From Algimonas porphyrae (GTDB lineage Bacteria; Pseudomonadota; Alphaproteobacteria; Caulobacterales; Maricaulaceae): a stretch of 64,000 nucleotides of DNA. The DNA is taken from positions 1,552,001-1,616,000 of the forward strand of contig NZ_CP163424.1 in the NCBI RefSeq assembly GCF_041429795.1. The letters run 5' to 3'. Numbering within the stretch: position 1 is the first letter of the stretch; each line of letters opens with the position of its first letter. Made by a program: the position numbers and the translations under genes. The notes below the pieces were generated by a model. The model ran no database searches. It was given only the letters and a program-made list of their open reading frames with translations, and was not told where the DNA came from. Positions 1-64,000 of this stretch are shown here, piece after piece.

Positions 1-110
1 TCGTCGTCTGGTCACCGCATCCCCGGTGCGCCATTTTCCCTCAGAACCCAATTTATCTGATCGGATTGTTTGGCTGTAAGTCGTTGACCTGCCGAGATGT
101 TTTGCGTCGA

Positions 111-506
111 TTAGGCGGGCTCGATTTCATGGGGTGTGTCGATTGCCGTTCTCGGTGGCTGTTCTGTCGCTCGTGTCATACGAAAGCTGCCTGAGCAGAC
201 GTGGGGGATCACCCAACGGCCTGTAATCAAGAGTCCATCTGTCGAGACGGAGCCTCTGTAACGAATCGTATCGAGAGGGTGCGGCGTGTTCGTGTAGGAT
301 TTCTCAAAGCTCACATCATGTTCGGTCACATTGCCGAACACATCTGAGATGAGGAACTGGCCGACAGATTGAATGAAGGAATTTGTTTCCGTACATATGC
401 CGGACAGAACGTCTCCAGCCAGTTTGATGTCCATATCGAAGGTCACGACTGGATGACCCGCTTCGTCATAGGCATATTCGCCTGTCCAGAAACCGGATAC
501 ATCCAT
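111..506 (-). CDS. hypothetical protein, 131 aa
   Basis: I do not recognise a family. The frame encodes a 131-residue soluble-looking protein that opens with MDVSGFWTGEY and is rich in alternating hydrophobic/polar segments, which suggests a small beta-rich fold. There is no signal peptide or membrane segment. It lies 25 bp downstream of the iron-binding lipoprotein gene on the same strand, so it could be the last gene of that transcript, but nothing in its sequence ties it to iron. The C-terminal 20 residues are proline- and charge-rich and probably disordered. Confidence 0.55.
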   Translation of the reverse strand: MDVSGFWTGEYAYDEAGHPVVTFDMDIKLAGDVLSGICTETNSFIQSVGQFLISDVFGNVTEHDVSFEKSYTNTPHPLDTIRYRGSVSTDGLLITGRWVIPHVCSGSFRMTRATEQPPRTAIDTPHEIEPA

Positions 507-531
507 CCGACCGCCTCAGGTCGAGGCTGAC

Positions 532-1590
532 CTATTGCCAGCCGACGCGGTCGAAGATCTGGATGGCTTGTGTCTGGTTGGGGCCGAAAGTTGAGACGTC
601 GAGCGTATCTTCCTTGAAATCGCCGAGAGCCTGGACGGCGGCATTGCCGATGACATCGTCCGTGACGGGATATTCGTTGTTGCCGTCGGCAAAGTAGGTC
701 TGCGCCAATTCGCGTGTCAGATATTCCAGAAAGGCGATGGCATTGTCCCGATTGGGTGCATGAGTGGTGACACCGCCGCCGCTGATATTGACATGGGTGC
801 CGCGGTCGTCCTGATTGGGAAAGATGATGCCGACAGCGTCGACGATTTCGCGCATTCTCGGATCATCCGATCGGGCATGACGGGCCAGATAGTAGGTATT
901 GACGACGGAAATGCCGCATTCCCCCGATGCGACCGCTTCGATCTGTCCCGTATCGTTACTCTGCGGTCGCCGCGCGAAATTGGCGACGACGCCAGCGGCC
1001 CAGTCTTCCGCGGCTTCAGGATCCGAATGTGCGATGATCGAGGAGAGCAGCGACATATTATAGATGTTCCCGGACGAGCGCATGCAGAGTTCGCCTTGGT
1101 ACGCGGGGTCGGCCAGGTCTTCATAGCTGTCCAGACCGTCCGGTCTGCCATCCGCCTTATTGTAGATGATGACGCGGGCGCGTTTGGACAGACCGAACCA
1201 GCGTCCCTCCGGGTGCCGCAAATTGGCGGGAACGCGCGCGTTCAGAGTGTCAGACTCGACGGATGATAGAATCCCAGCTTCATCTGCCCGCCAGAGCACG
1301 CCCGCATCGACAGTGATCAACAGGTCAGCCGGGCTGAATTCCCCCTCGCTGACGATCCGTTCGATCAGCGAGTTAGCATTCGCTTCGATCCGGTTGATGG
1401 CGATGCCGGTCTCTTCCGTGAAATCGTCATACAGGGCCAGATCCGTATCATAGTGGCGCGATGTATAGAGGTTCAGTTCACCGCTGGCGGTGGACGGTTG
1501 AAGCGCATCATCCTCAGTTTGCGTCGTAGTGTCGGACGGGGCACAGGCCACCAGCGCGGCGGCAAAAACAAGGCTAAGAGCGTGACGCAT
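532..1590 (-). CDS. Fe(3+) ABC transporter substrate-binding lipoprotein (FbpA/FutA family)
   Basis: Predicted periplasmic ferric-ion binding component of an ABC importer. The 352-aa product starts with a lipoprotein signal peptide ending in the lipobox LVAC (Cys16), so it is probably anchored in a membrane and exposed to the periplasm. The early segment LYTSRHYDTD (41-50) and the adjacent tyrosines Tyr233-Tyr234 in NTYYLARHA are the hallmarks of the FbpA/FutA family; the tyrosine pair coordinates Fe(3+). Length fits the family. The ATPase gene lies upstream on the same strand and the permease is divergent beyond it. A Fur-like palindrome lies about 55 bp upstream of the start, which suggests iron repression of a promoter specific to this gene. 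Confidence 0.9.
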   Translation of the reverse strand: MRHALSLVFAAALVACAPSDTTTQTEDDALQPSTASGELNLYTSRHYDTDLALYDDFTEETGIAINRIEANANSLIERIVSEGEFSPADLLITVDAGVLWRADEAGILSSVESDTLNARVPANLRHPEGRWFGLSKRARVIIYNKADGRPDGLDSYEDLADPAYQGELCMRSSGNIYNMSLLSSIIAHSDPEAAEDWAAGVVANFARRPQSNDTGQIEAVASGECGISVVNTYYLARHARSDDPRMREIVDAVGIIFPNQDDRGTHVNISGGGVTTHAPNRDNAIAFLEYLTRELAQTYFADGNNEYPVTDDVIGNAAVQALGDFKEDTLDVSTFGPNQTQAIQIFDRVGWQ

Positions 1591-1645
1591 GGAATCGTCC
1601 TTGGGGTTGAGCGAGGCAAGATCCGGATCGGCTCTCTTGCAAAAT

Positions 1646-1660
1646 TGAGAACTATTCGCA
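1646..1660. promoter_or_regulatory. putative Fur box upstream of the ferric-binding protein gene
   Basis: The 15-mer TGAGAACTATTCGCA follows the 7-1-7 inverted hexamer/heptamer pattern of Fur operators (consensus TGATAATNATTATCA). Its half-sites are TGAGAAC and, on the other strand, TGCGAAT. It sits 55 bp upstream of the start codon at 1590, where it would overlap a promoter. The same TGCGAAT half-site occurs in the site upstream of piuC. Confidence 0.6.
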
Positions 1661-1705
1661 ACTAGTGGGGCCGTCCGGCTTTGACAAGTCCAAACTGAGT
1701 GTGAG

Positions 1706-2740
1706 TCAGCAGGTGAAAGCAGGCCAGGGTTTGCCGTTGGTGCGGATTAGCACCCTGTCGCCGGGAAACCAGACCGGTTCCGGATCCAGTTCCAGCAAGA
1801 GACTGTCGCTATCCATATCGTCCAACGTCACGATCTGGCTCCGGCCGGTGTGACGCACATCCGTTATCCGCAGCCCGGACGGATCGTTCTGCAATGCTGC
1901 GCAATGCGGGCGTATCAAGATATCGACGGGCTCATCGTTTCGTGGCGGTGTGAAAAAGGACAGGTCCTGAGCCTCGAACCGACCGAACCGCGTCTTTGCA
2001 ATGCCGTTCATCCGTGTCGCACTCAGAACGGCACCGCTTCCGGCCATCAGGCCTACAAACAGCGATGCGGGTTCGGCATGCAGCTCTCGCCCCGTGCCGC
2101 ATTGCGTGATCCGTCCCTCTTCCATCACGGCGATACGATCGGCAATTTCCAGAGCCTCTTCCGGATCGTGCGTGACAAGGATCGTGGCACAGTCCCGGGC
2201 CTTGACGAGACGGCGTGTTTCCTCGCGTAACTGGCGTCGTAAGGAGATGTCGATGCTGGCGAAGGGTTCGTCCATCAGCAACACTTGGGGGGCAGGGGCC
2301 AAGGCGCGGGCAACGGCCACACGCTGCTGCTGCCCGCCCGACAGCGTATGCGGAAAACGCTCTCCCAGACCGGATAGACCGATCTGCTCCAGAAGGTCGT
2401 TAACGACCGCCTGGCGGGATGGCCTGTCCCGCAGGCCGAAGCCGATATTCTGAGCGACAGTCAGATGCGGAAACAGTGCGCTATCCTGAAAGACCAGTCC
2501 GACGGACCGCTTTTCGGGGGGTGGGTTGTGCTGCTGGGAGGCGAGGGGCGTGCCCCCCAAGGCAATCGACCCGGCCTGAACCGGCAATATCCCGGCAGCC
2601 AGGTTCAGCAGAGTCGATTTCCCACAGCCTGAGCGACCCAGAAGGCAGAGAATTTCCCCGTCCTTGGCCTCCAGTGTGATGCCGCGCAGGGCAGACGTGT
2701 CTGCATAGCTGTGATAGATGTCCTGAAAGCGCAGACCCAT
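1706..2740 (-). CDS. iron ABC transporter ATP-binding protein (FbpC/FutC type)
   Basis: ATPase that would energise ferric iron import. Walker A reads GRSGCGKST, the ABC signature is LSGGQQQRVAVARAL, Walker B is VLLMDEP, and the H-loop is LVTHDPEEAL. A C-terminal extension of about 110 residues looks like a TOBE-type regulatory domain, as in FbpC and PotA. I place the start at the ATG at 2740 (MGLRFQDIYHS, 344 aa). A longer frame reaches 2863 but would add 41 residues unlike the family and run across the divergent promoter and Fur-like site. The substrate-binding gene follows 115 bp downstream; the permease is transcribed the other way. Confidence 0.9.
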   Translation of the reverse strand: MGLRFQDIYHSYADTSALRGITLEAKDGEILCLLGRSGCGKSTLLNLAAGILPVQAGSIALGGTPLASQQHNPPPEKRSVGLVFQDSALFPHLTVAQNIGFGLRDRPSRQAVVNDLLEQIGLSGLGERFPHTLSGGQQQRVAVARALAPAPQVLLMDEPFASIDISLRRQLREETRRLVKARDCATILVTHDPEEALEIADRIAVMEEGRITQCGTGRELHAEPASLFVGLMAGSGAVLSATRMNGIAKTRFGRFEAQDLSFFTPPRNDEPVDILIRPHCAALQNDPSGLRITDVRHTGRSQIVTLDDMDSDSLLLELDPEPVWFPGDRVLIRTNGKPWPAFTC

Positions 2741-2808
2741 GGGTGTGACAGACCTCTCCAACGCCTTGACCAGATCGACCAGATCGGTCGACTGGCCCCT
2801 ATCGTTAT

Positions 2809-2823
2809 TGATAAGCATATGCA
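2809..2823. promoter_or_regulatory. putative Fur box in the divergent ATPase/permease promoter
   Basis: TGATAAGCATATGCA matches the Fur 7-1-7 consensus TGATAATNATTATCA at 11 of 14 fixed positions. It lies between the ATPase start (2740, minus) and the permease start (2874, plus), so one operator could control both directions. Confidence 0.6.
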
Positions 2824-2873
2824 ATGTTGCGGCTGACGGTTCATTCTGTCGTCCACTCCACAATCGGTTCTGC

Positions 2874-4532
2874 GTGTCCGTCCTTCGTCTAAACCCTCCG
2901 ATCCAGCTATCGCCGCGACGTCTGGTTTACAGGCTGTCCATCTATGCGATTGCGGCTCTGGTCGCTCTGCCGCTTGTCACCGTTCTGTTCGCCTTGTTCG
3001 CTGGCGAATCCGGCGTCTGGTCGCGCCTGTGGGCGACGACATTGCCGGTCTATGTTGCGAACTCGCTTCTGCTGATGGCGCTGACGGGGCTTATCGCAAC
3101 CTTGATTGGTGTCGGAACGGGGTGGTGCGTGGCTATGCTGACCTTTCCAGGGCGGCGCTGGATATCCTGGTTGCTGATCCTGCCGCTCGCCGCGCCCGCC
3201 TATATTGTGGCCTATGTCTATGTGGAATTGCTGGACTATTTCGGCCCCTTGCAGTCGGCACTGCGAAGCCTGACGGGATGGGAACAAGGTGATTATGCTT
3301 TTCCGCCGCTGCGGACGCTGCCAGGGGCGGCCTTGATATTGGGTCTGTGCCTTTATCCCTATGTCTATCTGCTCGCGCGGGCGTCGTTCGGACAGCAAAG
3401 TGCCACACAGTGGCAGGCGGCGAGAAGTCTCGGCGCGAACCCGTTCCAAGCCTTTCGCCGCGTTGCTTTGCCGATGGCACGCCCAGCGATCATTGGCGGG
3501 CTGGCGCTGGTTCTGATGGAAACGCTCGCAGACTTCGGCGTAGCTGACTATTTCGGCATTCCGACCTTCAGTACGGGCATCTTTCGCAGTTGGCTCGCTG
3601 CGGGCGATAGACCGGCCGCTATGAAACTCGCCGCCGTCATGCTGCTCTGTATTTTCACGCTCATCCTTATGGAAGCGTCTAGTCGCAAGGGGCGGGTCTC
3701 GGCCCGTGGTCGCACGATGGGGCAGGCAGGACGTCTGACGCTCGGAAGACGCGCTGGCTGGATGGTGACCTTGCTCTGTCTGTGCCCGGTCATACTGGGC
3801 TTTGCGATTCCTGTGGTCAGCCTTCTCCATAATGTCATCAGCGTTCCTGACGCGCGACCGGCGGGGGACTTCATGACCTATGCCGGTAATACGGTTATCA
3901 TCGGCATAACCGTCGTGATCCTGTCACTCCTGCTGGCCGGATGTCTGGCCTATGCCAATCGGCGTCTCACCGGTCGGTTCAGTCAGGCGGTCATCCGGTT
4001 TTCAACATTGGGTTATGCCTTACCGGGCGCGCTACTGGCCGTTGGGCTGCTGATCCCGATCGGCGGTGTGGACCGGGCTGTCACGCGTTTCGCTACGACG
4101 CATCTTGGCTGGGATGGCGGGCTTCTGCTGAGCGGCACAATTATTGTTCTGGTGTTTGCGCTGCTGATCCGTTTCCTGACGGTGTCGTACAATGCGCTGA
4201 GTGCAGGCTTCAATCAGATACCGCCCTCCATGGATGCTGCCGCTCGGTCCCTGGGGGCTTCACCAGCGGCTGTCATGCGCCGCATCCATCTGCCTTTGCT
4301 GCGCCCGAGCCTGCTGGCAGGCGGTCTGATCGTTTTTGTGGATACGCTCCGTGAATTACCGGCCACGCTGATCCTGCGACCCTTCAACTTCGATACGCTG
4401 GCGACGCGCATTTACTGGCTGGCAAGCGATGAGCGGATTGTCGAAGCCTCGACGGCGGCGATGCTGGTGATCCTGTGCGGCCTCATCCCGGTTATTCTGA
4501 TCAACCGTACGTTCGAGAATCAGGGCGGTTAA
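2874..4532 (+). CDS. ferric iron ABC transporter permease, two fused MetI-like domains (FbpB type)
   Basis: Inner-membrane permease of the iron importer. The 552-aa product has about twelve hydrophobic segments in two homologous halves. Each half carries an EAA-type loop that contacts the ATPase: around AARSLGANPFQAFRRVALP in the first half and AARSLGASPAAVMRRIHLP in the second. This internal duplication is typical of FbpB/FutB. An open frame begins at 2739, but its first 45 residues are unlike the family and would overlap the ATPase start. I chose the GTG at 2874 (product begins MSVLRLNPP). It is divergent from its own ATPase, an arrangement less usual than fbpABC in one direction. Confidence 0.88.
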   Translation: MSVLRLNPPIQLSPRRLVYRLSIYAIAALVALPLVTVLFALFAGESGVWSRLWATTLPVYVANSLLLMALTGLIATLIGVGTGWCVAMLTFPGRRWISWLLILPLAAPAYIVAYVYVELLDYFGPLQSALRSLTGWEQGDYAFPPLRTLPGAALILGLCLYPYVYLLARASFGQQSATQWQAARSLGANPFQAFRRVALPMARPAIIGGLALVLMETLADFGVADYFGIPTFSTGIFRSWLAAGDRPAAMKLAAVMLLCIFTLILMEASSRKGRVSARGRTMGQAGRLTLGRRAGWMVTLLCLCPVILGFAIPVVSLLHNVISVPDARPAGDFMTYAGNTVIIGITVVILSLLLAGCLAYANRRLTGRFSQAVIRFSTLGYALPGALLAVGLLIPIGGVDRAVTRFATTHLGWDGGLLLSGTIIVLVFALLIRFLTVSYNALSAGFNQIPPSMDAAARSLGASPAAVMRRIHLPLLRPSLLAGGLIVFVDTLRELPATLILRPFNFDTLATRIYWLASDERIVEASTAAMLVILCGLIPVILINRTFENQGG

Positions 4533-4557
4533 CCGCTCAGAGCGCTTCGAAATCGTG

Positions 4558-5229
4558 TCAGGAAAAGTCGCGTTTCAGATTGGCGATCACCTTGGCCAGC
4601 GTCAGTCTTTCGACAGACTGCGCGTCGTAGGTTTGGGAAAGTGACGTTGCGAGATTTTCAAGGTCGAACAGAATTTCGCGACGTGAAACGGTCTTGACGC
4701 GGCTCTCGATCCAGCCGACCGCGGCGAGGTGGGACCCCCCTGTCACAGCCCGGACGGCATGCAAATGGGTCGACGGGTATAGTATCAGGGTTCCGGCTTT
4801 TGGCTTGACGTGACGAACGCCTTCGGCGCGTTCGATCACAAGCTCTCCGCCGTCGTAAGTCTCAGGGTCGCTGAGGAAGAGGGTGTAGGACAGGTCGGTT
4901 CTCAGCGCGCTCTCGCCATAATCCATGAATGGATTGTCGATATGTCGTCCGTAAGCCCCTCCGTTTTCTGTCCGGCTGATCAATACTGTCGAAAAGCGGG
5001 CTGGTTAGGCTGCGGCCAGTATGACGGGATGGGTTCGGATGGCCGTGTCCAGACGGTCGCGAATGGCCAGTCCGATACGGCTCGTCAGGTCGGCTTGCCT
5101 GTTGCGTTTGACAGCTTGGGCCGTTCTACCAGCTGTTCCAGACCCGTCGATCCAGCGAATGGCTGCCAGATCGGACTGGAGCGATGCCATGGTTTCTGCA
5201 TCCAGAATGTCGGCGATCGTCAAAATCAA
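4558..5229 (-). pseudogene. piuC: PiuC-like Fe(II)/2-oxoglutarate hydroxylase interrupted by an in-frame stop
   Basis: Both halves match PKHD-type hydroxylases of the PiuC family, which are iron-starvation induced. The N-terminal part begins ILTIADILDAETM and ends HPVILAAA, then TAA at 5005-5007. The same frame continues PARFSTVLISRTENGGAYGRHIDNPF to 4558. Residues expected for the catalytic site are present downstream: H-x-D in GRHIDN, a distal His in HLHAVRAV, and an Arg in the ESR region. The total of 223 codons fits the roughly 226-aa family, and the stop sits where homologues carry Leu in AALPARF, so one base change (TTA to TAA) explains it. The start is an unusual TTG without a clear Shine-Dalgarno sequence. 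Either this is a real pseudogene or a sequencing error. Confidence 0.85.
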
Positions 5230-5242
5230 ATTACGGACTATT

Positions 5243-5257
5243 TGCGAATGAATTGCA
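5243..5257. promoter_or_regulatory. putative Fur box between piuC and the lipoprotein gene
   Basis: TGCGAATGAATTGCA is an imperfect 7-1-7 palindrome (half-sites TGCGAAT and TGCAATT). It starts 13 bp upstream of the piuC start and 46 bp upstream of the divergent lipoprotein gene at 5304. It shares the TGCGAAT half-site with the site at 1646-1660. Confidence 0.5.
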
Positions 5258-5303
5258 GTTGATGCATGCCTAGCTGAAAGCTTTTCAAACGCAAAGGATC
5301 ACT

Positions 5304-6137
5304 GTGACAGATCAAGAAGTCATCTGGACTCGATTAGGGCTTGGGACTGTCGCAGCGCTTGGCGTTCTCGCTGTCGGCTGTTCGGCGGATACCGAGACGA
5401 CCGCGCCGGCAACGGACGCGCTGATCGCGCAGACTGCAGCAGGTTCGACTGACATGTCTTCACCCAGTGCAGCTTCGGGTGAAGGGGAAGGGGGCGTCAC
5501 GATCGCAAAAGCGGCGACGGACCCGGTGGTCTACTTGTCTGCGCTTGCAATTGCAAAAGCGCATGTGCTGGCGGCTCGCGATGCATATGCCGAGGGCGAG
5601 ACCGACGCGGCGGGAGAAATGTCTGCCCATCCCGTCTCAGAGGTACTGGCCGATATGCAGCCCGTTTTTGAAGCGCGCGGAGTGGCGGATTTTACGGCTC
5701 TGCTGCTCGATGCATCCGATGCCGCTTATGCGGGCGCACCCAGCGATGCGATTGCGAAGCGAACAGAAGTGATCGTCACGGCCTTGCGCGACGCCGAGGC
5801 TTTCGCGCCGACGGATGGCCGCTCCGATGACGCTGTCTGGGCGGGCGTCGTTTCCGATCAGATAGACAGGGCAGCTGACATGTATGGCGTAGCCGTCGGT
5901 TCGTATCAGTATGAGCCCTATCTCGATGGGTATGGATTTCTGAAAGCGGCCGAGGCGGCGTTTGCTGAGCACCGGACCGCCATCGAGACATCGCAACCGC
6001 GTGCGGCGGCTGCGATGTCCGATGCGTTGTCGCAGTTGCAGGACGCCTATGCGACAGCGCTTCGGCCCGAGACACTGGACGCCAATCCATCGGCTTTGAA
6101 AGCCATCGCATCACGCGTGCAGCTGGCAGTGAACTGA
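5304..6137 (+). CDS. putative lipoprotein, 277 aa, iron-region
   Basis: The family is not recognised with confidence. The start is the GTG at 5304 with AAAGGAT about 6 bp upstream. A lipoprotein signal ends in a lipobox-like AVGC (Cys26), followed by a Thr/Ala/Ser-rich linker to about residue 65. The remainder is alanine-rich and strongly helical with several Tyr and His residues (AIAKAHVLAARDAYAEGE; SYQYEPYLDGYGF), reminiscent of four-helix periplasmic proteins such as imelysin/EfeO-like domains, but the imelysin HxxE motif is not evident. Being divergent from piuC across a Fur-like site, it may be an iron-regulated envelope protein; that is inference. Confidence 0.7.
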   Translation: MTDQEVIWTRLGLGTVAALGVLAVGCSADTETTAPATDALIAQTAAGSTDMSSPSAASGEGEGGVTIAKAATDPVVYLSALAIAKAHVLAARDAYAEGETDAAGEMSAHPVSEVLADMQPVFEARGVADFTALLLDASDAAYAGAPSDAIAKRTEVIVTALRDAEAFAPTDGRSDDAVWAGVVSDQIDRAADMYGVAVGSYQYEPYLDGYGFLKAAEAAFAEHRTAIETSQPRAAAAMSDALSQLQDAYATALRPETLDANPSALKAIASRVQLAVN

Positions 6138-6268
6138 CTGCCGAAACTTTTCATGAGGGCTTGCCCCGAAGCCTCGCACTGAAGCCACTTTATACACGGG
6201 TCGTGATAATACGCCGACAATGTGACCCCGGTCATTGATGTCCGGTTAGCGGAGACCAAAGTCGGAGC

Positions 6269-6436
6269 ATGAAGTCCGTCTCTTTGCTCGCAGGTCCCCG
6301 TCAGGCCGTTCAATATGTGAAGTCGCATAAAGCCGATATGTTCTGGCTCTGGATCGGCTATCAGACCGTGAAAGGGACGGCGACGCTCAGCCTGATTTGG
6401 TTGCCGCTCTTCCTCGCCTGGAAGACAAAACTGTAA
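6269..6436 (+). CDS. small membrane protein, 55 aa
   Basis: A short frame beginning MKSVSLLAGPRQAVQYVK and ending in FLAWKTKL. The N-terminal part is amphipathic and basic. Residues 25-52 form one hydrophobic helix or hairpin rich in Trp and Leu (FWLWIGYQ, then SLIWLPLFLAW), followed by a Lys-rich C-terminus. This is a plausible positive-inside microprotein. The remainder of the 515-bp gap before the TonB receptor shows no other frame. The nearest purine-rich stretches (GGAG at 6251 and 6264) are poorly spaced, so translation is not certain. Function unknown. Confidence 0.5.
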   Translation: MKSVSLLAGPRQAVQYVKSHKADMFWLWIGYQTVKGTATLSLIWLPLFLAWKTKL

Positions 6437-6652
6437 TGGAAGAAGCGAACTCATGATGTGTCGATGCGTCTGCCGACGCACAGTCTTCAGGCTCATTGGG
6501 GGCTGACGTGACAAATTTGCAACAGACGGACTGAAAAGAAAATTTTTCCTGTAAATTTGTTCATGCAGCACCTTGTTAGTCCTCACCACATGACTAATAG
6601 GCAAGGTTGGTGCGGGAGAGTTCCGTTTTAAAACCATACGAAGGGAATCGTA

Positions 6653-9600
6653 ATGAGCATTTTGGATAAGGCACGACTATTACAGACGTCAGTGCTGACG
6701 AGTGCATTGATTGGCTTTTCTGGCATGGCATATGCCCAGGTAACGCCAGAGGCCGTCGATGAAGACGAAGAGATTGTAGAAATTCTTGGGGAAGAGGCAG
6801 CCGAAGCTGCTGACGAAGACGAACTGGTCGTGACGGGTTCGCGGATCCGTCGTTCCGAGTTCAGCTCCATCTCGCCGCTGCAGATCGTCGACTTCTCCGA
6901 GCAACGTGATCTGGGTATCATCGACCCAGTGACAATCCTGCAGACGACGGAAGTCGCCAACGGTACACAGATTGACGCGACATTCTCCGGTTTCGTTCTC
7001 GACAACGGTCCAGGTTCCGAAACGATCGATATTCGCGGTCTGGGTGCTGACCGGACGCTGGTTCTGATCAATGGTCGTCGTATGGCGCCGTCAGGTGTGG
7101 AAGGCGCGCCGTCGCAAACTTCCATCAACCTGCTGCCAGGCTCACTGATCGAACGTGCCGACATCCTGCTCGAAGGTGCATCTTCGGTCTATGGTTCTGA
7201 TGCTGTTGCCGGTGTGGTCAACGTGATCCTGAAAAAGGATTTCGAAGGTTTTGACTTTGTCGCGACTTACAACCCGGCGGAACAGTCCGGCGGTCAAGAC
7301 TATAACATTGCCGGTTCCTGGGGTATGAATACGGACCGTGGCTTTATCGGTGTTGGTGCGGAATATGATTTCCGTGACTCGATCAAGCTGGTCGACCGCG
7401 ATTATCTCGCCGGCTGTGACCGTCACTACGAAATCGACGAAAACGGCAACATACGTACCGAGAATATCCGTGACCGCATCCGTTATCAGGAGTGGTTCGG
7501 TGGAACATTCCAAGGGGCAGATGAAGGTGAGTGTAAAGCCTCCCGGATTGCGGGCCGTACCGTCGAGTTGAGCGGTACGTTTGGTTCTATCTACTTTGTT
7601 CCGGGGCAGTCCAATACAGGCATCCCGAACTTCAACGACCAAACACTGGGCGGTGTACCAGTCGATGCAGATGGCGATGGGGTTCAGGATTTCGGATTTT
7701 CGCAGTTTGCTCTGAACGGTGCGGATCCTAATCAGGACCTTCTGCCACAGCAGGAGCGTTACAACCTGATGGCCTATGGTGAGTACACGCTCGACGGTGA
7801 AGCCAATATCACACCGTTCTTCGAAGTGCTCTACTCGCGTGTCGAATCGATTTCTGACTCGGGTACATTCCAGCTGTTCCCAGTTGTGGGTGCTGACAAC
7901 CCTTTCAACCCCTGTGGTGTGAATGGTTCGGATTGCGGTTCCAACGCCTTCAACTTTGACCAAGCCTTCATCGATCGTTGGAATACTTACTATCGTGATC
8001 GTGATCCGAACCGTGATGGCGACGAGTTTGATGCGCGCATTTGTGCAACCTTCGCGGGCGGCCTGTTTGATAACGCCAATTGTACGCCCTTCATCTTCGG
8101 TAATGGCCCGAACGATTTTGTCGGACCTGTCAATACACAGCCTGTTATCGGTATTAATGGCGACCGAACAACGACTGACGTTGTGATTGAAAACACGCGT
8201 CTGGTCGGCGGTATCCGGGGTGACATTCCGGCTCTGAACTACGGCACCTTATCCGATTGGACATTCGAACTCTCTGGTACACACTCTATCTCGCAAGGTA
8301 CGTCCGTCCGACCTGGTATTCGTCAGGACCGTCTGAACTTCGCTCTGGGTAACAATCTGGTCACGAACCAGCCGATCCCAGGCCTGGCACCGTGTACGGC
8401 GGCTCCGGGCACGACGGTTGATCCTGTTGTTTCGAATGGATGCGTGCCGGTCAATCTCTTCGCGCCAGAAGTCTTCGCCGGTGTTGCCGGTGACTTCGCC
8501 ACGCAGGCCGAGCGGGACTATCTGTTCGATACCCGTGACTTTGAAACGGAATATACGCAGACCATCTTGAACGGTTACATTACCGGTTCGCTGTATGAGC
8601 TGCCTGCTGGTAAAGTCGGTGCCGTGTTGGGTCTGGAGTATCGTAAGGATAAGATCGAGTCGATCCCGGATGACATTGCCCGCGATGGTCTGTTCTTCGG
8701 GTTCTTCTCGGACGGTGGTGCTGTCGGTGAGCGCTGGACGAAAGAAGCCTTCGCTGAGATCGACATTCCTCTGATTGCCGATCAGCCGATCTTCAAACAG
8801 TGGGACCTGAACGTTTCCGGTCGTGTTGTCGAAGACGAGTTCTACGGTCTGGCCGGTACTTACGCGTTCAAGACAGGGTGGCGCCCATTTGAAAGCCTGC
8901 TGCTGAAAGCAAGCTATGGTACGTCTTACCGCTCTCCGAATCTGCGGGAAAATTTCTTGGCGCCGCAGACGGGCTTCCTCACCTTGTTTGACCCTTGTGT
9001 GGTTCCCGTTAACGCACAAGTCACCGATCTTAATGATCCAAATGGTCCACCAGTCTATGATCCTTCCTTGGATGATCGTGAAGCGGACACATTAAATCGC
9101 TGCCGGGCCGATGGCTTGGATCCGACTTCATTGGGTCTCGGTGGGGGAACAAACTTCTCTACCGAAGTTGCAACTACCGGCACACTGTCTCTCGATCCTG
9201 AAAGGTCTGTCTCCAAAACGATCGGATTTTCTTTCGAGCAACCATGGTTTGAAGATTTCGGTCTTAATATTGGTGCGTCTTACTATGACGTATTCGTAGA
9301 GCAGTCCGTTGTAACAGCGGGTGCGCAGTTTGCTATTAATGATTGCTACACGAATGATCGCACCGGTCGCAGTCCATTCTGTGATCAGATTATTCGTGAT
9401 CGACTAACACCAGACAATCCCAATGGTGATAACCTCTTTGAACTCGTTAATCAGATTTTCCTCAACCAAGATGAGGACACGGTTCGTGGTATCGATTTCA
9501 ATCTCCGGTTCGACAAGGACTTCACCATGTTCGACCGGAATTTCGAGTATACGGCTAATCTTAGCGCTAACCACATTATCGAAGTGTCCCAGCTGTTCGT

Positions 9601-10081
9601 GAATGATGACGGCACCGAGGTTCCCGATACGGACCAGGGTGAGTTTGGTTTCGCAGACTGGGCCGGTAATCTGATCCACACGCTGCGCTACAATGATTTC
9701 TCCTTCACCTGGGGTACACGCTACATCAGCGATGTGAATCAGGATGTGGACGGTCTGGACACATTCGGTAACGCGTTCGGTCAGGATACGGATGGCGATG
9801 GCAATGCCGACGTATCTGAGACATGTGGTGGTCCGGCTGTAGGTGACGTGAACTGTCGCGACGTTGGCTTTGCGGATGACTATTTTGTCCACAATGCTGG
9901 TATTTCGTACAATAACGAAGATCAGAACTGGGGTGTGACCTTCTCCGTATCCAACATCTTCGCCGAAGATCCGCCCAAAGCGGACTCAAGCGAAGTGACG
10001 ACGTCTGGTAACGCTGTTCTGGGTAATGGCTATGACTTCGAAGGTCGCAAATTCTTCATCCAGCTGCGGAAGGGCTTCTAG
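6653..10081 (+). CDS. TonB-dependent receptor, Caulobacter type
   Basis: Outer-membrane active transporter of 1142 aa. A signal peptide (MSILDKARLL...GMAYAQ, cleavage near residue 25) is followed by an acidic linker and the plug domain, with the motifs ELVVTGSRIRR, LVLINGRRMAPSG and SSVYGSDAVAGVVNVILK. The long beta-barrel ends in the aromatic C-terminus KFFIQLRKGF expected for BAM insertion. The start has GAAGGGAAT upstream. The barrel contains cysteine-containing loops and Asp-rich repeats (DADGDGVQD, DTDGDGNAD) that may bind calcium. The S9 peptidase gene follows, a pairing common in this group and suggestive of peptide or peptide-derived substrates; the substrate itself cannot be read from sequence. 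The minus-strand frames across it are shadows. Confidence 0.92.
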   Translation: MSILDKARLLQTSVLTSALIGFSGMAYAQVTPEAVDEDEEIVEILGEEAAEAADEDELVVTGSRIRRSEFSSISPLQIVDFSEQRDLGIIDPVTILQTTEVANGTQIDATFSGFVLDNGPGSETIDIRGLGADRTLVLINGRRMAPSGVEGAPSQTSINLLPGSLIERADILLEGASSVYGSDAVAGVVNVILKKDFEGFDFVATYNPAEQSGGQDYNIAGSWGMNTDRGFIGVGAEYDFRDSIKLVDRDYLAGCDRHYEIDENGNIRTENIRDRIRYQEWFGGTFQGADEGECKASRIAGRTVELSGTFGSIYFVPGQSNTGIPNFNDQTLGGVPVDADGDGVQDFGFSQFALNGADPNQDLLPQQERYNLMAYGEYTLDGEANITPFFEVLYSRVESISDSGTFQLFPVVGADNPFNPCGVNGSDCGSNAFNFDQAFIDRWNTYYRDRDPNRDGDEFDARICATFAGGLFDNANCTPFIFGNGPNDFVGPVNTQPVIGINGDRTTTDVVIENTRLVGGIRGDIPALNYGTLSDWTFELSGTHSISQGTSVRPGIRQDRLNFALGNNLVTNQPIPGLAPCTAAPGTTVDPVVSNGCVPVNLFAPEVFAGVAGDFATQAERDYLFDTRDFETEYTQTILNGYITGSLYELPAGKVGAVLGLEYRKDKIESIPDDIARDGLFFGFFSDGGAVGERWTKEAFAEIDIPLIADQPIFKQWDLNVSGRVVEDEFYGLAGTYAFKTGWRPFESLLLKASYGTSYRSPNLRENFLAPQTGFLTLFDPCVVPVNAQVTDLNDPNGPPVYDPSLDDREADTLNRCRADGLDPTSLGLGGGTNFSTEVATTGTLSLDPERSVSKTIGFSFEQPWFEDFGLNIGASYYDVFVEQSVVTAGAQFAINDCYTNDRTGRSPFCDQIIRDRLTPDNPNGDNLFELVNQIFLNQDEDTVRGIDFNLRFDKDFTMFDRNFEYTANLSANHIIEVSQLFVNDDGTEVPDTDQGEFGFADWAGNLIHTLRYNDFSFTWGTRYISDVNQDVDGLDTFGNAFGQDTDGDGNADVSETCGGPAVGDVNCRDVGFADDYFVHNAGISYNNEDQNWGVTFSVSNIFAEDPPKADSSEVTTSGNAVLGNGYDFEGRKFFIQLRKGF

Positions 10082-10092
10082 CCCACCGCCTG

Positions 10093-10116
10093 TTTCAGCC
10101 GCGCAAGCGGCTGAAA
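10093..10116. repeat. perfect hairpin after the TonB receptor gene
   Basis: A 10-bp perfect stem (10093-10102 with 10107-10116) closed by a GCAA tetraloop. It is not followed by a T-run on either strand, so it is more likely an mRNA-3'-end stabiliser than an intrinsic terminator. It directly precedes the true terminator. Confidence 0.6.
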
Positions 10117-10131
10117 AAACACTGTAAAATG

Positions 10132-10162
10132 AAAGCCCGTTGGTTTGCCAACGGGCTTTTTT
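10132..10162 (+). terminator. rho-independent terminator after the TonB receptor
   Basis: A 12-bp perfect stem, AAAGCCCGTTGG with CCAACGGGCTTT, a TTTG loop and a run of six T. It lies 50 bp after the receptor stop and just before the peptidase gene, so the two genes probably have separate transcripts or partial read-through. Confidence 0.9.
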
Positions 10163-10198
10163 CTGTTCTACAGAGTGACAAACACTTTGGAGGACAAT

Positions 10199-12151
10199 GT
10201 GCGTAAGTTTCTACTTTCCTGTGTCGCCGCGATCGGGGTCGTCGGCACGTCTCTCATGGCCACGCCAAGCCTGGCGGCCAAACCCTATCCGCTCGAATAT
10301 TGGGCCGCTCCGAGCTTCATGAGTAATCTTGAAGTCTCTCCGGATGGCAAATATGTCGCCTTCCGTAAAGCAACGAGCCAGAAGGGCGATTTCATCATCG
10401 AAATTTTCGAGACGTCCAATATGGACAAAAAACCCGTTCGGGTCGGTGCTGAATCCATGGACCTTCGTAATTTCAGCTGGGTTGGCGATGCCGAGATGGT
10501 CGTTTCATTCCGCGGCCAGGTGAGCGACAAGATCAAAGGCTTCAACCAAGGTGCGTTCAAGAGCAAGTTGGCGCTTTATTCAGTGGAATCTGGTGATTTC
10601 AAGGAGTTGAACGCTGATGATTTCTCGCTGTCGCTGGCAAATCCACTGGTCAACGAACCTGACCATGTTCTTGTCCAGTATGTTTCTTTCAGCGAAGGTC
10701 AGGCCTTCCGGGCCCCCGCTTATTACCGATACAATCTTAAGCGTGGAACGCGTAACCTTGTTCTCAAGGGTAACTCTGATTTGCGCGGGTATCGGTTTGA
10801 CGTTGACGGCAACCCTCGCTTCGCCGTCGATGTGTCGGATCCCATGAAGGCGACATTCCTGTATCGCCCTGTCGGTGGTTCCGGATGGACGCCTTACTAT
10901 GAGCAAAGCATCGATAGTCCTGAGGCGTTCGATTATGCGGGACTGGTCCAAGGGGATGACAACCTGATCTATGTGATTGCCCATAATGGCGAAGATCGGA
11001 CGTCACTCTGGAAGTACAATCTTTCAGAGAAGAAGTTCGAAGAGAAGGTCTACCAGCATCCGAATGTCGATCTTAGATTCACGGCACGTCACTCCAATCC
11101 CTATACCAATCCAGGTGAAGTGACGGGTGTTCGCTACTTTACGGATAATTTCCATACTGAGTGGTTCAATGCGGAAGAGGCCGCCATCATCAGACAGTTT
11201 GAAGAGGTTATTCCGAATGCTCACTTTGTGCGGATCACAAGCCGTTCGCGTGATGGAAATGTTCTCGTCATTCAGAATATTGGCCCGAAAGATCCCGGTA
11301 CATTCTACCTGTTCAACCGTGGCCAGTTTTCTAAAGTTGGTAGCTCGAACGGTTTGCTGAAGCCCGAAGGCTTATCAGACGTTGAATACGTCAAGTGGAC
11401 CGCACGTGATGGCAAAACGATCACAGGGCATGTGACGAAACCGGAAGGCGCAGGTCCGTTCCCGCTTATCGTGATGCCGCATGGCGGACCCTTCATTAGC
11501 GAAACAATCCTGTTTGATCCTTGGGCTCAGATGTTCGCCAACAACGGCTATATGGTGTTGCAGCCGCAATACCGTGGATCCACAAATTATGGTCTGGAAT
11601 TCTACAAAGCCGGCTTCATCGAAGAAGGTGAAGGCGGCAAGGCGATGCAGGACGATAAGGATGACGGCGTCAAATACCTCATCGAAAAAGGCTGGGTCGA
11701 CCCTGACCGTGTCGCCATGTTTGGCTGGTCTTACGGCGGCTATGCGGCATTGATCGCGGCGTCCCGTGGCGATGACCTTTACCAGTGTGCGATCGCGGGG
11801 GCTGCCGTGGCCGATAATACGCAGCAGGTGAACTACTATCGCGACCGCATCCGGGGCTGGCAGGAAGTGGAGCAAATCGGCTTCTGGGACGGTTCGGTCA
11901 ATCCGATCGATCTGGCTGATCAGGTCGACATGCCGCTAATGATTCTGCACGGTACCATCGACCAGCGCGTTCCGCTTCGTCACGCGGAAAAATATATCAA
12001 TGCGCTGGAAAGTGCCGGCAAAGAGTTCACCTATGTCGAACTCGAAGACGCGGACCACTTTCTTGATACGCTCAATTACGATCATATGACAAAGGCCTAC
12101 CCGGCCATGATCAATTTCCTGAAAAAGGATTGTGGTCCGGGCGGCCTCTAG
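10199..12151 (+). CDS. S9 family prolyl oligopeptidase-type peptidase, secreted
   Basis: Serine peptidase of the dipeptidyl aminopeptidase/acylaminoacyl-peptidase group, 650 aa. I chose the GTG at 10199 because GGAGG lies 5 bp upstream and the product then opens with a signal peptide (MRKFLLSCVAAIGVVG...SLAAK). The longer frame from 10145 would begin inside the terminator. An N-terminal beta-propeller region is followed by an alpha/beta-hydrolase domain with the triad Ser511 (GWSYGGYA), Asp588 (GTIDQRVP) and His620 (DADHFL). It would cleave short peptides in the periplasm, probably those entering through the neighbouring receptor. Confidence 0.92.
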   Translation: MRKFLLSCVAAIGVVGTSLMATPSLAAKPYPLEYWAAPSFMSNLEVSPDGKYVAFRKATSQKGDFIIEIFETSNMDKKPVRVGAESMDLRNFSWVGDAEMVVSFRGQVSDKIKGFNQGAFKSKLALYSVESGDFKELNADDFSLSLANPLVNEPDHVLVQYVSFSEGQAFRAPAYYRYNLKRGTRNLVLKGNSDLRGYRFDVDGNPRFAVDVSDPMKATFLYRPVGGSGWTPYYEQSIDSPEAFDYAGLVQGDDNLIYVIAHNGEDRTSLWKYNLSEKKFEEKVYQHPNVDLRFTARHSNPYTNPGEVTGVRYFTDNFHTEWFNAEEAAIIRQFEEVIPNAHFVRITSRSRDGNVLVIQNIGPKDPGTFYLFNRGQFSKVGSSNGLLKPEGLSDVEYVKWTARDGKTITGHVTKPEGAGPFPLIVMPHGGPFISETILFDPWAQMFANNGYMVLQPQYRGSTNYGLEFYKAGFIEEGEGGKAMQDDKDDGVKYLIEKGWVDPDRVAMFGWSYGGYAALIAASRGDDLYQCAIAGAAVADNTQQVNYYRDRIRGWQEVEQIGFWDGSVNPIDLADQVDMPLMILHGTIDQRVPLRHAEKYINALESAGKEFTYVELEDADHFLDTLNYDHMTKAYPAMINFLKKDCGPGGL

Positions 12152-12172
12152 TCGCCCCTGACAATCATGATC

Positions 12173-12199
12173 AAGGCGGGCTACGGCCCGCCTTTTTCT
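12173..12199 (+). terminator. rho-independent terminator after the S9 peptidase
   Basis: A 9-bp perfect GC-rich stem (AAGGCGGGC with GCCCGCCTT) with a TACG tetraloop and a T-rich tail, 22 bp after the stop codon. Confidence 0.9.
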
Positions 12200-12331
12200 T
12201 TGCGGTCCCCCTTTTTGCGCGCCTGGTTTTCTTTGCGCATAGACCCTGATTGGGGATGTGGGGTGGAGCCTTGGCCGACAAAGCGTTAGGCAGCACATCA
12301 ACCTGTTCACTGAAACGCTTCGGAGACCCCC

Positions 12332-13453
12332 ATGAGCTTGCCAGACACCTATCGCGCCCTGACTTCGACCGTTGGCGAAGACGGTCAGTTACGCATGGAG
12401 ATGGTCGAGCGGCCCATGCCGACACCGAAAAATGATCAAGTCCTGATCCGCGTCGAAGCGGCCCCGATCAACCCCTCGGATCACGGTGTCATGTTCGGCT
12501 ATTCCGACATGTCATTTGCGACCAATGACGATGGGGCATTGATCGCCCCGGTTCCCGAAGCCGGTATGCGCATGATGAAAGGCCGGATCGGTCAGGCGCT
12601 TCCTATTGGCAATGAAGGGGCCGGAACGGTCGTGGCGGCCGGCGATAGCGATGCTGCACAGGCTCTGATGGGCAAGACCGTCGCGGCGATGGGGGGCGGT
12701 ATGTATGCCGAGTACAGGGTCGTGCCGGTGATGCAGGTCCTGCCGCTGGGGGACGATCACACGGCGCGCCAAGGCGCATCCTCCTTCGTTAATCCGCTGA
12801 CGGCGCTCTGTTTTCCTGAAACCATGCGACAGGAGGGGCATAGCGCCATCGTTCATACTGCTGCGGCTTCCAATCTAGGGCAGATGCTCGTGAAGATCTG
12901 CAAAGCGGATGACATTCCATTGGTAAATATCGTTCGCCGTGAGGAACAGGCCGAAATTTTGCGCAATATCGGTGCGAGCCACATCATCAACTCGTCCGAT
13001 GAGGACTTCATTCCGCAATTGATTGATGCGGTTCATGAGACCGGCGCAACGCTGGCTTTCGACGCAACCGGTGGGGGGCGTCTGGCATCCGATATTCTGA
13101 CCGCGATGGAAGCGGCAGCTGCCCGGACGCCGGGGGCCTATTCCATCTATGGGTCGATCCATCACAAGCAGGTCTATCTCTACGGCGCGCTCGATCCATC
13201 GCCGACCACGCTGACGCGTGGGTACGGCATGGCCTGGGGTGTCGGTGGCTGGCTGCTCCCGAACTTTCTGGCCAAGGCGGGCATGGAGACGGCCATCCGT
13301 CTGCGCCAGCGTGTTGCAAGTGAACTGACGACGACCTTTGCCAGCCATTATACGGATGAAATCAGCCTGGATGATGCACTGAAGGCGGACATCGTCGCAC
13401 GCTATAACGCTAAGAAAACGGGCGAGAAGTTTCTCGTCAATCCGACTCTCTAA
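12332..13453 (+). CDS. MDR-family zinc-type alcohol dehydrogenase-like/quinone oxidoreductase
   Basis: Cytosolic NAD(P)H-dependent oxidoreductase of the medium-chain dehydrogenase/reductase superfamily, 373 aa. The N-terminal GroES-like domain includes VEAAPINPSDHGVM and IGNEGAGTVVAAG. The Rossmann part carries AAASNLGQMLVKIC in place of the classical GxGxxG, and FDATGGG later. The catalytic and structural zinc ligands of true alcohol dehydrogenases are not seen, so quinone-reductase or enoyl-reductase activity is likelier. The downstream SDR gene starts at the base after its stop codon, so the two are co-translated. Confidence 0.85.
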   Translation: MSLPDTYRALTSTVGEDGQLRMEMVERPMPTPKNDQVLIRVEAAPINPSDHGVMFGYSDMSFATNDDGALIAPVPEAGMRMMKGRIGQALPIGNEGAGTVVAAGDSDAAQALMGKTVAAMGGGMYAEYRVVPVMQVLPLGDDHTARQGASSFVNPLTALCFPETMRQEGHSAIVHTAAASNLGQMLVKICKADDIPLVNIVRREEQAEILRNIGASHIINSSDEDFIPQLIDAVHETGATLAFDATGGGRLASDILTAMEAAAARTPGAYSIYGSIHHKQVYLYGALDPSPTTLTRGYGMAWGVGGWLLPNFLAKAGMETAIRLRQRVASELTTTFASHYTDEISLDDALKADIVARYNAKKTGEKFLVNPTL

Positions 13454-14191
13454 ATGCAGCTGACCGGACAGCGTGTTCTGGTCACGGGCGCCAGTTCCGG
13501 ATTGGGACGTGCCCTGTCGATCCGACTCGCCGAAGCCGGGGCGATCGTTCTGGCGACAGCGCGTCGTCTGGACCGGCTGGAGGCGCTGGCTGAGGCGTAT
13601 CCGAGCATCGAGCCTCACCGGCTCGATCTGACAGATGTGCGGGCCATTGCCGATTTTTGCGCGGATGTCGGTCATCTGGACGGAGCTGTTCTCAACGCCG
13701 GCATCACAGCGGTCGAGCCGTTCGTGGATGGGTCCAACATTATCGATGTGGCAATGGTCGATACCAATATTGTCGCCAATATTCGTCTCACCCGCGGACT
13801 GGTAACTGCGCTGCAAGGCGGGCGGCTGGTTCTGGTCGGATCCATGGCTGGTGAGGTCGCCCTGCCTTATCAGGCGGTCTATTCTGGCACCAAAGGTTTC
13901 ATCCGCAATTTCGGACTGGCACTAGGCGCGGAATGGGCAGGCGATATCAGTGTTGGCGTCTTCGCCCCGGGTGGGATCGCAACGGAGATGACGGATATTG
14001 ATGCGATGGAAAAACTGAAGGGTCAGTTGGCGGATGTCGAAGAGGTCGCCTCAGCCTTGATGACCTTTTATCAGTCGGAGCAGCGCTACTCTATTCCAGG
14101 CCGGGCAAATCGAATGTCGGCCTACGCCGCCCGTTTCCTGCCAGCACCCTTGATATCCAGGATGATGGAACGCGTCTTCCGGTCCGAGTGA
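13454..14191 (+). CDS. SDR family NAD(P)-dependent oxidoreductase
   Basis: Short-chain dehydrogenase/reductase of 245 aa. The cofactor motif TGASSGLGRA spans residues 11-20, NAG is at 81-83, and the catalytic residues are Ser130, Tyr143 and Lys147 (YSGTK). The C-terminus is basic and hydrophobic, as in DltE-like members that sit at the membrane. The ATG abuts the stop of the MDR gene, indicating translational coupling. The substrate cannot be assigned. Confidence 0.88.
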   Translation: MQLTGQRVLVTGASSGLGRALSIRLAEAGAIVLATARRLDRLEALAEAYPSIEPHRLDLTDVRAIADFCADVGHLDGAVLNAGITAVEPFVDGSNIIDVAMVDTNIVANIRLTRGLVTALQGGRLVLVGSMAGEVALPYQAVYSGTKGFIRNFGLALGAEWAGDISVGVFAPGGIATEMTDIDAMEKLKGQLADVEEVASALMTFYQSEQRYSIPGRANRMSAYAARFLPAPLISRMMERVFRSE

Positions 14192-14197
14192 GTTTTC

Positions 14198-15619
14198 CTA
14201 AGGTCGCATCTCTTCCGGTGTGACCCAAGTGGCATGAAAGCCTTGCGGTACCCGCTGCGGCAGCTGAATACGGGCGAGAGGTTCGTCGGAGAAGTTCCGG
14301 GCATCCAGAATCAGGGCCTCACTTCTCCCCTCGACGGCATCGGAAACAAAACTGATCACATAGCCATCATCTTCTCCTGACCCGTCAAGGCGCGGGGCGA
14401 ATGCGGGTTCACAGCCATATCGGTTCGGCCCGAAATCGTGCCGTTCATGCGTGCCGCGTTTCAGATCATATTTCAGCAGACCGTCAAAAGCCTGCAAGGG
14501 CAAATCGGCAATCGCTCCGTGATAGGAATATCGGCTCTGTCGTCCGGTTATGCCCAGATTGACGACAGGGAATTCTGCCATACTGTCGTCGACCTGACGC
14601 TCTTTTGTCGCTCCTGTCTTGAGGTTCATACGCCATTCCCAGAGGTGGGCGCGAAGCGACAGAACATTGGACATGGCGGCGTAAGGCCCCAGTTCCGGAT
14701 CCAAGGACAGGCCATTGTCAACCATCCGGCAGGCCATCAGCACGATTTCGTCGCCTTCTTCCCAGGCATTAACCACATGATAGATGTAGCAGGGTGGGAA
14801 GGAAAACCAGCGGATTGACTGGCCGTCTCCATGGCGTGGGATGACGCCAAAGCGTGTCGGCAGGGTTTCATCCTGATGAATGTGCCAGACTTTGTGCTTT
14901 CTCCCGGCCTCGGTGAAGACCACTGGCAAATCCATCAAAATGGAATGATGTTCCGTGATCGCCATGTCGTGGGGCAGGCGCGGGCCCGGCAGGTCGATCC
15001 GGGTGATGTGGGTCATTTCACCTGCGCCATTGACCACGCCATAAGTATAATGCGGCTCATAGAGGGCGTAATCGAACCAGATAAACTCGCCCGTATTCGG
15101 ATCGACTTTGCTATGCGCGGAGACATTGCCCGGCAGCTTGCCGCCAAAATTCTCTGACCGGAATGTCTCCAGCGTAACCGGATCCAGTCTGACAGGCTGT
15201 CCCGACACATACCAGAGCGCCATCAACTCGCCATTATGACAGACGATGTCCGTATTGGCTGTGTCTCTGTAAGTGCCGGGATTGGGTTCGAAGATGCCGC
15301 CGTCGCGGCGGTTCATCTGCGACGTCCGTATGTAGCGATTACGATAGGTGGCGCGCCCATCCTCGATGTGAATGGCGTGAAGCATGCCGTCACCATCGAA
15401 CCAGTGATGCATGCCTGTCGGCATCTCTTTCGGATTGGGACCATTGCGCACGAACACGCCGGAAAGGTCGTGCGGAATCTCGCCGATAACGTCCAGATTC
15501 CGCACGGTTAACTCACGGTGAACGGGGGCGTAGATACCGTTCAGATAGGGATTGCGCGCATTTAGCGTATTGGGCGCCGACGGGGGTTCATGGTCTGCGA
15601 CGATATCAAGATCAGGCAT
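14198..15619 (-). CDS. carotenoid oxygenase family protein
   Basis: Non-heme Fe(II) dioxygenase (carotenoid cleavage/lignostilbene dioxygenase family), 473 aa, the usual length. Four iron-binding histidines can be placed in SAHSK, PHDMAITEHH, IYHVVNAW and the C-terminal GFHATWV. The family signature FVRNGPNP and the second-shell acidic residues are also present. It would cleave a double bond in a carotenoid, apocarotenoid or stilbene. It is convergent with the SDR gene, with only 6 bp between stop codons. The neighbours do not identify the substrate. Confidence 0.93.
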   Translation of the reverse strand: MPDLDIVADHEPPSAPNTLNARNPYLNGIYAPVHRELTVRNLDVIGEIPHDLSGVFVRNGPNPKEMPTGMHHWFDGDGMLHAIHIEDGRATYRNRYIRTSQMNRRDGGIFEPNPGTYRDTANTDIVCHNGELMALWYVSGQPVRLDPVTLETFRSENFGGKLPGNVSAHSKVDPNTGEFIWFDYALYEPHYTYGVVNGAGEMTHITRIDLPGPRLPHDMAITEHHSILMDLPVVFTEAGRKHKVWHIHQDETLPTRFGVIPRHGDGQSIRWFSFPPCYIYHVVNAWEEGDEIVLMACRMVDNGLSLDPELGPYAAMSNVLSLRAHLWEWRMNLKTGATKERQVDDSMAEFPVVNLGITGRQSRYSYHGAIADLPLQAFDGLLKYDLKRGTHERHDFGPNRYGCEPAFAPRLDGSGEDDGYVISFVSDAVEGRSEALILDARNFSDEPLARIQLPQRVPQGFHATWVTPEEMRP

Positions 15620-15685
15620 GGTCCATGCCTAGCGCGAATAGGCAGCAAATACCAAGGCGGTCGCCGTGTCTCTGCCGGATACCGG

Positions 15686-16645
15686 CTAACCGTCAGGCTT
15701 GCCCAGATAATCCGATGCGCTGCGCTTGCTGCCTTCGGCGGGCTCGTCTTCGCGCGTCCTGCGAATGCGCTCCAATGGGCTGAGCGGTTCCTCGGCGCGG
15801 GTCGCGGCTGGCCAAGCGTCAGATGCGCTGGCCGCGTCGTCGGCGGCACTATCACCATCCGACTGCCCGGATCCGGATCCATCAGCCGAATCGTTATTAC
15901 CGTCTGCCGCAGCGTCATCACCAGCACCCGCATCGTGACCGGACTGATCGGTTTGCGCCCGACCTTTTCCGTCCGAATTCGCTCCGTCATCCGTCTGACC
16001 GGATTCGCTTTGTGGTCCAGCCTGATCCGGACTGCTTGTTGCTCCTGCCTGTTCAGACCCAGAAGAACCGTCGCCACTGGAAGCCCCGCCACCGCCGCCA
16101 GTCTGACCGCTTTTGATGGCATCCATGATTTCCTGCAGGGTGCGTGTAGACCCGCCGCGAGAGCCGGTTGATGCGGTCCCGTTGCCCTGACCCGCAACGG
16201 CGACCTTGTTCGGGCCGCCTTCACCGGAACCCTGTCCGGATCCGCCGCTGCCTTTCATGTCCGTGACGATGACGTCCCAGGCTTCCTGCTCTTCGCGCAG
16301 GAGTTGTTCGTCATATTTCGCGGCGTCCGAAGGGACATATTCCGCGTCGGATATATCGCCGTCATCGCTTTCCGCGATCGCTTTGGCGCGTTCGCGCATC
16401 AGATGACGCCGTGAATCCGAAGGCAGGCGCTCAACCGGTGTGAGCGGTTTGATGTCGATCGAACCGACGCCTGTGGTCGAGCTGTTCGGCGTTCGATATA
16501 TGTCGGATGTGCCGCTTTTCTTGCGGGACTTACGCCAGTCTTCTTCAGACTGATCCGTCTGATCCGTAACTTGCGCATAGGCGGGAAGGGCGACGCCTAA
16601 AGCCGCCGTCAGCGCAAGTGTTGCCATGAAAGACCGTATCATCAT
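15686..16645 (-). CDS. secreted low-complexity protein, 319 aa
   Basis: Family unknown. It has a clear Sec signal peptide (cleavage near LPAYAQ, residue 25). The mature part to about residue 130 is charged and helical. From about 130 to 290 it is a low-complexity tract rich in Gly, Ser, Asp, Gln and Ala (GGSGQGSGEGG, SADGSGSGQSDGD) that must be disordered. A short conserved-looking tail follows (PLSPLERIRRTRED). It lies 75 bp downstream of the SUMF1-like gene on the same strand and may be the last member of that operon. Confidence 0.7.
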   Translation of the reverse strand: MMIRSFMATLALTAALGVALPAYAQVTDQTDQSEEDWRKSRKKSGTSDIYRTPNSSTTGVGSIDIKPLTPVERLPSDSRRHLMRERAKAIAESDDGDISDAEYVPSDAAKYDEQLLREEQEAWDVIVTDMKGSGGSGQGSGEGGPNKVAVAGQGNGTASTGSRGGSTRTLQEIMDAIKSGQTGGGGGASSGDGSSGSEQAGATSSPDQAGPQSESGQTDDGANSDGKGRAQTDQSGHDAGAGDDAAADGNNDSADGSGSGQSDGDSAADDAASASDAWPAATRAEEPLSPLERIRRTREDEPAEGSKRSASDYLGKPDG

Positions 16646-16720
16646 GGCAGAGCCATAGCACAGCCAATCTGAGCCGGGGCTGAACGGCGATCATTGTGCC
16701 GAACGAAGCTGCCTCCGAGC

Positions 16721-18268
16721 CTATCCATCGATTCTGCGGACCACACGAAAGCCGGTAAAATCGTTACGGTCGCCCCGGCGCAGCATCATCCGGGCAGAAT
16801 AGCGCAGATCGTCCGGCCCGCTGAACCAGGAGCCGCCGCGCACAGCTCTCTGGCCGCAGGACCCCCGGGAATCCGGGCTGCCGTCAACAGGCGCGTCGCG
16901 CAGGTTCAGTGTGTTGCAGTCCAGCGTCCATTCCGCGACATTGCCGACCATGTCGCGCAGGCCCAACGCATTGGCCGACAAGGTGCCGACGGGCAGGGTT
17001 CGCCCCACGCCCGGGTCGGTGCAGGCCGCATTGGCCCAGGCGACAGATGTTTCCGCCGACGCACCATTGGCAAAGGCGCATAGTGCCGCCGTCGATCCAC
17101 CCGGATAAAGATCATCGGCACCTGCACGTGCGGCATACTCCCACTGTGCTTCGCTGGGTAAGGAATAGCGAAACCCCGTCTCCTGCGATAGCCAAGCGGT
17201 GTAGGCCTGGGCGTCCGCAAAAGCGACATTGATGACGGGGCGCGATCCGCGCCCCCATCCGGCATCATCCGGACGTCGGTTGCAACCCCCAGCCGCGACA
17301 CATGCATCATATTCTGCGAAGGTCACTTCTTTCACACCCATGGCAAAAGACGCCGCCAGGTTGACAGGGCGGGCGGGTTTTTCATTGGGTCTGGCTGCAG
17401 CGTCTGTATCGAGCGCACCGAGCGTGTCGCTGCCGGAGGGCAGAACGGTCAGGGCCGGGCAGACATCGCAATCCTGAAACACTCTGCCGACCGATGGCCG
17501 CAGCCGCTCGATGGCGGCAATCGCCTGCGCGACATACGCGCCTTGCGGGAAACTGGTCAGATATTGCTGATAGGCGTCGGCGGTTCCGGCATTGTCTGCG
17601 GCCTGCCAGGCAGCCGTGTCAGCGGCGTTGGCCTGCAGAGTTGCGATGCGATTACGCGCGTCGGCTGCATTCGGCCCTGTCGGATGTTTTCCCAGATAGG
17701 TCTGGTAGCTCGCGACCGTATTTTCGCGTGCGGCCTGATCCCAGTCGGCCTGTTCCTGTGCGGCGCGCTCTGCGGCATCCTCTGCCGCGGCGTCGCGCGC
17801 AGCTTTCATCTGGGCAATGCGTTCGCGCGCTTTATCGGCGTGCAGGCCATCGTCCCAATCTGACAGATAATCTTCATAGCCGGCAATGGTGTTGCGCTGT
17901 TCCGCACTGGCCCAGGCCCGATTATCATAGGCGTTGATCTGTTCCTGCGCCTTGTCGGCAAACTTGCCTTGCGGGAATTCGGCCAGATAGTCGAGATAGC
18001 CTTGTAGCGTATCGATTTCCAATGCACGGACCCAAGCCTCTTCATCCGCACCCATAGGCGGCGCGTCGGGGTCGGGCGTCTCGCCTTGCGCGATGTCGAT
18101 CAAAGGTTCGCGGTCGAGACGGTCCGTGATCACAACCTGTGACGCCAGCCAGATACCACCTGCCGCGACCGCGCCGAGCAGGATCAGATAGACCAGATAG
18201 CGGCCCCATGGCGCGCGTTCTTCCTTGATTCCGAAGTCATCGGAAGGCGGCTGCCAGTCGTCGCTCAT
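16721..18268 (-). CDS. membrane-anchored SUMF1/formylglycine-generating-enzyme-like protein with helical repeats
   Basis: A 515-aa protein. A cytoplasmic N-terminus is followed by one membrane segment (about residues 25-48). Four helical repeats of the type W-x-A...T...YL..FP.G...DA...I span about residues 70-250. A C-terminal SUMF1 domain carries the typical ending RAVRGGSWFSG...FTGFRVVRR. Such domains are often binding modules rather than oxidases, and the paired active-site cysteines of true formylglycine generators are not obvious. The start overlaps the stop of the channel-like gene upstream by ATGA. Inferred role: periplasmic sensor or scaffold of the envelope complex encoded by the operon. 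Confidence 0.85.
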   Translation of the reverse strand: MSDDWQPPSDDFGIKEERAPWGRYLVYLILLGAVAAGGIWLASQVVITDRLDREPLIDIAQGETPDPDAPPMGADEEAWVRALEIDTLQGYLDYLAEFPQGKFADKAQEQINAYDNRAWASAEQRNTIAGYEDYLSDWDDGLHADKARERIAQMKAARDAAAEDAAERAAQEQADWDQAARENTVASYQTYLGKHPTGPNAADARNRIATLQANAADTAAWQAADNAGTADAYQQYLTSFPQGAYVAQAIAAIERLRPSVGRVFQDCDVCPALTVLPSGSDTLGALDTDAAARPNEKPARPVNLAASFAMGVKEVTFAEYDACVAAGGCNRRPDDAGWGRGSRPVINVAFADAQAYTAWLSQETGFRYSLPSEAQWEYAARAGADDLYPGGSTAALCAFANGASAETSVAWANAACTDPGVGRTLPVGTLSANALGLRDMVGNVAEWTLDCNTLNLRDAPVDGSPDSRGSCGQRAVRGGSWFSGPDDLRYSARMMLRRGDRNDFTGFRVVRRIDG

Positions 18269-19050
18269 CGGTCATTAGACTCCGTAATAGGGTTTTTGCC
18301 GAGCCTCAGGATCAGATTGTCGATCGTATATTGACCTGCCGCGTTGAGCGCGCGCTCTTCCTTGGCCTGAACCATGGATTGGACGAGCACCAGAACGGCG
18401 GACATGATCAGGGCGAGCAGTGTCGTGGTGAAGGCGACGCCGAGCCGTTGCGTGACCTGGTAGAGGAAGTCCTCGCTCTCTGCATTGGCGGGAACCCCGG
18501 CATATTGCAGCGCGAACATGATCCCCATGACGGTTCCGATAAAGCCGAGACTTGGGATCAGCCAGGTCAGATATCGCAGGATGGAATAGCGCAGGTCGAT
18601 TTCGTGCATATAGAGCTCAAGTGAGGCATTCATCACACCGAGCGCCTGATCTTCTTTGCCGCTGACGCGGTACTGATCGATGGTTCGGCTGATAAGACGT
18701 GGCAAGAAAGCGTTGCGGGCGAACTTTCGGCTCGCAATGCTGTCGCGGATCTTGCCCAGCACAGCGTGATCGAGCTGCCGTCCATCCGTCGGCAGATAAC
18801 CCCGCGCCAACTGGCTTTCCTCATCCTTGGCGGCGCTCCAGCGCAGGACCAGCTCGCCGAAGCCGGTAAAGAGCGCAATCCACATGATGTTCTGCACCGT
18901 GAACGGCCAGAAGGAGGCGTCGCTATCGAGCAGGATTTCCTGCAGGGCCGGGCCCGTCGTAAACCGGATAATGCCGATCAGCACGACTGCCGCGACAATG
19001 GCGATGAGAAACACGAAAGCGCGTTTGATGAGCGTGTCTGTCTGGTTCAT
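18265..19050 (-). CDS. MotA/TolQ/ExbB-like proton channel family protein
   Basis: A 261-aa inner-membrane protein with four hydrophobic segments: about 10-28, a second at FWPFTVQNIMWIALF, and the two family-defining helices LIPSLGFIGTVMGIMFAL and LGVAFTTTLLALIMSAVLVLVQ. A large cytoplasmic loop lies between segments 2 and 3. The Gly/Thr pattern in the last two helices matches TolQ/ExbB/MotA subunits, which use the proton gradient. Its natural partners would be the two VWA proteins encoded just upstream, which replace ExbD/TolR here. It overlaps the SUMF1-like gene by 4 bp. Confidence 0.87.
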   Translation of the reverse strand: MNQTDTLIKRAFVFLIAIVAAVVLIGIIRFTTGPALQEILLDSDASFWPFTVQNIMWIALFTGFGELVLRWSAAKDEESQLARGYLPTDGRQLDHAVLGKIRDSIASRKFARNAFLPRLISRTIDQYRVSGKEDQALGVMNASLELYMHEIDLRYSILRYLTWLIPSLGFIGTVMGIMFALQYAGVPANAESEDFLYQVTQRLGVAFTTTLLALIMSAVLVLVQSMVQAKEERALNAAGQYTIDNLILRLGKNPITESNDR

Positions 19051-19093
19051 CGGATAGGTCCTAACGCGTCAGATTGAATTTAGTAACAGGGCA

Positions 19094-20077
19094 TCAGTCA
19101 CACACACCCTGATCGGTGCTGGCCAGAGCCATGAACTGGCCGCTATTGCGTTCGGCCAATTCTTCCATGAACTCGACCGTGCCGTCATAATCGAAATAGT
19201 TGCCGACCACGACTGTATGGATTTCCTTGCGCCCATTATTGAGGCGCGTGAGTTCGCGCACCAATCGATTGGGCGACAGACCATTATTGGCTGCCGGATT
19301 GGGCAGTCCGTCGGACACGAGAAAAATCGCCTGCCCGGGGCCGTTCAGAAGAGTTTGAAACGCATCCAGCATGGAGGCCGAGCCGCCAAACTGCGTCGTC
19401 AGGCGCGCGGCGAACTGTTTGGCTTGTGTCTGCGCGCCCGCGGCGTTGACGTTGCGGAGGCCGCCGCCCGGTGGCCAGGCTTGCGTGCGCGGACCGCTAT
19501 CGGTTTGCTGAAAGCCGATAACGCGCAAAGCGTGATTGTCCTGCAGGCTGTCAATAATACGGTCGATGGCGCGAGCGACACTACGCTCATGCCCGGCCAT
19601 GCAGCGATTCATGTCCAGCGCGATCGCGATGTCATCCTGCGCTGTCTTCAGCCCCAGAAACCGGAAAGAGACAAGCGCCGGTTTGGGACTGTCCTGCGGG
19701 GCGGGCTTGTCTACGACGGGCTCGGGTTCTGGGGTAGCGCGAATGACTTCGGCCTGTTTTTCGAGCAGGGCCGCTTCCGCCGCGCGCAGTTCCGCCAGCA
19801 GCTTATCAGCGTCCGACCGGATGTCGGACACGGCCTGAATGGATGCCGAGCGCTTGGCTTCCAGCGCCTTGCGCTTCTCGACCGTCTCGACGGAGCTGTC
19901 CTCGGCAGCCCGGAGCAGGTCGCTAATGGCGTTTTCCGGCGTCAGTTCGCGGATCTCCTTCTGATAGTAGGGCAGAAGGATAATCGCGAGCAGGGCGAAG
20001 GCGCCCATGGCGGCTGCGAACAGATCGACCGCGCTGAGCGAGAAGACATTGACCTCTCTGTCGGCGCGCCTTTTCAT
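19094..20077 (-). CDS. membrane-anchored VWA-domain protein with degenerate MIDAS
   Basis: A 327-aa protein paralogous to the gene upstream. I place the start at the ATG at 20077 (MKRRADREVN), which aligns with the paralogue; a GTG at 20116 would overlap the upstream gene by 26 bp. One membrane helix with an Asp at its start (Asp18, SAVDLFAAAMGAF) resembles ExbD/TolR/MotB anchors. A coiled coil spans about 40-115, a Pro-rich linker follows, and then a VWA domain. The MIDAS motif is ALDMNRC (Asp155, Asn157, Cys159) instead of DxSxS, so metal-dependent ligand binding is doubtful. Confidence 0.85.
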   Translation of the reverse strand: MKRRADREVNVFSLSAVDLFAAAMGAFALLAIILLPYYQKEIRELTPENAISDLLRAAEDSSVETVEKRKALEAKRSASIQAVSDIRSDADKLLAELRAAEAALLEKQAEVIRATPEPEPVVDKPAPQDSPKPALVSFRFLGLKTAQDDIAIALDMNRCMAGHERSVARAIDRIIDSLQDNHALRVIGFQQTDSGPRTQAWPPGGGLRNVNAAGAQTQAKQFAARLTTQFGGSASMLDAFQTLLNGPGQAIFLVSDGLPNPAANNGLSPNRLVRELTRLNNGRKEIHTVVVGNYFDYDGTVEFMEELAERNSGQFMALASTDQGVCD

Positions 20078-20090
20078 GACTTGAAGCGCG

Positions 20091-21029
20091 TCATCGCGCC
20101 CGCCCGACAAAGTCACCGCGATTGTTGCTGGCCAGTTCCTGCAGGAACAGGGTCAATTGGGGGTCAGACGTATAGTCGCCGATCGCAACCGTGTGAATCT
20201 CGGACCGGCCCCGGTTACGGCGTGTGATGTTCCGGACAATGTCGCCGGGCTGACCATCGTCGGGCTGTCCATCACTGATCAGAATGACGGCACCGGGCTG
20301 CAGATTCAGCGCGCGAACCAGCGCGCTTTGCGTCGGCGTCCCGCCACCAAAGTCGCGCGGTAGACGCGACACGAAGTTCAGTGCGCCCCGGACATCGTTC
20401 GGCGTGGCGCGGGTGAGGGCTCCGCCAGGTGGGTAGGTGGAATAGCTTGGCCCGCCGCGATAGCCGAGAATGGCAAAGCGGTTGTCAGCCTGCATCTGAC
20501 CGAGAATTTCGTTGAGGGCAGACACCACATTCGATGTGTGGGACTGCATCGAACCGGACATGTCGACCACGATCAGCACGTCCTTTTGCGATGTGCCGAT
20601 ACCCAGAATGGAAAATTCGACACCTCGTCCCGTCGATCGCGGCGGATTGGGAATGGGGTCGGGTTCCGGAACGGGTTTCGGGATCGGGGGCGGATCGGGA
20701 ATTTCGATCTCAGCCGTCTGTTGCTGGACTTCGCGAATTTTCGCCTCGATGTCCGACATATTTTCTTCGGTCGTGCGATATTGTCTGTCTAGCAGGCGGA
20801 TTTCTGCCTGAATGGCACGGATTTCGGCCATTTCGGACTGGGTCGAGGAAGCAACAAGGCGGCGCTTTTCGACAAGTTCTTCCAATTCTTCCATCGACGT
20901 GTCCGAGCCGCCCAGCTTGTAATAGGGAAACAGCACCAGAACGATCAGGATGAACGCCCCCAGCGCAGCTGCGAACAGGTCCAGCGCTGAGATGGAGAAG
21001 ACGGTGATGTTACGCTGGCGTGACCGCAT
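20091..21029 (-). CDS. membrane-anchored VWA-domain protein with intact MIDAS
   Basis: A 312-aa protein. A short basic N-terminus is followed by one membrane helix beginning at Asp17 (SALDLFAAALGAF), placed like the proton-pathway Asp of ExbD/TolR/MotB. A coiled coil spans about 45-110, then a Pro-rich linker, then a VWA domain from about 135. The MIDAS is complete: Asp156, Ser158 and Ser160 in VVDMSGSM, a later Thr in GGGTPTQ, and Asp in SDGQPDD. It should bind a divalent metal and an acidic ligand in the periplasm. It sits 13 bp after the 266-aa gene and precedes its paralogue. Confidence 0.87.
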   Translation of the reverse strand: MRSRQRNITVFSISALDLFAAALGAFILIVLVLFPYYKLGGSDTSMEELEELVEKRRLVASSTQSEMAEIRAIQAEIRLLDRQYRTTEENMSDIEAKIREVQQQTAEIEIPDPPPIPKPVPEPDPIPNPPRSTGRGVEFSILGIGTSQKDVLIVVDMSGSMQSHTSNVVSALNEILGQMQADNRFAILGYRGGPSYSTYPPGGALTRATPNDVRGALNFVSRLPRDFGGGTPTQSALVRALNLQPGAVILISDGQPDDGQPGDIVRNITRRNRGRSEIHTVAIGDYTSDPQLTLFLQELASNNRGDFVGRAR

Positions 21030-21042
21030 TCAGCCCGGGCCG

Positions 21043-21843
21043 CTAACCAATGCCGCCCAGAATGCGGATCAGCGAGAACAGACGTTCGCGCTTCGCATTC
21101 TCGCGCGCCTGCTCGTCCATGTCGCGGGCGAGTGCGGCGGCATCCTGAACGGTTTCGGCATTGACGCCTTCATTCACTGCATCGTTGGACCGGGCCAGCC
21201 GCTTATCCAGATCCCCCATATAAAGGGCTTCGAGCTCATCGATTTCGTCTGCAAAGCCGACATATTCGATGTCATCGCGTTCCGTGACCAGCGCAGCCGT
21301 ATAGGCGCGGACGGCCTGCCGTTCCCCCGCACCGAGACGATCCAGCGCCTCGGAGAGGATCTGGCGCAGATAGAGCGCGTCCTCGCGAATAGCCATGTCA
21401 TTGGCGGACAGATCAGACCGAAAAGCCAGCAGACTATCGACCTGTCCCTGAATGAAACTGCCGCATAGCGCGTCGAAATAGGCGATATGGGCCATGCCGG
21501 CGACAGTTCGTTCCGGGGCGGCCTGTCGCAGCACAGGATCGGCAATGTCTTCGATAACGTCGATCATCGGGAAGTCGGCACGCAGGCGTCGGACTTCGTT
21601 CTGCGTCATATAGTCGGCCATGAGCTGCGAGAGTTCGGGCGTGATGTCATCTGATAAAGCCTGGCTCAGGCGGAAGAAAATATAGCGCGATTTAGGGCCT
21701 TCATCCGGGAAACCGGACATCAGCGTCACGCATTGTTCCGTCTGCTCCGTCGTCAGGGATGAGGGAGCAATTTGCGCCGCATCACTGGCCCAGCCTGTCA
21801 GCGGGAGCAGCAAAGCCGTCGTTGTTATCAGAAATGACTTCAT
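21043..21843 (-). CDS. secreted helical protein, 266 aa, in the VWA operon
   Basis: Family not recognised. A Sec signal peptide (MKSFLITTTALLLPLTGWA) is followed by an all-helical mature domain of about 245 residues with regularly spaced Leu and acidic residues, probably partly coiled coil toward the C-terminus (ALARDMDEQARENAKRERL). Its ATG overlaps the stop of the MORN-type lipoprotein gene (ATGA), and the first VWA gene follows after 13 bp, so it belongs to the same expression unit. A periplasmic partner of the VWA domains is the simplest inference. Confidence 0.78.
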   Translation of the reverse strand: MKSFLITTTALLLPLTGWASDAAQIAPSSLTTEQTEQCVTLMSGFPDEGPKSRYIFFRLSQALSDDITPELSQLMADYMTQNEVRRLRADFPMIDVIEDIADPVLRQAAPERTVAGMAHIAYFDALCGSFIQGQVDSLLAFRSDLSANDMAIREDALYLRQILSEALDRLGAGERQAVRAYTAALVTERDDIEYVGFADEIDELEALYMGDLDKRLARSNDAVNEGVNAETVQDAAALARDMDEQARENAKRERLFSLIRILGGIG

Positions 21844-23804
21844 CCGCTCCTGTCTCCCAGTCTGAAGGGCGATGCGACGACCGATCCAGCCGGAGCCTCG
21901 CCCATATCCTGACCCTGTCTATAACGCCTGAGTGCAACGGAACCTGAACGTTCGACCCGCATCACCCCGTTGGCAGCGCCTTGGGCAAAATTGCCTTCAA
22001 GCGCATAGGATCCCTGCGGCGCGCGGACGATGCGGTAGCCCGGCCCATCGGAGCGACCATCCCGGGCATAGCCGTAATGTTCGACCAGATCACCGCGATT
22101 ATTGCGGAACACACCGACACCTGAACCATTGGCCAGACCATCTTCACACGCGCCCAGCCATGTCCCTGTACCCGTCGGACCGGAATAGGCGCAGCGTGTC
22201 GCGACCGTATCGAGTGATCGCTGGTTCTCGGCGTAGAGTTCGCCAAGCTTCGCTTTCAGATCCTCAAAGCGAATGGCCGTAATGGTTTCGTTGCTGTCGA
22301 TCAGATCGACTTGGATTTCCGTTTGCATGTTAAGCGCAGGAATCATCGCCTGCAGATAGTTGGACCCGACCGCATCCGAGAGGCGGTTACGGCGCATGGC
22401 TTCGGTCGCGCTGAATATCGCCCCTTGAATAGCGGCATTGATGGCGATCTGCTCGCCGATGTTCGGACCTCTGTCCCGTGCGTTCCGGTCAAGACATGCC
22501 TGATATTCACGCCGGCTTTGCGCATTGGAACAGTCCTCATCACCGCCGCCACTGCTATTGGCAATGGCGACACCTGCGACGACGGCAGACAGGACGCCGA
22601 GCGCGACGGCCGTATTTTGCTGCCGGGCGAGTTTGCGGCGTTCTTCCAGCACACGATATTCTTCCCGCAGAATATCACGCACCTGGGCGCCCATTTCGCC
22701 ATTGATGACGCCGTCATAGAGGCGCAGCGACTGGACCGAGAGATATTTCTGCTCCGCCTCGAGCAGCCGTTCGGCATAGCGAAGCCGGGCGAGGTAATCC
22801 GGTGCATCGTCGCCCACCAGCGTCAGCGCGGCAAGGCTCTCATCATAGTCGGAAATGGCGTCCGCGCGGCGGAACATGGACGCCTTGACTGGATCGGCCC
22901 GGTTGATGATGTCGACGACACGGTTCACGAAACCGTCCGTGAAAGCATATTCCAATATGTCGCCACTATCCTTGTCGAGGTTAGACACGCTCGCCCCATC
23001 CAGCCGTATTTTCTCGATCGGGTAGGCGCTTACGGTCCCCGCGCGCGGCTGCGTCAAGCGGGACCGCTCCGGGCTCTGTACCGGCGCAGCGGAAATATGG
23101 CTGATCAGGTCCAGCTCCGGGACGCCCGCTTCGATGCGTCCCGCTTGCAAGGCCGTCGCGTCCGTGATGGCCTGCGCATAATTCTGCCCGGCGGCGGAAT
23201 CGATGATGGGGGATGAGGCCAGCAGGATGCCTTCCGTTCCGACGGCTGCGCGCGGATCGGTCCGGACCGTCACCAGCGGGGTGATCAGATCACCGAAGCT
23301 GAGCGGCTTGTCACCCATCATGGCTTCAGGGTCAGGATAGCTGTATGTGGTGAAGTCGACGGCGACGACGGATGGCAGGCTTTCCGCCTGTGTCATCGGC
23401 ACTGAGGTCAGCGACCCGTCACTGGCGAGTGTAATGCGGTGCGGGCTGAGCAGAACGGAATGTTCGGGCAGGCGCGCAGCGAGTTCCCGGTAGAGCGACA
23501 TGGCGAAATAGTTGGACTTCAGAACCATGGAGTTGGCGAGCGCCTGCGTTTCGACCGCATCGGACGATCCGCCCCGCCCACCGATGGCCGCGCCTGCATA
23601 AGCTTCGGCGAAGTCGGCTTCGGCGTCCTCTTCGACAAAAGCCGGGAAGCGGATGACAGCCAGCGTCGTTCCCACAGGCGCGCTTTGGCGCAAGGTGACC
23701 TCAGGACCGCCCGTCATTGCGCTGGTTCGTGTGCCCTGCGCGGTTGACGCACAGCCGGTCATGATCAGGGCTGTCCCCAGTAAAAGGATAAGGGGTTTGC
23801 GCAT
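21840..23804 (-). CDS. large lipoprotein with C-terminal MORN-like repeats
   Basis: First gene of the VWA/channel operon. I chose the ATG at 23804 (MRKPLILLLG), with GGAG upstream and a lipobox MTGC near residue 17; a longer frame from 23831 spoils the signal peptide. The mature 654-aa product has an alpha/beta-looking N-terminal half, a hydrophobic helix near the middle (AVALGVLSAVVAGVAIANSSGGG), a Cys-containing stretch, and a C-terminal region with glycine-spaced MORN-like units (GTGTWLGAC, GSGVGVFRN, GPGYRIVR, GANGVMRVERSG style). MORN repeats bind lipids or proteins. Likely outer-membrane-anchored component; function unknown. Confidence 0.8.
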   Translation of the reverse strand: MRKPLILLLGTALIMTGCASTAQGTRTSAMTGGPEVTLRQSAPVGTTLAVIRFPAFVEEDAEADFAEAYAGAAIGGRGGSSDAVETQALANSMVLKSNYFAMSLYRELAARLPEHSVLLSPHRITLASDGSLTSVPMTQAESLPSVVAVDFTTYSYPDPEAMMGDKPLSFGDLITPLVTVRTDPRAAVGTEGILLASSPIIDSAAGQNYAQAITDATALQAGRIEAGVPELDLISHISAAPVQSPERSRLTQPRAGTVSAYPIEKIRLDGASVSNLDKDSGDILEYAFTDGFVNRVVDIINRADPVKASMFRRADAISDYDESLAALTLVGDDAPDYLARLRYAERLLEAEQKYLSVQSLRLYDGVINGEMGAQVRDILREEYRVLEERRKLARQQNTAVALGVLSAVVAGVAIANSSGGGDEDCSNAQSRREYQACLDRNARDRGPNIGEQIAINAAIQGAIFSATEAMRRNRLSDAVGSNYLQAMIPALNMQTEIQVDLIDSNETITAIRFEDLKAKLGELYAENQRSLDTVATRCAYSGPTGTGTWLGACEDGLANGSGVGVFRNNRGDLVEHYGYARDGRSDGPGYRIVRAPQGSYALEGNFAQGAANGVMRVERSGSVALRRYRQGQDMGEAPAGSVVASPFRLGDRSG

Positions 23805-23897
23805 AAACGGGCTCCGCAGCGATTGTGGCACATCGATGCCGTAATCCCTAATGGGTACAACCTTAATGCAGGCTGAGCGGTTCCAGATCGCGAAAAA

Positions 23898-25634
23898 CTA
23901 GCCTTGAAGCGCTTTCAACCGGGCGAAAACGCCGTCTTGCTCACGCAGTTCCGTCTCGGTCCCGCTTTCAACGACCCGGCCCTCTTCGATCACGTAAACC
24001 CGATCAGCGCCTTTGATGGTGGCGAGTCGGTGTGCGATGACAAGCGTGGTCCGGCCTTCGGACAGACGGTTCAGGGCGCGTTGAACCTTGGCCTCGGATT
24101 CCGCATCCAGCGCCGACGTGGCCTCATCCAGCAGGAGGATCGGCGCATCGCGGAGCAGCGCGCGGGCAATGCTGAGTTGCTGGCGTTGTCCACCTGAGAG
24201 CGTGTCGCCCGCTTCGCCCAGAACGGTATCGTAGCCATCCGGGAGAGACATGATGAAATCATGCGCATCAGCCGCTTTGGCAGCGTCGACAATCTCGTCA
24301 GTGCTCGCGTCGCTGCGACCCAGGGCGATATTCGCGGCAACCGTGTCGGAAAACAGGGTGACGTGCTGGCTGACGAGCGCGATCTGGCTTCGGAGGCTGG
24401 CAAGGGTCACATCGCGTATGTCGTGACCGTCGATCAGAACGGCACCGGCTGAAACGTCGAAAAGTCGCGGGACAAGATTGAGCAAAGTCGTCTTTCCACC
24501 ACCGGAGGGGCCAACCAGCGCGATGCGCTGTCCCGGTTGCGCGGTCAGGCTGACATCGCTGATCGCCTGCGTGCCATCCGGATAATAAAAGCTCACATTG
24601 CGGAGTTCGACCTGGCCGCTGATTGCGCCGAGTTCGCGGGCGTCTTCGCCTTCGATGAGCAAGCTGCGCATATCGGCAACGTCGAAAATCCGTGACAGGC
24701 TGGCGAGCATTTCCTGGACGACATTGTTCATCGTTCCGAGTGCGCGCAAGCGCGGCGCCAGGATCAGAAGGCCGGTCAAAACGGCGACGATCTCCCCCGC
24801 CGTGACCACGTCGGAGCGGATCATCCAGATGCCGACGATCAGAACCCCGGCAATGGCGAGTCCGCCCAGCACTTCCAGTATCGGGTCGACGCGGGCCTGC
24901 TGGCTGACCAGCTTCATGAACAGATCGATCCGTTTGCGGAAACTGATGCCCAAACGCTCGCGCTCGCGGTCCTGCAGACCATAGGCGCGGACCAGTCTGG
25001 CACCGTCAAAGCTTTCCTTCAGTTCCGACGTAATGCGTCCGACATGGGCTTGCGCATCGCTAGCCGAGCCTCGCATGCGGCGCGACAGGGCGATCAGCGG
25101 CGCCAGTGCCAGCCCGAAGACGGCCATGGCCAGGCTGAGCTGCCAGCTCTGGATCAGCATCGCGCCGATGACAAAGATGATCGACAGCAGGTCGCGGACA
25201 AGATTGCCGACGATCCGGATCAGTGCATTGCCGACCACGCCGACATCGGAGACGAACCGCGAAATTAGCGTGCCGGACGGTTCACGCGACAAGGTCGCCA
25301 GATCGACGGACAGGGCCGCATCGAACATATCCTGCTGCATGTCGGCTACGGCGTTCAAGGCGATCGCATTGGTCGCAACGCGTTGCAGATAGTTGGTCAA
25401 TGCACTGATCAGCGGAATGCCGATGACAAAGGGCAGGACCAGCTTGGCATAGTCGGCAACGGAGGTGTCGGCTCCAGCATCGATGACGATCTGTACGACG
25501 AACAGATAGGCAGCCGTCGCAACGGCATAGACTGTCATGTAGAGCAGGGCGAGGAGAAGCCTGGCCTTTTGCGGCGCAAGATAATCCTGCCAGAGGCGCC
25601 TGATCAGCGCCCGGTCATGCGGGCTGTCAGCCAA
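23898..25634 (-). CDS. ABC exporter, fused membrane and ATPase domains (MsbA-like)
   Basis: A 578-aa half-transporter. Six membrane segments in the first about 320 residues are followed by the nucleotide-binding domain with Walker A GPSGGGKTT, signature LSGGQRQQLSIARALL, Walker B ILLLDEATSAL and H-loop IAHRLATI. It would work as a homodimer, most probably flipping lipid A-core or another lipid, since MsbA is the closest architecture. Its start overlaps the phosphatase-DUF4170 gene by 8 bp; in related bacteria phosphatase, DUF4170 and LPS genes also cluster. Substrate inferred, not shown. Confidence 0.88.
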   Translation of the reverse strand: MADSPHDRALIRRLWQDYLAPQKARLLLALLYMTVYAVATAAYLFVVQIVIDAGADTSVADYAKLVLPFVIGIPLISALTNYLQRVATNAIALNAVADMQQDMFDAALSVDLATLSREPSGTLISRFVSDVGVVGNALIRIVGNLVRDLLSIIFVIGAMLIQSWQLSLAMAVFGLALAPLIALSRRMRGSASDAQAHVGRITSELKESFDGARLVRAYGLQDRERERLGISFRKRIDLFMKLVSQQARVDPILEVLGGLAIAGVLIVGIWMIRSDVVTAGEIVAVLTGLLILAPRLRALGTMNNVVQEMLASLSRIFDVADMRSLLIEGEDARELGAISGQVELRNVSFYYPDGTQAISDVSLTAQPGQRIALVGPSGGGKTTLLNLVPRLFDVSAGAVLIDGHDIRDVTLASLRSQIALVSQHVTLFSDTVAANIALGRSDASTDEIVDAAKAADAHDFIMSLPDGYDTVLGEAGDTLSGGQRQQLSIARALLRDAPILLLDEATSALDAESEAKVQRALNRLSEGRTTLVIAHRLATIKGADRVYVIEEGRVVESGTETELREQDGVFARLKALQG

Positions 25635-26727
25635 TGACGCCGTCTTTGTCGGGATCGATCAACTCATGCGCGTGAAGAATGAAATATCGGGCATGAGCGT
25701 TATCGACGGTGCGGTGCGCCGCACCTTTCCAGGCATCGAATGCATCGGCATAATTGGCAAAGGCGCCGACGAAATCGATCGCGGACAGATCCTTGAACGT
25801 CGTTTTCATCGGGTCGACGAGCTCACCGCCAATCACGAGGTGCAGAAGCTGGATGGGCGCTGTGTCACGGTCACTCATGGTCGTTCCCAGATATCGGTAA
25901 TCGTTTGGCGTGGCCTCGCCCGATGTTAGGCGGTCCATCACCGGTTTCATCTGCGCCAATAGCAAGCCATGCAAGGACGGGGAAGCGCAAATCACGCCTG
26001 GACCTGAGGTCTTCGAGCTATTGTAGCGGGGCACGTGACCATACAGATCGGTGACGAGGGCTCCTGCTTCCGTCGCGATCAAAGCAGCGGCAGCAATATC
26101 CCAGTCCGACTTCGGCGTGAATGAGAGCGTGGCGTCCGCCTGACCTGATGCGACCATGGCAATCCGGTAGGCCATACTGTTGCTGATCCGGTATTGCATG
26201 GATGGAAAGTCGAGCCGTTTGAATTTGCGCGGATAGCCGACCATCACGCAATTTTCGATCCGGTCTCGATCCGAAATGCGTAAAGGCACATCATTGAGCG
26301 TGGCGCCGCCACCCAGACGCGCCGCGTAGAACTCATCCTTGAGCGGGTTGAAAACGCAGCCCGCGACCGCCCGACCGTCTTCGATCACAGCGACGCAGAC
26401 GGCAAATCCTGGTTTGCGGTCGATAAAGGCCCGCGTCCCATCGATTGGATCGACAACGAAGCTCCGGCGGCATTGATGCCGGGATTGATCATCCTGCGTT
26501 TCTTCGGAAAGCCAGCCATAATCCGGGCGCGCGCCAAGCAGCTCCGCCTGGAGATAGTCGTTCACAGCAATATCGGCGTCCGTGACGGGATGGTTTTCAT
26601 ACTTGTCCCACACTTTCGCATCGTTGCGGTGATAAGCGATGCGGCTGATCTCGCCAGCCTGACGGACAACCCGCGTCAGCAGGGCCAGATCGTCTCGGTC
26701 ACGTGTGTCCGGACTAGCGCCCGGCAA
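25627..26727 (-). CDS. CysQ/inositol-monophosphatase-type phosphatase fused to a DUF4170 domain
   Basis: A 366-aa protein. Residues 1 to about 265 are a lithium-sensitive Mg-dependent phosphatase: metal ligands in WLSEET (72-77), DPIDGTRAF (93-101) and SDWDIAA (207-213), as in 3'(2'),5'-bisphosphate nucleotidase and inositol monophosphatase. Residues 284-366 match DUF4170 (GGELVDP...DFVGAF..Y..A..AW..AAHRTVDNAHARYFILH), normally a separate protein of about 80 aa. Met284 (ATG at 25876-25878) would be its natural start, so loss of a stop codon probably fused the two. It overlaps pmbA by 14 bp. Confidence 0.87.
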   Translation of the reverse strand: MPGASPDTRDRDDLALLTRVVRQAGEISRIAYHRNDAKVWDKYENHPVTDADIAVNDYLQAELLGARPDYGWLSEETQDDQSRHQCRRSFVVDPIDGTRAFIDRKPGFAVCVAVIEDGRAVAGCVFNPLKDEFYAARLGGGATLNDVPLRISDRDRIENCVMVGYPRKFKRLDFPSMQYRISNSMAYRIAMVASGQADATLSFTPKSDWDIAAAALIATEAGALVTDLYGHVPRYNSSKTSGPGVICASPSLHGLLLAQMKPVMDRLTSGEATPNDYRYLGTTMSDRDTAPIQLLHLVIGGELVDPMKTTFKDLSAIDFVGAFANYADAFDAWKGAAHRTVDNAHARYFILHAHELIDPDKDGVIG

Positions 26728-28078
26728 TCGTCAGACCCTCTACGCGAACGGTCGGTGCGTTGGTGTCATATTCATACAGCAGATCGGACGCCGGACGCAG
26801 GGACGCAAACAGGTCGCGTAAATTGCCCGCAATCGTCACTTCGCTGACGGGGTAGGTCGTGAGCCCGTTTTCAATCGCGAAACCAGACACGCCGACGGAA
26901 TAATCGCCTGTCGTCGGATTGAGGGAAGGGCCGAACATCTCGCGCACGAGAAGGCCTCGTCCTGTTTCCGCAATCAGGGCTTCCGGCGACAGCGGACCCG
27001 GCATGAGTGCAACATTGGATGTGGTGATTCCCGGCGGATTGCTCAGGCCGCGTGCTCCATGCCCGTTCGTTTCCAACCCGAGCTGCCGGGCCGCGCTCGT
27101 ATTCAGTAGCCAGGACGTCAGCTGACCATCGCGGATAATGTCGAAAGGCTGCGTTTTCACACCCTCGCCGTCAAAGGGACGGGACGACAGACCGCGCGAA
27201 CGCAGCGGGTCTTCGAGGATCTGTATGTCGCTTGAAAAAAGCTGTGCGCCGAGATCATCTTTCAGGAAGGAGACCCCGCGGGCGACGGCATTGCCGCTGA
27301 TTGATCCGATCAGGGCGCCGATCAGGCTGCTCGACACACGTCGGTCGAAAATGACGGGCAGAGCAGCGGACGGCATCGATGATGCGCCCAGTCGGGCGAC
27401 GGCGCGCTCTCCTGCTTCCCGACCGACATTTTCGGGAGACCGCAGATCGGAGAACCAGCGGACGCTGTCATGATCGTAATCGCGCTCCATGGCCCCGTCG
27501 CGTTCAGCCACGGCGGAAACGGACAAACCGTGCCGCGACGTGGCGTAGCCACCGTCAAAACCTGCGCTCGTTCGCAGACGCACGGCCGACCAGGCAAAGC
27601 TGGCCTGTGCGCCTTCCGCCTGGCGTACACCTTTGACGTTCAACGCAGCGGCTTCAACCGCCATGGCACGGGCCTGCAAGGCGGCGGGTTCGACAACTGT
27701 CGGATCGAACAGGTCCAGCCCGTCTCCGTTGCGCCGTTCGGACAGGCGCTCATCCGGTGCAAGGCCGCAATAGGGGTCTTCGGGCGCGAGCTTCGCCATG
27801 GCGACGGCGCGCTCGGCAAGGCGCTGAATGGCCGAGGCCGACAGATCGGATGACGACACGCAGGCCTGTCGCTGACCAACCAGAACGCGCAGGCCGATGT
27901 CGAAGCCTTCGGAATTGTCGATATCTTCCAGTTCGCCACCGCGTACCGAAATCGATGCCGATCGGCCATAAAGGCCGAGTGCATCGGCGGCATCGGCCCC
28001 CGCGCGACGTGCGTGATCGATCAGCGCCGTCAGCGGCGCATCGAGCGGTTCAAGAGAGAGCGGGTCTGACAGGGCCAA
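26714..28078 (-). CDS. pmbA: TldD/PmbA family metallopeptidase (PmbA-like)
   Basis: A 454-aa protein of the TldD/PmbA family; TldD and PmbA (TldE) form a heterodimeric peptidase that clears modified peptides and antitoxins in E. coli. Length and motifs fit the PmbA subunit: GGELEDIDNSEGFDIGLRV near residue 50, a GLSNPPGITTSNVAL segment, and the GDYSVGVSGFAIENG motif near the end. The HEXXXH zinc motif of the TldD subunit is absent, as expected. The start is a TTG directly after the TAA of the MAPEG gene, so the two are coupled. Confidence 0.9.
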   Translation of the reverse strand: MALSDPLSLEPLDAPLTALIDHARRAGADAADALGLYGRSASISVRGGELEDIDNSEGFDIGLRVLVGQRQACVSSSDLSASAIQRLAERAVAMAKLAPEDPYCGLAPDERLSERRNGDGLDLFDPTVVEPAALQARAMAVEAAALNVKGVRQAEGAQASFAWSAVRLRTSAGFDGGYATSRHGLSVSAVAERDGAMERDYDHDSVRWFSDLRSPENVGREAGERAVARLGASSMPSAALPVIFDRRVSSSLIGALIGSISGNAVARGVSFLKDDLGAQLFSSDIQILEDPLRSRGLSSRPFDGEGVKTQPFDIIRDGQLTSWLLNTSAARQLGLETNGHGARGLSNPPGITTSNVALMPGPLSPEALIAETGRGLLVREMFGPSLNPTTGDYSVGVSGFAIENGLTTYPVSEVTIAGNLRDLFASLRPASDLLYEYDTNAPTVRVEGLTIAGR

Positions 28079-28477
28079 TTAAACGGGTCCGTGCATGAAA
28101 ATGAGGTAGAGCAGATAGACGCCCTGCGTGATGAAAGCGAGCAGGGTCAGGATCGTTCCCAGGAAACGTCCCTGGCCGAACATGCCGTTCATGCCCGTGA
28201 AATGCAGCAATCGACCGACGATGAGAGCCATGCCGACGATATGCAGCATCAGTGGCGAGCCGTTCATCATCGCCATTGTAATCAGACCGATCAGGATCAG
28301 CGGCGCGACTTCCGTAAAGTTACCATGCGTACGAATGCGGGCCAGCATGTCGGCATCGCCACCATCACCCAGATTGATGCGCTTCTTCTGGCGGATCAAT
28401 CCGATACGCAGCATCAGGAATGGGTTGAAGAGCAGGGTCAGCGCGACATAGAGCGCAACGATTTGAAACGTCGTCAT
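28079..28477 (-). CDS. MAPEG family membrane protein
   Basis: A 132-aa integral membrane protein with four helices and the MAPEG-type segment RIRTHGNFTEVAPLILIGL, followed by GRLLHFTGM. MAPEG proteins include microsomal glutathione transferases; a small bacterial member next to a DsbA/FrnE oxidoreductase could take part in thiol or lipid-peroxide metabolism (inference). It lies 3 bp after the DsbA-like gene and abuts pmbA. Confidence 0.85.
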   Translation of the reverse strand: MTTFQIVALYVALTLLFNPFLMLRIGLIRQKKRINLGDGGDADMLARIRTHGNFTEVAPLILIGLITMAMMNGSPLMLHIVGMALIVGRLLHFTGMNGMFGQGRFLGTILTLLAFITQGVYLLYLIFMHGPV

Positions 28478-28480
28478 GGT

Positions 28481-29137
28481 TTATCCTTGTGGTGGGTTGT
28501 CGATGGCTTGGCGAAAAGCCTGTTTGTGGGTGGCCGGGTCCTGCGCCCCTTGGACGGCGAACTGACCATTATAGATGAAAGTCGGCACGCCGGAGATGCC
28601 GAGGCCGCGAAAGAACATGATTTCCTGCTGGATCTCCAGCTTGTCGTCATCGCGCGCCAGCAGTTCCCGGACAAGAGAGCCGTCGAGTCCCGCCTGTTCG
28701 GCAATATCGCACAGCACCTTCGTATCGCCAATGTCTTGCCCCTGCTCATGATAGGCACGGAAAATCGCTTCGGCGACGGCGGGTCCCGCATCCTGTCCCT
28801 GCGCCCATTTCAGAAGGCGATGCGCGTTCAGGCTGTTAGGGCGGCGGCTTATGGCGGAAAAATCGAACGCTATGCCGTAATCCTTGCCTAATTTTTCCAG
28901 ATGGGCGCGTGATTCCTTGAACCGGTCCTTGGAGTCCTCGCCGAATTTGGCGGTCATGTAGGCGCGGTAGTCCTGCCCGTCTTCAGGCACGGTCGGGTCG
29001 AGCATATAGGGCCGGAATGTCAGCTCCGGCCTGTTCTTTGACGATTGGGCTGCTGCCATGAACTGCTTGTATCCGAGCCAGCACCATGGGCAGACGAAGT
29101 CGGAAACCAGATCGACCTGGATGGCAGCATCACTCAT
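28481..29137 (-). CDS. DsbA family oxidoreductase (FrnE-like)
   Basis: A 218-aa thioredoxin-fold protein of the 2-hydroxychromene-2-carboxylate isomerase/FrnE group. The active site is CPWC at about 17-20 (DFVCPWCWLGYK), and the cis-Pro motif GVPTFIYNG is near 185. No signal peptide, so it is cytosolic, as usual for FrnE, which can act as a disulfide isomerase. First gene of a run on the minus strand continuing with MAPEG, pmbA, phosphatase-DUF4170 and the ABC exporter. Confidence 0.9.
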   Translation of the reverse strand: MSDAAIQVDLVSDFVCPWCWLGYKQFMAAAQSSKNRPELTFRPYMLDPTVPEDGQDYRAYMTAKFGEDSKDRFKESRAHLEKLGKDYGIAFDFSAISRRPNSLNAHRLLKWAQGQDAGPAVAEAIFRAYHEQGQDIGDTKVLCDIAEQAGLDGSLVRELLARDDDKLEIQQEIMFFRGLGISGVPTFIYNGQFAVQGAQDPATHKQAFRQAIDNPPQG

Positions 29138-29169
29138 GCGCGGCGCTTAACGAAGCGGTACGGCCTTGT

Positions 29170-29778
29170 CTAATTATCGACGCGGTAAGCGCGCGTAATG
29201 ATGACGGGGTCTGTCAGATACTGATTGTCGGTGACCGGCACAGGACTTTCGCCTTTTGCCTCTCTGGCCTGAATAGCCTCGACCACATTCATTCCGCGCA
29301 CGACCTTGCCGAATGTCGCGTAGCCGGCACCGTCGGGGTTCCGCTCTCCGCCTGTGTCGAGGAAGCTGTTATCGCCGATATTGATAAAGAAATAGGCCGC
29401 GCTGCCCGTGCCGGGTTCGTCGCGTGCGATACTGATCACGCCGCGCGTGTTAGACAGACCGGTGTCGGTCGTCAGTTCATGCGCGATTGGCGGGGTGACG
29501 GGTTCCTGCGACAGCAGCCCGCCCTGTATCAGGCTCATACCCATGTCGCGCGGATCATTATCCGCTCTCACGGCGCGGTAGAAACCTTGATCGTCATACA
29601 GGCCTTGATCGACATGCAGAAGAAAGTCCGCCGCCGAGACCGGAGCCACGTCCTGATGGACTTCAATTTCAATCTCGCCGAGCGTCGTTTCCATGACGAC
29701 ATTTGGGCGAAGGTCGGTCTCGCTCATGGTTGCACAAGCGGATAAAAGCAGAAGGGCAGGCAAGGTCAGATATTTCAT
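29170..29778 (-). CDS. cyclophilin-type peptidyl-prolyl isomerase, lipoprotein
   Basis: A 202-aa peptidyl-prolyl cis-trans isomerase with a lipoprotein signal (LLLSACATM, Cys about 15). The cyclophilin core is recognisable: VVMETTLGEIEIEV at the start, FYRAVR, IQGG, ISIARDEPGTGSAAYFFINIGDN and the closing FGKVVRGMNVVEAI. The active-site Arg (FYRAV) and the Gln of the FFIxx region appear altered to FFINIG, so activity may be low. Likely a periplasmic folding helper. Monocistronic or upstream of the DsbA-like gene (32 bp gap). Confidence 0.9.
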   Translation of the reverse strand: MKYLTLPALLLLSACATMSETDLRPNVVMETTLGEIEIEVHQDVAPVSAADFLLHVDQGLYDDQGFYRAVRADNDPRDMGMSLIQGGLLSQEPVTPPIAHELTTDTGLSNTRGVISIARDEPGTGSAAYFFINIGDNSFLDTGGERNPDGAGYATFGKVVRGMNVVEAIQAREAKGESPVPVTDNQYLTDPVIITRAYRVDN

Positions 29779-29855
29779 GATGTGACCTTACGCCCTGTGA
29801 ACGCTCAGCGCCACTCCCTTGCAGTTCATTCCGTCGCGGCTATGTCTCGGGCGTG

Positions 29856-30287
29856 ATGCATTTGCAGAAACTCTCCGTCGGGTCGGTCTCGATCCAGTCG
29901 CTCAAGGACTGGCAGGACACGGTTGTCGGACGGCGCCTGAAGGCGGGGCTGTCACCGCATCATGAGCATGTCACCCGCATGTTCCCGAAACAGAAAGACG
30001 CGCTGGAAGCGGGTGGATCGATCTACTGGGTCATCAAGGGCATGATCCTTTGCCGCAACCCGATTGCCGGTCTGGAAGAAGTCACGCGCCGTGACGGCGT
30101 CAAAGCCTGCGCAATCCTGATGCAGCCAGAGCTGATCCCGGTCGTGCCGACGCCGCGCCGGGCGTTTCAGGGATGGCGTTATCTGAAACCCGAAGACGCC
30201 CCGGCCGATCTTGACGACACGTTGGGCGAGGGCGACGAACTGCCGCCCAAGCTGATGCGAAAACTGGTCGAGCTCGGCGCCTGGTAA
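29856..30287 (+). CDS. DUF1489 family protein
   Basis: A 143-aa cytosolic protein typical of Alphaproteobacteria; the family is recognised by LKDWQ, MFPKQKDALEAGGSIYWVIKG, CRNPI and the C-terminal PRRAFQGWRYL. Function unknown. The start is taken as the ATG at 29856; a GTG at 29853 would add one residue. Convergent with the TonB receptor gene, with 3 bp between stop codons. Confidence 0.88.
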   Translation: MHLQKLSVGSVSIQSLKDWQDTVVGRRLKAGLSPHHEHVTRMFPKQKDALEAGGSIYWVIKGMILCRNPIAGLEEVTRRDGVKACAILMQPELIPVVPTPRRAFQGWRYLKPEDAPADLDDTLGEGDELPPKLMRKLVELGAW

Positions 30288-30290
30288 CGC

Positions 30291-33023
30291 TTAGAATCGA
30301 ACCCGGAGCTTGGTGTAATACTGTCCGCCATCGAAACCCGATGGTGAGAAGTCCGGATATTGCTGACCGAAGAAATCGGTGGCGAATCCTTGTGATTCAT
30401 CCGGATAATTGTCGAGCAGATTATTAGCTCCGACAATGAGCGTGATCGCATCGGACAGACGATAGCCGATTTCCGCGTCGATCAGCAGCTCGTCGGACTG
30501 ATCCGGAACGCCCCAGACCGTATTGTCCCACTGCCCGAAATAGTTGGCGCGCAGCAAGGTCCGCCAGCGCCCTTGTGCATGGGTCCAACTGGCAAATCCC
30601 TTCCAGTTCGGCAGCAGATCCTCCACCGCGGAGACACGTCCGGCATCGATCGGATTGACGGCACCGACATTGGTGACATCGGTTTCGTTATAGTTCGCTG
30701 CCAATGTCAAAGCGGATGACCCGTTCAGAAAACCGAACGCATAATTCCCGACGACATCGATGCCTCGTGTCCGCGTATCGAAACTGTTCGTGAAGAAGCG
30801 GATTTCGGCGACATTATCGAACCCGTTGAAGTCAGCCCGGTTCAGCACGCCAGCAGCGGCGAGCTGATCCAGTGTCTGACCTGTCGTGGCGCCGGGCGTC
30901 AGGGTGACATTGGCGCGCCCTGCGGCAAAGGTCAGAACATCGCCAAAGTCGATGCCCGCAGACTGGGCGATCCTGTCATCGACATCGATCTGGTAGGCGT
31001 CGACCGTCCATTCAGTCGGGCCGACCCGGAAAGCAGCGCCCAGCGTAAACGTGTTCGCGTCTTCGGTCGTTAGTTGCGGGCGCTGTCCGTCGCGCGCCTC
31101 GATGAAATCCGATGCCAGCATGGCGGCCGGTGAGGCGAAGGGCAGGCGGGCGCGGTCCAGCAGGGCCGCGTTTTCGATCTCCGTCGTCACCCGTCGCGCA
31201 TTGGCTTGCCCGGCGGTCGGCGCATGGAAGCCGGTCGTGTGAGTGGCTCGCAGCGTCATGTGATCGCTGAAGCGGTAGAGTCCTGCAATCTTATAGTCGA
31301 GCGTGTCGCCGAAGGCCGAATAGTCTTCATAACGAAGCGCCCCCTGCAAGGTCAGCGCCTCTGTGATGTCCGTCTCCAGCTCGACATAGGCGGCGGATGC
31401 GCTTTGCGACGCGGAAATGGAGCGGTCGAAGCCGAGAAAACCGTTTGCGCCGACACCAAAGCCCTGACCCGCCAGAGGACCGGCGGCGTAAGAGGCGCGA
31501 TCACCTTCGAACTGATCGAACGTTTCCTCGCGGTACTCTGCGCCGAAGGCCAGTGAGATGTCAGAGGCCAGACCCGATGGGATCAGATAGGCGAAGTCAG
31601 CATTCAGGATGGTTTCAGTCTGTTTCTGAGTTCCGGGCCTGAAACGCCGTGGCGAGTCAGGACCAAGGCTAGGATTGAGCGTATTGTTGATGAAGAAAGC
31701 CGTCTGGTTTGAACCGTGTGTGATCGAAAAGTCATAGGCCAGACCGCCTCCGAACATCCACAATCCCTCAATGCCCGCCGTGATGGACAGGTCCTCGTTC
31801 GTTCCACCGAAACGTGGCGTAAAACCGCCGGGCCGGGTTTCGATGACCGAGAAGCAGTTGGCGTCGGATCTGACGGCGGCCAGAATGGTCGGATCGGGAA
31901 GTGTGCCGCCCGCAGCGGTCAGCGGAATGCCGGACGGGCAAGCCCCGCCGACACCCAGACCATCGAGATCGCCGACGAGGACGGACCCGACGGCATCGGC
32001 TGCACTGCTGGCTTGCCCTGTCGTCGGGTCGACGGACGGGCCTTCATAAATACCGGATGCGTTGAACCCTGTCGGGCCGCGATAGAAGAAGCCGTTAGAC
32101 ACGGTCCGCTCGGCATAATTGCCGAACAGATAGACGCGGGTGAGGTCGCTGAGGTCGAGACCGGAATTGACGAACAGTTTGAAGTCGTCGTCGATCTGTG
32201 AGCGGCCCCAATATTGAGCTACATCGTCGGAGAACCCGCCTGTAATCGTCGTAAAATCAGTCGCCGGGGCATAGCCGGCGGCTGATAGCTGGCCCGTGTC
32301 GAAATGCGGAATAGACCGGCTGGTCGGATCGACTTCGCCATATTCTGCGGAGATATTGACGAAGCCCTGATTGCCGAGGGGCAGTCCGAGATTGCCGGAC
32401 AGCCGATATTCATCGCCGTCACCCGCATAGGTCGACCCATATTTGGCTTCGATCAGTCCGCCGTGCGGCGCGTCCTTCAGTACGAAATTGATGACACCCG
32501 CGATCGCGTCCGAGCCATATTGCGACGATGCGCCGTCACGCAGCACTTCGACCTGCTTCAGCGCGATGGACGGGATGGCCGAGATATCGACGCCTTGCGC
32601 GCCGTCGGACACGCCGCCGCCGAAGAAGGTGATGATGGAGCCGCGGTGGCGGCGCTTCCCATTGATCAGAACCAGCGTCTGGTCGGGCGACAGTCCGCGC
32701 AGATTGGCAGGTCGGACAATCGTGGCATCATCGGAAATAGGCTGTGACGATACGTTGAAGGACGGCACAGCCGTGCGCAGCAGGTCCTGCACATCGTCAA
32801 AGCCGTTCCGATCAAACTCCGCGCCTGTTATGACATCGATCGGGGCGGGCGTGTTGGATGCAGACCGTGCGATCCGTCGCGTTCCGATGGTTACGATTTC
32901 ATCGTCAGATACGCCTCTATCCTCAGCGCTCTGCGAATAGGCGGGGGTCGCATGGATCAAGCCTGAGAGGATCAGTGTGGACGCAGCGAAGCTGAGTCCG
33001 CCTTTGCGGGACAATTGGGTCAT
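30291..33023 (-). CDS. TonB-dependent receptor
   Basis: Outer-membrane transporter of about 910 aa from the ATG at 33023; an ATG at 33038 and one at 33089 are in frame, but 33023 has AGAGA upstream and leaves a normal signal peptide (MTQLSRKGG...ATPAYSQ). The TonB-box/plug region has DEIVTIGTRR, VQDLLRTAVPSFNV, LRGLSPDQTLVLINGKRRHRG and SSQYGSDAIAGVINFVLKD. The barrel ends in GGQYYTKLRVRF, with C-terminal Phe. The substrate is unknown. No Fur-like site was seen upstream, so iron uptake is not implied. Confidence 0.92.
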   Translation of the reverse strand: MTQLSRKGGLSFAASTLILSGLIHATPAYSQSAEDRGVSDDEIVTIGTRRIARSASNTPAPIDVITGAEFDRNGFDDVQDLLRTAVPSFNVSSQPISDDATIVRPANLRGLSPDQTLVLINGKRRHRGSIITFFGGGVSDGAQGVDISAIPSIALKQVEVLRDGASSQYGSDAIAGVINFVLKDAPHGGLIEAKYGSTYAGDGDEYRLSGNLGLPLGNQGFVNISAEYGEVDPTSRSIPHFDTGQLSAAGYAPATDFTTITGGFSDDVAQYWGRSQIDDDFKLFVNSGLDLSDLTRVYLFGNYAERTVSNGFFYRGPTGFNASGIYEGPSVDPTTGQASSAADAVGSVLVGDLDGLGVGGACPSGIPLTAAGGTLPDPTILAAVRSDANCFSVIETRPGGFTPRFGGTNEDLSITAGIEGLWMFGGGLAYDFSITHGSNQTAFFINNTLNPSLGPDSPRRFRPGTQKQTETILNADFAYLIPSGLASDISLAFGAEYREETFDQFEGDRASYAAGPLAGQGFGVGANGFLGFDRSISASQSASAAYVELETDITEALTLQGALRYEDYSAFGDTLDYKIAGLYRFSDHMTLRATHTTGFHAPTAGQANARRVTTEIENAALLDRARLPFASPAAMLASDFIEARDGQRPQLTTEDANTFTLGAAFRVGPTEWTVDAYQIDVDDRIAQSAGIDFGDVLTFAAGRANVTLTPGATTGQTLDQLAAAGVLNRADFNGFDNVAEIRFFTNSFDTRTRGIDVVGNYAFGFLNGSSALTLAANYNETDVTNVGAVNPIDAGRVSAVEDLLPNWKGFASWTHAQGRWRTLLRANYFGQWDNTVWGVPDQSDELLIDAEIGYRLSDAITLIVGANNLLDNYPDESQGFATDFFGQQYPDFSPSGFDGGQYYTKLRVRF

Positions 33024-33220
33024 GAGTGTCTCTATCATGGAAGATCGCGACCGGGCGGTATTCGAGCGGCCATGTTTAAGGGGTAGCAAACGGCGCGCCG
33101 ACTAATCCAGTGATGGGCTCGCGTCGAGAGGGTATCGCAACTAGTTTTGAACGGATCGTCTATAATCCGATTATGGTCGTTTCGTGACAGGAATTGCCGC
33201 GATCCGGAAAACGGACCCGA

Positions 33221-33892
33221 TCAGCTCGGAACGCCTTGAAACTTGCCGTCCTTGGCAAGAGCCGCCTGCCAGGCCGGTCGCGCTTCCATCCGTTCCACAT
33301 AAGCCTGCGTATGCGGATAATCGTCCGAGAGCTGTCCGCGCATCGACGCCATCTGCACCGTATATCCCAGAGCGATGTCGGCTGCAGTGAAGCGTTCCCC
33401 GGCAATGAAAGGATGTTGCGAGAGTTGCTCTTCCATCATGCCCATGACGGTGCTCAGGCGCGGGCCGTAAAAGGCGCTGTCCAGTGTCGCCATGACCTTG
33501 CGGATGATGCCGCGAACGAGTCGGGGCGATCGTTCCACAGCGATGGAATTGACGAAACGACCCGTTTGTAACGACTGATAACTGCCTTGGGCCGCATGGA
33601 ACCAGAACAGATAAGGCACTCTGTCAGCATCGTCCGTTTTCGGCCGCAAATCCTGATTCGGGGCCTTATCGAGAATATAATCGATGATCGCATTGCTTTC
33701 CGCCAGAACGACCGTGCCGTCCGTGATGACCGGAGCAGTCCCGAGGGGCGACAAGGCCTTATAATCATCCGGGGCCAGCATGGTCTCTGGATCACGGTCG
33801 TACATCTTAAAGCCATAGGCTCCGCCCAGTTCTTCGAGCAGCCAGAGTATCCGGATCGATTGCGAGTTTTCGAGATGGTGCAGTGTAATCAT
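33221..33892 (-). CDS. glutathione S-transferase family protein
   Basis: A 223-aa cytosolic protein. The N-terminal thioredoxin-like domain has SQSIRILWLLEELGG, SPLGTAPVITDG and AESNAIIDYIL (glutathione-binding Glu-Ser), and an all-helical C-terminal domain carries the N-capping-box region FTAADIALGYTVQM. Length is normal. It sits 27 bp downstream of panC on the same strand. The substrate cannot be predicted. Confidence 0.92.
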   Translation of the reverse strand: MITLHHLENSQSIRILWLLEELGGAYGFKMYDRDPETMLAPDDYKALSPLGTAPVITDGTVVLAESNAIIDYILDKAPNQDLRPKTDDADRVPYLFWFHAAQGSYQSLQTGRFVNSIAVERSPRLVRGIIRKVMATLDSAFYGPRLSTVMGMMEEQLSQHPFIAGERFTAADIALGYTVQMASMRGQLSDDYPHTQAYVERMEARPAWQAALAKDGKFQGVPS

Positions 33893-33919
33893 GTCTGTCT
33901 CTTGTGGTTGGGGCGGCGA

Positions 33920-34786
33920 TCAGTCTGCGGGGCGCTTGACCGGAAAATTGTCGATCAGCCTGACGCCGTGGCAATGGGTAGCGGCCAGCAATCTGAGTGC
34001 GTGACTGGGCTTGGCCTCGTCGACAGGTGCCAGGGACTGGGCATCAGCCAGGCTGACATAGTCGACCGCATCGAAGCCTGCATCCAGCAGTCTGGACCGG
34101 GCGTTTTTCAGGGACGTATCGACAGTTTGACCGGTTTCGATCGCCGCCACACTGTCCTGCAGGACGACATTGAACTGCCGGGCCAATGTCAGGCCGGCCT
34201 CATCGAAATAGCGATTGCGAGAGGACAAAGCGAGGCCGTGCGCGTCGCGCGCAATTGGCCCGCCGATGATTTCGACCGGCATATCCAGGTCGCGAACCAT
34301 GCGGCGGATGACGCAGAGTTGTTGATAGTCCTTTTCCCCGAAGACGGCGAAATCCGGCGCCGCACGGTTGATGAGCTTATTCACAACCAGCGCGACACCG
34401 TGAAAAAAGGTCGGTCGATGATCGGTTTCCAGCCCGTCCCCGACGCCGCCGACGATGACCTGCGTCGTGTGATCCGCCGCATAGATGCTGCCCGGCTCCG
34501 GCAGATAGACAAGATCGACGCCTTCTTCTGCCAGCATAGCCAGGTCATCAGCCGTATCGCGCGGGTAGGCCTCGAAATCCTCTCCGGGGGCGAACTGGGC
34601 CGGATTGACGAAAATGGACACGATGACGCGGTCCGCTGCCCGCTTGGCGATCCGGACCAGCGAGAGATGACCATCATGCAGCGCACCCATGGTCGGGACC
34701 AGCGCCGTTCGCTTCCGACTGTCTGCAAAGGCCGTCATGCGCGCGCGCAAGGCGGATGATGTTCTGACGACAGGGGGCTGCATCAA
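33920..34786 (-). CDS. panC: pantoate--beta-alanine ligase
   Basis: Catalyses ATP-dependent condensation of pantoate and beta-alanine to pantothenate, the last step toward the coenzyme A precursor. 288 aa, the usual length. The nucleotide-binding motif PTMGALHDGH spans 31-40; SIFVNPAQFAPGEDF, FGEKDYQQL and GLALSSRN follow in the expected order. No panB gene lies nearby. It is followed by the GST gene and preceded by the D,D-carboxypeptidase gene on the same strand. Confidence 0.96.
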   Translation of the reverse strand: MMQPPVVRTSSALRARMTAFADSRKRTALVPTMGALHDGHLSLVRIAKRAADRVIVSIFVNPAQFAPGEDFEAYPRDTADDLAMLAEEGVDLVYLPEPGSIYAADHTTQVIVGGVGDGLETDHRPTFFHGVALVVNKLINRAAPDFAVFGEKDYQQLCVIRRMVRDLDMPVEIIGGPIARDAHGLALSSRNRYFDEAGLTLARQFNVVLQDSVAAIETGQTVDTSLKNARSRLLDAGFDAVDYVSLADAQSLAPVDEAKPSHALRLLAATHCHGVRLIDNFPVKRPAD

Positions 34787-34825
34787 GGCGGGCTCCGGGC
34801 AGGACTTCGAGAAAGACGCCGTCCC

Positions 34826-35962
34826 TTAGCCCGGATTGGTCGTGGATAAAACCAGACATCGGCGTGGCTCGATACCCAATAATCGCGGATGGTCGGCGCA
34901 GAGGCTGCGCGCCGTCCAGTTGTCGAGCCCTTCGACCCGCACGCTATAGTGAACGCGGTCCGCGCCTTGGCGGCTGCGCTGAGCGACCTGACCGCGATTG
35001 GCTGCCCGGACCAGACGGTCGGACAGGATTTCGGCCTCGGCTGGACTGTCGAACCCGTTGATCTGCAGCGCCCAGTTGGTGGCAACAGGCGTTCTTGCCG
35101 CGCTCGCCTGAACGAACTGAGGCGAGCGTTCCGGGGTCGGCGCTGGAGCTTTTCCGGCCAGTTCGATCTGGTCCATGACTGCGAAGCCGCGATCGATCAA
35201 ATCGGACATATGTGTGTTTCTCGCCCCGCTTGACGCACCGCCAAGGACCACCGCGATCAAACGGCGGTCGTCGCGCACTGCGCTGATGACGAGATTATAG
35301 CCGGATGCGCGCGTGTAGCCGGTCTTGAATCCATCGACATCATCACGCCGTGTCAGAAGACGGTTCGTGTTGCGCGCGCCGCGAAAGCTTTCCTGCCCGA
35401 AATAATGATAATAATACGGAAACTCCCTCATGGTCGCGTGGGCGAGCTTGGCCATGTCGCGCGCAGTTGTGATCTGCTCCGGATGGGGAAGGCCATTGGC
35501 GTTCCTGAAGATGGTCTGGCGCATACCGAGCGACCGGGCCTTCGCCGTCATCACGTCCGCAAAGCGTGTCTCATCGCCGGACAGTGTTTCTGCCAGGACA
35601 ACGGCGGCATCATTCGCACTTCGCACGGCAACGGCTTGGATCAGCGTGTCGATGCTGACGGCCTGACCCGGTTTCAGACCCATCGAAACGGGGGGTGTCC
35701 GGGCGGCAACGGCCGAGACGGTCACGGTCTGACCCATTGACAGCGTCCCGCGGTCCAGTGCTTCGAAAACCAGATAGAGCGTCATGATCTTTGTCAGGCT
35801 GGCGGGATGTCGCAACGCATCGATCTGCCGGGCATGCAGAACATCGAGGCTTTCAGCGTCGACAATGATCGACGCATAGCGCCCATCGGTGTTGGCGTGG
35901 GACGGCATGAGCAACACGGCCCACAGGCCTATTGCAATTGCGATACGGTGAACCCAGATCAT
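34826..35962 (-). CDS. D-alanyl-D-alanine carboxypeptidase (PBP5/6-like) with C-terminal SPOR domain
   Basis: Periplasmic serine peptidase that trims the terminal D-Ala of peptidoglycan stem peptides. Signal peptide 1-23. Active-site motifs are Ser55-x-x-Lys58 (SLTKIM), Ser115-Ala-Asn117 (SAND) and Lys213-Thr-Gly215 (KTGYT). After the catalytic domain a linker leads to a SPOR-type repeat (about 295-372, [21 protein letters not shown]...YSVRVEGL), which binds denuded glycan at division sites. The fusion suggests recruitment to the septum. 378 aa. Divergent from clpS. Confidence 0.93.
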
Positions 35963-36120
35963 CGTCAGCTGTTAGAATGCAGACCATTGAAATGGGGTTA
36001 ATGGGTCTTAACCATGGCCCGGAAATATCTGTCCTCCGGGCGTCGCGTGGGCCGCTTACCCACAAGTCGGAAAACTGCCCAATGGGTTTTCAAAGGCGCA
36101 GCGGAACTTTATCAGGGACA

Positions 36121-36513
36121 ATGATGCGAACCGACTCTGACCTTATCACACTCGCTGCTCCCGACATGTCCGGTCCTGACAAGGGTGCCGGCGAACCGCC
36201 GAAAAACCCGGATGATGGTCTGGAGCGGGGCGTTGCGACCAAGACGCGCGAAAAGACGAAAAAGCCCTCTCTGTACCGCGTTCTACTGATGAATGACGAC
36301 TATACGCCAATGGAGTTTGTCGTCTCGATCCTGATGGGCATCTTCAAAAGAACCCAGGAAGAGGCGACGCAGATCATGCTCAACGTCCATCAGACCGGCA
36401 TCGGCACGTGCGGCGTCTATACGTTCGAAGTCGCGGAAACGAAGGTGGCGCAGGTCATGGACGCCGCCAAACGCAACCAGCATCCGCTCCAATGCACGCT
36501 GGAAAAAGCCTGA
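36121..36513 (+). CDS. clpS: ATP-dependent Clp protease adaptor ClpS
   Basis: N-degron adaptor that delivers proteins with bulky N-terminal residues to ClpAP. The conserved core runs from about residue 52: [51 protein letters not shown], ending in [10 protein letters not shown]. The Asn-Asp-Asp and His that hold the N-terminal amine are present. About 50 extra residues precede the core. The ATG at 36121 follows AGGGAC; longer upstream frames are not supported. clpA lies 340 bp downstream. Confidence 0.95.
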
Positions 36514-36514
36514 C

Positions 36515-36712
36515 ATGCCCTATGTGAACATACAGATCACCGAAGGGGCGAGCCGGGAGCAGAAGGCCGCGCTTATCAAGGATGTCACGGATAGTCTTGT
36601 CGCGAACCTCGGCAAGAAACCGGAACATATTCACGTCGTCATACAGAATGTCGCGCTGGAAGACTGGGGTTATGCCGGTCTTCCAACCGATGTGTGGATG
36701 AAGAAGGCGTGA
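36515..36712 (+). CDS. 4-oxalocrotonate tautomerase family protein
   Basis: A 65-aa protein starting MPYVNIQITEG; Pro2, N-terminal after Met removal, is the catalytic base of the family. The spacing and length match DmpI/4-oxalocrotonate tautomerases, which act as small oligomers. The ATG is 1 bp after the clpS stop, so it is translationally coupled to clpS and sits between clpS and clpA. The natural substrate is unknown. Confidence 0.9.
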   Translation: MPYVNIQITEGASREQKAALIKDVTDSLVANLGKKPEHIHVVIQNVALEDWGYAGLPTDVWMKKA

Positions 36713-36853
36713 TCCGGGCAATTCAGCCGCCCTTCATCTGCACCGATTTAGCCGTGTGCGAACAATCACGATCTCGTGCGATACCGCCCTGTCATGTCGC
36801 ATTGCAAAGCGCCGACAGACTTCCCAAGTCAGATAGTCGAAAGGAAGCATAAT

Positions 36854-39163
36854 ATGGCATCATTTTCTCCAGTCTTGGAAGAAACCATCCATCGCGCCCT
36901 GACGCTCGCCAGTGATCGTAAACACGAACTGGCGACGCTTGAGCACCTGCTGCTCGCGCTGCTGGATGACAAGGACGCTGCCGCCGTGATTACGGCGTGT
37001 GGGGTCGATATTGAACCTCTGCGTCAGGATGTGACGCGCTATCTCGACGATGATCTGGCATCGCTGATTGTTGAAGATTTCGAGGAAGCCCGGCCGACGG
37101 CCGGTTTCCACCGCGTGATCCAGCGCGCCGTCATCCACGTGCAAAGCTCGGGCCGCGAAGAAGTGACGGGCGCTAATGCGCTGGTCGCACTGTTCGCCGA
37201 ACGCGAAAGTCATGCCGTCTACTTCCTGCAGGAGCGGGACATGACGCGCTATGACGCCGTCAACTATATCAGCCACGGCATCGCCAAGAATGGCCAGTCT
37301 GCACCAAAACCGCCAACGGGTGCCGGTGAGGATAGTGAAGAGGCTCAGGGTAAGGACCCGCTCGCCGAATATACGGTCAATCTCAATCAGAAGGCCAAGG
37401 AGGGGGACATTGATCCGCTGATCGGTCGGGCTGATGAGGTCGAACGTTGCATCATGGTGCTATCGCGCCGTCGCAAGAACAACCCGCTGCTGGTGGGTGA
37501 TCCGGGCGTCGGCAAGACGGCGATCGCCGAAGGCATCGCCCGGCGTATCGTCAACGATAATGTGCCGGATGTGCTGGCCGACGCGACCATTTACTCGCTC
37601 GATATGGGCGCACTGCTTGCCGGGACCCGCTATCGCGGCGACTTCGAAGAGCGGCTGAAGGCTGTCGTTACGAAGCTGCAGGACACGCCGGGTGCGATCC
37701 TGTTCATCGATGAAATCCACACCATCATCGGTGCGGGTGCCACCTCTGGCGGGGCGATGGACGCGTCGAACCTGCTCAAGCCTGCGCTGCAAAGCGGAAA
37801 GCTGCGTTGCATGGGCTCGACGACCTATAAGGAATATCGTCAGCATTTCGAGAAGGACCGGGCCCTGTCCCGCCGCTTCCTGAAGATCGACGTGTCGGAG
37901 CCGACTCCCGAAGATGCCGTGCTGATCCTGCAAGGTTTGAAGAGCTATTTCGAGGAGTTTCACAAGGTCGAATATACACCAGAAGCGATCGACGCTGCTG
38001 TGCAGCTCTCCGTTCGTCACATCACGGACCGCAAGCTGCCCGATAAGGCGATCGACATCATTGATGAGGCCGGCGCGCGTACCAAGCTTGTGCCCGAAGA
38101 TGAACGCAAGTCGGTGATCGGTACCAAGGAAGTGGAAGCGGTTGTTTCCAAAATCGCCCGTATTCCGCCGAAAAGCATTTCGCGCGACGACGAGAAGGCG
38201 CTGGCTTCGCTGGAGATGGATCTCAAGCGCATGGTCTTCGGCCAGGATTCCGCGATCGAGCAGACGGCAGCTGCCGTGAAACTCGCGCGGGCCGGGCTGC
38301 GCGAACCGAACAAGCCGATCGGCTCCTACCTGTTCGCCGGACCGACCGGTGTGGGTAAAACCGAAGTCGCGCGTCAGCTCGCCATGACCCAAGGTCTGGA
38401 ACTCCTGCGTTTCGACATGTCGGAATATATGGAACGCCACACCGTTTCTAGGTTGATCGGTGCGCCTCCGGGCTATGTCGGCTATGATCAGGGCGGCCTT
38501 CTTACGGACGCTGTGAACCAGAACCCGCATTGCGTGCTGCTGCTCGACGAGATCGAGAAGGCCCATCCGGATATCTACAACATTCTGTTGCAGGTGATGG
38601 ATAATGGCTTCCTGACGGACAGCAATGGTCGCAAGGTCGATTTCCGCAACGTCATCATTATCATGACGACCAATGCGGGCGCGGCGGACGCAGCCAAAGC
38701 CGAGATTGGGTTTGGTCGAGGCATGAAGAGCGATGAGCAGGAAGCCGCAATCAAGCGCCGCTTTACTCCGGAGTTCCGCAATCGCCTCGATGCCGTCGTG
38801 ATGTTTGCGGCCCTGTCCAAAGAGCATATTGCGCGCGTCGTGGACAAGTTCATCATCCAGCTGGAAGCGCAACTCGCTGACCGCAAGATCGAGTTCGAAG
38901 TGTCCAAGGGCGCAAATGAATGGATCGCCGAGAAAGGCTATGACAAGCGCTACGGCGCGCGTCCTCTGGGCCGCACGATCCAGGAATATGTCAAGAAGCC
39001 GCTGGCGGACGAGATCCTGTTCGGCAAGCTCAAATATGGGGGTCTGGTGAAGGTGGGTCTCGATCGGAAGAAAGAAAATTTGACTTTCAAATTCGTTCCG
39101 GCGCCGAAACCGAAAGCGCCCAAGGACGGCACGTCGGAGCAGAGCCCGAAAGAGGATGCATAG
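36854..39163 (+). CDS. clpA: ATP-dependent Clp protease ATP-binding subunit ClpA
   Basis: AAA+ unfoldase that feeds substrates to ClpP. 769 aa from the ATG at 36854 (AAGGAAG upstream); the open frame extends 26 codons further without homology. An N-terminal Clp-N domain (the ClpS docking site) spans about 1-145. The first AAA module has GDPGVGKT and LFIDEIHTIIGAG, and the second has GPTGVGKT and LLLDEIEKAH. The ClpP-binding IGL/IGF-type loop lies in the second module. A strong terminator follows. A 470-codon antisense frame across the gene is a shadow. Confidence 0.97.
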   Translation: MASFSPVLEETIHRALTLASDRKHELATLEHLLLALLDDKDAAAVITACGVDIEPLRQDVTRYLDDDLASLIVEDFEEARPTAGFHRVIQRAVIHVQSSGREEVTGANALVALFAERESHAVYFLQERDMTRYDAVNYISHGIAKNGQSAPKPPTGAGEDSEEAQGKDPLAEYTVNLNQKAKEGDIDPLIGRADEVERCIMVLSRRRKNNPLLVGDPGVGKTAIAEGIARRIVNDNVPDVLADATIYSLDMGALLAGTRYRGDFEERLKAVVTKLQDTPGAILFIDEIHTIIGAGATSGGAMDASNLLKPALQSGKLRCMGSTTYKEYRQHFEKDRALSRRFLKIDVSEPTPEDAVLILQGLKSYFEEFHKVEYTPEAIDAAVQLSVRHITDRKLPDKAIDIIDEAGARTKLVPEDERKSVIGTKEVEAVVSKIARIPPKSISRDDEKALASLEMDLKRMVFGQDSAIEQTAAAVKLARAGLREPNKPIGSYLFAGPTGVGKTEVARQLAMTQGLELLRFDMSEYMERHTVSRLIGAPPGYVGYDQGGLLTDAVNQNPHCVLLLDEIEKAHPDIYNILLQVMDNGFLTDSNGRKVDFRNVIIIMTTNAGAADAAKAEIGFGRGMKSDEQEAAIKRRFTPEFRNRLDAVVMFAALSKEHIARVVDKFIIQLEAQLADRKIEFEVSKGANEWIAEKGYDKRYGARPLGRTIQEYVKKPLADEILFGKLKYGGLVKVGLDRKKENLTFKFVPAPKPKAPKDGTSEQSPKEDA

Positions 39164-39171
39164 ATTTGCAG

Positions 39172-39195
39172 AAGCCGCCCTTCGGGGCGGCTTTT
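39172..39195 (+). terminator. rho-independent terminator after clpA
   Basis: A 9-bp perfect stem (AAGCCGCCC with GGGCGGCTT) capped by the stable cUUCGg tetraloop, with a short T tail (four T). It begins 8 bp after the clpA stop and can also serve the convergent META gene only weakly. Confidence 0.88.
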
Positions 39196-39199
39196 CATA

Positions 39200-39610
39200 T
39201 CAGTCCCAGTCGCGCCGTCTGAGCGTGACAAGCGGCTGATCATCTTCGCCGTACAGTGTCAGCTCTTTCCAGGTCGCCTCGGCGGCGCGCACATCGGCGA
39301 GCAGGGACAGAAATTCCTGCTCTGCACTCATCAGCGGCTCGGGGCAGGCCATTTTCGTACTCGCAAGCGGGCCGAACGTCACAAGTCGGCCTGACTGTTC
39401 GAATGTACCAAAGAAGTTGTTGCAACCCCCGGAACCCAGCACTTCTCCGCCGCTCTTAAAGGCGACGAACTGGTCTTCGGGGCCGTCAATAGGGCCCCAT
39501 TCCGTTCCAGCCAGTGTGCTGAGGGGGCGCAACGTCGTCTCGCTCAGCATTTTCTGACATGCTGCCAGCGCGGCGACGGCCAGAACGGACCCCAGAATAC
39601 GTACCAGCAT
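39200..39610 (-). CDS. META-domain (HslJ-like) lipoprotein
   Basis: A 136-aa product from the ATG at 39610, whose signal peptide ends in a lipobox (LAAC). The META domain follows: LAGTEWGPIDG, a GSGGCNNFFGTFE core with the usual GCN, GPLASTKMACPEP with the conserved Met-Ala-Cys, and EQEFLSLLADV. HslJ-type proteins are linked to heat or novobiocin tolerance; the exact role is unknown. Its ATG overlaps the stop of the TIGR02301-type gene (TGATG), so the two are coupled. The longer frame to 39706 lacks a signal peptide. Confidence 0.9.
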   Translation of the reverse strand: MLVRILGSVLAVAALAACQKMLSETTLRPLSTLAGTEWGPIDGPEDQFVAFKSGGEVLGSGGCNNFFGTFEQSGRLVTFGPLASTKMACPEPLMSAEQEFLSLLADVRAAEATWKELTLYGEDDQPLVTLRRRDWD

Positions 39611-40047
39611 CAATCCAACTCCCGAAAGGGGTCGCCCAGCATATTGGCGACTGATCGTCCATTCTCTGCCAAAGCGGCCACATCCGTGCTGACCGTCGCA
39701 TCGCAACGTTCATGGCGTTCCTGCGCCTGGTAGAAACCTGCATTGAAGGCCTGCGTCAGATCCCGCTGACGCGACGTGTCGTCCGGCGCTTCGACGTCCA
39801 GCAGCCCTTCCATATATTCGCGCCAGTGCTGATCCCCTAGACCGAAGCAGAGCGTTCGCAGGTAATGCATCTGCCCGAGGTTCTTGGCCATGATCTCGAC
39901 AAGGTCCGTCATCTGAACGGTATCCGCCTCAATCCGGCGTTCCGCTTCCTCGCGCGCTTTGAGCGCCGCTTCGCGGGCCGCATCGTCGATCTGCGCCGAG
40001 GCAGAGCAAGGCACGAGCAGAAGCGATATGAGAAGGAAAACTCTCAT
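39610..40047 (-). CDS. TIGR02301-type secreted protein
   Basis: A 145-aa periplasmic protein with a Sec signal peptide (MRVFLLISLLLVPCSASA). The mature part is helical and contains YLRTLCFG, WREYMEGLLDVEAP and a C-terminal Cys (ERCD), features of a small uncharacterised alphaproteobacterial family I know as TIGR02301. Two conserved cysteines probably form a disulfide. It lies between the Nudix and META genes on the same strand. Confidence 0.8.
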   Translation of the reverse strand: MRVFLLISLLLVPCSASAQIDDAAREAALKAREEAERRIEADTVQMTDLVEIMAKNLGQMHYLRTLCFGLGDQHWREYMEGLLDVEAPDDTSRQRDLTQAFNAGFYQAQERHERCDATVSTDVAALAENGRSVANMLGDPFRELD

Positions 40048-40051
40048 AATG

Positions 40052-40501
40052 TCAGGCTAGCCTCCCTTTTCCCCCGGCGCGAGGGTGGATTGCAGCAAAG
40101 GCCATCCGGATGACCTGTTCGGTCTTGGCCCACATGTGCAGGTCTGAAATCTCCGATACGGGGACAAATTGCGCCTCCATGGCATCGTCGGCTGCAACCG
40201 GCGTGCCGGACTGCCAGTGCGCGACATAGTCATGCAGCCGGTAGCAGACCCCCTCAAAGTCTGCATCGATGGTGGCAATTTTCTGTCCGAGTTCTGCGAC
40301 GATGCCGGTTTCCTCCATCAGCTCGCGCAGGGCCGCAGCTTGCTCCGTCTCGCCCGGCTCGATCCGCCCGCCCGGAATGGACCAGTCGCCTTTTCGTGGG
40401 GGTTTGCCACGCCGGATCAGCAGCACATGATCGCGTTGGAAGCAGATCACGCCAACACAGTCGGTGCGCACGGGATCAGCCTTATGCGGGTTTGCGGTCA
40501 T
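40052..40501 (-). CDS. Nudix hydrolase
   Basis: A 149-aa enzyme. The Nudix box GGRIEPGETEQAAALRELMEETGIV is complete (GX5EX7REUXEEXGU), so it should hydrolyse a nucleoside diphosphate linked to another group with Mg(2+). The flanking segments GKPPRKGDWSIPGG and DFEGVCYRLHDYVAHW suggest an ADP-ribose or NADH pyrophosphatase-like member, but the substrate is open. The start at 40501 (MTANPHKADP) is preferred over 40537, which would overlap the divergent SRAP gene. Confidence 0.9.
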   Translation of the reverse strand: MTANPHKADPVRTDCVGVICFQRDHVLLIRRGKPPRKGDWSIPGGRIEPGETEQAAALRELMEETGIVAELGQKIATIDADFEGVCYRLHDYVAHWQSGTPVAADDAMEAQFVPVSEISDLHMWAKTEQVIRMAFAAIHPRAGGKGRLA

Positions 40502-40535
40502 TGCATCGCTTCTGCCCTGTGCTAGCCGCGCTGTC

Positions 40536-41216
40536 ATGTGCGGACGTTATGTCATCGATGAAGATCGCGACGCGATTGCGGAAGCGTTCAATGCGGAGGT
40601 GAGCGATCCGGCCTTGTGGGAGTGGGACCCGCGCTACAATATCGCGCCGACGAGCATTGTGCCGGTCGTCGCATTCGATGGCCGCAAGCAGCGCAAGCTG
40701 GTGCCGATGCGCTGGGGCCTGCATCCGCATTGGAGCCGGGATAGTCCGGAGGCGACGCCATATGGACCGCTGTTCAATGCGCGCGTCGAGACCGCGGCGT
40801 CCAAACCGTCTTTCCGGACGTCCTGGAAACGTCGGCGCGCGCTGATCCCGGCAACTCACTGGTATGAATGGACGGGCGGGCAGGGCGGCAAGATCCCCTG
40901 GTGCATCAAGCCCGAAGCCGGCGGTCTGTTCGCTTTTGCGGGTCTGTGGGATCACTGGCGCGCCGGCGAGGGAATTACATTGCTGTCCTGCGCGATCCTG
41001 ACGACCGATGCTGATGGGCCTGTATCCCAACTTCATCACCGCGAACCTATCCGCTTGCCGGAAGCGGACTGGCAGGCATGGCTCGATCCGGATAGCTGTC
41101 CGGCGGACGTTTTGGACAGGTCCCGATCCACGGACGATCTCATCTTCTGGGACGTGAGTCGCGCCGTGAACAGTAGCCGCGCCAGCGGAGCCGAGCTGAT
41201 TGCGCCGTCCATATAG
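40536..41216 (+). CDS. SOS response-associated peptidase (YedK/HMCES, SRAP family)
   Basis: A 226-aa DNA-protection protein. After Met removal, Cys2 (MCGRY) forms a covalent thiazolidine with abasic sites in single-stranded DNA. Other expected parts are the Asn in RYNIAPT, NARVET with the catalytic Glu, and RALIPATHWYEW. The His near LHHREPIRLP replaces the common HxRMP motif with HREP; the catalytic His is kept. The ATG at 40536 is 35 bp from the divergent Nudix start. Confidence 0.93.
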   Translation: MCGRYVIDEDRDAIAEAFNAEVSDPALWEWDPRYNIAPTSIVPVVAFDGRKQRKLVPMRWGLHPHWSRDSPEATPYGPLFNARVETAASKPSFRTSWKRRRALIPATHWYEWTGGQGGKIPWCIKPEAGGLFAFAGLWDHWRAGEGITLLSCAILTTDADGPVSQLHHREPIRLPEADWQAWLDPDSCPADVLDRSRSTDDLIFWDVSRAVNSSRASGAELIAPSI

Positions 41217-41253
41217 ACCGTGAGCTTTCTGAATCGGAGCTCTCGGGCATGAA

Positions 41254-42342
41254 TCAGGGATCTTCGGGCTCGCGCCTTGGCGGGTCGATCGCCGGGATCG
41301 GCAGATCGGGCGCGCTCGGATCGATGGGGCCATCCTGAACCCGAAGCGGACGGGCCTCCGGAAACCGGTCGGGAAACAGACGCCGCATGCCAAGCGATAG
41401 AAAATCGGCCATGCGCGCCCGACGCCGTCCGACCGGGCGTTCGGGTCCACGCGTCGTATCGGCGATTGTCTGGCGTTCCATCTCCGCGTTCAGTTCCCCG
41501 CCGATAATGATCATCATCGCCGTCAGCCAAAACCAGAGCAACAACACGATTACGGCGCTGATCCCGCCATAGGTCGTCTCATACTGACCGAAATTGCGGA
41601 CGAAAAAGGCAAAGGCCCAGCTTAGTATCAGCCAGCTGATCGTGGTGAACAGCACACCGGGTACGACCCAGCGTTTGCGCGCCGGGCGTCGCGAGGGACC
41701 GAAACGGTAGACGATGCCCGAGCCGAGCATGAAGGTCGTCAGGAGCAATATCCACGGCAAATATCCGGACAGGAGGTTGGCCGTTTCGTCCATATTGAAA
41801 AAGGACAGCAGCGCCGGAATGCCGACAATGACGAACAGGGACATATAGACAAAGGCGAACATCCCCAGCGTCATGAGAAAGGCCGTGGCATAAAAAACCA
41901 GCAGGCTGCGCTTCTCATTTTCCCCATAGGCCAGGTTCATGGCCCGCAACAGCGCGCGTATTCCTGCGCCCGCCACATAGAAGGCGAATATCAGCGAAAA
42001 CAGAATGCGCAGCGACAGATCATTGTCAGGCGCGCTGACGACGGCGGCAATCTGATCGGAAATGATCACCCAGGCACTTTCGGGCATGAGGGGACGCAGG
42101 AAATTGGCCAGACCCTGAATGTCGGACAAATCGGCAAAATAGCCATAGATGGACAGCGAGGCGGAGATCAGAGGAAAGACGGACAGAAGCGCGAAAAAGG
42201 CGACGCCTGCCGCGACGACAGGCACATTGTCCTTGTTTATCTGAACAAAGACGCGGGCGACGATCTGCCCATATTCGACCGGGCGAAACCCGAACGGGGT
42301 CGACACATCCCGTTGTATGAAGTCGAGAGAAGCGATTTTCAT
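41254..42342 (-). CDS. YihY/BrkB family inner-membrane protein
   Basis: A 362-aa polytopic protein of the YihY/virulence factor BrkB family (formerly annotated as RNase BN). About six membrane segments lie between residues 35 and 285, with the family signatures AAGVAFFALLSVFPLI, GYFADL, TTISWLILSWAFAFFV, YGGISAVIVLLLWFWLTAMMIIIGGELNAE. The cytoplasmic C-terminus is Pro/Arg-rich. Function not established in general; a transporter or flippase role has been suggested for relatives. Confidence 0.93.
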   Translation of the reverse strand: MKIASLDFIQRDVSTPFGFRPVEYGQIVARVFVQINKDNVPVVAAGVAFFALLSVFPLISASLSIYGYFADLSDIQGLANFLRPLMPESAWVIISDQIAAVVSAPDNDLSLRILFSLIFAFYVAGAGIRALLRAMNLAYGENEKRSLLVFYATAFLMTLGMFAFVYMSLFVIVGIPALLSFFNMDETANLLSGYLPWILLLTTFMLGSGIVYRFGPSRRPARKRWVVPGVLFTTISWLILSWAFAFFVRNFGQYETTYGGISAVIVLLLWFWLTAMMIIIGGELNAEMERQTIADTTRGPERPVGRRRARMADFLSLGMRRLFPDRFPEARPLRVQDGPIDPSAPDLPIPAIDPPRREPEDP

Positions 42343-42375
42343 GATGTGGCGCGACTCTCGACCTGCACGGTTGGA

Positions 42376-43161
42376 CTATTTCTTCTTTGGCGGCTGAGGC
42401 CGTTCGAAAACAAGCTCTGTTTCGCTGGACCGCTCTTCGGACAGCTTATAGCCGCCGGCGTCGAAACGCGACAGCTCACTGGACTGATCGATCCTGTTCT
42501 CGATGACCCAGCGCGCAAACAGGCCGCGTCCAAACTTAGTGTAGTACTGAACCGGTCGAGTCTTGCCGTCCTTTTCCTCCAGCAGTTTGACGGTGATGAC
42601 AGGCCGGTCGAGCGTGTCCTGACTGACCGCCTTGAAATATTCGTTGGACGCCAGGTTCAGCACGGTCTGATCATCATGACCGGCCAGATCGGCCCGGATC
42701 ATATCCGCGATCTGGCCGCCCCAGAAATCATAGAGATTGGCGCCGCCCTCATTCTTCAACCGCGTCCCCATTTCCAGACGATAGGGCTGGATCTCGTCCA
42801 TCGGACGTAGCAGTCCGTAGAGACCTGAGAGGATACGCAGATGGTCCTGCGCATAGGCCAGATCGTCGTTGGAGAGGGTCTTGGCGTCCAGACCCCAATA
42901 GACGTCGCCGTCAAATGCCAGCCCAGCGGGCTTCATTCCATCCGTTTCGCCGTCCAGATCGAACCGGTCGAACCGATCCACATTCAGCTGTGCCAGATTG
43001 TCGGACAGGTGCATTAGACGTTTCAGATCGGCCCGCGACTGTGTCTTGGCCGTCTTCGCCAGGCTTTTTGTCGCGTCAAGCAGGCGCGGCTGCGTCACGC
43101 TTAGCGGCCCGTCATACGCGTCCATATTCAGTTTTTTAGCAGGGGATAGCAGAGTGATCAT
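42376..43161 (-). CDS. yaaA: YaaA/DUF328 peroxide-stress protein
   Basis: A 261-aa protein of the YaaA family, which in E. coli limits intracellular iron and DNA damage during peroxide stress. The signatures are LLSPAKKLN at the N-terminus, DVYWGLDA, HLRILSGLYGLLRPMDEIQPYRLEMGTRL, YDFWG and NLASNEYFKAV. Length is normal. It ends 33 bp from the BrkB gene on the same strand. Confidence 0.95.
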   Translation of the reverse strand: MITLLSPAKKLNMDAYDGPLSVTQPRLLDATKSLAKTAKTQSRADLKRLMHLSDNLAQLNVDRFDRFDLDGETDGMKPAGLAFDGDVYWGLDAKTLSNDDLAYAQDHLRILSGLYGLLRPMDEIQPYRLEMGTRLKNEGGANLYDFWGGQIADMIRADLAGHDDQTVLNLASNEYFKAVSQDTLDRPVITVKLLEEKDGKTRPVQYYTKFGRGLFARWVIENRIDQSSELSRFDAGGYKLSEERSSETELVFERPQPPKKK

Positions 43162-43935
43162 CGATCAATCCTCATAACAGCGAGCCGGGTCCGAACCATT
43201 TCGAACGGCGACTTGTCCGCGTGGGTATGGCCATCAGGTCGCAAGGTGAACGCAGAGAGTCAAGCGCGCCGCCCGTTTCCCTCACCTGTCCTCGGCAATG
43301 AATGCCGGGGACGGTGGCTTTGACGGTTTGCAGGCAACCGCCATCCTGCGGCTGAGAGCGGGTCATCAGCATCACGCTTGACGTGATCCCTGCATGTCAA
43401 AGGTGAAACGAGGCGCGGGCTTTGCCCCGTGACCGGAGCAAAAGAGAAGTACCGTTTCGTCGCAAGGCCAAGCCCGCGCGCGGTGTTCGGTTCGTTTCGC
43501 CTGCCGCGCCTGCGACCCATCGCCTGCGGGTTCCGCGGCCTAACCCCCGATGCCGGATCATGGCAGCGGCGGATGCTTGGCTCACGCGCGGTCCGCGAAG
43601 GACCAGCCTCAGGGGCGGCAGAGACAAGGAAGGGTGTCAGCGGCAGCATAAACCGCCGACACATCCGCTATCGGCCCGGTCGCTCCGCCATCACCTGACG
43701 GACCTTTCCGGCTTTCACCGGTCGCGGGCATGTCCGTCCGCAACCAGAGCCGAAGCCCTCACACCGATCCGCCACACCGAGGGTTATGCCCCACCCCGTG
43801 TCCGTGACGGACAAGGGTAAAAGAGCATGGAAAAGGGGTTTCGGGGATCAGGTTTGTGGGATTGGTGGTAGGTGATTGAAGCAACAGTCATCTTGAAAGC
43901 CACAAGCGGGGACTGAATACGCCACCTGACCCGCT

Positions 43936-43956
43936 CAGGCCGGCTCGACCGGCCTG
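43936..43956. repeat. inverted repeat
   Basis: A perfect 8-bp stem CAGGCCGG/CCGGCCTG with a CTCGA loop. No T-run follows on either strand. Confidence 0.65.
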
Positions 43957-44021
43957 CCCATCTCCTGCTGTCGCGTCTGGCGGAGAGGGTTGGGTGATGG
44001 GCTCGCCGTCGGAGCGATTAA

Positions 44022-44042
44022 GATCAGTCCGGGGGACTGATC
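44022..44042. repeat. inverted repeat
   Basis: A perfect 9-bp stem GATCAGTCC/GGACTGATC with a GGG loop and no T-run. Confidence 0.65.
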
Positions 44043-44126
44043 GGCGCGGAGGGTCGGCCTGAGTGGAATGAAGGACAAGAAGGTGTCCTAAGCGCTATAA
44101 GCCGGGATCAATCCTTCGTTTTCCCC

Positions 44127-44155
44127 TGCATCACCGGACTTGATCCGGTGATGCA
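44127..44155. repeat. REP-like palindrome
   Basis: A perfect 12-bp stem TGCATCACCGGA/TCCGGTGATGCA with the loop CTTGA. A smaller hairpin at 43371-43387 (ATCACG-CTTGA-CGTGAT) has the same loop. This type of CCGGACTTGATCCGG palindrome is a dispersed element in several alphaproteobacterial genomes, to my knowledge. Confidence 0.7.
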
Positions 44156-44285
44156 TCTCCCGGTCGTGCTGAGACGGCTGCGACGGCCCCACGACAAGTC
44201 CGGGTGAGGAGAGGGTTCTGGCCGGATCGGCGCTTGCAGGTTGGCGTCAGTCAAGCCGCCATCATCACGCGACCGGACCGTGCGG

Positions 44286-45809
44286 TCAGTATTCGGTGTA
44301 GCCGCCGCCTTCATCGCTGGCGAGATTGCCGAATTTGGTAAGTTCGGGCTGGAAGCTCAGCATGACGGAGCCGATCGGCCCGTGGCGTTGTTTCTGGATC
44401 AGCACTTCGGCCTTGCCGACGGCATTGTCCATTTTGGCCTGCCATTTCATCACGGCCTCGGGATCGTCTTCATCCGGCTGTTCGCGCGCGAGATAATATT
44501 CGTCGCGATAGATGAACATGACCACGTCGGCATCCTGTTCGATGGAACCGGATTCGCGCAGGTCCGAGAGTTGCGGGCGTTTGTCGTCACGTTGCTCGAC
44601 CTGCCGCGAGAGCTGGGCGAGCGCTAGAACCGGGACGTTGAGCTCCTTGGCCAGCGCCTTCAGACCCTGCGTGATCATGGTGACTTCCTGCACCCGGTTG
44701 GTCGAACTGTTCATCATCGCCCCACCGGTCAACAGCTGCAGATAGTCGACCACGATCAGGTCGAGGCCCTGCATGCGCTTCAACCGTCTGGCCCGCGCCG
44801 CCATGGCGCCGATGGAGAGGCCGCCCGTATCGTCGATATGCAGTGGGATGCGGCTGATCTCGTCGGCGGCGTCGCGCAGATGCTCATACTGATCCGGACT
44901 GATGTCACCGCGCCGAATGCGGTGCGAGGGGACCTGACTGTGCTCGGCCAGCAGACGTGTGGCGAGCTGTTCGCTGCTCATCTCCAGCGAGTAGACCCCG
45001 ACCACACCGCCATTGACGGTTTTCTCGACGCCATTTTCATCGACTTCCGTCTTGTGCGCCTTGGCGACATGAAAGGCGATATTCAGCGCCAGGGACGATT
45101 TCCCCATGGACGGGCGACCCGCCAGAATGACCAGGTCGGATTTATGCATGCCGCCCAGCTGCGCATCGAGATCGTCCAGACCCGTCGCAATGCCGGAGAG
45201 CTGCCCTTTGCGCTGGAACGCCGCCGTGGCCATTTCAATCGAATCGATCAGCGCATCCTCGAAGGAGACGAATCCCGTCTGGGTCCCACCGATCTCGGCG
45301 AGATTGTAGAGCTGCATTTCGGCTTGCTGGATCTGTTTGGACGCATCGTCGTCCGAATTCTGATCCTTGGCCATTTCCTTCATCGTGTCGCCAAGGCGGA
45401 TCAGCTCGCGCCGCATCGCCATGTCGAAGATCAGCTTGGCATATTCCGGGGCGGTCGAACCGGGTGGGGCCTGTTCCAGCAGCAGTGCGAGATATTCGAC
45501 TCCGCCAATGTCGGACAGAGCGTCATCCTTGGCGAAACGGTTCTTCAGCACGATCGCATCGGCCAGCTTGCCATGTTCGATCAGGCTGGCCATCGCGCGG
45601 TACATGTTGACGTGGACCGGATTGTAGAAGTGCTTCGCTTCGACGATCGAACTGACCCGGTGATAGATTTCATTATCGTAGAGGAGCGCGCCGAGCAGGG
45701 CCTGTTCGGCTTCCATACTATGTGGCGTGGTGTCGAGTTCCAGGTCGCGGTCGTCCATTATACCTTCCGGTGCGGAATCATAGTCTGGCGTGTCGAAATC
45801 CATGGGCAT
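44286..45809 (-). CDS. dnaB: replicative DNA helicase DnaB
   Basis: Hexameric 5'-3' helicase of the replication fork, 507 aa. The N-terminal DnaB domain has HSMEAEQALLGALLYDN, and the linker region leads to the RecA-like motor with Walker A GRPSMGKSS, Walker B LDLIVVDYLQLL, and QLSRQVEQRDDKRPQLSDLRESGSIEQDAD. No intein is present. The acidic N-terminal extension of about 28 residues is common in alphaproteobacteria. Divergent from ruvC. Confidence 0.96.
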   Translation of the reverse strand: MPMDFDTPDYDSAPEGIMDDRDLELDTTPHSMEAEQALLGALLYDNEIYHRVSSIVEAKHFYNPVHVNMYRAMASLIEHGKLADAIVLKNRFAKDDALSDIGGVEYLALLLEQAPPGSTAPEYAKLIFDMAMRRELIRLGDTMKEMAKDQNSDDDASKQIQQAEMQLYNLAEIGGTQTGFVSFEDALIDSIEMATAAFQRKGQLSGIATGLDDLDAQLGGMHKSDLVILAGRPSMGKSSLALNIAFHVAKAHKTEVDENGVEKTVNGGVVGVYSLEMSSEQLATRLLAEHSQVPSHRIRRGDISPDQYEHLRDAADEISRIPLHIDDTGGLSIGAMAARARRLKRMQGLDLIVVDYLQLLTGGAMMNSSTNRVQEVTMITQGLKALAKELNVPVLALAQLSRQVEQRDDKRPQLSDLRESGSIEQDADVVMFIYRDEYYLAREQPDEDDPEAVMKWQAKMDNAVGKAEVLIQKQRHGPIGSVMLSFQPELTKFGNLASDEGGGYTEY

Positions 45810-45952
45810 GGCGCTGCTGTGTCACGAGTTGCCCGATCTTGACCTTAGAACATATGGCGAACGAAAGCCTATACATGTCCACAGCTTATGAGTAGTGGGG
45901 AAATCGGGGAGAACGGGCCTGTGCCGGGCTTATGTCAGATTGAAAGCCGCTA

Positions 45953-46432
45953 ATGACCACGACGCGCCGCATTATCGGATTTGACCCGTCGCTGGTCGCG
46001 TGCGGCTGGGGTGTGATCGATGTGGTGGGCAACAAGACGCGTCATGTGGCGCATGGTGTGATCCGCCCGCCGCGCAAGGAGCCGCTCGCAAGCCGGCTCT
46101 CCTTCCTGTTCGTCGCCTGCCAAGCCGCCATCGACGAGTTCAGGCCGAGCGAAGCCGGGGTCGAAGAGGCCTTTATGAAGGATAATGCGATGAGCGCGCT
46201 GAAGCTTGGACAGGCGCGGGCGGCCTGCATTCTCGCGGCAACGCAGTCCGGACTGATCGTCGGCGAATATGCGGCGCGGCTGGTCAAGAAATCGGTCGTC
46301 GGGACGGGCGCGGCGGATAAGGCGCAGGTCGCCCATATGATGAACCTGCTATTGCCCGGAGCCAATGTGAGCGCGGGAGATGCGGCCGACGCACTGGCCA
46401 TTGCCATCACGCATGCCAATCACGCGGGCTAG
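45953..46432 (+). CDS. ruvC: crossover junction endodeoxyribonuclease RuvC
   Basis: Holliday-junction resolvase, 159 aa. The catalytic acidic residues fall in GFDPSL (Asp10), GVEEAFM (Glu) and GDAADALAIAI (Asp near the C-terminus). It acts with RuvAB, encoded 0.55 kb downstream; a lipoprotein gene on the other strand separates them, so ruvC is not in a simple ruvCAB transcript unless transcription reads through. Confidence 0.95.
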   Translation: MTTTRRIIGFDPSLVACGWGVIDVVGNKTRHVAHGVIRPPRKEPLASRLSFLFVACQAAIDEFRPSEAGVEEAFMKDNAMSALKLGQARAACILAATQSGLIVGEYAARLVKKSVVGTGAADKAQVAHMMNLLLPGANVSAGDAADALAIAITHANHAG

Positions 46433-46442
46433 GTTTTCCGCG

Positions 46443-46853
46443 CTATTTTCGGATCGGCTGATGTGGGATCGGCGCGGGCGGTTCCGGATAGGTGCAGCAG
46501 ACAGTCGGCTGCGCCGGGACTTCGACATAGACAGGTTTTTCGACCTCGACGATCTTGTCCACATGGACGATCTTTTCGACTTCCACGATCTTCTCGACCG
46601 GCTTTTCGACGGTCACGGTCTTGACCCGGTCGACATAGACGACGGGGGGCGGCGCGCAGCAGACCGTGCTTTGCGGCATGCTGTAGCGCGAGGCGGCTGT
46701 CGGGTAGGCAGGGGCTTGGCAGGCCTGCGGCGCGCAGGCGTGATCAAACCCGTAGCGCGGCGAGGGCGTCTGCGCGCAGGCCGACAGCAGGCCAGCGCCA
46801 AGCAGGGCCAGAGACAGGCTGTGTGTCAGGAATGATGAGCGTACGTTTTCGAT
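46443..46853 (-). CDS. small lipoprotein with Val/Glu/Lys repeats and an apparent ATC start
   Basis: The frame extends upstream of the first ATG (46679) through a perfect lipoprotein signal peptide: ENVRSSFLTHSLSLALLGAGLL then SAC (lipobox Cys about 27). No ATG, GTG or TTG lies before it. The codon at the right place, 7 bp after AAGGAG, is ATC (complement of 46851-46853). Started there, the product has 136 aa: Cys-rich and Pro-rich segments, then repeats of the type VEKIVxVxKIV (about residues 75-110) and a CC-containing tail. Function unknown. The gene lies inside the ruvC-ruvA interval on the opposite strand. Confidence 0.7.
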   Translation of the reverse strand: MENVRSSFLTHSLSLALLGAGLLSACAQTPSPRYGFDHACAPQACQAPAYPTAASRYSMPQSTVCCAPPPVVYVDRVKTVTVEKPVEKIVEVEKIVHVDKIVEVEKPVYVEVPAQPTVCCTYPEPPAPIPHQPIRK

Positions 46854-46983
46854 GGCGAAACTCCTTGCCGACCCTTAGTCGAAACAGGGTTAATCCTTTG
46901 CTAAAAACGCCGCTCGGGCGGGGCCGCCGGGCTGGTGGAGGCGACGAATCGCTCCATAAGGGTGGCGGTGCAGGAGGCTCCGC

Positions 46984-47634
46984 ATGATCGGCATGATTTC
47001 CGGAACCTGTCTGATGGCAGGACAGACAGCGAGTGGGGGCGAAGCCATCATCGATTGCGGCGGTGTCGGCTATCTGCTGCGCTGTGGGGTCCGGGCGCTG
47101 CGCGACATGCGCGAAGGCGCGCCCGTGCGCCTGCATGTTGAAACCCATGTGCGCGAGCAATCCATCACCCTGTTCGGTTTCACCACCGAAGAAGAACGCG
47201 CCTGGTTCGAGCGGCTGCAGGCCGTGCAAGGCGTGGGACCCAAGGCGGCGCTCGCCATTCTAGATATTCTCACGCCCGGCGATGTGATGAGCGCGGCCGC
47301 GCTGGAAGACAAGGCGGCCTTTGCACGTGCATCAGGGGTCGGGCCGAAGCTCGCAGCGCGGATCGCAACAGAACTCTCCGGCAAGCCGCCGCCCGTCGGT
47401 CGCGGCTTTACCAGCGCCTTTACAGCGCCGACTGCCGATGTGGTGGACGGGGCGACCCGCAATGAAGGCCTGTCGGATATGCGCCTGCGCAATGATGCGG
47501 TTAGTGCGCTGTCCAATCTCGGGATCGGACAGAGCGACGCGCTTCGCGCCGTCGCCGCCGCTTACAGCCAGTTCGACAGCGATCCGGCGCTCGACGATCT
47601 GGTCCGTGCGGCCCTCAAGGCCGTAGGCAGCTAG
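46984..47634 (+). CDS. ruvA: Holliday junction branch-migration protein RuvA
   Basis: A 216-aa DNA-binding subunit that targets RuvB to Holliday junctions. Domain I starts MIGMISGTC and contains VGYLLRCG; the helix-hairpin-helix motifs LQAVQGVGPKAALAIL and ASGVGPKLAARIATEL follow; the C-terminal domain III (DAVSALSNLGIGQSDA) contacts RuvB. The ruvB GTG directly follows its stop codon. Confidence 0.96.
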   Translation: MIGMISGTCLMAGQTASGGEAIIDCGGVGYLLRCGVRALRDMREGAPVRLHVETHVREQSITLFGFTTEEERAWFERLQAVQGVGPKAALAILDILTPGDVMSAAALEDKAAFARASGVGPKLAARIATELSGKPPPVGRGFTSAFTAPTADVVDGATRNEGLSDMRLRNDAVSALSNLGIGQSDALRAVAAAYSQFDSDPALDDLVRAALKAVGS

Positions 47635-48693
47635 GTGGAGGCGTCGCGTTTGACTTCCTCCGACACGCAGCCCGGCGATGTGCGCGACCGCGCGCTGCGT
47701 CCGCTGAGCTTTGCCGACTTCCGCGGACAGCAGGCCGCCATCGCCAATCTGAAAGTCTATGTCGAAGCGGCCCGCCGTCGCCGCGAACCGCTCGATCATC
47801 TGCTGCTTTCGGGCCCACCCGGGCTTGGCAAGACGACGCTGTCACAGATCGTTGCGCGCGAATTGGGGGTGAATTTCCGCGCCACATCTGGCCCGATCAT
47901 CAGCAAGGCCGGCGACCTGGCCGCGCTGCTGACCAATCTCGAGCCGAACGACGTGCTCTTCATCGACGAAATCCATCGGCTGAACCCGGTTGTCGAGGAG
48001 GTGCTCTATCCGGCGATGGAAGATTACGAGCTCGATCTGATCATCGGCGAAGGTCCGGCGGCGCGGTCGATCAAGATCGATCTGGCGCCCTTCACCCTGA
48101 TCGGCGCGACAACTCGGGCCGGGTTGCTCGCAACGCCGCTGCGCGACCGGTTCGGCATTCCTGTGCGGCTGGAATTCTATTCCAAGGCCGATCTGACTGA
48201 CATCGTTTCGCGGGCAGCCGGAAAGCTCGGTTTGGACATGACGCCGGACGGAGCCGCAGAAATTGCCGGGCGTGCCCGCGGAACCCCGCGTGTGGCTGGC
48301 CGATTGCTGCGCCGTGTTCGCGATCTGACGGAGCATGACGGACTGCTGGTCGTGGACGCCGTAGGGGCGGACGCGGCCCTGACCCGGCTCGGTGTCGATC
48401 ATCTGGGACTCGACACGCAGGATAAGCGCTATCTGCAGGCCTTGTGCGAGATGTTCGGCGGTGGACCCGTTGGGGTCGAAACGCTGGGCGCGGCTCTGGC
48501 CGAAGCGCGCGATGCACTGGAAGATGTGGTCGAGCCCTATCTGATCCAGCAGGGCTTTCTGATGCGAACGCCGCGTGGCCGTGTCGCGACACCACGCGCC
48601 TATGCCCATATCGGACTGCCTGCGCCCGCTACGGTTCCGACCGGCGATCTGTTCGACAGCGATGCGGATCCGGGAGGCGTCGATGCGGACTGA
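47635..48693 (+). CDS. ruvB: Holliday junction branch-migration ATPase RuvB
   Basis: AAA+ motor of the RuvAB complex, 352 aa, started at the GTG abutting the ruvA stop. It contains [12 protein letters not shown], Walker [10 protein letters not shown], Walker [11 protein letters not shown], sensor motif GATTRAGLL and arginine-finger region PLRDRFGI, and a C-terminal winged helix ([31 protein letters not shown]). The ybgC start lies within its last codons. Confidence 0.97.
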
Positions 48694-49180
48694 AGACGCC
48701 GCCATTCCGGAGCGTGATCGCCCGCCGCTGGGCTATTTCGACGGGCGCGAACATCATTTCCCGATCCGCGTTTTCTATGAAGACACCGACTTCTCCGGAG
48801 TCGTCTATTACGCCAACTATCTGCGCTTTCTGGAGCGCGCCCGCAGCAGCTATTTCCGGCTGGCTGGGATCGGTCATGCGGAATTGCTGGAACGCGATCC
48901 GCCGCTCGCTTTCGTCATTCGCAAGATCAATCTGGATTATCGCAGCAGCGCCAGGATCGATGATGTGCTGTCTGTCGTGACGACCTATGACACGTTCAAG
49001 GGCGCGCGCCTGTTCGTGACGCAGCGCATCGAACGCGACGGCCAGATCATTCTGACAGCGGATAGCGAAGCGGCCTGCATCGATCTGAGCGGACGCCCCC
49101 GGCGGGCCCCCGCTTTCATGATGGACGCTCTCAAACCCTACCTCTCGGACACATCATCAGGCGCAAAAACGGATGGATAG
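48683..49180 (+). CDS. ybgC: YbgC-like acyl-CoA thioesterase
   Basis: Hotdog-fold 4HBT thioesterase, 165 aa from the ATG at 48683, overlapping ruvB by 11 bp. The active-site segment [19 protein letters not shown] has the conserved Asp and Tyr/Asn pattern of YbgC; later [15 protein letters not shown]. It hydrolyses short or phospholipid-linked acyl thioesters and normally heads the tol-pal cluster, but tolQ does not follow here. Confidence 0.92.
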
Positions 49181-49844
49181 CATGTATTTGATCGGATCAA
49201 TCGCGGCCATTGACTGGCAACCCTTTTTGCTGGCGGCTGTGGCCATACTCAGTCTCGTCAACGGGTTCTCGGTGCTGCAGAACAATCTCTCCGATCGCCC
49301 GGATTTGAAGATCGCACCAGTTCAGGATGATAACTGGGTCTGGTGGTCGGAACTGAAAGACCCCGCCGGCAACCCGGAGATCAGACGGTATATTCTGGTG
49401 GGCAATCTCGCGCGATCCAATATCGGACGACGCCCGACATCCGTCGTCTCAACCGAACTCTGCATCCGCATGCGCAATCTGAAACCTGCACGGTCACCGC
49501 TTTTCGACGTGCCGCCGCCCGTCATCCCGGTTTCCAATGCCGGTACGGCGACTTTGCCCGTTCTGCGTGACCGCAAGGACGGGCTGGGTGGGCAGCCTCT
49601 ATTGCAGCCCGGTGAAATGGTGTCCGGCATTCATTGTTTCCTGTTCGGCATGTATGGCGGCGAACTCTGGCGTCCGAAAATCGAAGACGGCATCATCCAC
49701 GGCGTCATCGAAATGATCGGCACATTCGGGCGTAGCTACAAAAGCAAGGTCGACTTCCACTTCATGCCGTTTGAACAGCTCGAAACGCTGTTTCCCGACT
49801 TGCAACCCTTCATCATTCAAAGCCTGGACTATGAAGAAACATGA
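49173..49844 (+). CDS. hypothetical membrane-anchored protein, 223 aa
   Basis: Family not recognised. One hydrophobic segment near the N-terminus (about 16-34) is followed by a soluble, beta-rich domain with several Trp residues (WVWWSELKD) and a Pro-rich middle. It overlaps ybgC by 8 bp and the DUF3088 gene by ATGA, so it is co-expressed with ruvA-ruvB-ybgC. It occupies the position where tolQ would be expected but shows no similarity to it. Confidence 0.7.
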   Translation: MDSMYLIGSIAAIDWQPFLLAAVAILSLVNGFSVLQNNLSDRPDLKIAPVQDDNWVWWSELKDPAGNPEIRRYILVGNLARSNIGRRPTSVVSTELCIRMRNLKPARSPLFDVPPPVIPVSNAGTATLPVLRDRKDGLGGQPLLQPGEMVSGIHCFLFGMYGGELWRPKIEDGIIHGVIEMIGTFGRSYKSKVDFHFMPFEQLETLFPDLQPFIIQSLDYEET

Positions 49845-50176
49845 GCCGCGATCAGCTATTCTTGTTGCCGCCGGGGTTTGCTGATCGCGGTGAGCGTCAA
49901 TATTGCCCCGAATGTGCTGAACTCTGGGGTCTGCTCGCCTACTATCCTGCTATAAAGGCCACGTTGGACGTCAACTATGAGGGCGTTGCGCATCCGCGTA
50001 AACAACTGGTCGCACGGCTTGGTGAGGGAAACTGGAATTGCCCGACCTTGGTGCTGGCCGCTGAAAGTCCTGAGGGTCCCGGCGTGAAGCGGGTTGATGA
50101 GGCGCGCTATATCGACAATGCGCGGGATATGGGGCGGTACTGGGCGGCGCTCTACGGTACGGCGGTCCCGCGCTAG
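49841..50176 (+). CDS. DUF3088 family protein
   Basis: A 111-aa cytosolic protein recognised by its opening DQLFLLPPGF, the CPxC pair in RQYCPECAELWGLLAYYP, and NWNCPTLVLA. The CxxC and overall pattern recall a thioredoxin-like fold. Function unknown. It overlaps the preceding gene by 4 bp. Confidence 0.85.
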   Translation: MSRDQLFLLPPGFADRGERQYCPECAELWGLLAYYPAIKATLDVNYEGVAHPRKQLVARLGEGNWNCPTLVLAAESPEGPGVKRVDEARYIDNARDMGRYWAALYGTAVPR

Positions 50177-50230
50177 TCGCTGAAGTGTCACCGGAAACAC
50201 AGCCAGGCGGGGTCATGAATGGGAGCGGCG

Positions 50231-50689
50231 ATGATTTTCAGGGATGCCGTCGAAGCGGATCTGTATGCGGTCGTCAGCCTTCTGGCCGACGATGTCCTCG
50301 GCGCGGAGCGGGAAACCCTCACGGATCCCCTGCCACCGGATTACATGTCCGCCTTTCATGAATTGACGCAGCAGAGCGGGAACCGCTTGATCGTCGCGGT
50401 CGACGGGGAGGGCGCGGTTTGTGCCTGTCTGCAACTCACCTGTATAGCTGGGATTGCCCGCAAAGGGGCGAAGCGAGCCTTGATCGAAGGAGTGCGGGTC
50501 CGGACCGATTACAGAGGAACCGGACTGGGCACGCAGATTTTCGAATATGCGATCGCGGAAGCACGCGAAGCGGGGTGTCATCTGGTTCAACTGACGACTG
50601 ACAAAACACGCCCGGACGCACACCGATTTTACGAACGGCTGGGATTCGAAGCCAGCCATATCGGTATGAAATACAGGATCGAGCGGTGA
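50231..50689 (+). CDS. GNAT family N-acetyltransferase
   Basis: A 152-aa acetyltransferase from the ATG at 50231, which has GGAG 5 bp upstream; an in-frame ATG at 50219 would add four residues. The acetyl-CoA pyrophosphate-binding motif is VRTDYRGTGLGTQIF, and the C-terminal DKTRPDAHRFYERLGFEASHIGMKY is typical of GNAT enzymes acting on small molecules or peptides. The substrate is unknown. Confidence 0.92.
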   Translation: MIFRDAVEADLYAVVSLLADDVLGAERETLTDPLPPDYMSAFHELTQQSGNRLIVAVDGEGAVCACLQLTCIAGIARKGAKRALIEGVRVRTDYRGTGLGTQIFEYAIAEAREAGCHLVQLTTDKTRPDAHRFYERLGFEASHIGMKYRIER

Positions 50690-51040
50690 GGGCGAGGCAT
50701 CCGTAGATTTTGCTATTGAGTTACAAGGATGATGGGAGGGCTTCTCAACGTCCTAAATGGGGCGAGTTTCGTACACTCAGCGATGAGGGTGCTATGAAGT
50801 CTCTTGCGACGGGGTAGCGCTCGCAGCCTACTGCCTCATAACTCAGTCGTGTCGGCTTGTGACGATGGTTTTCCGCCTCAACGAATGCCATCCTCAGTGT
50901 TTTTTCAGGCATTCGATCAAAAGCGATCGTCAAGAATGCTTTTCCCGACCCCGCTCTGCTGGGCGGCAGGGTCGGCGGTCATGGTCTATATCTCACCTAT
51001 GGAGACTTGAAGATGTTTTGCAGGCCCAAAAGTCCAAGCT
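50690..51040. other. 351-bp gap between GNAT and M24 genes
   Basis: No convincing gene. A 62-codon minus-strand frame at 50745-50933 lacks a start signal and recognisable motifs. One copy of an 11-bp repeat lies at 50747-50757. Confidence 0.5.
50747..50757 (-). repeat. copy 1 of 11-bp repeat TTTAGGACGTT
   Basis: The minus-strand copy of TTTAGGACGTT; the other two copies lie on the plus strand at 52504-52514 and 52610-52620, on the far side of the M24 peptidase gene. Confidence 0.6.
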
Positions 51041-52420
51041 CTACTCAATAATATGCCAGCGAGACTGGCGTCCGGCGAGGTAGTCCACCCGTTCGCCGTC
51101 AAAACATGCATCCTGTTCGAGCTTGATCTGGACGAGCTGGCCACCCCATTCGGGGACGGGGACTTTGACATTGCCTTCAATCGCATAACAGGTGTTGGCG
51201 TTGACGGGCCAGTCCCCTCGGACGGGGGTGGGGCCTTGATTGTCCCACATGCCAATTGTGGGGCCAGGGGCGTGGCCAAAAAAGCCGAGCGGGTGCGTGT
51301 AGGTGGAACAGATCATCTGTTCAGCCTTACACTTGGCGCGTGTTGCGGCGAGGACATCATTACCAGTCCGACCCAGTTGGAAAGACCCCGTCAGATGATC
51401 CTGCCAGCGATTTCCGACCGCCATGGCGGCTTTAAGTCCGTCTGGTTCTTCTGCTGCTCCGATCTTCAGAACATAACCCATTTCCTGGGTGTCCGTGCAG
51501 AGTTTCAGATAGCAGATTCCAACATCGGTATGAATGACGTCGCCGCGTCGGATGATTCCGTCTTCCCCACAAAAAGGCTGATCCTCTTCACAGGACAGGC
51601 CGGGACGTTGAATATTCACATAAGGGTGGAACCAGGGGGCGAGGTTCAAATCCTCAAACCGCTGATGCAGATACCAGGCGACATCGTCCGTTGTAGTCAC
51701 GCCCGGCGTGATCACCTGAGCGGAAAACGCTTCTGAAATAACCGAGCGTGCCAATGCCACGGCATGGCCATAGACGTCTATTTCGTCCTTACGACGCGTT
51801 TCGACCCAGCGAACGACAAGATCTTCGGCACTGACAAGGCGGGCCTTAAGATCGTCAGACAGGACGGACTCAAGCCGCTCATGCAAACCATGGGTCAGAC
51901 CATCGGCCACTGGCCAGTCCTTGGATACATTGATCCCGATCCGTTGTGGGTCCTTCTCGGCGATCAGAGCGCCCAGCGCAGCCCATTGCGCGTCCAGGTC
52001 ACCGCCTTCCCAGGCTGCCTCGTAAGGATCACCCAGTGGGTACCGGTTGACCGTCATCATGTCGAACCCGTCTTCATGTTTGTGAAAGACCAACATGGTT
52101 GTTCGGCGCGCCGCAAAGGCGGGTTGCGGAACGAGGGTGAAATAGACGGGGTCTTCCGCATATTCGCGGTTCAGCACGAGCCACATATCGATATTGGTCT
52201 CGTCCATGAGCGCCGGCAGCAAAGTTTCCAACCGGTCTTTCGTCATCGCATTTTCAGGCGCGATACGGTCTTGAGCCGAGAGGATCGCGCGCTCGCCGGC
52301 GACAAAGCGACCTTGGTTGACGTTTTGGGACGCTGGCGCGGTTTGTGAAAACGCTATCGGCGCGGATACACTTGCGACCGCGAGTCCGCTGACGAGGGCA
52401 TTCAAGAATATTTTGATCAT
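51041..52420 (-). CDS. secreted M24 family metallopeptidase (Xaa-Pro aminopeptidase-like)
   Basis: A 459-aa periplasmic peptidase with a signal peptide (about 1-25). The creatinase-like N-terminal domain is followed by the pita-bread domain. The five metal ligands can be placed: Asp in HTDVGI, Asp in CTDTQEMGYV, His in GHAPGPTIGM, Glu in AIEGNV and Glu in IKLEQDA. Two further cysteines in SCEEDQPFCGED may form a disulfide, consistent with export. It would cleave N-terminal residues before proline. No neighbour shares its strand within 0.8 kb. Confidence 0.92.
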   Translation of the reverse strand: MIKIFLNALVSGLAVASVSAPIAFSQTAPASQNVNQGRFVAGERAILSAQDRIAPENAMTKDRLETLLPALMDETNIDMWLVLNREYAEDPVYFTLVPQPAFAARRTTMLVFHKHEDGFDMMTVNRYPLGDPYEAAWEGGDLDAQWAALGALIAEKDPQRIGINVSKDWPVADGLTHGLHERLESVLSDDLKARLVSAEDLVVRWVETRRKDEIDVYGHAVALARSVISEAFSAQVITPGVTTTDDVAWYLHQRFEDLNLAPWFHPYVNIQRPGLSCEEDQPFCGEDGIIRRGDVIHTDVGICYLKLCTDTQEMGYVLKIGAAEEPDGLKAAMAVGNRWQDHLTGSFQLGRTGNDVLAATRAKCKAEQMICSTYTHPLGFFGHAPGPTIGMWDNQGPTPVRGDWPVNANTCYAIEGNVKVPVPEWGGQLVQIKLEQDACFDGERVDYLAGRQSRWHIIE

Positions 52421-52503
52421 GTCCGTCCGTACCGCTGGCGAAACGCTGTATCAAGAATTTAGGAATGCGACAGTGGCCGGGCTAACGACTGTGTCGAGTT
52501 GAG

Positions 52504-52514
52504 TTTAGGACGTT
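52504..52514 (+). repeat. copy 2 of 11-bp repeat TTTAGGACGTT
   Basis: Exact copy on the plus strand, about 84 bp upstream of the M24 start codon. Flanking bases differ from the other copies. Confidence 0.6.
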
Positions 52515-52609
52515 TGGTTTTAGGGATGCGTCTTCTTCCGCCGGTTTTTCGTCGCCACTATCGTCAAAATCGCGATTGTATCCGCTCTTGAGCGCCGTGG
52601 TTTGGGCCT

Positions 52610-52620
52610 TTTAGGACGTT
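52610..52620 (+). repeat. copy 3 of 11-bp repeat TTTAGGACGTT
   Basis: Exact copy on the plus strand, 106 bp from copy 2. Confidence 0.6.
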
Positions 52621-52710
52621 CATGTCATTATGACTGGGGACGACACCTAACCCGAGATTGAGCTAAAATAATCAATGAATACAAAGCATTAATAAACGTC
52701 GGACAAGGGC

Positions 52711-52730
52711 TTCACTTTTGAGAAAGTGAA
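52711..52730. repeat. hairpin downstream of tRNA-Val
   Basis: A perfect 8-bp stem TTCACTTT/AAAGTGAA with a TGAG loop, 30 bp beyond the tRNA 3' end. In the tRNA's direction the T-run precedes the stem, so it is not a canonical terminator but may mark the transcript end. Confidence 0.5.
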
Positions 52731-52760
52731 AAACTGAATGATTATAACGCATTATGGAAA

Positions 52761-52835
52761 TGGTGGGCGATGCTGGGATTGAACCAGCGACCCCTGCCGT
52801 GTGAAGGCAGTGCTCTCCCGCTGAGCTAATCGCCC
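52761..52835 (-). tRNA. tRNA-Val (anticodon CAC)
   Basis: On the minus strand the acceptor stem is GGGCGAT/ATCGCCC, the D-arm has AGCTCAGCGGGAGAGC, the anticodon stem CTGCC/GGCAG encloses TTCACAC (anticodon CAC, reading GUG), and the T-arm has GGTTCAATCCC. The discriminator A is followed by an encoded CCA (complement of 52761-52763). Confidence 0.95.
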
Positions 52836-53147
52836 GAAAACCTATTCTCTGACCGGTTTCCCGAGCGCGGGCTATTAACGCTGGGTTCAGAGAAATCAAG
52901 CCACTCATCACCTCAACACGGAGTCGACAGCGTCGTGACACTTTATTAAGGGAAACGGTCGATTTTTGTTACAGGACTGTTACAAACGGAAAGACGACGT
53001 GAAAATCGACGCATCGCGGATGTGATAACCCCCCGGGAACGGCCGACGGGGAGAATGAGGCTGGAACGGGAGACATACGTCGCGAACCCACCCATAAATC
53101 CCAGTGCCGTTACACTGAGAAGACGCGAGTCATCAGAAGAGAAGTTT
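52836..53147. promoter_or_regulatory. intergenic region before the acyl-AMP ligase, with TGTTACA direct repeats
   Basis: No gene seen in these 312 bp. TGTTACA occurs twice, at 52967-52973 and 52978-52984, with centres 11 bp apart (one helical turn), and GTTACA again at 53109-53114. This looks like a transcription-factor site for the sphingolipid operon, but the factor is unknown. Confidence 0.4.
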
Positions 53148-54890
53148 ATGACCGAGCCGACACCGACAGCTCGCACAATCCCCCTACGACATGGCGATTT
53201 CGCGACTCTCACCGAGGCGCTGGACTATGCTGCGGGTGGGACGACGGGTTTCAACTATTTCGATGGGCGCGCTCGCCTTGAAACTGCGCTGAGCTATGCC
53301 GAGCTGCGAACGCAGGCGATCGATGTCGCGAAACGTCTGGTCAGGTTCGCGCCGAAGGATTCCCGCATCGGTCTGGCAGCTGTGTCGACTCCTGAATTCG
53401 CCGTCCTGTTCTTCGCCTGCCAGTATGCAGGCCTTGTGCCGGCGCCTCTACCGCTGCCCGTCACGCTTGGCGGACGCTCTTCCTATGAGCGTCAGCTGGA
53501 GCGGATGGCTGATACAGGCGATTTCTTCGCCCTGTTCGCGCCGGCGGCCATGGAACCGATCATGAGTTCGGCTCTGAATGATACGGCGACACCCGTTTTG
53601 ACGTTCGAAGAGGTCTTCGCCCTGCCACAGGGCGATGCGCTCCGCCCATTCGGTGCCGACGACCTTTGCTACATTCAGTATTCGTCTGGTTCGACATCTT
53701 CGCCCAAGGGAATCCTGGGCACACAGGCGTCGGTCTCGGCCAATTGTCACGGAATCACGAAATACGGGCTGAAGGTCACGGAACTGGACCGCTGCGCATC
53801 GTGGCTGCCGCTCTATCACGATATGGGCCTGATCGGCTGCGTGATTTCCCCGCTCATGTCGCAAATGTCGGTCGATTTCATGAATCCGACCGATTTCACC
53901 CGCCGTCCGATCACCTGGCTGCAGCTGATTGCGGATAATGGGGGGACGCTGTCCTACTCGCCAACCTTCGGTTACGAGCTCTGCGTCCGGCGCTGGCGCG
54001 GGGACAGGGAGCTCGATCTGTCGAGCTGGCGCGCTGCCGGGATCGGCGGCGACATGGTTCGTCCCGAACCGCTGACCGAATTTGCCAAACTGTTCGGCCC
54101 GATGGGCTTTGCCGAATCCGCCTTTACGCCTTCTTATGGCATGGCCGAGACCACGCTGGCGGCGACATTTGCCCCCCTTGGCCAGGGTCTGGTCAAGCAC
54201 ACGATCGACATGCGCCGCTATGAGCGGACGTCCGAAGCGGTTGCTGCAACCGATGTGACGCCGGGTGAAGATACGCGCACCTTCGTAGCCTGCGGCGTCA
54301 AGCTGCCCGGCCATGACATTGAAATTCGCGACGCGGACAATCAAGTGCTGGGCGAAGATCATGTCGGCCGCATCTGTCTGAAGGGCCCATCTCTTTCACC
54401 GGGTTATTTCCGCAACAGCCAGGCGACGGAAGCCGCTTTTTCCAAGGATGGATGGCTCGATACGGGCGATCTTGGCTACTGGCATGACGGACAGCTGATC
54501 GTGACGGGGCGATATAAGGATCTGATCCTCTATCATGGCCGCAATATCTGGCCTCAGGATATCGAATGGGCGGCACAGGCCGCGGCGCCGCATCGCTGTG
54601 GCCGGGCCTGTTCCTTCTCCGTCGGCGGGGCAGGCGATCAGAAAACCATCATGCTGCTGCTGGAATGCCGCACACGCGATCCGAAATTGCTGGCAGAAAT
54701 CGAAGCGGCTGTGTCCGCCGCGATCCGGCTGGAAGTCGGCGTGCCGGTTCAGCTGATGCTCGTGCCGAAATCGACCATGATCATCACCTCATCGGGCAAG
54801 CTGTCACGCGCGCGCGTGAAACAGAAATTCCTCGATGGCGGCATTATCGACCTTCAGGCCCCGACACCTCTGCGTGCGGTCCAAGCCTGA
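53148..54890 (+). CDS. fatty-acyl-AMP ligase/acyl-ACP synthetase of the sphingolipid locus
   Basis: A 580-aa adenylate-forming enzyme of the FAAL type. The start is the ATG at 53148 behind AGAAGAGAAG; the longer frame from 53022 has no homology. Motifs: P-loop YSSGSTSSPKG, PLYHDMGLIG, SYGMAETTLAATF, DTGDLGYWHDGQLIVTGRYKDLI and the C-terminal Lys in SGKLSRARVK. It should activate a fatty acid to the acyl-AMP and load it on the acyl carrier protein encoded next. Position before acp-spt matches the acyl synthetase (AasR) of the Caulobacter ceramide cluster. Confidence 0.9.
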   Translation: MTEPTPTARTIPLRHGDFATLTEALDYAAGGTTGFNYFDGRARLETALSYAELRTQAIDVAKRLVRFAPKDSRIGLAAVSTPEFAVLFFACQYAGLVPAPLPLPVTLGGRSSYERQLERMADTGDFFALFAPAAMEPIMSSALNDTATPVLTFEEVFALPQGDALRPFGADDLCYIQYSSGSTSSPKGILGTQASVSANCHGITKYGLKVTELDRCASWLPLYHDMGLIGCVISPLMSQMSVDFMNPTDFTRRPITWLQLIADNGGTLSYSPTFGYELCVRRWRGDRELDLSSWRAAGIGGDMVRPEPLTEFAKLFGPMGFAESAFTPSYGMAETTLAATFAPLGQGLVKHTIDMRRYERTSEAVAATDVTPGEDTRTFVACGVKLPGHDIEIRDADNQVLGEDHVGRICLKGPSLSPGYFRNSQATEAAFSKDGWLDTGDLGYWHDGQLIVTGRYKDLILYHGRNIWPQDIEWAAQAAAPHRCGRACSFSVGGAGDQKTIMLLLECRTRDPKLLAEIEAAVSAAIRLEVGVPVQLMLVPKSTMIITSSGKLSRARVKQKFLDGGIIDLQAPTPLRAVQA

Positions 54891-54999
54891 CAACCTCTGT
54901 TTGATGACGGGATGGCTGGACGCTAGGCGTCCCGCTTGGTAACGGCGCGGTTTCTGCCGCCCGGTAGGTAATTCACCGGATGATAGCCAAGAGGCCTGC

Positions 55000-55245
55000 A
55001 TGCCGACTGACCAGCAAATCTTCGACAAGATCTGCGAGCTGCTCAAGCCGTATAACGTCAAGAATAAACCCATATTGCGAACCTCCGGCATCATGTCGGA
55101 TCTGGAGGTGGATTCCACGGCTGTGTTCGATCTGATCATGGAGCTGGAAGACCATTATGACATCTCCGTGCCGATGGAGGTGATCAGTGACGTCAAGACG
55201 GTTGGCGAACTGGTGAATGCCATTCAGGATCTGCTGCAGCAATGA
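55000..55245 (+). CDS. acyl carrier protein dedicated to sphingolipid synthesis
   Basis: An 81-aa acyl carrier protein. The 4'-phosphopantetheine attachment site is Ser39 in EVDSTAVFDL (Asp-Ser). Helices and length are typical, but the sequence differs from housekeeping AcpP (DSLD replaced by DSTAV). It lies 109 bp after the acyl-AMP ligase gene and overlaps the serine palmitoyltransferase start by ATGA, so it should present the acyl group to that enzyme. Confidence 0.93.
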   Translation: MPTDQQIFDKICELLKPYNVKNKPILRTSGIMSDLEVDSTAVFDLIMELEDHYDISVPMEVISDVKTVGELVNAIQDLLQQ

Positions 55246-56516
55246 GCGGGGCAGGGGGAACAGACGCAGAGACCGGGTCCGGCCTGTCGATCTTCAGCAA
55301 ATATGATCCGCTGAAACAGCGCGCCAGCGTGCTGGAAAAAGTCGGTGTCGATCCGTTCGACATGACGTTCGACGATATTATGGGGCCGACCCGCGGACGC
55401 ATCGGCAATCGCGAAATTATCCTCGCCGGAACCAACAACTATCTCGGCCTGACCTATGATGAGGCAGCCCGCGAGGCCGCCAAGGACGCGATCGACCGGC
55501 ACGGGACCGGTACGACGGGCTCGCGGATCGCCAATGGCACCTATGTCGAGCATGAACAGCTGGAACGGGATCTCGCGGCGCATCTGGGTAAACCGTCCTG
55601 CATTGTCTTCACGACGGGCTATGTCACCAATCTCGCCGCCATGGCGGGGCTGGCGGGGCCGAACGATGTCATTTTCATCGATGCCGACGCGCATGCCTGC
55701 ATCATTGACGGGACGCGTCTGGCGACCAACAAGACGACCGTCCGGTTCCGCCACAATGATCCGGAAAATCTCGACCGTCGTCTGTCGCGACAGGCGATCA
55801 CCGATGGGGGCCATGCTCTCGTCGTGATCGAAGGCCTCTATTCCATGTTTGGCGATATTGCCCCGATTGCCGAATTCGCAGAGGTCTGCGAACGGCACGG
55901 TGCCTATCTCTATGTCGATGAAGCCCATAGTTACGGCGTGTTCGGTCCGACTGGCTGCGGTATCGCCGAAGCGCAGGGCTGTCTCGACAAGATCGACTTC
56001 TATAGCGGCACTTTTTCGAAGAGCTTGGCCAGTGTCGGCGGCTTTTGCGCGTCCCGGCATCCGGAATTCGAGCTATTGCGCAAGGTGATGCGGCCTTACA
56101 TGTTCACCGCGTCGGCGGCTCCGGCCAATATCTGCGCCGCGCAGGCTGCGCTCGACGCGATCAAGACGCGGCCCGAGCTGCGCCACAATATCACCGCCCG
56201 CGCCGCGCAACTGCATGCCGGACTGGCGGAGATGGGCTTTGACCTCTGTGCTCCCGCCAGCCCCGTCATCGCAGTGCGTCGCCCGAACGAGGCGCAGGCC
56301 GCGATGGAATGGAACTGGTTGCTGAAGGAAGGCGTCTACGTCAATCTGGCGGTTCCGCCCGGTACGCCGCAAAGCTCGTGCCTGCTGCGTATTTCCGTTT
56401 CCGCCGCCCATACGGAAGAGGACGTCAATGCGATCCTCAGCCGCTTCAAGGCGTTGCAGGACAATAGTGCTGAGATCATGGGCGAGATGATGCGCCGTTT
56501 GCAGGCCTCAGCCTAA
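55242..56516 (+). CDS. spt: serine palmitoyltransferase (alpha-oxoamine synthase family)
   Basis: PLP enzyme that condenses serine with an acyl thioester to give 3-ketosphinganine, the first committed sphingolipid step. 424 aa. Features: GTNNYLGL, HGTGTTGSRIANGTY, the PLP-stacking His151 (DAHA), DEAHSYGVFGPTG (226-238), and the Schiff-base Lys260 in GTFSKSLASVGG. Context (acyl-AMP ligase and ACP upstream) favours Spt over 8-amino-7-oxononanoate or 5-aminolevulinate synthase. The stop codon abuts the stop of the convergent Tam41-like gene. Confidence 0.9.
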   Translation: MSGAGGTDAETGSGLSIFSKYDPLKQRASVLEKVGVDPFDMTFDDIMGPTRGRIGNREIILAGTNNYLGLTYDEAAREAAKDAIDRHGTGTTGSRIANGTYVEHEQLERDLAAHLGKPSCIVFTTGYVTNLAAMAGLAGPNDVIFIDADAHACIIDGTRLATNKTTVRFRHNDPENLDRRLSRQAITDGGHALVVIEGLYSMFGDIAPIAEFAEVCERHGAYLYVDEAHSYGVFGPTGCGIAEAQGCLDKIDFYSGTFSKSLASVGGFCASRHPEFELLRKVMRPYMFTASAAPANICAAQAALDAIKTRPELRHNITARAAQLHAGLAEMGFDLCAPASPVIAVRRPNEAQAAMEWNWLLKEGVYVNLAVPPGTPQSSCLLRISVSAAHTEEDVNAILSRFKALQDNSAEIMGEMMRRLQASA

Positions 56517-57449
56517 CTAGCCGAACGCGCCCCGCCGCCACAGCTTCCAGCCTAGGACGGGGCTCCAGAGGACCGGATGGCGGCGCTGCGCCTCCGTGAC
56601 CTCCAATTTTACGCCGCTATGGCGTTCCACCTTGCGCAATACATAGTCGAGACCGCCATCGAATGTGGCGGCACTATTGATGACGCGCAGAGCGGCAACG
56701 GGCCGACCGATCAGGCGGCGCAGAAACCAACGCCATGCCGAGCCGTGACCGGGGTAGGTCTGAACCGCAAACTGGTCCGTTCCGTGCCTGTCGAACAGCG
56801 TTGCACTGACGCTGTCGTAACGGTCCTGGTAACGCGCGACGATTTCGCGGGCACGGCCATCGTCGCTTTCGGGGCGTAGTTCCGTGCGGTAGCTCTCATA
56901 AAAGGCGCGACCCCAGAATTCGGGCGATGTGGCAGGGGCATCGAATAATGGCGCGGTTTCGCTTGCCAGTTTTCGTACGGCTGCGGCCCTGGCGGTGGCG
57001 ATCCGGTCGGCGATGGATGGGTCCGATGTGCCGAGCAGGGCGCAGGGCTGGCTGAACCGACCCCAGAGCTGACTGAGAAAAGCGTGGGCGCATCGGCGTT
57101 CGAACTCGCGCAGTGTGATGATGGAATATTTGCAGGTCGAGAGAACGCCGTCCCGTTCCTGCTCCAGATAGTAGACGGCGGGCGGGATCAGGCGGTTCGT
57201 CAGCGCGCGCCATCCCCATCCATGCGTGGCACGGTAGCTATCCACTAGCACGTAGAAATCCAGCATCTTCTCTGCATCGTCCAGATCGCGCAGGGACGAC
57301 CCATAATAGACGAAGCCCAGAACGCGGTCAGGATGGCGATCCCGGATCGCCGCCATGACGGCGTGAACCCGCTCCGGTGGATCAAGCTGTTCGGCGCGGA
57401 TCAGCTTGAGCAATGCGTCATCGGTTGCGTCGACGGAATCGGTATTCAT
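56517..57449 (-). CDS. Tam41-like nucleotidyltransferase in the ceramide locus
   Basis: A 310-aa protein. The segment FVYYGSS (47-52), then MLDFYVLVDS (62-71), a Trp-Gly-Trp and KYSIITL (107-113), then WGRFSQP (129-135), reproduces the motif order of the mitochondrial CDP-diacylglycerol synthase Tam41 (YGS, MxDFxxxVDD, KYGVI, GRxxKP). This is a Pol-beta-type fold; the second carboxylate of the DxD-like pair seems replaced by Tyr66. Coupled by ATGA to the lipid kinase gene. Inferred role: activate ceramide-1-phosphate with CTP, or a related step in ceramide phosphoglycerate synthesis. Confidence 0.7.
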   Translation of the reverse strand: MNTDSVDATDDALLKLIRAEQLDPPERVHAVMAAIRDRHPDRVLGFVYYGSSLRDLDDAEKMLDFYVLVDSYRATHGWGWRALTNRLIPPAVYYLEQERDGVLSTCKYSIITLREFERRCAHAFLSQLWGRFSQPCALLGTSDPSIADRIATARAAAVRKLASETAPLFDAPATSPEFWGRAFYESYRTELRPESDDGRAREIVARYQDRYDSVSATLFDRHGTDQFAVQTYPGHGSAWRWFLRRLIGRPVAALRVINSAATFDGGLDYVLRKVERHSGVKLEVTEAQRRHPVLWSPVLGWKLWRRGAFG

Positions 57450-58351
57450 CGCCGAATAATGATCGGGCGACTGGCGCTCAGACGAAATTGGTTGGACGGT
57501 ACATGTATCGGCTCTCCGTCCAGCATGACGGGGCCGGAATAATCGAACTCGGCATCCTGCGCATTCCAGCTGTGGAAGCCGTCCGGACGCCGGTCCTTAT
57601 CCTTGAAGCCAACCCAGATTTCCGCAATGTGGCGATAAAGCTTGGAACAGCCGCCTTGGACATAGGTCAGACGCAGATCGCCGACCTCGTCGCCCCAGAA
57701 CGGATCCAGTCCCATCGTAATGGAAGGCAGTGTGGTCGCGACGGTTCCGAGATGCCGCCCGGCGAGGGTTTCTCCGTTGATGCGCAGCGTGCAGTCTGTT
57801 TCGCGCATGACGCTGTCGCGCTCCGCCGTGACCGCCTTGACCAGACCGCCGACGACGGCAGCCGATCCGCCAATACCGCGCGTATGCAGCTCGTTCTTCG
57901 CATAATCCGTGACCATGGGCAGAGCCCCGGTTGAAAACAGAAAGCCATATTGATCGGGTGCCCCGTCGCAGGACAGTTTGAGCAAGCGCGTTTCCAGCGC
58001 GTTCGGGTCCTGATGGATCGATTTCAGGCCGGACCGGCCCACACGCTTCATGCCGATAATCTTGGCGATCTGGTTAGTCATGCCGCCCGATGCAATGGCG
58101 AAGTCGGGCAGGGCTCTGTCTTCACCCGATTGTCGCATGACCTCGCTCATCACCGATTGAACCGTGCCGTCGCCGCCTTCGATGACGATAAGGTCCGATG
58201 TCTCCAGCGCCGCTTCGACCTGGCTGGGCAAGGTTTCGAACAGGGCCAGATCGAATACGCGCGCATCATGCTCGGTCGCATAGGTCGCGATGCGCGATCC
58301 TTTCTTGCCGACGCGTTCGGAATGCGGATTGATGAACAGAGAGGCCGTCAT
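57446..58351 (-). CDS. diacylglycerol-kinase-family lipid kinase, probable ceramide kinase (CpgB-like)
   Basis: A 301-aa kinase with the DAGK catalytic-domain signature GGDGTVQSV (59-67), ASGGMTNQIAKI, and a beta-rich C-terminal lid. Homologues in this position of the Caulobacter sphingolipid cluster phosphorylate ceramide (CpgB), so ceramide-1-phosphate formation is the likeliest reaction. It lies 6 bp after lptG and overlaps the Tam41-like gene by 4 bp, putting lipid phosphorylation in the LPS-export operon. Confidence 0.82.
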   Translation of the reverse strand: MTASLFINPHSERVGKKGSRIATYATEHDARVFDLALFETLPSQVEAALETSDLIVIEGGDGTVQSVMSEVMRQSGEDRALPDFAIASGGMTNQIAKIIGMKRVGRSGLKSIHQDPNALETRLLKLSCDGAPDQYGFLFSTGALPMVTDYAKNELHTRGIGGSAAVVGGLVKAVTAERDSVMRETDCTLRINGETLAGRHLGTVATTLPSITMGLDPFWGDEVGDLRLTYVQGGCSKLYRHIAEIWVGFKDKDRRPDGFHSWNAQDAEFDYSGPVMLDGEPIHVPSNQFRLSASRPIIIRR

Positions 58352-58357
58352 GGTTGG

Positions 58358-59437
58358 CTACAAGGCTTCCGTACGGGTCAAAAGGAATGCGGACAACAAG
58401 CCAAAGGCAAGCAGGGGCATGGCAATGGCCGGGAGGACGGCGATCCCGCCGGACGCAGCAAATGTTGCCATTGCCCCGTCAATGATCAGGAAGATGAAAC
58501 CCAGTGTGATCCCAAGAATCAATGTCCGGTCGCCCGTATCTTCCCGTCCTGTGCGCTGCATCAGCGCGGCGCAGGCGATCAGAAGAATAATAGCGGCCAG
58601 CGGACGGGTCAGGCGGTGCGCATGCCAAAAGGCGTAGGCGAAGCTGGGCTTTGCCCCGCTATTGCCCGGTCGCATGAAATTGCGCATCTCGGACAGTGAC
58701 AGATCACGCGGCTCAGCCGCCAGTCGGGCGATCGAAGTCGGTGTCTGGTTCGTGGTCCAGACGGCGCTCCCTTCGACCGGATAGGCTTCGCGCGACTCGC
58801 CGTCTGCACCCGCGACATCGAGGCGACGAACGCCTTGCAGCGTCCATCCCTGATCGGTGAAGGTGGCGCGGTCGGCCCAGATCACGGACTGGACTTCGCC
58901 CAGACCATTGCGCTCGAAGATTTCGAGCTTGGCGAGCGTCTCATAGGATTCGCGGTCAGTGGCGCGCACGATCGCACCATTATCTTCCAGCCAGAGCGGA
59001 TTGTCGGCTGTGATATTCTTGATCTTATATTCGCCGATACCCCAGGCCTGCAATGAGCGCACGGCGGGTGCCATTGTGTAGTCGATGAAGGTCACAGAGG
59101 CGAGCGACGCGCCCAGCACGACCGGGATCATCAGCAGAACCTGCCGCGTCGCACTGATGCCAAAGCCGAGCAGGGCGACAAGTTCATGCTGCCGGATCAG
59201 TTTGACGTAGGTCAGCAGGATCGCGACCACGAGGGTAAAGACGAAGATCCGGTCAAAAATGACAGGGGCGCGCAGGGCCATATACTTGAACGTCCCGCGA
59301 AACCCTTCGCCGCTGGCAACAATATCCGCGCCATTGGCAAGACTGTCGAGCAGGCCGATCAGCACCAGAAAGCCGAAGACGACGGTCAGCCAGGTGAACA
59401 GAAAGGACCGCGAGAGATAGAGCGCGAACTTAAACAT
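58358..59437 (-). CDS. lptG: LPS export ABC transporter permease LptG
   Basis: A 359-aa inner-membrane subunit of the LptB2FG transporter that extracts lipopolysaccharide. It has an N-terminal membrane pair, a periplasmic beta-jellyroll (about 130-260) and four C-terminal helices; the coupling segment LLGFGISATRQV is typical. Distinguished from LptF by its position and length. Overlaps lptF by 8 bp. Confidence 0.92.
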   Translation of the reverse strand: MFKFALYLSRSFLFTWLTVVFGFLVLIGLLDSLANGADIVASGEGFRGTFKYMALRAPVIFDRIFVFTLVVAILLTYVKLIRQHELVALLGFGISATRQVLLMIPVVLGASLASVTFIDYTMAPAVRSLQAWGIGEYKIKNITADNPLWLEDNGAIVRATDRESYETLAKLEIFERNGLGEVQSVIWADRATFTDQGWTLQGVRRLDVAGADGESREAYPVEGSAVWTTNQTPTSIARLAAEPRDLSLSEMRNFMRPGNSGAKPSFAYAFWHAHRLTRPLAAIILLIACAALMQRTGREDTGDRTLILGITLGFIFLIIDGAMATFAASGGIAVLPAIAMPLLAFGLLSAFLLTRTEAL

Positions 59438-60653
59438 GGCGGCCCTCCGGGCGGCCTTGGAGGCGCTGGCGGACCAGCGCGATCAGACGGCGGGCTTCGC
59501 CTTGCAGGTGACTGATCCATTGCGCGAAGGATGTCAGTGGCGGTTGTCCCATCTTGAAGGCGCTCTGACGGAAGATGATAGCGGCGAAGATTGCCAGCAC
59601 AGCCATCAACCCCCAAATTCCGATCCAGGGGGGGATCTTGCCATCGGCCCCCAGTGACTGAGCGAACTCGAGCGCTTTTTGCAGGGATACAAGAAAGACG
59701 ACGCCGACGAATATGCCTGCAGAGGAGGGGTTTCGCCCGTAATTCAGCCCGAAAGGCACGGCGATGAAGGGCAGGATGAACAGCATCAGCGTCTTGGCAA
59801 TACGCAGATGCAGCGCGGCATTGTTCGTGTCGCGCGTTATTTCTGTGCGCTGGTCGCCGCGACGATTTTCGAACAGTTCCGCCGAGGTGAGTTCGCGTTC
59901 ATCATTGCCGCGCGCGCGGAAGGGTACGACGGTTGCCGCCCCGGCGATGGAGGATCCGCCAAAGCCCAGATCGCCGGACAGGCGGCTATTCTCGGTAATC
60001 TGATAGGCCCGGCCCGCACCGAGTTGCAGGACCGGGGCGCCGGTTTCCTCACGGATTATGAGTTCGCCTTCATTGGCCGTGGTCAGGCGAAAGCCCGTCT
60101 GCGTCCCGTCCGTGTCGATGACAGCCTCATAAATGAAGATCGGGCCGATACCGGCGTCCGGCTTGTCCGTGCCACCGAAAAATGTGCGGTCGCCAACCGT
60201 CGTGAACGTGCCCTCGCGCAAGGCGGCTGTGAAGCTTGTCTGCCTCACCGTATTCTCGACCGATCGGTACTGGTAGCGGCCCAGAGGCTGTAGCCAGCCT
60301 TCGATGATGACCGAGCTCACAGCGAGGATGGCGGCGACGGCCAGAAAGGGCTTGGTCATATGGGTCAGCGAGACCCCGGCCCCCAGCGCGGCGGTTAGTT
60401 CCGAGGATCGCGAGAACCGATCGACCGTGATGATCGTACCGAGCATGAGAGCCATCGGGACGGCCATACCCAGATAGTAGGGCAGCAGCGCGACGATCAT
60501 GTTGGTTGCATCGGATGCCGGATTGGTCGAGGTTGTCACGACCTCGAAAATGCGCAGCAGACGCTCCAGCAGAAGCACACAACACGCAAAGACGACCAGC
60601 CCGCCAATGGCGACCGCAGCCTTTTTGAAAAGATATGTGTTTAGACGTCCCAA
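59430..60653 (-). CDS. lptF: LPS export ABC transporter permease LptF
   Basis: A 407-aa partner of LptG with the same architecture: helices near 10-30 and 50-110, a jellyroll with GDRTFFGGTD and LELGAGRAYQI-type strands, and helices from about 290. I chose the TTG at 60653 (MGRLNTYLFKKA), which has AGGA 5 bp upstream and gives the usual LptF N-terminus; an ATG at 60698 adds 15 basic residues. First gene of the lptF-lptG-kinase-Tam41-like operon. Confidence 0.92.
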   Translation of the reverse strand: MGRLNTYLFKKAAVAIGGLVVFACCVLLLERLLRIFEVVTTSTNPASDATNMIVALLPYYLGMAVPMALMLGTIITVDRFSRSSELTAALGAGVSLTHMTKPFLAVAAILAVSSVIIEGWLQPLGRYQYRSVENTVRQTSFTAALREGTFTTVGDRTFFGGTDKPDAGIGPIFIYEAVIDTDGTQTGFRLTTANEGELIIREETGAPVLQLGAGRAYQITENSRLSGDLGFGGSSIAGAATVVPFRARGNDERELTSAELFENRRGDQRTEITRDTNNAALHLRIAKTLMLFILPFIAVPFGLNYGRNPSSAGIFVGVVFLVSLQKALEFAQSLGADGKIPPWIGIWGLMAVLAIFAAIIFRQSAFKMGQPPLTSFAQWISHLQGEARRLIALVRQRLQGRPEGRHV

Positions 60654-60763
60654 CAGATTCCTGCGATTTCTACTTTGATAACCTCGGAAGCACGCCATAT
60701 CCAGAGGGCGTCCCGCATGAATGGTTCATGTCGGACTCATCTTCCGGGGCCTATTGAAAAGCC

Positions 60764-61345
60764 ATGATGAACGCAAATCACTGCTACAGACCCTACCAAA
60801 GAATAATTCGCCGGATCGAGCGTGGACGTTTGCCACTGGCTGCGACCGTCGCGACCTGTGCCGCCTTGGCCACGCCCGCCTTCGCGGATGACGAGGCACC
60901 GGCCCTTTCTGCCATCGGTATCGAGCGCGGGCTAGAGCTCTATGACTGGGACGCGGCTGATCGCTGCATTCTCGGCTTCCATCAAATCCGCATCACGGTG
61001 AACAATGTGACCGAAGAGGGCATATTGAAACTGGAACTGTTCGGCGAAAAGGATTTCATGCGCAGTTCGGGCAAGTTGCGCCGCATTCGCGTACCGGCCG
61101 AGGACGGACCGATGCGCGTCTGCATCCATGTTCCGGAAGCGGGCGAATATGCCGTCGTCGGCTATCATGACAAGGACGGGGACCGGAAGCTCGACAAGAA
61201 GTGGAATTTCAAGCCCAAAGAGCCTTACGGCCTGTCGAACAATCCGGAAATCAAGTCGCTGCGTCTTCCGAAATGGGAAGAAACACGCTTTACCGTGCCG
61301 CATGATGGTGTCGATATTGTCATCAATCTGGTTGACCTGGGCTGA
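60764..61345 (+). CDS. DUF2141 domain secreted protein
   Basis: A 193-aa periplasmic protein. A long basic N-region precedes the signal peptide hydrophobic core (LPLAATVATCAALATPAFA). The mature beta-sandwich shows the DUF2141 pattern: ILKLELFGEKDFM, VPAEDGPMRVCIHVPEAGEYAVVGYHDKDGDRKLDKK, EPYGLSNNP. The Asp-rich loop may bind calcium. Function unknown. Divergent from lptF and 54 bp before the GNAT-like pseudogene, within the sphingolipid region. Confidence 0.88.
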   Translation: MMNANHCYRPYQRIIRRIERGRLPLAATVATCAALATPAFADDEAPALSAIGIERGLELYDWDAADRCILGFHQIRITVNNVTEEGILKLELFGEKDFMRSSGKLRRIRVPAEDGPMRVCIHVPEAGEYAVVGYHDKDGDRKLDKKWNFKPKEPYGLSNNPEIKSLRLPKWEETRFTVPHDGVDIVINLVDLG

Positions 61346-61399
61346 TCAGACCCGCCAAAGCGTCCGCTTTACTGGCACACGAGAAACAAGCAGTTTTGC

Positions 61400-62552
61400 A
61401 TGGCGGATGCGGCTTCGGACTTGACGGACATTCTGGTCAGCAGCGCCGCGACGGCGTCGGCCGACTTTCTGGAGCTTCCCTATAGCCTCTATGGTGGTGA
61501 AGCGGCGTGGCGTGCGCCGTTGCGGATGGAACGGCGCGCCCAGCTCGGCGCCAAGAACCAGGCATTGCAAGGCGTAACGCCCCGTTTCTTTCTCGCCCGT
61601 CGCGACGGCCATGTCGTCGGGCGCATCGCTGCCTTCACAAATGCGCGCTACGACGCAGAGCATGGTCGGGAGACGGCCTTTTTCGGCTATTTCGATTGTA
61701 TCGACGATCCCGATGTGTCCGATGCGCTACTCTCCGCCGCAAAGGATTGGGGTCGGGCTGAGGGTCGGCAGCGCATGGTTGGCCCTGCCATGTGGAGCGT
61801 CAATGAGGAAGTCGGCCTGCTGGTCGATGGCTATGGGCATCCGCCCGCCGTCATGATGCCTTACGGTCATCCGCATCAGCTCGACGCCGTTACGCGCAAC
61901 GGATTTACCAAGGCCGTCGACCTTTATGCCTACCGCGCGGACCTGACCAAAGGCGCACCGACCAACAGATTGGTGCAGAATTCTACGGGCGTTCGCCGAG
62001 CGGGATGATGGGCTGAGCTGGCGCACGCTGGGGCGTGACTTTGCCGGCGACGCCCGAATGGCGCTCGATATCTTCAACGATGCCTGGTCCGGCAATTGGG
62101 GGTTCGTGCCCTTCTCGGAAACGCAATTTCTGCACATGGCAAAAGAGATGAAGCCGATCATGTTCCGGGACGGGTTCCAGCTCGGTTTCATTGACGGACA
62201 GCCTGCCAGCTTCATCTGGATGATTCCGGACGTCAATGCTCTGGTCGAAGGTTTTGAGGGGCGTCTGCTTCCCTTCAACTGGGCCCGGCTGCTCTACCGT
62301 CTGAAGGCCAGACAGGTCGATCGGGGTCGGGTGCCGCTGATGGGGCTCAAGCGCGAATTTCATAAGGGACGGCGCGGTGTGGCCCTGACGACGGAAATCT
62401 GCTCACGCGCTTTCGATGCTGGCCAAGCGCAGGGCTATAAGCAGTGCGAGCTGTCCTGGATCCTGGAAGGCAATCGCAGCATGAGCGCGATCTGTGACAT
62501 GGTCGGAGCGGATCTCTACAAGACCTACCGGATGGTCGAGGCTGACCTGTGA
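61400..62552 (+). pseudogene. YghO/bacterial ceramide synthase-like GNAT protein, frameshifted
   Basis: Two frames form one family member of about 380 aa. The first half (61400-62008) contains YSLYGGEAAWRAPLR, GRIAAFTNARYD, FFGYFDCIDDP and GPAMWSVNEEVGLLVDGY. The second half continues, before its first ATG at 62058, as LRAFAERDDGLSWRTLGRDF (from about 61983) and then FNDAWSGNWGFVPF. The switch lies near 61974-61984 and needs one base removed or two added. The family is YghO-like, to which I believe the Caulobacter ceramide synthase (bCerS) belongs. It is coupled by GTGA to the next gene. Either truly inactivated or a sequencing slip. Confidence 0.75.
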
Positions 62553-63298
62553 GCCGGCGGACGATCATTCTCGCCGGTCAGCGCCCTGGGCCGGATGCGC
62601 TCTGTATCCATGCCGACGTGCCGTTCAAGGCGGATATCCCGATTGCGGGCGTGCCAATGCTGGACCGCGTGGCCGGAGCTCTGAGTGAGGCAGGACTGAC
62701 CCAGCCTTACATTCTGTCCGGCTATCCACACGCACGAGAGGGCTTCGAACGCGCCGAAGGCGGATGCGGCCCAGCCGACAGCGCCATGATGGCCGTCGGA
62801 GCAGGCACGTTTCCCGTGCTGATGACGACCTGCGATCACGCGCTGCTGACACCGGATATGGTGCGGGACTTCCTCGCCGGTGCGGAGGCCTCGGGCGCTG
62901 ATTTCGCCGTCGGACTTGCGAGCCGGGAGACGATCCAGGCGCGCTATCCCGAAACGAAGCGAACCTATCTCTGTTTTCGCGATGTTGCCGTCAGCGGCTG
63001 CAACCTCTTCTACATTCGCAACGCAGCTGGACTGGCGGCGATCGAGTTCTGGCGCGATGCGCAGCATCTGCGCAAGCAGCCCCTGAAATTGGCGAGCAAG
63101 ATCGGCACGCGCATCACGATCCGCTATGCGCTCGGGCGTCTGACGATGAAGGATGCGTTTGCCTATGGCAGCCAGCGCATCGGCGCTGTGGCTGCCCCTG
63201 TCCTGCTCGACCATGCCGAGGCCGCGATCGACGTCGATAGTCCGGCCGATCTGGCACTGGTCGAAGATATTCTGTTGCGACGTCAGAAAGCCGTCTGA
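62549..63298 (+). CDS. MobA-like NTP transferase domain protein
   Basis: A 249-aa GT-A-fold nucleotidyltransferase. The start is the GTG at 62549, overlapping the preceding stop. It shows IILAGQRPGPD at the N-terminus instead of the strict GGxGxR signature, PIAGVPMLDRV, a central VLMTTCDHALLTPDM (metal-binding Asp), and a C-terminal IDVDSPADLALVEDIL typical of sugar- or alditol-phosphate nucleotidyltransferases. In this locus it might activate the headgroup of an anionic sphingolipid; that is inference. Confidence 0.8.
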   Translation: MSRRTIILAGQRPGPDALCIHADVPFKADIPIAGVPMLDRVAGALSEAGLTQPYILSGYPHAREGFERAEGGCGPADSAMMAVGAGTFPVLMTTCDHALLTPDMVRDFLAGAEASGADFAVGLASRETIQARYPETKRTYLCFRDVAVSGCNLFYIRNAAGLAAIEFWRDAQHLRKQPLKLASKIGTRITIRYALGRLTMKDAFAYGSQRIGAVAAPVLLDHAEAAIDVDSPADLALVEDILLRRQKAV

Positions 63299-63300
63299 GC

Positions 63301-64000
63301 GTGGCATTGCGCCCGAATACGCTGGATACGCGCACGACAACCGGGATCGGGCGGCGGATCGCCTCCAATACCGGCCTCTTGCTGGGGGCAAAAATCGTCG
63401 GCACGCTGCTCGGTATCGGGACCTTGCTGATCGCGACCAAGACGCTGACGGCTGCGGAGTTCGGCACGATCGTGTTCCTGCACGCCTATATGCTGTTCTT
63501 TGCGGAGGTCGCGACCTTCCAAAGCTGGCAGTCCATCATCCGCTTCGGCACGGACGATATCACCAATAGCGACCGCGCCAGCCTGACGCGGCTGCTGCGC
63601 TTCGGCTATACGCTCGATATCGTATCTGTCTTGCTGGGCTATCTGCTGGCGATCGGCGCGTTCAGCCTCGTCGTGATGATCGCCGATGCGCTGCCGGGCC
63701 TGTCACCGGGCGAGGGTGTTGATATCGACGCGTTACAGACGCTGGTCACCCTCTACTGTCTAGTCATTCTGGCGCGGTTTACGAGCACCTCGATCGGGGT
63801 TTTCCGACTGTTCGACAAATTCTCCATTCTGGCCGTCGAAGCGCTCATTCTGCCGATCGTGCGGTTTGGCGGCGCGGTCTTGGCGGCGTCGCAGGGATGG
63901 GGCCTGACGGGCTTCGTTGCAGCCTGGTTTTCTGGCTCGCTGGCACAATATGTCTTCCTTTGGGTCGCCGGGGGTATCGAGCTTCATCGTCGCGGCCTGC
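63301..64000 (+). CDS. polysaccharide/lipid flippase-like membrane protein, partial
   Basis: The frame opens with a GTG 2 bp after the preceding stop and is still open at the window end (233 codons). It begins MALRPNTLDTRTTTGIGRRIASNTGLLLGAKIVGT and contains at least four hydrophobic segments (LLIATKTLTAAEFGTIVFLHAY; LLGYLLAIGAFSLVVMI; LVILARFTSTSIGVF; FVAAWFSGSLAQYVFLWV). The arrangement, with the NTAxxLLxxk-like first helix, is typical of Wzx/MOP-superfamily oligosaccharide or lipid flippases. The C-terminal half is missing, so the call is tentative. Confidence 0.75.
   Translation, partial: MALRPNTLDTRTTTGIGRRIASNTGLLLGAKIVGTLLGIGTLLIATKTLTAAEFGTIVFLHAYMLFFAEVATFQSWQSIIRFGTDDITNSDRASLTRLLRFGYTLDIVSVLLGYLLAIGAFSLVVMIADALPGLSPGEGVDIDALQTLVTLYCLVILARFTSTSIGVFRLFDKFSILAVEALILPIVRFGGAVLAASQGWGLTGFVAAWFSGSLAQYVFLWVAGGIELHRRGL

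Follow-up and report, generated by a model that had tools for sequence, protein, structure and literature searches.

The window, a stretch of 64,000 nucleotides that forms part of a complete 3.17 Mb alphaproteobacterial genome, carries a seven-gene cluster, conserved in marine Robiginitomaculaceae and Hyphomonadaceae, that probably encodes a proton-driven motor of the MotA/TolQ/ExbB 5:2 type, in which two VWA proteins take the place of ExbD, TolR or MotB and which is now free of any kinase. The best reading of the whole set is a machine that would reach from the inner to the outer membrane and would now operate without a phospho-switch.

Organization and distribution of the gene cluster

According to the ORF list, six ORFs lie on the minus strand at 16721-23804, and a seventh lies downstream on the same strand at 15686-16645. 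The genes are, in order, morn, per, vwa1, vwa2, channel, the SUMF1-like gene and tail. The morn and per genes overlap by 4 bp, as do the channel and SUMF1-like genes, and the gaps are 13 bp between per and vwa1, 13 bp between vwa1 and vwa2 (with vwa2 starting at ATG 20077) and 43 bp between vwa2 and channel. The ORF list puts the start of morn at GTG 23831 and that of vwa2 at GTG 20116; the starts were set at ATG 23804 and ATG 20077, respectively, because close relatives start there. The tight coupling of six genes described in the earlier note, with 4-bp overlaps and gaps below 45 bp, agrees with these ORFs and spacings. As a complete set, the six genes fall short, since the co-conserved seventh gene was overlooked.

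When genome contigs were scanned with the channel profile, 66 loci were recovered; 38 of them form the family of the window cluster (Robiginitomaculaceae, Hyphomonadaceae and Caulobacterales MAGs) and 28 lie outside it. The order morn-per-vwa1-vwa2-channel-SUMF1-tail is kept in the 38 family loci, a count that allows for contig ends, inserted genes and tails left unrecognised, and the flanking genes vary. The tail gene is co-conserved 3' of the SUMF1 gene in relatives. Among 40 relatives, the channel is found in 14 and both VWA genes in exactly those 14, the other 26 having neither, so that the co-occurrence for which the earlier note had proposed a search does exist. One order in 38 loci and a presence or absence concordant in 40/40 relatives argue that the gene set is not a product of chance. 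The family is rare outside its own group, being present in six of 289 sampled genomes of the class (own genome counted), and its nearest named relatives on the channel tree are Algimonas. A VWA gene was unrecognised in the DNA examined at eight of the 66 loci; some of these are short contigs, and L094, L098 and L109 are not. Both this gap and the rarity of the family outside its group weigh against the motor reading.

Channel and VWA proteins

The channel protein (18265-19050, minus strand; 261 aa) matches Pfam MotA_ExbB at 43.5 bits (cut-off 22.9). Its Thr173 and Thr210 occupy the ring positions of TolQ and ExbB, where they line up with the threonines of GTV and TM3 in the TolQ- and ExbB-type channels that the genome also encodes, and these threonines are kept in 66 of 67 channel sequences, the remaining one having a gap there. 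The vwa1 protein (20091-21029, minus strand) comprises a single TM helix with Asp17, a coiled coil, a Pro-rich linker and a periplasmic VWA domain, which matches Pfam VWA_3 at 46.3 bits. Its paralogue vwa2 (19094-20077, minus strand) has Asp18, counted from the ATG start, in the helix and matches Pfam VWA at 22.7 bits, under the 27-bit cut-off; profile alignment of vwa1 with vwa2 gave a probability of 100. Of 55 vwa1 and 55 vwa2 ORFs, 51 and 53, respectively, carry the helix 'FSxSAxDLFAAAxGAF' including its Asp. All six exceptions (four vwa1, two vwa2) are ORFs with a trimmed or lost N-terminus, and the Asp occurs in all readable VWA N-termini. The MIDAS-like set of vwa1 is intact (DMSGSM, GGTPT, SDG) and that of vwa2 is degenerate (DMNRCM, GGSAS, SDG). 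Matches of the VWA profile to influenza haemagglutinin were confined to the coiled coil and were disregarded.

These results bear out the TolQ/ExbB/MotA-like channel and the VWA pair with a helix Asp that the earlier note had read from the sequence. The transmembrane Asp and the ring threonines support the proton-driven VWA stator that it built from them, as a MotA/TolQ-like motor with an axle of VWA proteins; force transmission and ligand binding stay putative. The cluster has the channel family, ring Thr and helix Asp in common with TolQR, ExbBD and MotAB, but its B subunit ends in VWA: in the Pfam scan, vwa1 and vwa2 match VWA models only, with neither an ExbD/TolR (PF02472) nor an OmpA-type domain. 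The genome encodes five channels of the MotA/ExbB type and has four ExbD/TolR genes. None of the four lies in the cluster, and three of them adjoin other channel genes. The fourth, an ExbD gene, is an orphan about 103 kb from the cluster (C1:1673356), which counts against a motor with a VWA axle.

A channel of the MotA/ExbB family outside motility is also found in Zorya ZorAB, and relatives of the cluster carry CHAT, trypsin-like and kinase domains, so the set could be read as an anti-phage or conflict system in which a Zorya-like channel is combined with SUMF1, CHAT, trypsin-like and kinase parts. The matches to ZorA are weak, however (17.8 bits at best, and 14.2 bits for NCBIfam ZorA_3, whose cut-off is 250), and the OmpA domain of ZorB and the other Zorya proteins are absent among the seven proteins. 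In addition, the gene order and content of the family are stable, with no rapid turnover, and no copy of the window genes was found in phages and plasmids searched with vwa1 or in viral contigs searched with the channel profile. We regard a role in defence as very improbable. The MoxR-vWA conflict system (PMC7159879) was also considered and rejected, as a Pfam scan of the seven proteins found no AAA+ ATPase.

SUMF1-like protein and envelope components

The SUMF1-like protein (16721-18268, minus strand) consists of an inner-membrane helix, which is its single hydrophobic segment (25-43), helical repeats and a C-terminal FGE/PvdO-like domain. It matches Pfam FGE-sulfatase at 156 bits, and PvdO is the closest solved structure to the SUMF1 domain (130.7 bits); the membrane-anchored SUMF1-like protein of the earlier note is upheld. 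The catalytic cysteines of FGE were not found: the protein has no Cys past residue 471, its GGSW/GGSY motif reads GGSWFSGPDDLRYSARM, and the two cysteines expected after this motif are missing. With its catalytic cysteines gone, the protein does not appear to be an FGE enzyme, and its SUMF1 domain would be structural or ligand-binding.

In the T9SS, SUMF1-fold proteins work beside a proton-driven 5:2 motor (PMC12421860), and PorK shows how a proton motor can drive a hub of this fold. The window cluster would resemble GldKLMN/PorKLMN in combining a proton-driven inner-membrane motor with a docking hub of SUMF1/FGE fold that lacks the catalytic cysteines. However, PorK is an outer-membrane lipoprotein ring, whereas the SUMF1 protein here has an inner-membrane helix, and PorM ends in Ig-like domains, whereas the window motor proteins end in VWA. 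With 74 bits, the match to the NCBIfam GldK model falls far short of the equivalog cut-off of 350.

No Pfam or NCBIfam family was found above cut-off for morn, per or tail. The morn protein (21840-23804, minus strand; 654 aa counted from ATG 23804) is an outer-membrane-type lipoprotein whose lipobox Cys27 is invariant in an alignment of 32 homologues. It is composed of an alpha/beta N-terminal part, long helices with a hydrophobic segment at 397-415, and a C-terminal MORN sheet. In the AlphaFold2 model (pLDDT 81.9, pTM 0.81), residues 541-659 match junctophilin-2 and MORN4 with VIA-align Z of 10-11, in keeping with the MORN-type lipoprotein first proposed. At a guess, the first 290 residues may be CsgG/LpoB-like. 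The sole structural matches of the N-terminal part were to BAR-type coiled coils, and these were judged to be chance for long helices.

The per protein (21043-21843, minus strand; 266 aa) is periplasmic and family-less, and AlphaFold2 predicts it to be all helical (pLDDT 87.1), as the earlier note had suggested. Foldseek gave no structural relative of per with an E better than 0.3, and its best VIA Z of 5.9 is background. At locus L090, homologues of per and morn adjoin a gammaproteobacterial cluster in the opposite direction; this supports a working link of the two proteins with the cluster. The tail protein has a signal peptide and a conserved N-terminal 'QTDQSEEDWRKS' block, followed by a low-complexity stretch rich in Gly, Ser, Asp and Gln.

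Relationship to transpore-helix vWA motors

The claim that the system is undescribed was too strong. A 2025 paper (Mol Biol Evol, msaf138, PMC12204202), in its section on these proteins, predicted paired 'transpore-helix' vWA proteins adjoining a TolQ-like gene, a motor class with the same mechanism. That section (PMC12204202) presents TMH-tethered vWA proteins in heterologous pairs, without tolR/exbD, with an Asp in the transpore helix and a threonine ring, and proposes, on the basis of gene pairs and AF3 models, that the vWA pair rotates inside the pentamer. The window cluster and this class have in common two different membrane-tethered VWA proteins, an adjacent TolQ-like gene with tolR/exbD missing from the cluster, and the TM-helix Asp together with the channel ring Thr. 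They differ in that SUMF1, kinase/FHA/PP2C, the MORN lipoprotein, per and tail are unmentioned in that section of PMC12204202, and on the channel tree the window sequences group in a separate branch, at a large distance from the gammaproteobacterial type.

Searched against the phylum, the channel profile recovered gammaproteobacterial clusters of the layout of PMC12204202 (L128-L134). The channel, VWA and SUMF1 of the window show profile homology to those of this second cluster type with probabilities of 98.5-99.7; the comparison was made with L128-L134, the proteins pictured in PMC12204202 being those of Idiomarina loihiensis, and distant members of the channel superfamily can also give high mutual profile scores. 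The SUMF1 protein of the second type is a PEGA-FGE protein, and its profile homology to that of the window makes a SUMF1 partner common to two distant cluster types. By profile comparison, morn, per and tail showed no homology to the second type's lipoprotein, ~485-aa protein and S-rich protein, which counts against the motor reading. A search of plasmids with the VWA of the second type gave no hit. To our knowledge, no function or phenotype has been reported for the VWA motors predicted in 2025. Compared with these motors, the family brings in a SUMF1 partner that is constant, a conserved set around an outer-membrane-type lipoprotein, and a phospho-signalling arm that was most simply lost once on the present tree; the constant SUMF1 partner and the history from kinase to kinase-free form are additions not found in the literature searched.

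Proposed mechanism

What follows on assembly, proton drive, rotation, force transfer and contact partners is inferred from these components, as is any cellular role. The channel pentamer would enclose two TM helices, most simply one of vwa1 and one of vwa2, and the passage of protons by way of the helix Asp and the ring threonines would turn or shift these helices. The motion would be relayed through the coiled coils and Pro-rich linkers to the periplasmic VWA heads, of which that of vwa1 could bind metal and ligand and that of vwa2 would be degenerate. The SUMF1-like protein, as a non-enzymatic docking fold of the PorK/GldK kind, might form a periplasmic and outer-membrane track for the heads, together with per, the disordered tail and morn.

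The Pro-rich linkers and the outer-membrane-type lipoprotein in the operon would also suit a force transducer like TonB or TolA, serving outer-membrane transport or surface adhesion, whose VWA head would be the end that binds the outer membrane. An ExbB-TonB-TPR cluster adjoins several of the gammaproteobacterial copies, and in Myxococcus gliding the VWA adhesin CglB works with the AglRQS motor (PMC13104615). However, no gene for an outer-membrane barrel, a TonB-dependent receptor or an adhesin consistently accompanies the cluster in the family, and such a transducer seems improbable. The VWA-ended motor with its own periplasmic track is preferred here.

Kinase-linked ancestry and its loss

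Domain mapping of the 66 loci showed that an FHA gene adjoins the channel in 27 of the 28 loci outside the family, which belong to gammaproteobacterial, rhizobial and rhodospirillal relatives. Ser/Thr kinase and PP2C genes, both often present, and trypsin-FHA genes occur at these loci in varying sets, and CHAT-TPR in Lysobacterales. At nine gammaproteobacterial loci and at family loci L075 and L080, SUMF1 is part of a kinase-TM-repeat-SUMF1 fusion of 800-860 aa. Residues 4-515 of the window SUMF1-like protein align to 325-842 of the L080 fusion with 55% identity, and Pfam found no kinase domain in the window protein, which starts directly behind the position of the lost kinase and appears to be the C-terminal half of the ancestral fusion. 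Of the 38 family loci, 36 lack the kinase, FHA and PP2C genes and retain all the envelope parts in order. In the window genome, which holds one unrelated kinase-TPR gene, FHA and PP2C_2 had no match.

The channel tree places the gammaproteobacterial group as sister of the family (100/98), and by parsimony one change on this tree suffices to explain the presence of the kinase. A single loss is the simplest reading and no proof, because the branches around L075 and L080 within the family are weak. The gene order and the one clean deletion of the kinase domain suggest that the motor from which the window version is derived was coupled to a Ser/Thr-phosphorylation switch. The ancestral SUMF1 protein would have supplied the sensory half of a receptor-like, membrane-spanning Ser/Thr kinase with FHA and PP2C proteins as partners, and the window lineage would have deleted the kinase and retained the sensor. 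We advance tentatively, as a possibility somewhat short of even, that the VWA-motor family is gated by Ser/Thr phosphorylation through the SUMF1-kinase, FHA and PP2C, with the window lineage as a kinase-free derivative. We know of no 5:2 motor tied to a Hanks kinase/FHA/PP2C set, nor was one found in the literature searched, where the regulatory history of the VWA motor class was not found described either.

The T6SS has a comparable switch, in which periplasmic TagR and outer-membrane TagQ activate a membrane kinase that is partnered by FHA and PP2C proteins (PMC10482370). The ancestral cluster contains the same types of parts as this threonine-phosphorylation pathway (PpkA, PppA, Fha, TagQRST), namely a membrane Ser/Thr kinase, FHA, PP2C, VWA and a periplasmic sensor. 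However, the T6SS pathway is without a proton channel, and the VWA here sits on separate helices; a search of the window genome gave no match to VipB, as for FHA and PP2C_2. By the features tested, the window set appears to belong to none of the T9SS, T6SS, Zorya or FGE enzymes.

The T6SS precedent, and the fact that across the family no other neighbours occur as often as kinase, FHA and PP2C, would also fit a sensor in place of a machine. Such a proton-leak or tension sensor would consist of the channel and VWA helices, its periplasmic state would once have been read by the SUMF1 kinase, and in the window lineage this output would have been lost or replaced by another. However, the envelope parts are intact and in order in the 36 loci that lack kinase, FHA and PP2C, which suggests that they work without them, and we consider a sensor unlikely.

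For the motor reading, lineages with and without the kinase amount to a natural experiment on motor action and its switching. If phospho-gating is true, the SUMF1-kinase, an FHA adaptor and a PP2C phosphatase would control a 5:2 motor with a VWA-ended axle. This can be tested in the kinase-bearing relative on the conjugative plasmid pRlBT01d of Rhizobium leguminosarum BT01, and in the named members Algimonas arctica and Litorimonas cladophorae.

Genes neighbouring the channel, VWA and kinase genes

The kinase-TPR protein is the only Ser/Thr kinase detected in the window genome. Its region (2483-13001 of locus L127, corresponding to C1:1179482-1190000 of the genome) also carries transposase-like ORFs near the kinase-TPR gene, and a VWA-like ORF lies farther along. 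On the Rhizobium leguminosarum plasmid pRlBT01d, whose record has no annotation, PP2C, kinase and FHA genes are grouped with channel and VWA-type genes (L135, 3732-20774). FHA-channel pairs are present in loci L094, L098 and L109, accompanied by PP2C in the first two, and no recognisable VWA gene was found within the DNA examined at these three loci.

In several Lysobacterales/Chromatiales loci, the VWA-motor cluster is adjoined by a cluster of ExbB-TonB-TPR type (L090, 184-3186; L092, 101-3106), in which TonB was assigned by eye from the sequence only. In Lysobacterales loci, vwa1 and a CHAT-TPR protein gene are divergently oriented; the latter occupies 3198-6344 (-) in L090, and the same arrangement is seen in L084, L086, L089, L091, L092, L093 and L096.

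In Litorimonas-like loci, an additional gene of ~165 aa lies between channel and SUMF1. At L048 (10755-11261, +) it bears a weak likeness to DUF6585, at 23.7 bits, below the cut-off of 27.7. In other loci, the N-terminus of the SUMF1 protein is extended (about 200 aa). Elsewhere in the window genome, one ExbD gene (C1:1673356-1673700) stands with no adjoining MotA/ExbB-type channel.

Follow-up and report, generated by a model that had tools for sequence, protein, structure and literature searches.

The window is a 64,000-nucleotide stretch of the Algimonas porphyrae genome (NZ_CP163424.1), and its neighbourhood is the bacterial ceramide locus known from Caulobacter, as described in PMC11324152. 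The gene under study, cpgC, is confirmed as a real open reading frame at 56517–57449 on the reverse strand, with an ATG start, 310 amino acids and no internal stops. An earlier note on this DNA had described a set of motifs in its product, and all are in place: Y49-G50-S51 (YGS), M62-L63-D64-F65-Y66-V67-L68-V69-D70 (MLDFYVLVD), K107-Y-S-I-I (KYSII) and G130-R-F-S-Q-P135 (GRFSQP). The note's claim that the gene is directly coupled to a probable ceramide kinase also holds. The cpgB orthologue (57446–58351, reverse strand), a DAGK_cat lipid kinase (PF00781, E 6.3e-9) corresponding to the ceramide kinase of Caulobacter, lies upstream of cpgC and shares an ATGA overlap with it.

On the other side of cpgC, the serine palmitoyltransferase gene spt (55242–56516, forward strand; PF00155, E 2.2e-46, and gene order) is convergent, its last base abutting the cpgC stop. 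Before it lie genes for an acyl carrier protein of the acpR type (55000–55245, forward; PF00550, E 5.5e-8, and position) and an acyl-activating AMP-binding enzyme of the aasR type (53022–54890, forward; PF00501, E 1.6e-49, and position). Beyond cpgB are two permease genes on the reverse strand, LptG-like (LptG2 type, 58358–59437) and LptF-like (LptF2 type, 59430–60698). These are followed on the forward strand by a DUF2141 protein at the CC_1157 position (60764–61345; PF09912, E 9.1e-23), a probable ceramide synthase gene, cerS, at the CC_1154 position (61400–62552; named from gene order, with no Pfam or NCBIfam match), an NTP_transf_3 protein at the CC_1153/CofC-like position (62549–63298; PF12804, E 5.7e-10, and gene order) and the start of a polysaccharide-flippase-like protein of the CC_1166 type (63301–64000), which runs off the window. 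Downstream of the window the ceramide locus is extended by genes for a HAD-IB phosphatase, an ATP-grasp protein (Dala_Dala_lig_C), a second NTP_transf_3 (CofC-like) protein and an aspartyl/asparaginyl hydroxylase-like protein (L031:4641-8251). The HAD, ATP-grasp and second CofC-like genes are extra relative to the Caulobacter crescentus locus, and the four together suggest a headgroup other than CPG2.

In Caulobacter, CC_1161, which encodes CpgC, is flanked by spt (CC_1162) and by cpgB (CC_1160), the ceramide kinase gene (PMC11324152). By gene order and family, the window ORF is the orthologue of this CC_1161/CCNA_01219 protein: it sits in the same place between spt and a CpgB-type ceramide kinase gene, adjoins the latter on the same strand and has the same pathway neighbours. 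The spt|cpgC-cpgB order is common to the named Hyphomonas, Hellea and Algimonas loci and to two Caulobacter-like loci (L143 and L144) that reproduce most of the published Caulobacter order. Unlike C. crescentus, A. porphyrae has no CpgD-type gene at the locus, a CpgD-type probe having matched only short stretches of other genes, and no CpgA type was found in a genome search for CDP-alcohol phosphotransferase-family genes.

Of 150 genomes of the order, 39 have a CpgC homologue, as do 27 of 398 genomes of the phylum. Among named genomes, a scan confirmed 276 homologues, and 80 were retained. Pairing with the kinase is nearly constant: of the 136 loci read, 133 have cpgB directly upstream of cpgC in the same orientation, although these loci are not independent (some genomes appear twice, and L113 is the window's own genome). 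The three loci that differ are L091, L094 and L138; in L091 and L138 the upstream DNA extends for just 1.1 and 1.6 kb.

The likeness to the mitochondrial CDP-diacylglycerol synthase Tam41, also put forward in the earlier note, is borne out by predicted structure and by residue correspondence. An AlphaFold2 model of CpgC, built on an alignment of 81 homologues, has a pLDDT of 93.2 and a pTM of 0.90. The note had proposed a Foldseek check against Tam41 structures; run against the whole PDB, it placed Tam41 chains at ranks 1–5, among them the CTP-Mg complex 7ecd (E 6.3e-8), and the first other match was ANT(4'') (E 3.5e-5). The predicted fold is of the Pol-beta nucleotidyltransferase type. VIA aligned the model with 7ecd, a Firmicutes Tam41–CTP complex, at Z 19.3 over 227 residues (rmsd 3.0), and with Schizosaccharomyces pombe Tam41 at Z 15.1 (6ig4_B) and 14.8 (6ig2_A). 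The best non-Tam41 chain in VIA, an aminoglycoside nucleotidyltransferase, scored Z 7.0 with 114 aligned residues in the nucleotidyltransferase domain, though Foldseek may have overlooked other folds. In Tam41, CTP is placed between a nucleotidyltransferase and a winged-helix domain, according to a review (PMC7018664). The aligned range of the CpgC model, residues 22–263, spans both predicted domains, at about 14–16% identity to the solved Tam41 structures. Resemblance of CpgC to Tam41 in fold is therefore strongly supported at the level of the model.

The putative active site agrees with the fold. In the 81-homologue alignment, Y49, G50, D64, K107, W129, R131, Q134, Y187, E190, R192, E194, T262, Y269 and K273 are invariant, S51 is kept in 79 sequences and Y66 in 78; this invariance puts the motif match beyond chance. 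The two solved Tam41s have in common K-Y-G, G-R-F-Q-K-P and S-Y-x-G-D-x-R, and the residues identical in both (K107, R131, Y187 and R192 by CpgC numbering, with E190 for Asp) are among those invariant in CpgC. The spacings from K107 to R131 and to P135, 24 and 28 residues, equal those of S. pombe Tam41. An hhalign comparison of the CpgC profile with two Tam41 fragments set K107, R131, F132, P135, S186-Y187 and E190 opposite K, R, F, P, S-Y and D, a result that is weak by itself (probability 30%, E 5.6e-4, with two fragments on one side). Tam41 has GS and Asp motifs, and the CpgC sequence likewise holds a GS motif, one putative catalytic Asp and a conserved Lys/Arg/Tyr site. Both proteins have a reduced acid set and agree at the K, R, F, P, Y, R and acid positions, whereas the lysine after GRFQ in Tam41 is replaced by the invariant Gln134 in CpgC.

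The earlier note had also flagged Tyr66 as a changed acidic position. CpgC does have Tyr at the position of the second acid in canonical Pol-beta enzymes, but this is no lesion: judged from the alignment, Tyr is the normal residue of the CpgC family there. According to a paper on this fold, Tam41 itself retains a single acid of the usual three (PMC11646218), so the missing acids in CpgC fit Tam41 and are no argument for a dead enzyme. We therefore rejected Tyr66 as a mark of inactivity.

At the sequence level the relationship is distant. Profile searches with the window protein found no match to PF09139 (Tam41) or another nucleotidyltransferase family, leaving it below the Pfam cut-off. Against the 81 CpgC homologues, PF09139 matched four at E ≤ 10 (best E 1.2e-4). 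Its top match across 398 genomes was a CpgC homologue (G249; E 2.2e-4, 21 bits) under the cut-off of 24. These PF09139 matches lend the Tam41 likeness some support from sequence that does not depend on the model. Tam41 was not recovered by single-sequence or profile searches of PDB sequences with CpgC, and a search with a gammaproteobacterial homologue brought up 6ig2 at no better than E 1.4. Because of these PF09139 results we name CpgC Tam41-like, a member of the CpgC family and not of Tam41.

Caulobacter CpgB phosphorylates ceramide to ceramide-1-phosphate (C1P; PMC10331486), and CC_1161 mutants make no ceramide phosphoglycerate (CPG), which complementation restores (PMC11324152). Work on the Caulobacter orthologues has thus established that the kinase is active and that CPG formation genetically requires CpgC. 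From its name and the published scheme, CPG has a single phosphate between ceramide and glycerate, so the phosphate of C1P must be activated before glycerate can attack. Since the orthologue works between C1P and CPG, formation of CDP-ceramide is the best available mechanism, and an enzyme resembling Tam41 is the natural candidate for this activation. CpgC would be a nucleotidyltransferase of the Pol-beta fold, soluble or peripheral to the membrane, that shares the two-domain build of Tam41 and binds an NTP, most likely CTP, between its nucleotidyltransferase and winged-helix-like domains. It would convert C1P from the neighbouring kinase and CTP to CDP-ceramide and pyrophosphate, acting as a probable CTP:ceramide-1-phosphate cytidylyltransferase, and CPG would arise when a separate transferase exchanges the CMP for glycerate (or phosphoglycerate). 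We infer the nucleotide, the CDP-ceramide product and the acceptor step, and we consider that this two-step scheme is probably correct.

The scheme differs from that of Tam41 in its presumed substrate, C1P rather than phosphatidic acid. Analogous chemistry on a phospholipid phosphate and CTP is performed by the CDP-DAG synthase CdsA (CTP_transf_1), which, unlike CpgC, is an unrelated integral membrane protein encoded by a separate gene in A. porphyrae (E 3.9e-50). The phosphoglycerate cytidylyltransferase CpgD carries out another CTP-dependent step of the same lipid pathway (PMC12275187) but belongs to a different fold family, has a different substrate and serves the second phosphoglycerate.

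The idea is not new. For CC_1161, activation of ceramide as an NDP derivative, with a further unknown enzyme for glycerate, was put forward by Olea-Ozuna et al. in 2024 (PMC11324152). Dhakephalkar et al. (2025) state that CpgC acts by a 'yet unidentified mechanism' (PMC12275187), and a 2026 preprint about CpgD has, in its available portion, no new information about CpgC chemistry (PMC13228409). The open-licence literature searched yielded no mention of CDP-ceramide by name or of five related terms. The CDP-ceramide reaction is likely, and previously suggested in print.

CpgC could instead belong, in this strain, to a decaying or altered pathway with no ceramide product. A single 379-aa homologue matches the probable cerS in two frames that meet at about 61983–61990, a single frame break relative to intact relatives, so the ceramide pathway may not run here unless this is a sequencing error. 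Either the assembly is in error or ceramide synthesis is broken. The failure to find CpgA in the genome and the lack of a CpgD-type gene at the locus would also fit decay. Against this, the spt, cpgC and cpgB frames are intact, as are the homologous loci of relatives, and one frame break can be a sequencing error. We regard decay as unlikely.

The CDP-ceramide route requires an acceptor transferase. The later-acting CpgA, a type that adjoins cpgB-cpgC in other genomes, was rejected as the acceptor of CDP-ceramide: CPG forms without CC_1159 in the published complementation (PMC11324152), and A. porphyrae has no detected CpgA. Its genome search returned two CDP-alcohol phosphotransferase-family genes, PgsA and a divergent PgsA paralogue. 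The paralogue lies on the reverse strand at about 2242924–2243754 of the contig (L149:6922-7755), between uvrC and pgsA. Its motif, DxxDDxxGG...DDxAD, keeps the four aspartates and has GG in place of AR. Of 150 genomes of the order, nine carry strong homologues (E < 1e-50), and these are exactly the nine whose CpgC reaches at least 53% identity; all eight of those read keep the motif aspartates. This uvrC-linked paralogue may be the acceptor enzyme or no more than a trait of the clade, and its match with CpgC across the clade may reflect common descent. About evenly balanced, in our judgement, is the fuller proposition that CpgC is a CDP-ceramide synthase founding a sphingolipid branch of the Tam41 superfamily, its product used by a CDP-alcohol phosphotransferase for which the uvrC-linked paralogue is the candidate in the Algimonas/Hellea clade.

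More broadly, an extra CDP-alcohol phosphotransferase gene is present in 34 of 39 genomes with CpgC and 18 of 111 without it (Fisher p 1.9e-15), and the association persists within mixed genera (CMH p 9e-4). In 14 of 23 CpgC genomes inspected singly, the extra gene is within about 10 kb of cpgC. We did not adopt this as a rule: the difference in gene content is real, but the known CpgA accounts for at least part of it.

Alternatively, CpgC might both activate C1P and transfer it to glycerate, with no separate transferase. The two genes genetically required for CPG are cpgB and cpgC (PMC11324152, PMC12275187). Several cpgB-cpgC loci have no phosphotransferase gene of this family nearby, and 4 of the 39 CpgC genomes of the order have a single such gene (family counts shift slightly between runs; G019 gave one and then two, and 4/39 uses two), so the transfer in those four may fall to PgsA itself or to CpgC. 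A second active site or extra domain is not evident in the predicted model, however, and no Tam41 is known to perform both steps, which we count against this reading; housekeeping PgsA or an enzyme encoded elsewhere could do the second step. We judge a two-step CpgC to be quite unlikely.

A different nucleotide acceptor, such as a water-soluble headgroup precursor or a protein, would reduce the Tam41 likeness to a shared nucleotide site. Pol-beta enzymes differ widely in acceptor, and antibiotic adenylyltransferases are the next structural matches. The 227-residue match to Tam41 nevertheless covers the second domain, and CpgD already makes CDP-glycerate and is dispensable for CPG (PMC11324152, PMC12275187). 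Such an acceptor seems very doubtful. Highly improbable is a true Tam41, a second CDP-DAG synthase that takes phosphatidic acid and raises the CDP-DAG supply for making lipids: Tam41 is the closest fold, but with a canonical CdsA present a second such enzyme is not obviously needed, cpgC is paired with a ceramide kinase gene rather than with phosphatidic acid genes, and loss of the orthologue abolishes CPG (PMC11324152).

With anionic sphingolipids, Caulobacter survives without lipopolysaccharide and becomes polymyxin-sensitive. The literature, as represented by the available portion of PMC12275187, gives no known chemistry for the step after ceramide kinase. If CpgC makes CDP-ceramide, sphingolipid headgroup assembly would parallel phosphatidylglycerol synthesis, with a missing second transferase to be sought. 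The present analysis contributes a two-domain fold match of high confidence, accounts for Tyr66 and finds cpgB and cpgC paired at nearly all loci read; it also supplies a genome that has this pair and no detected CpgA. A strong structural match to a CTP-using lipid-activating enzyme, with an intact predicted site, makes the 2024 discussion remark simply testable.

Two related loci carry other proteins of possible relevance to the headgroup. In Algimonas arctica, a CDP-glycerol glycerophosphotransferase-like protein (PF04464; L033:846-2078) lies at a ceramide locus where no CpgA was seen, possibly as an unrelated replacement for phosphoglycerate addition; a search of the A. porphyrae genome, run without a positive control, found no match to this Glyphos_transf protein. 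In Hellea balneolensis, an 834-aa protein (L047:1637-4141) is a polysaccharide flippase fused to a CpgA-type CDP-alcohol phosphotransferase, a domain absent from the A. porphyrae flippase-like protein at 63301 (464 aa in the full genome). The Hellea fusion suggests that headgroup extension is coupled to flipping.
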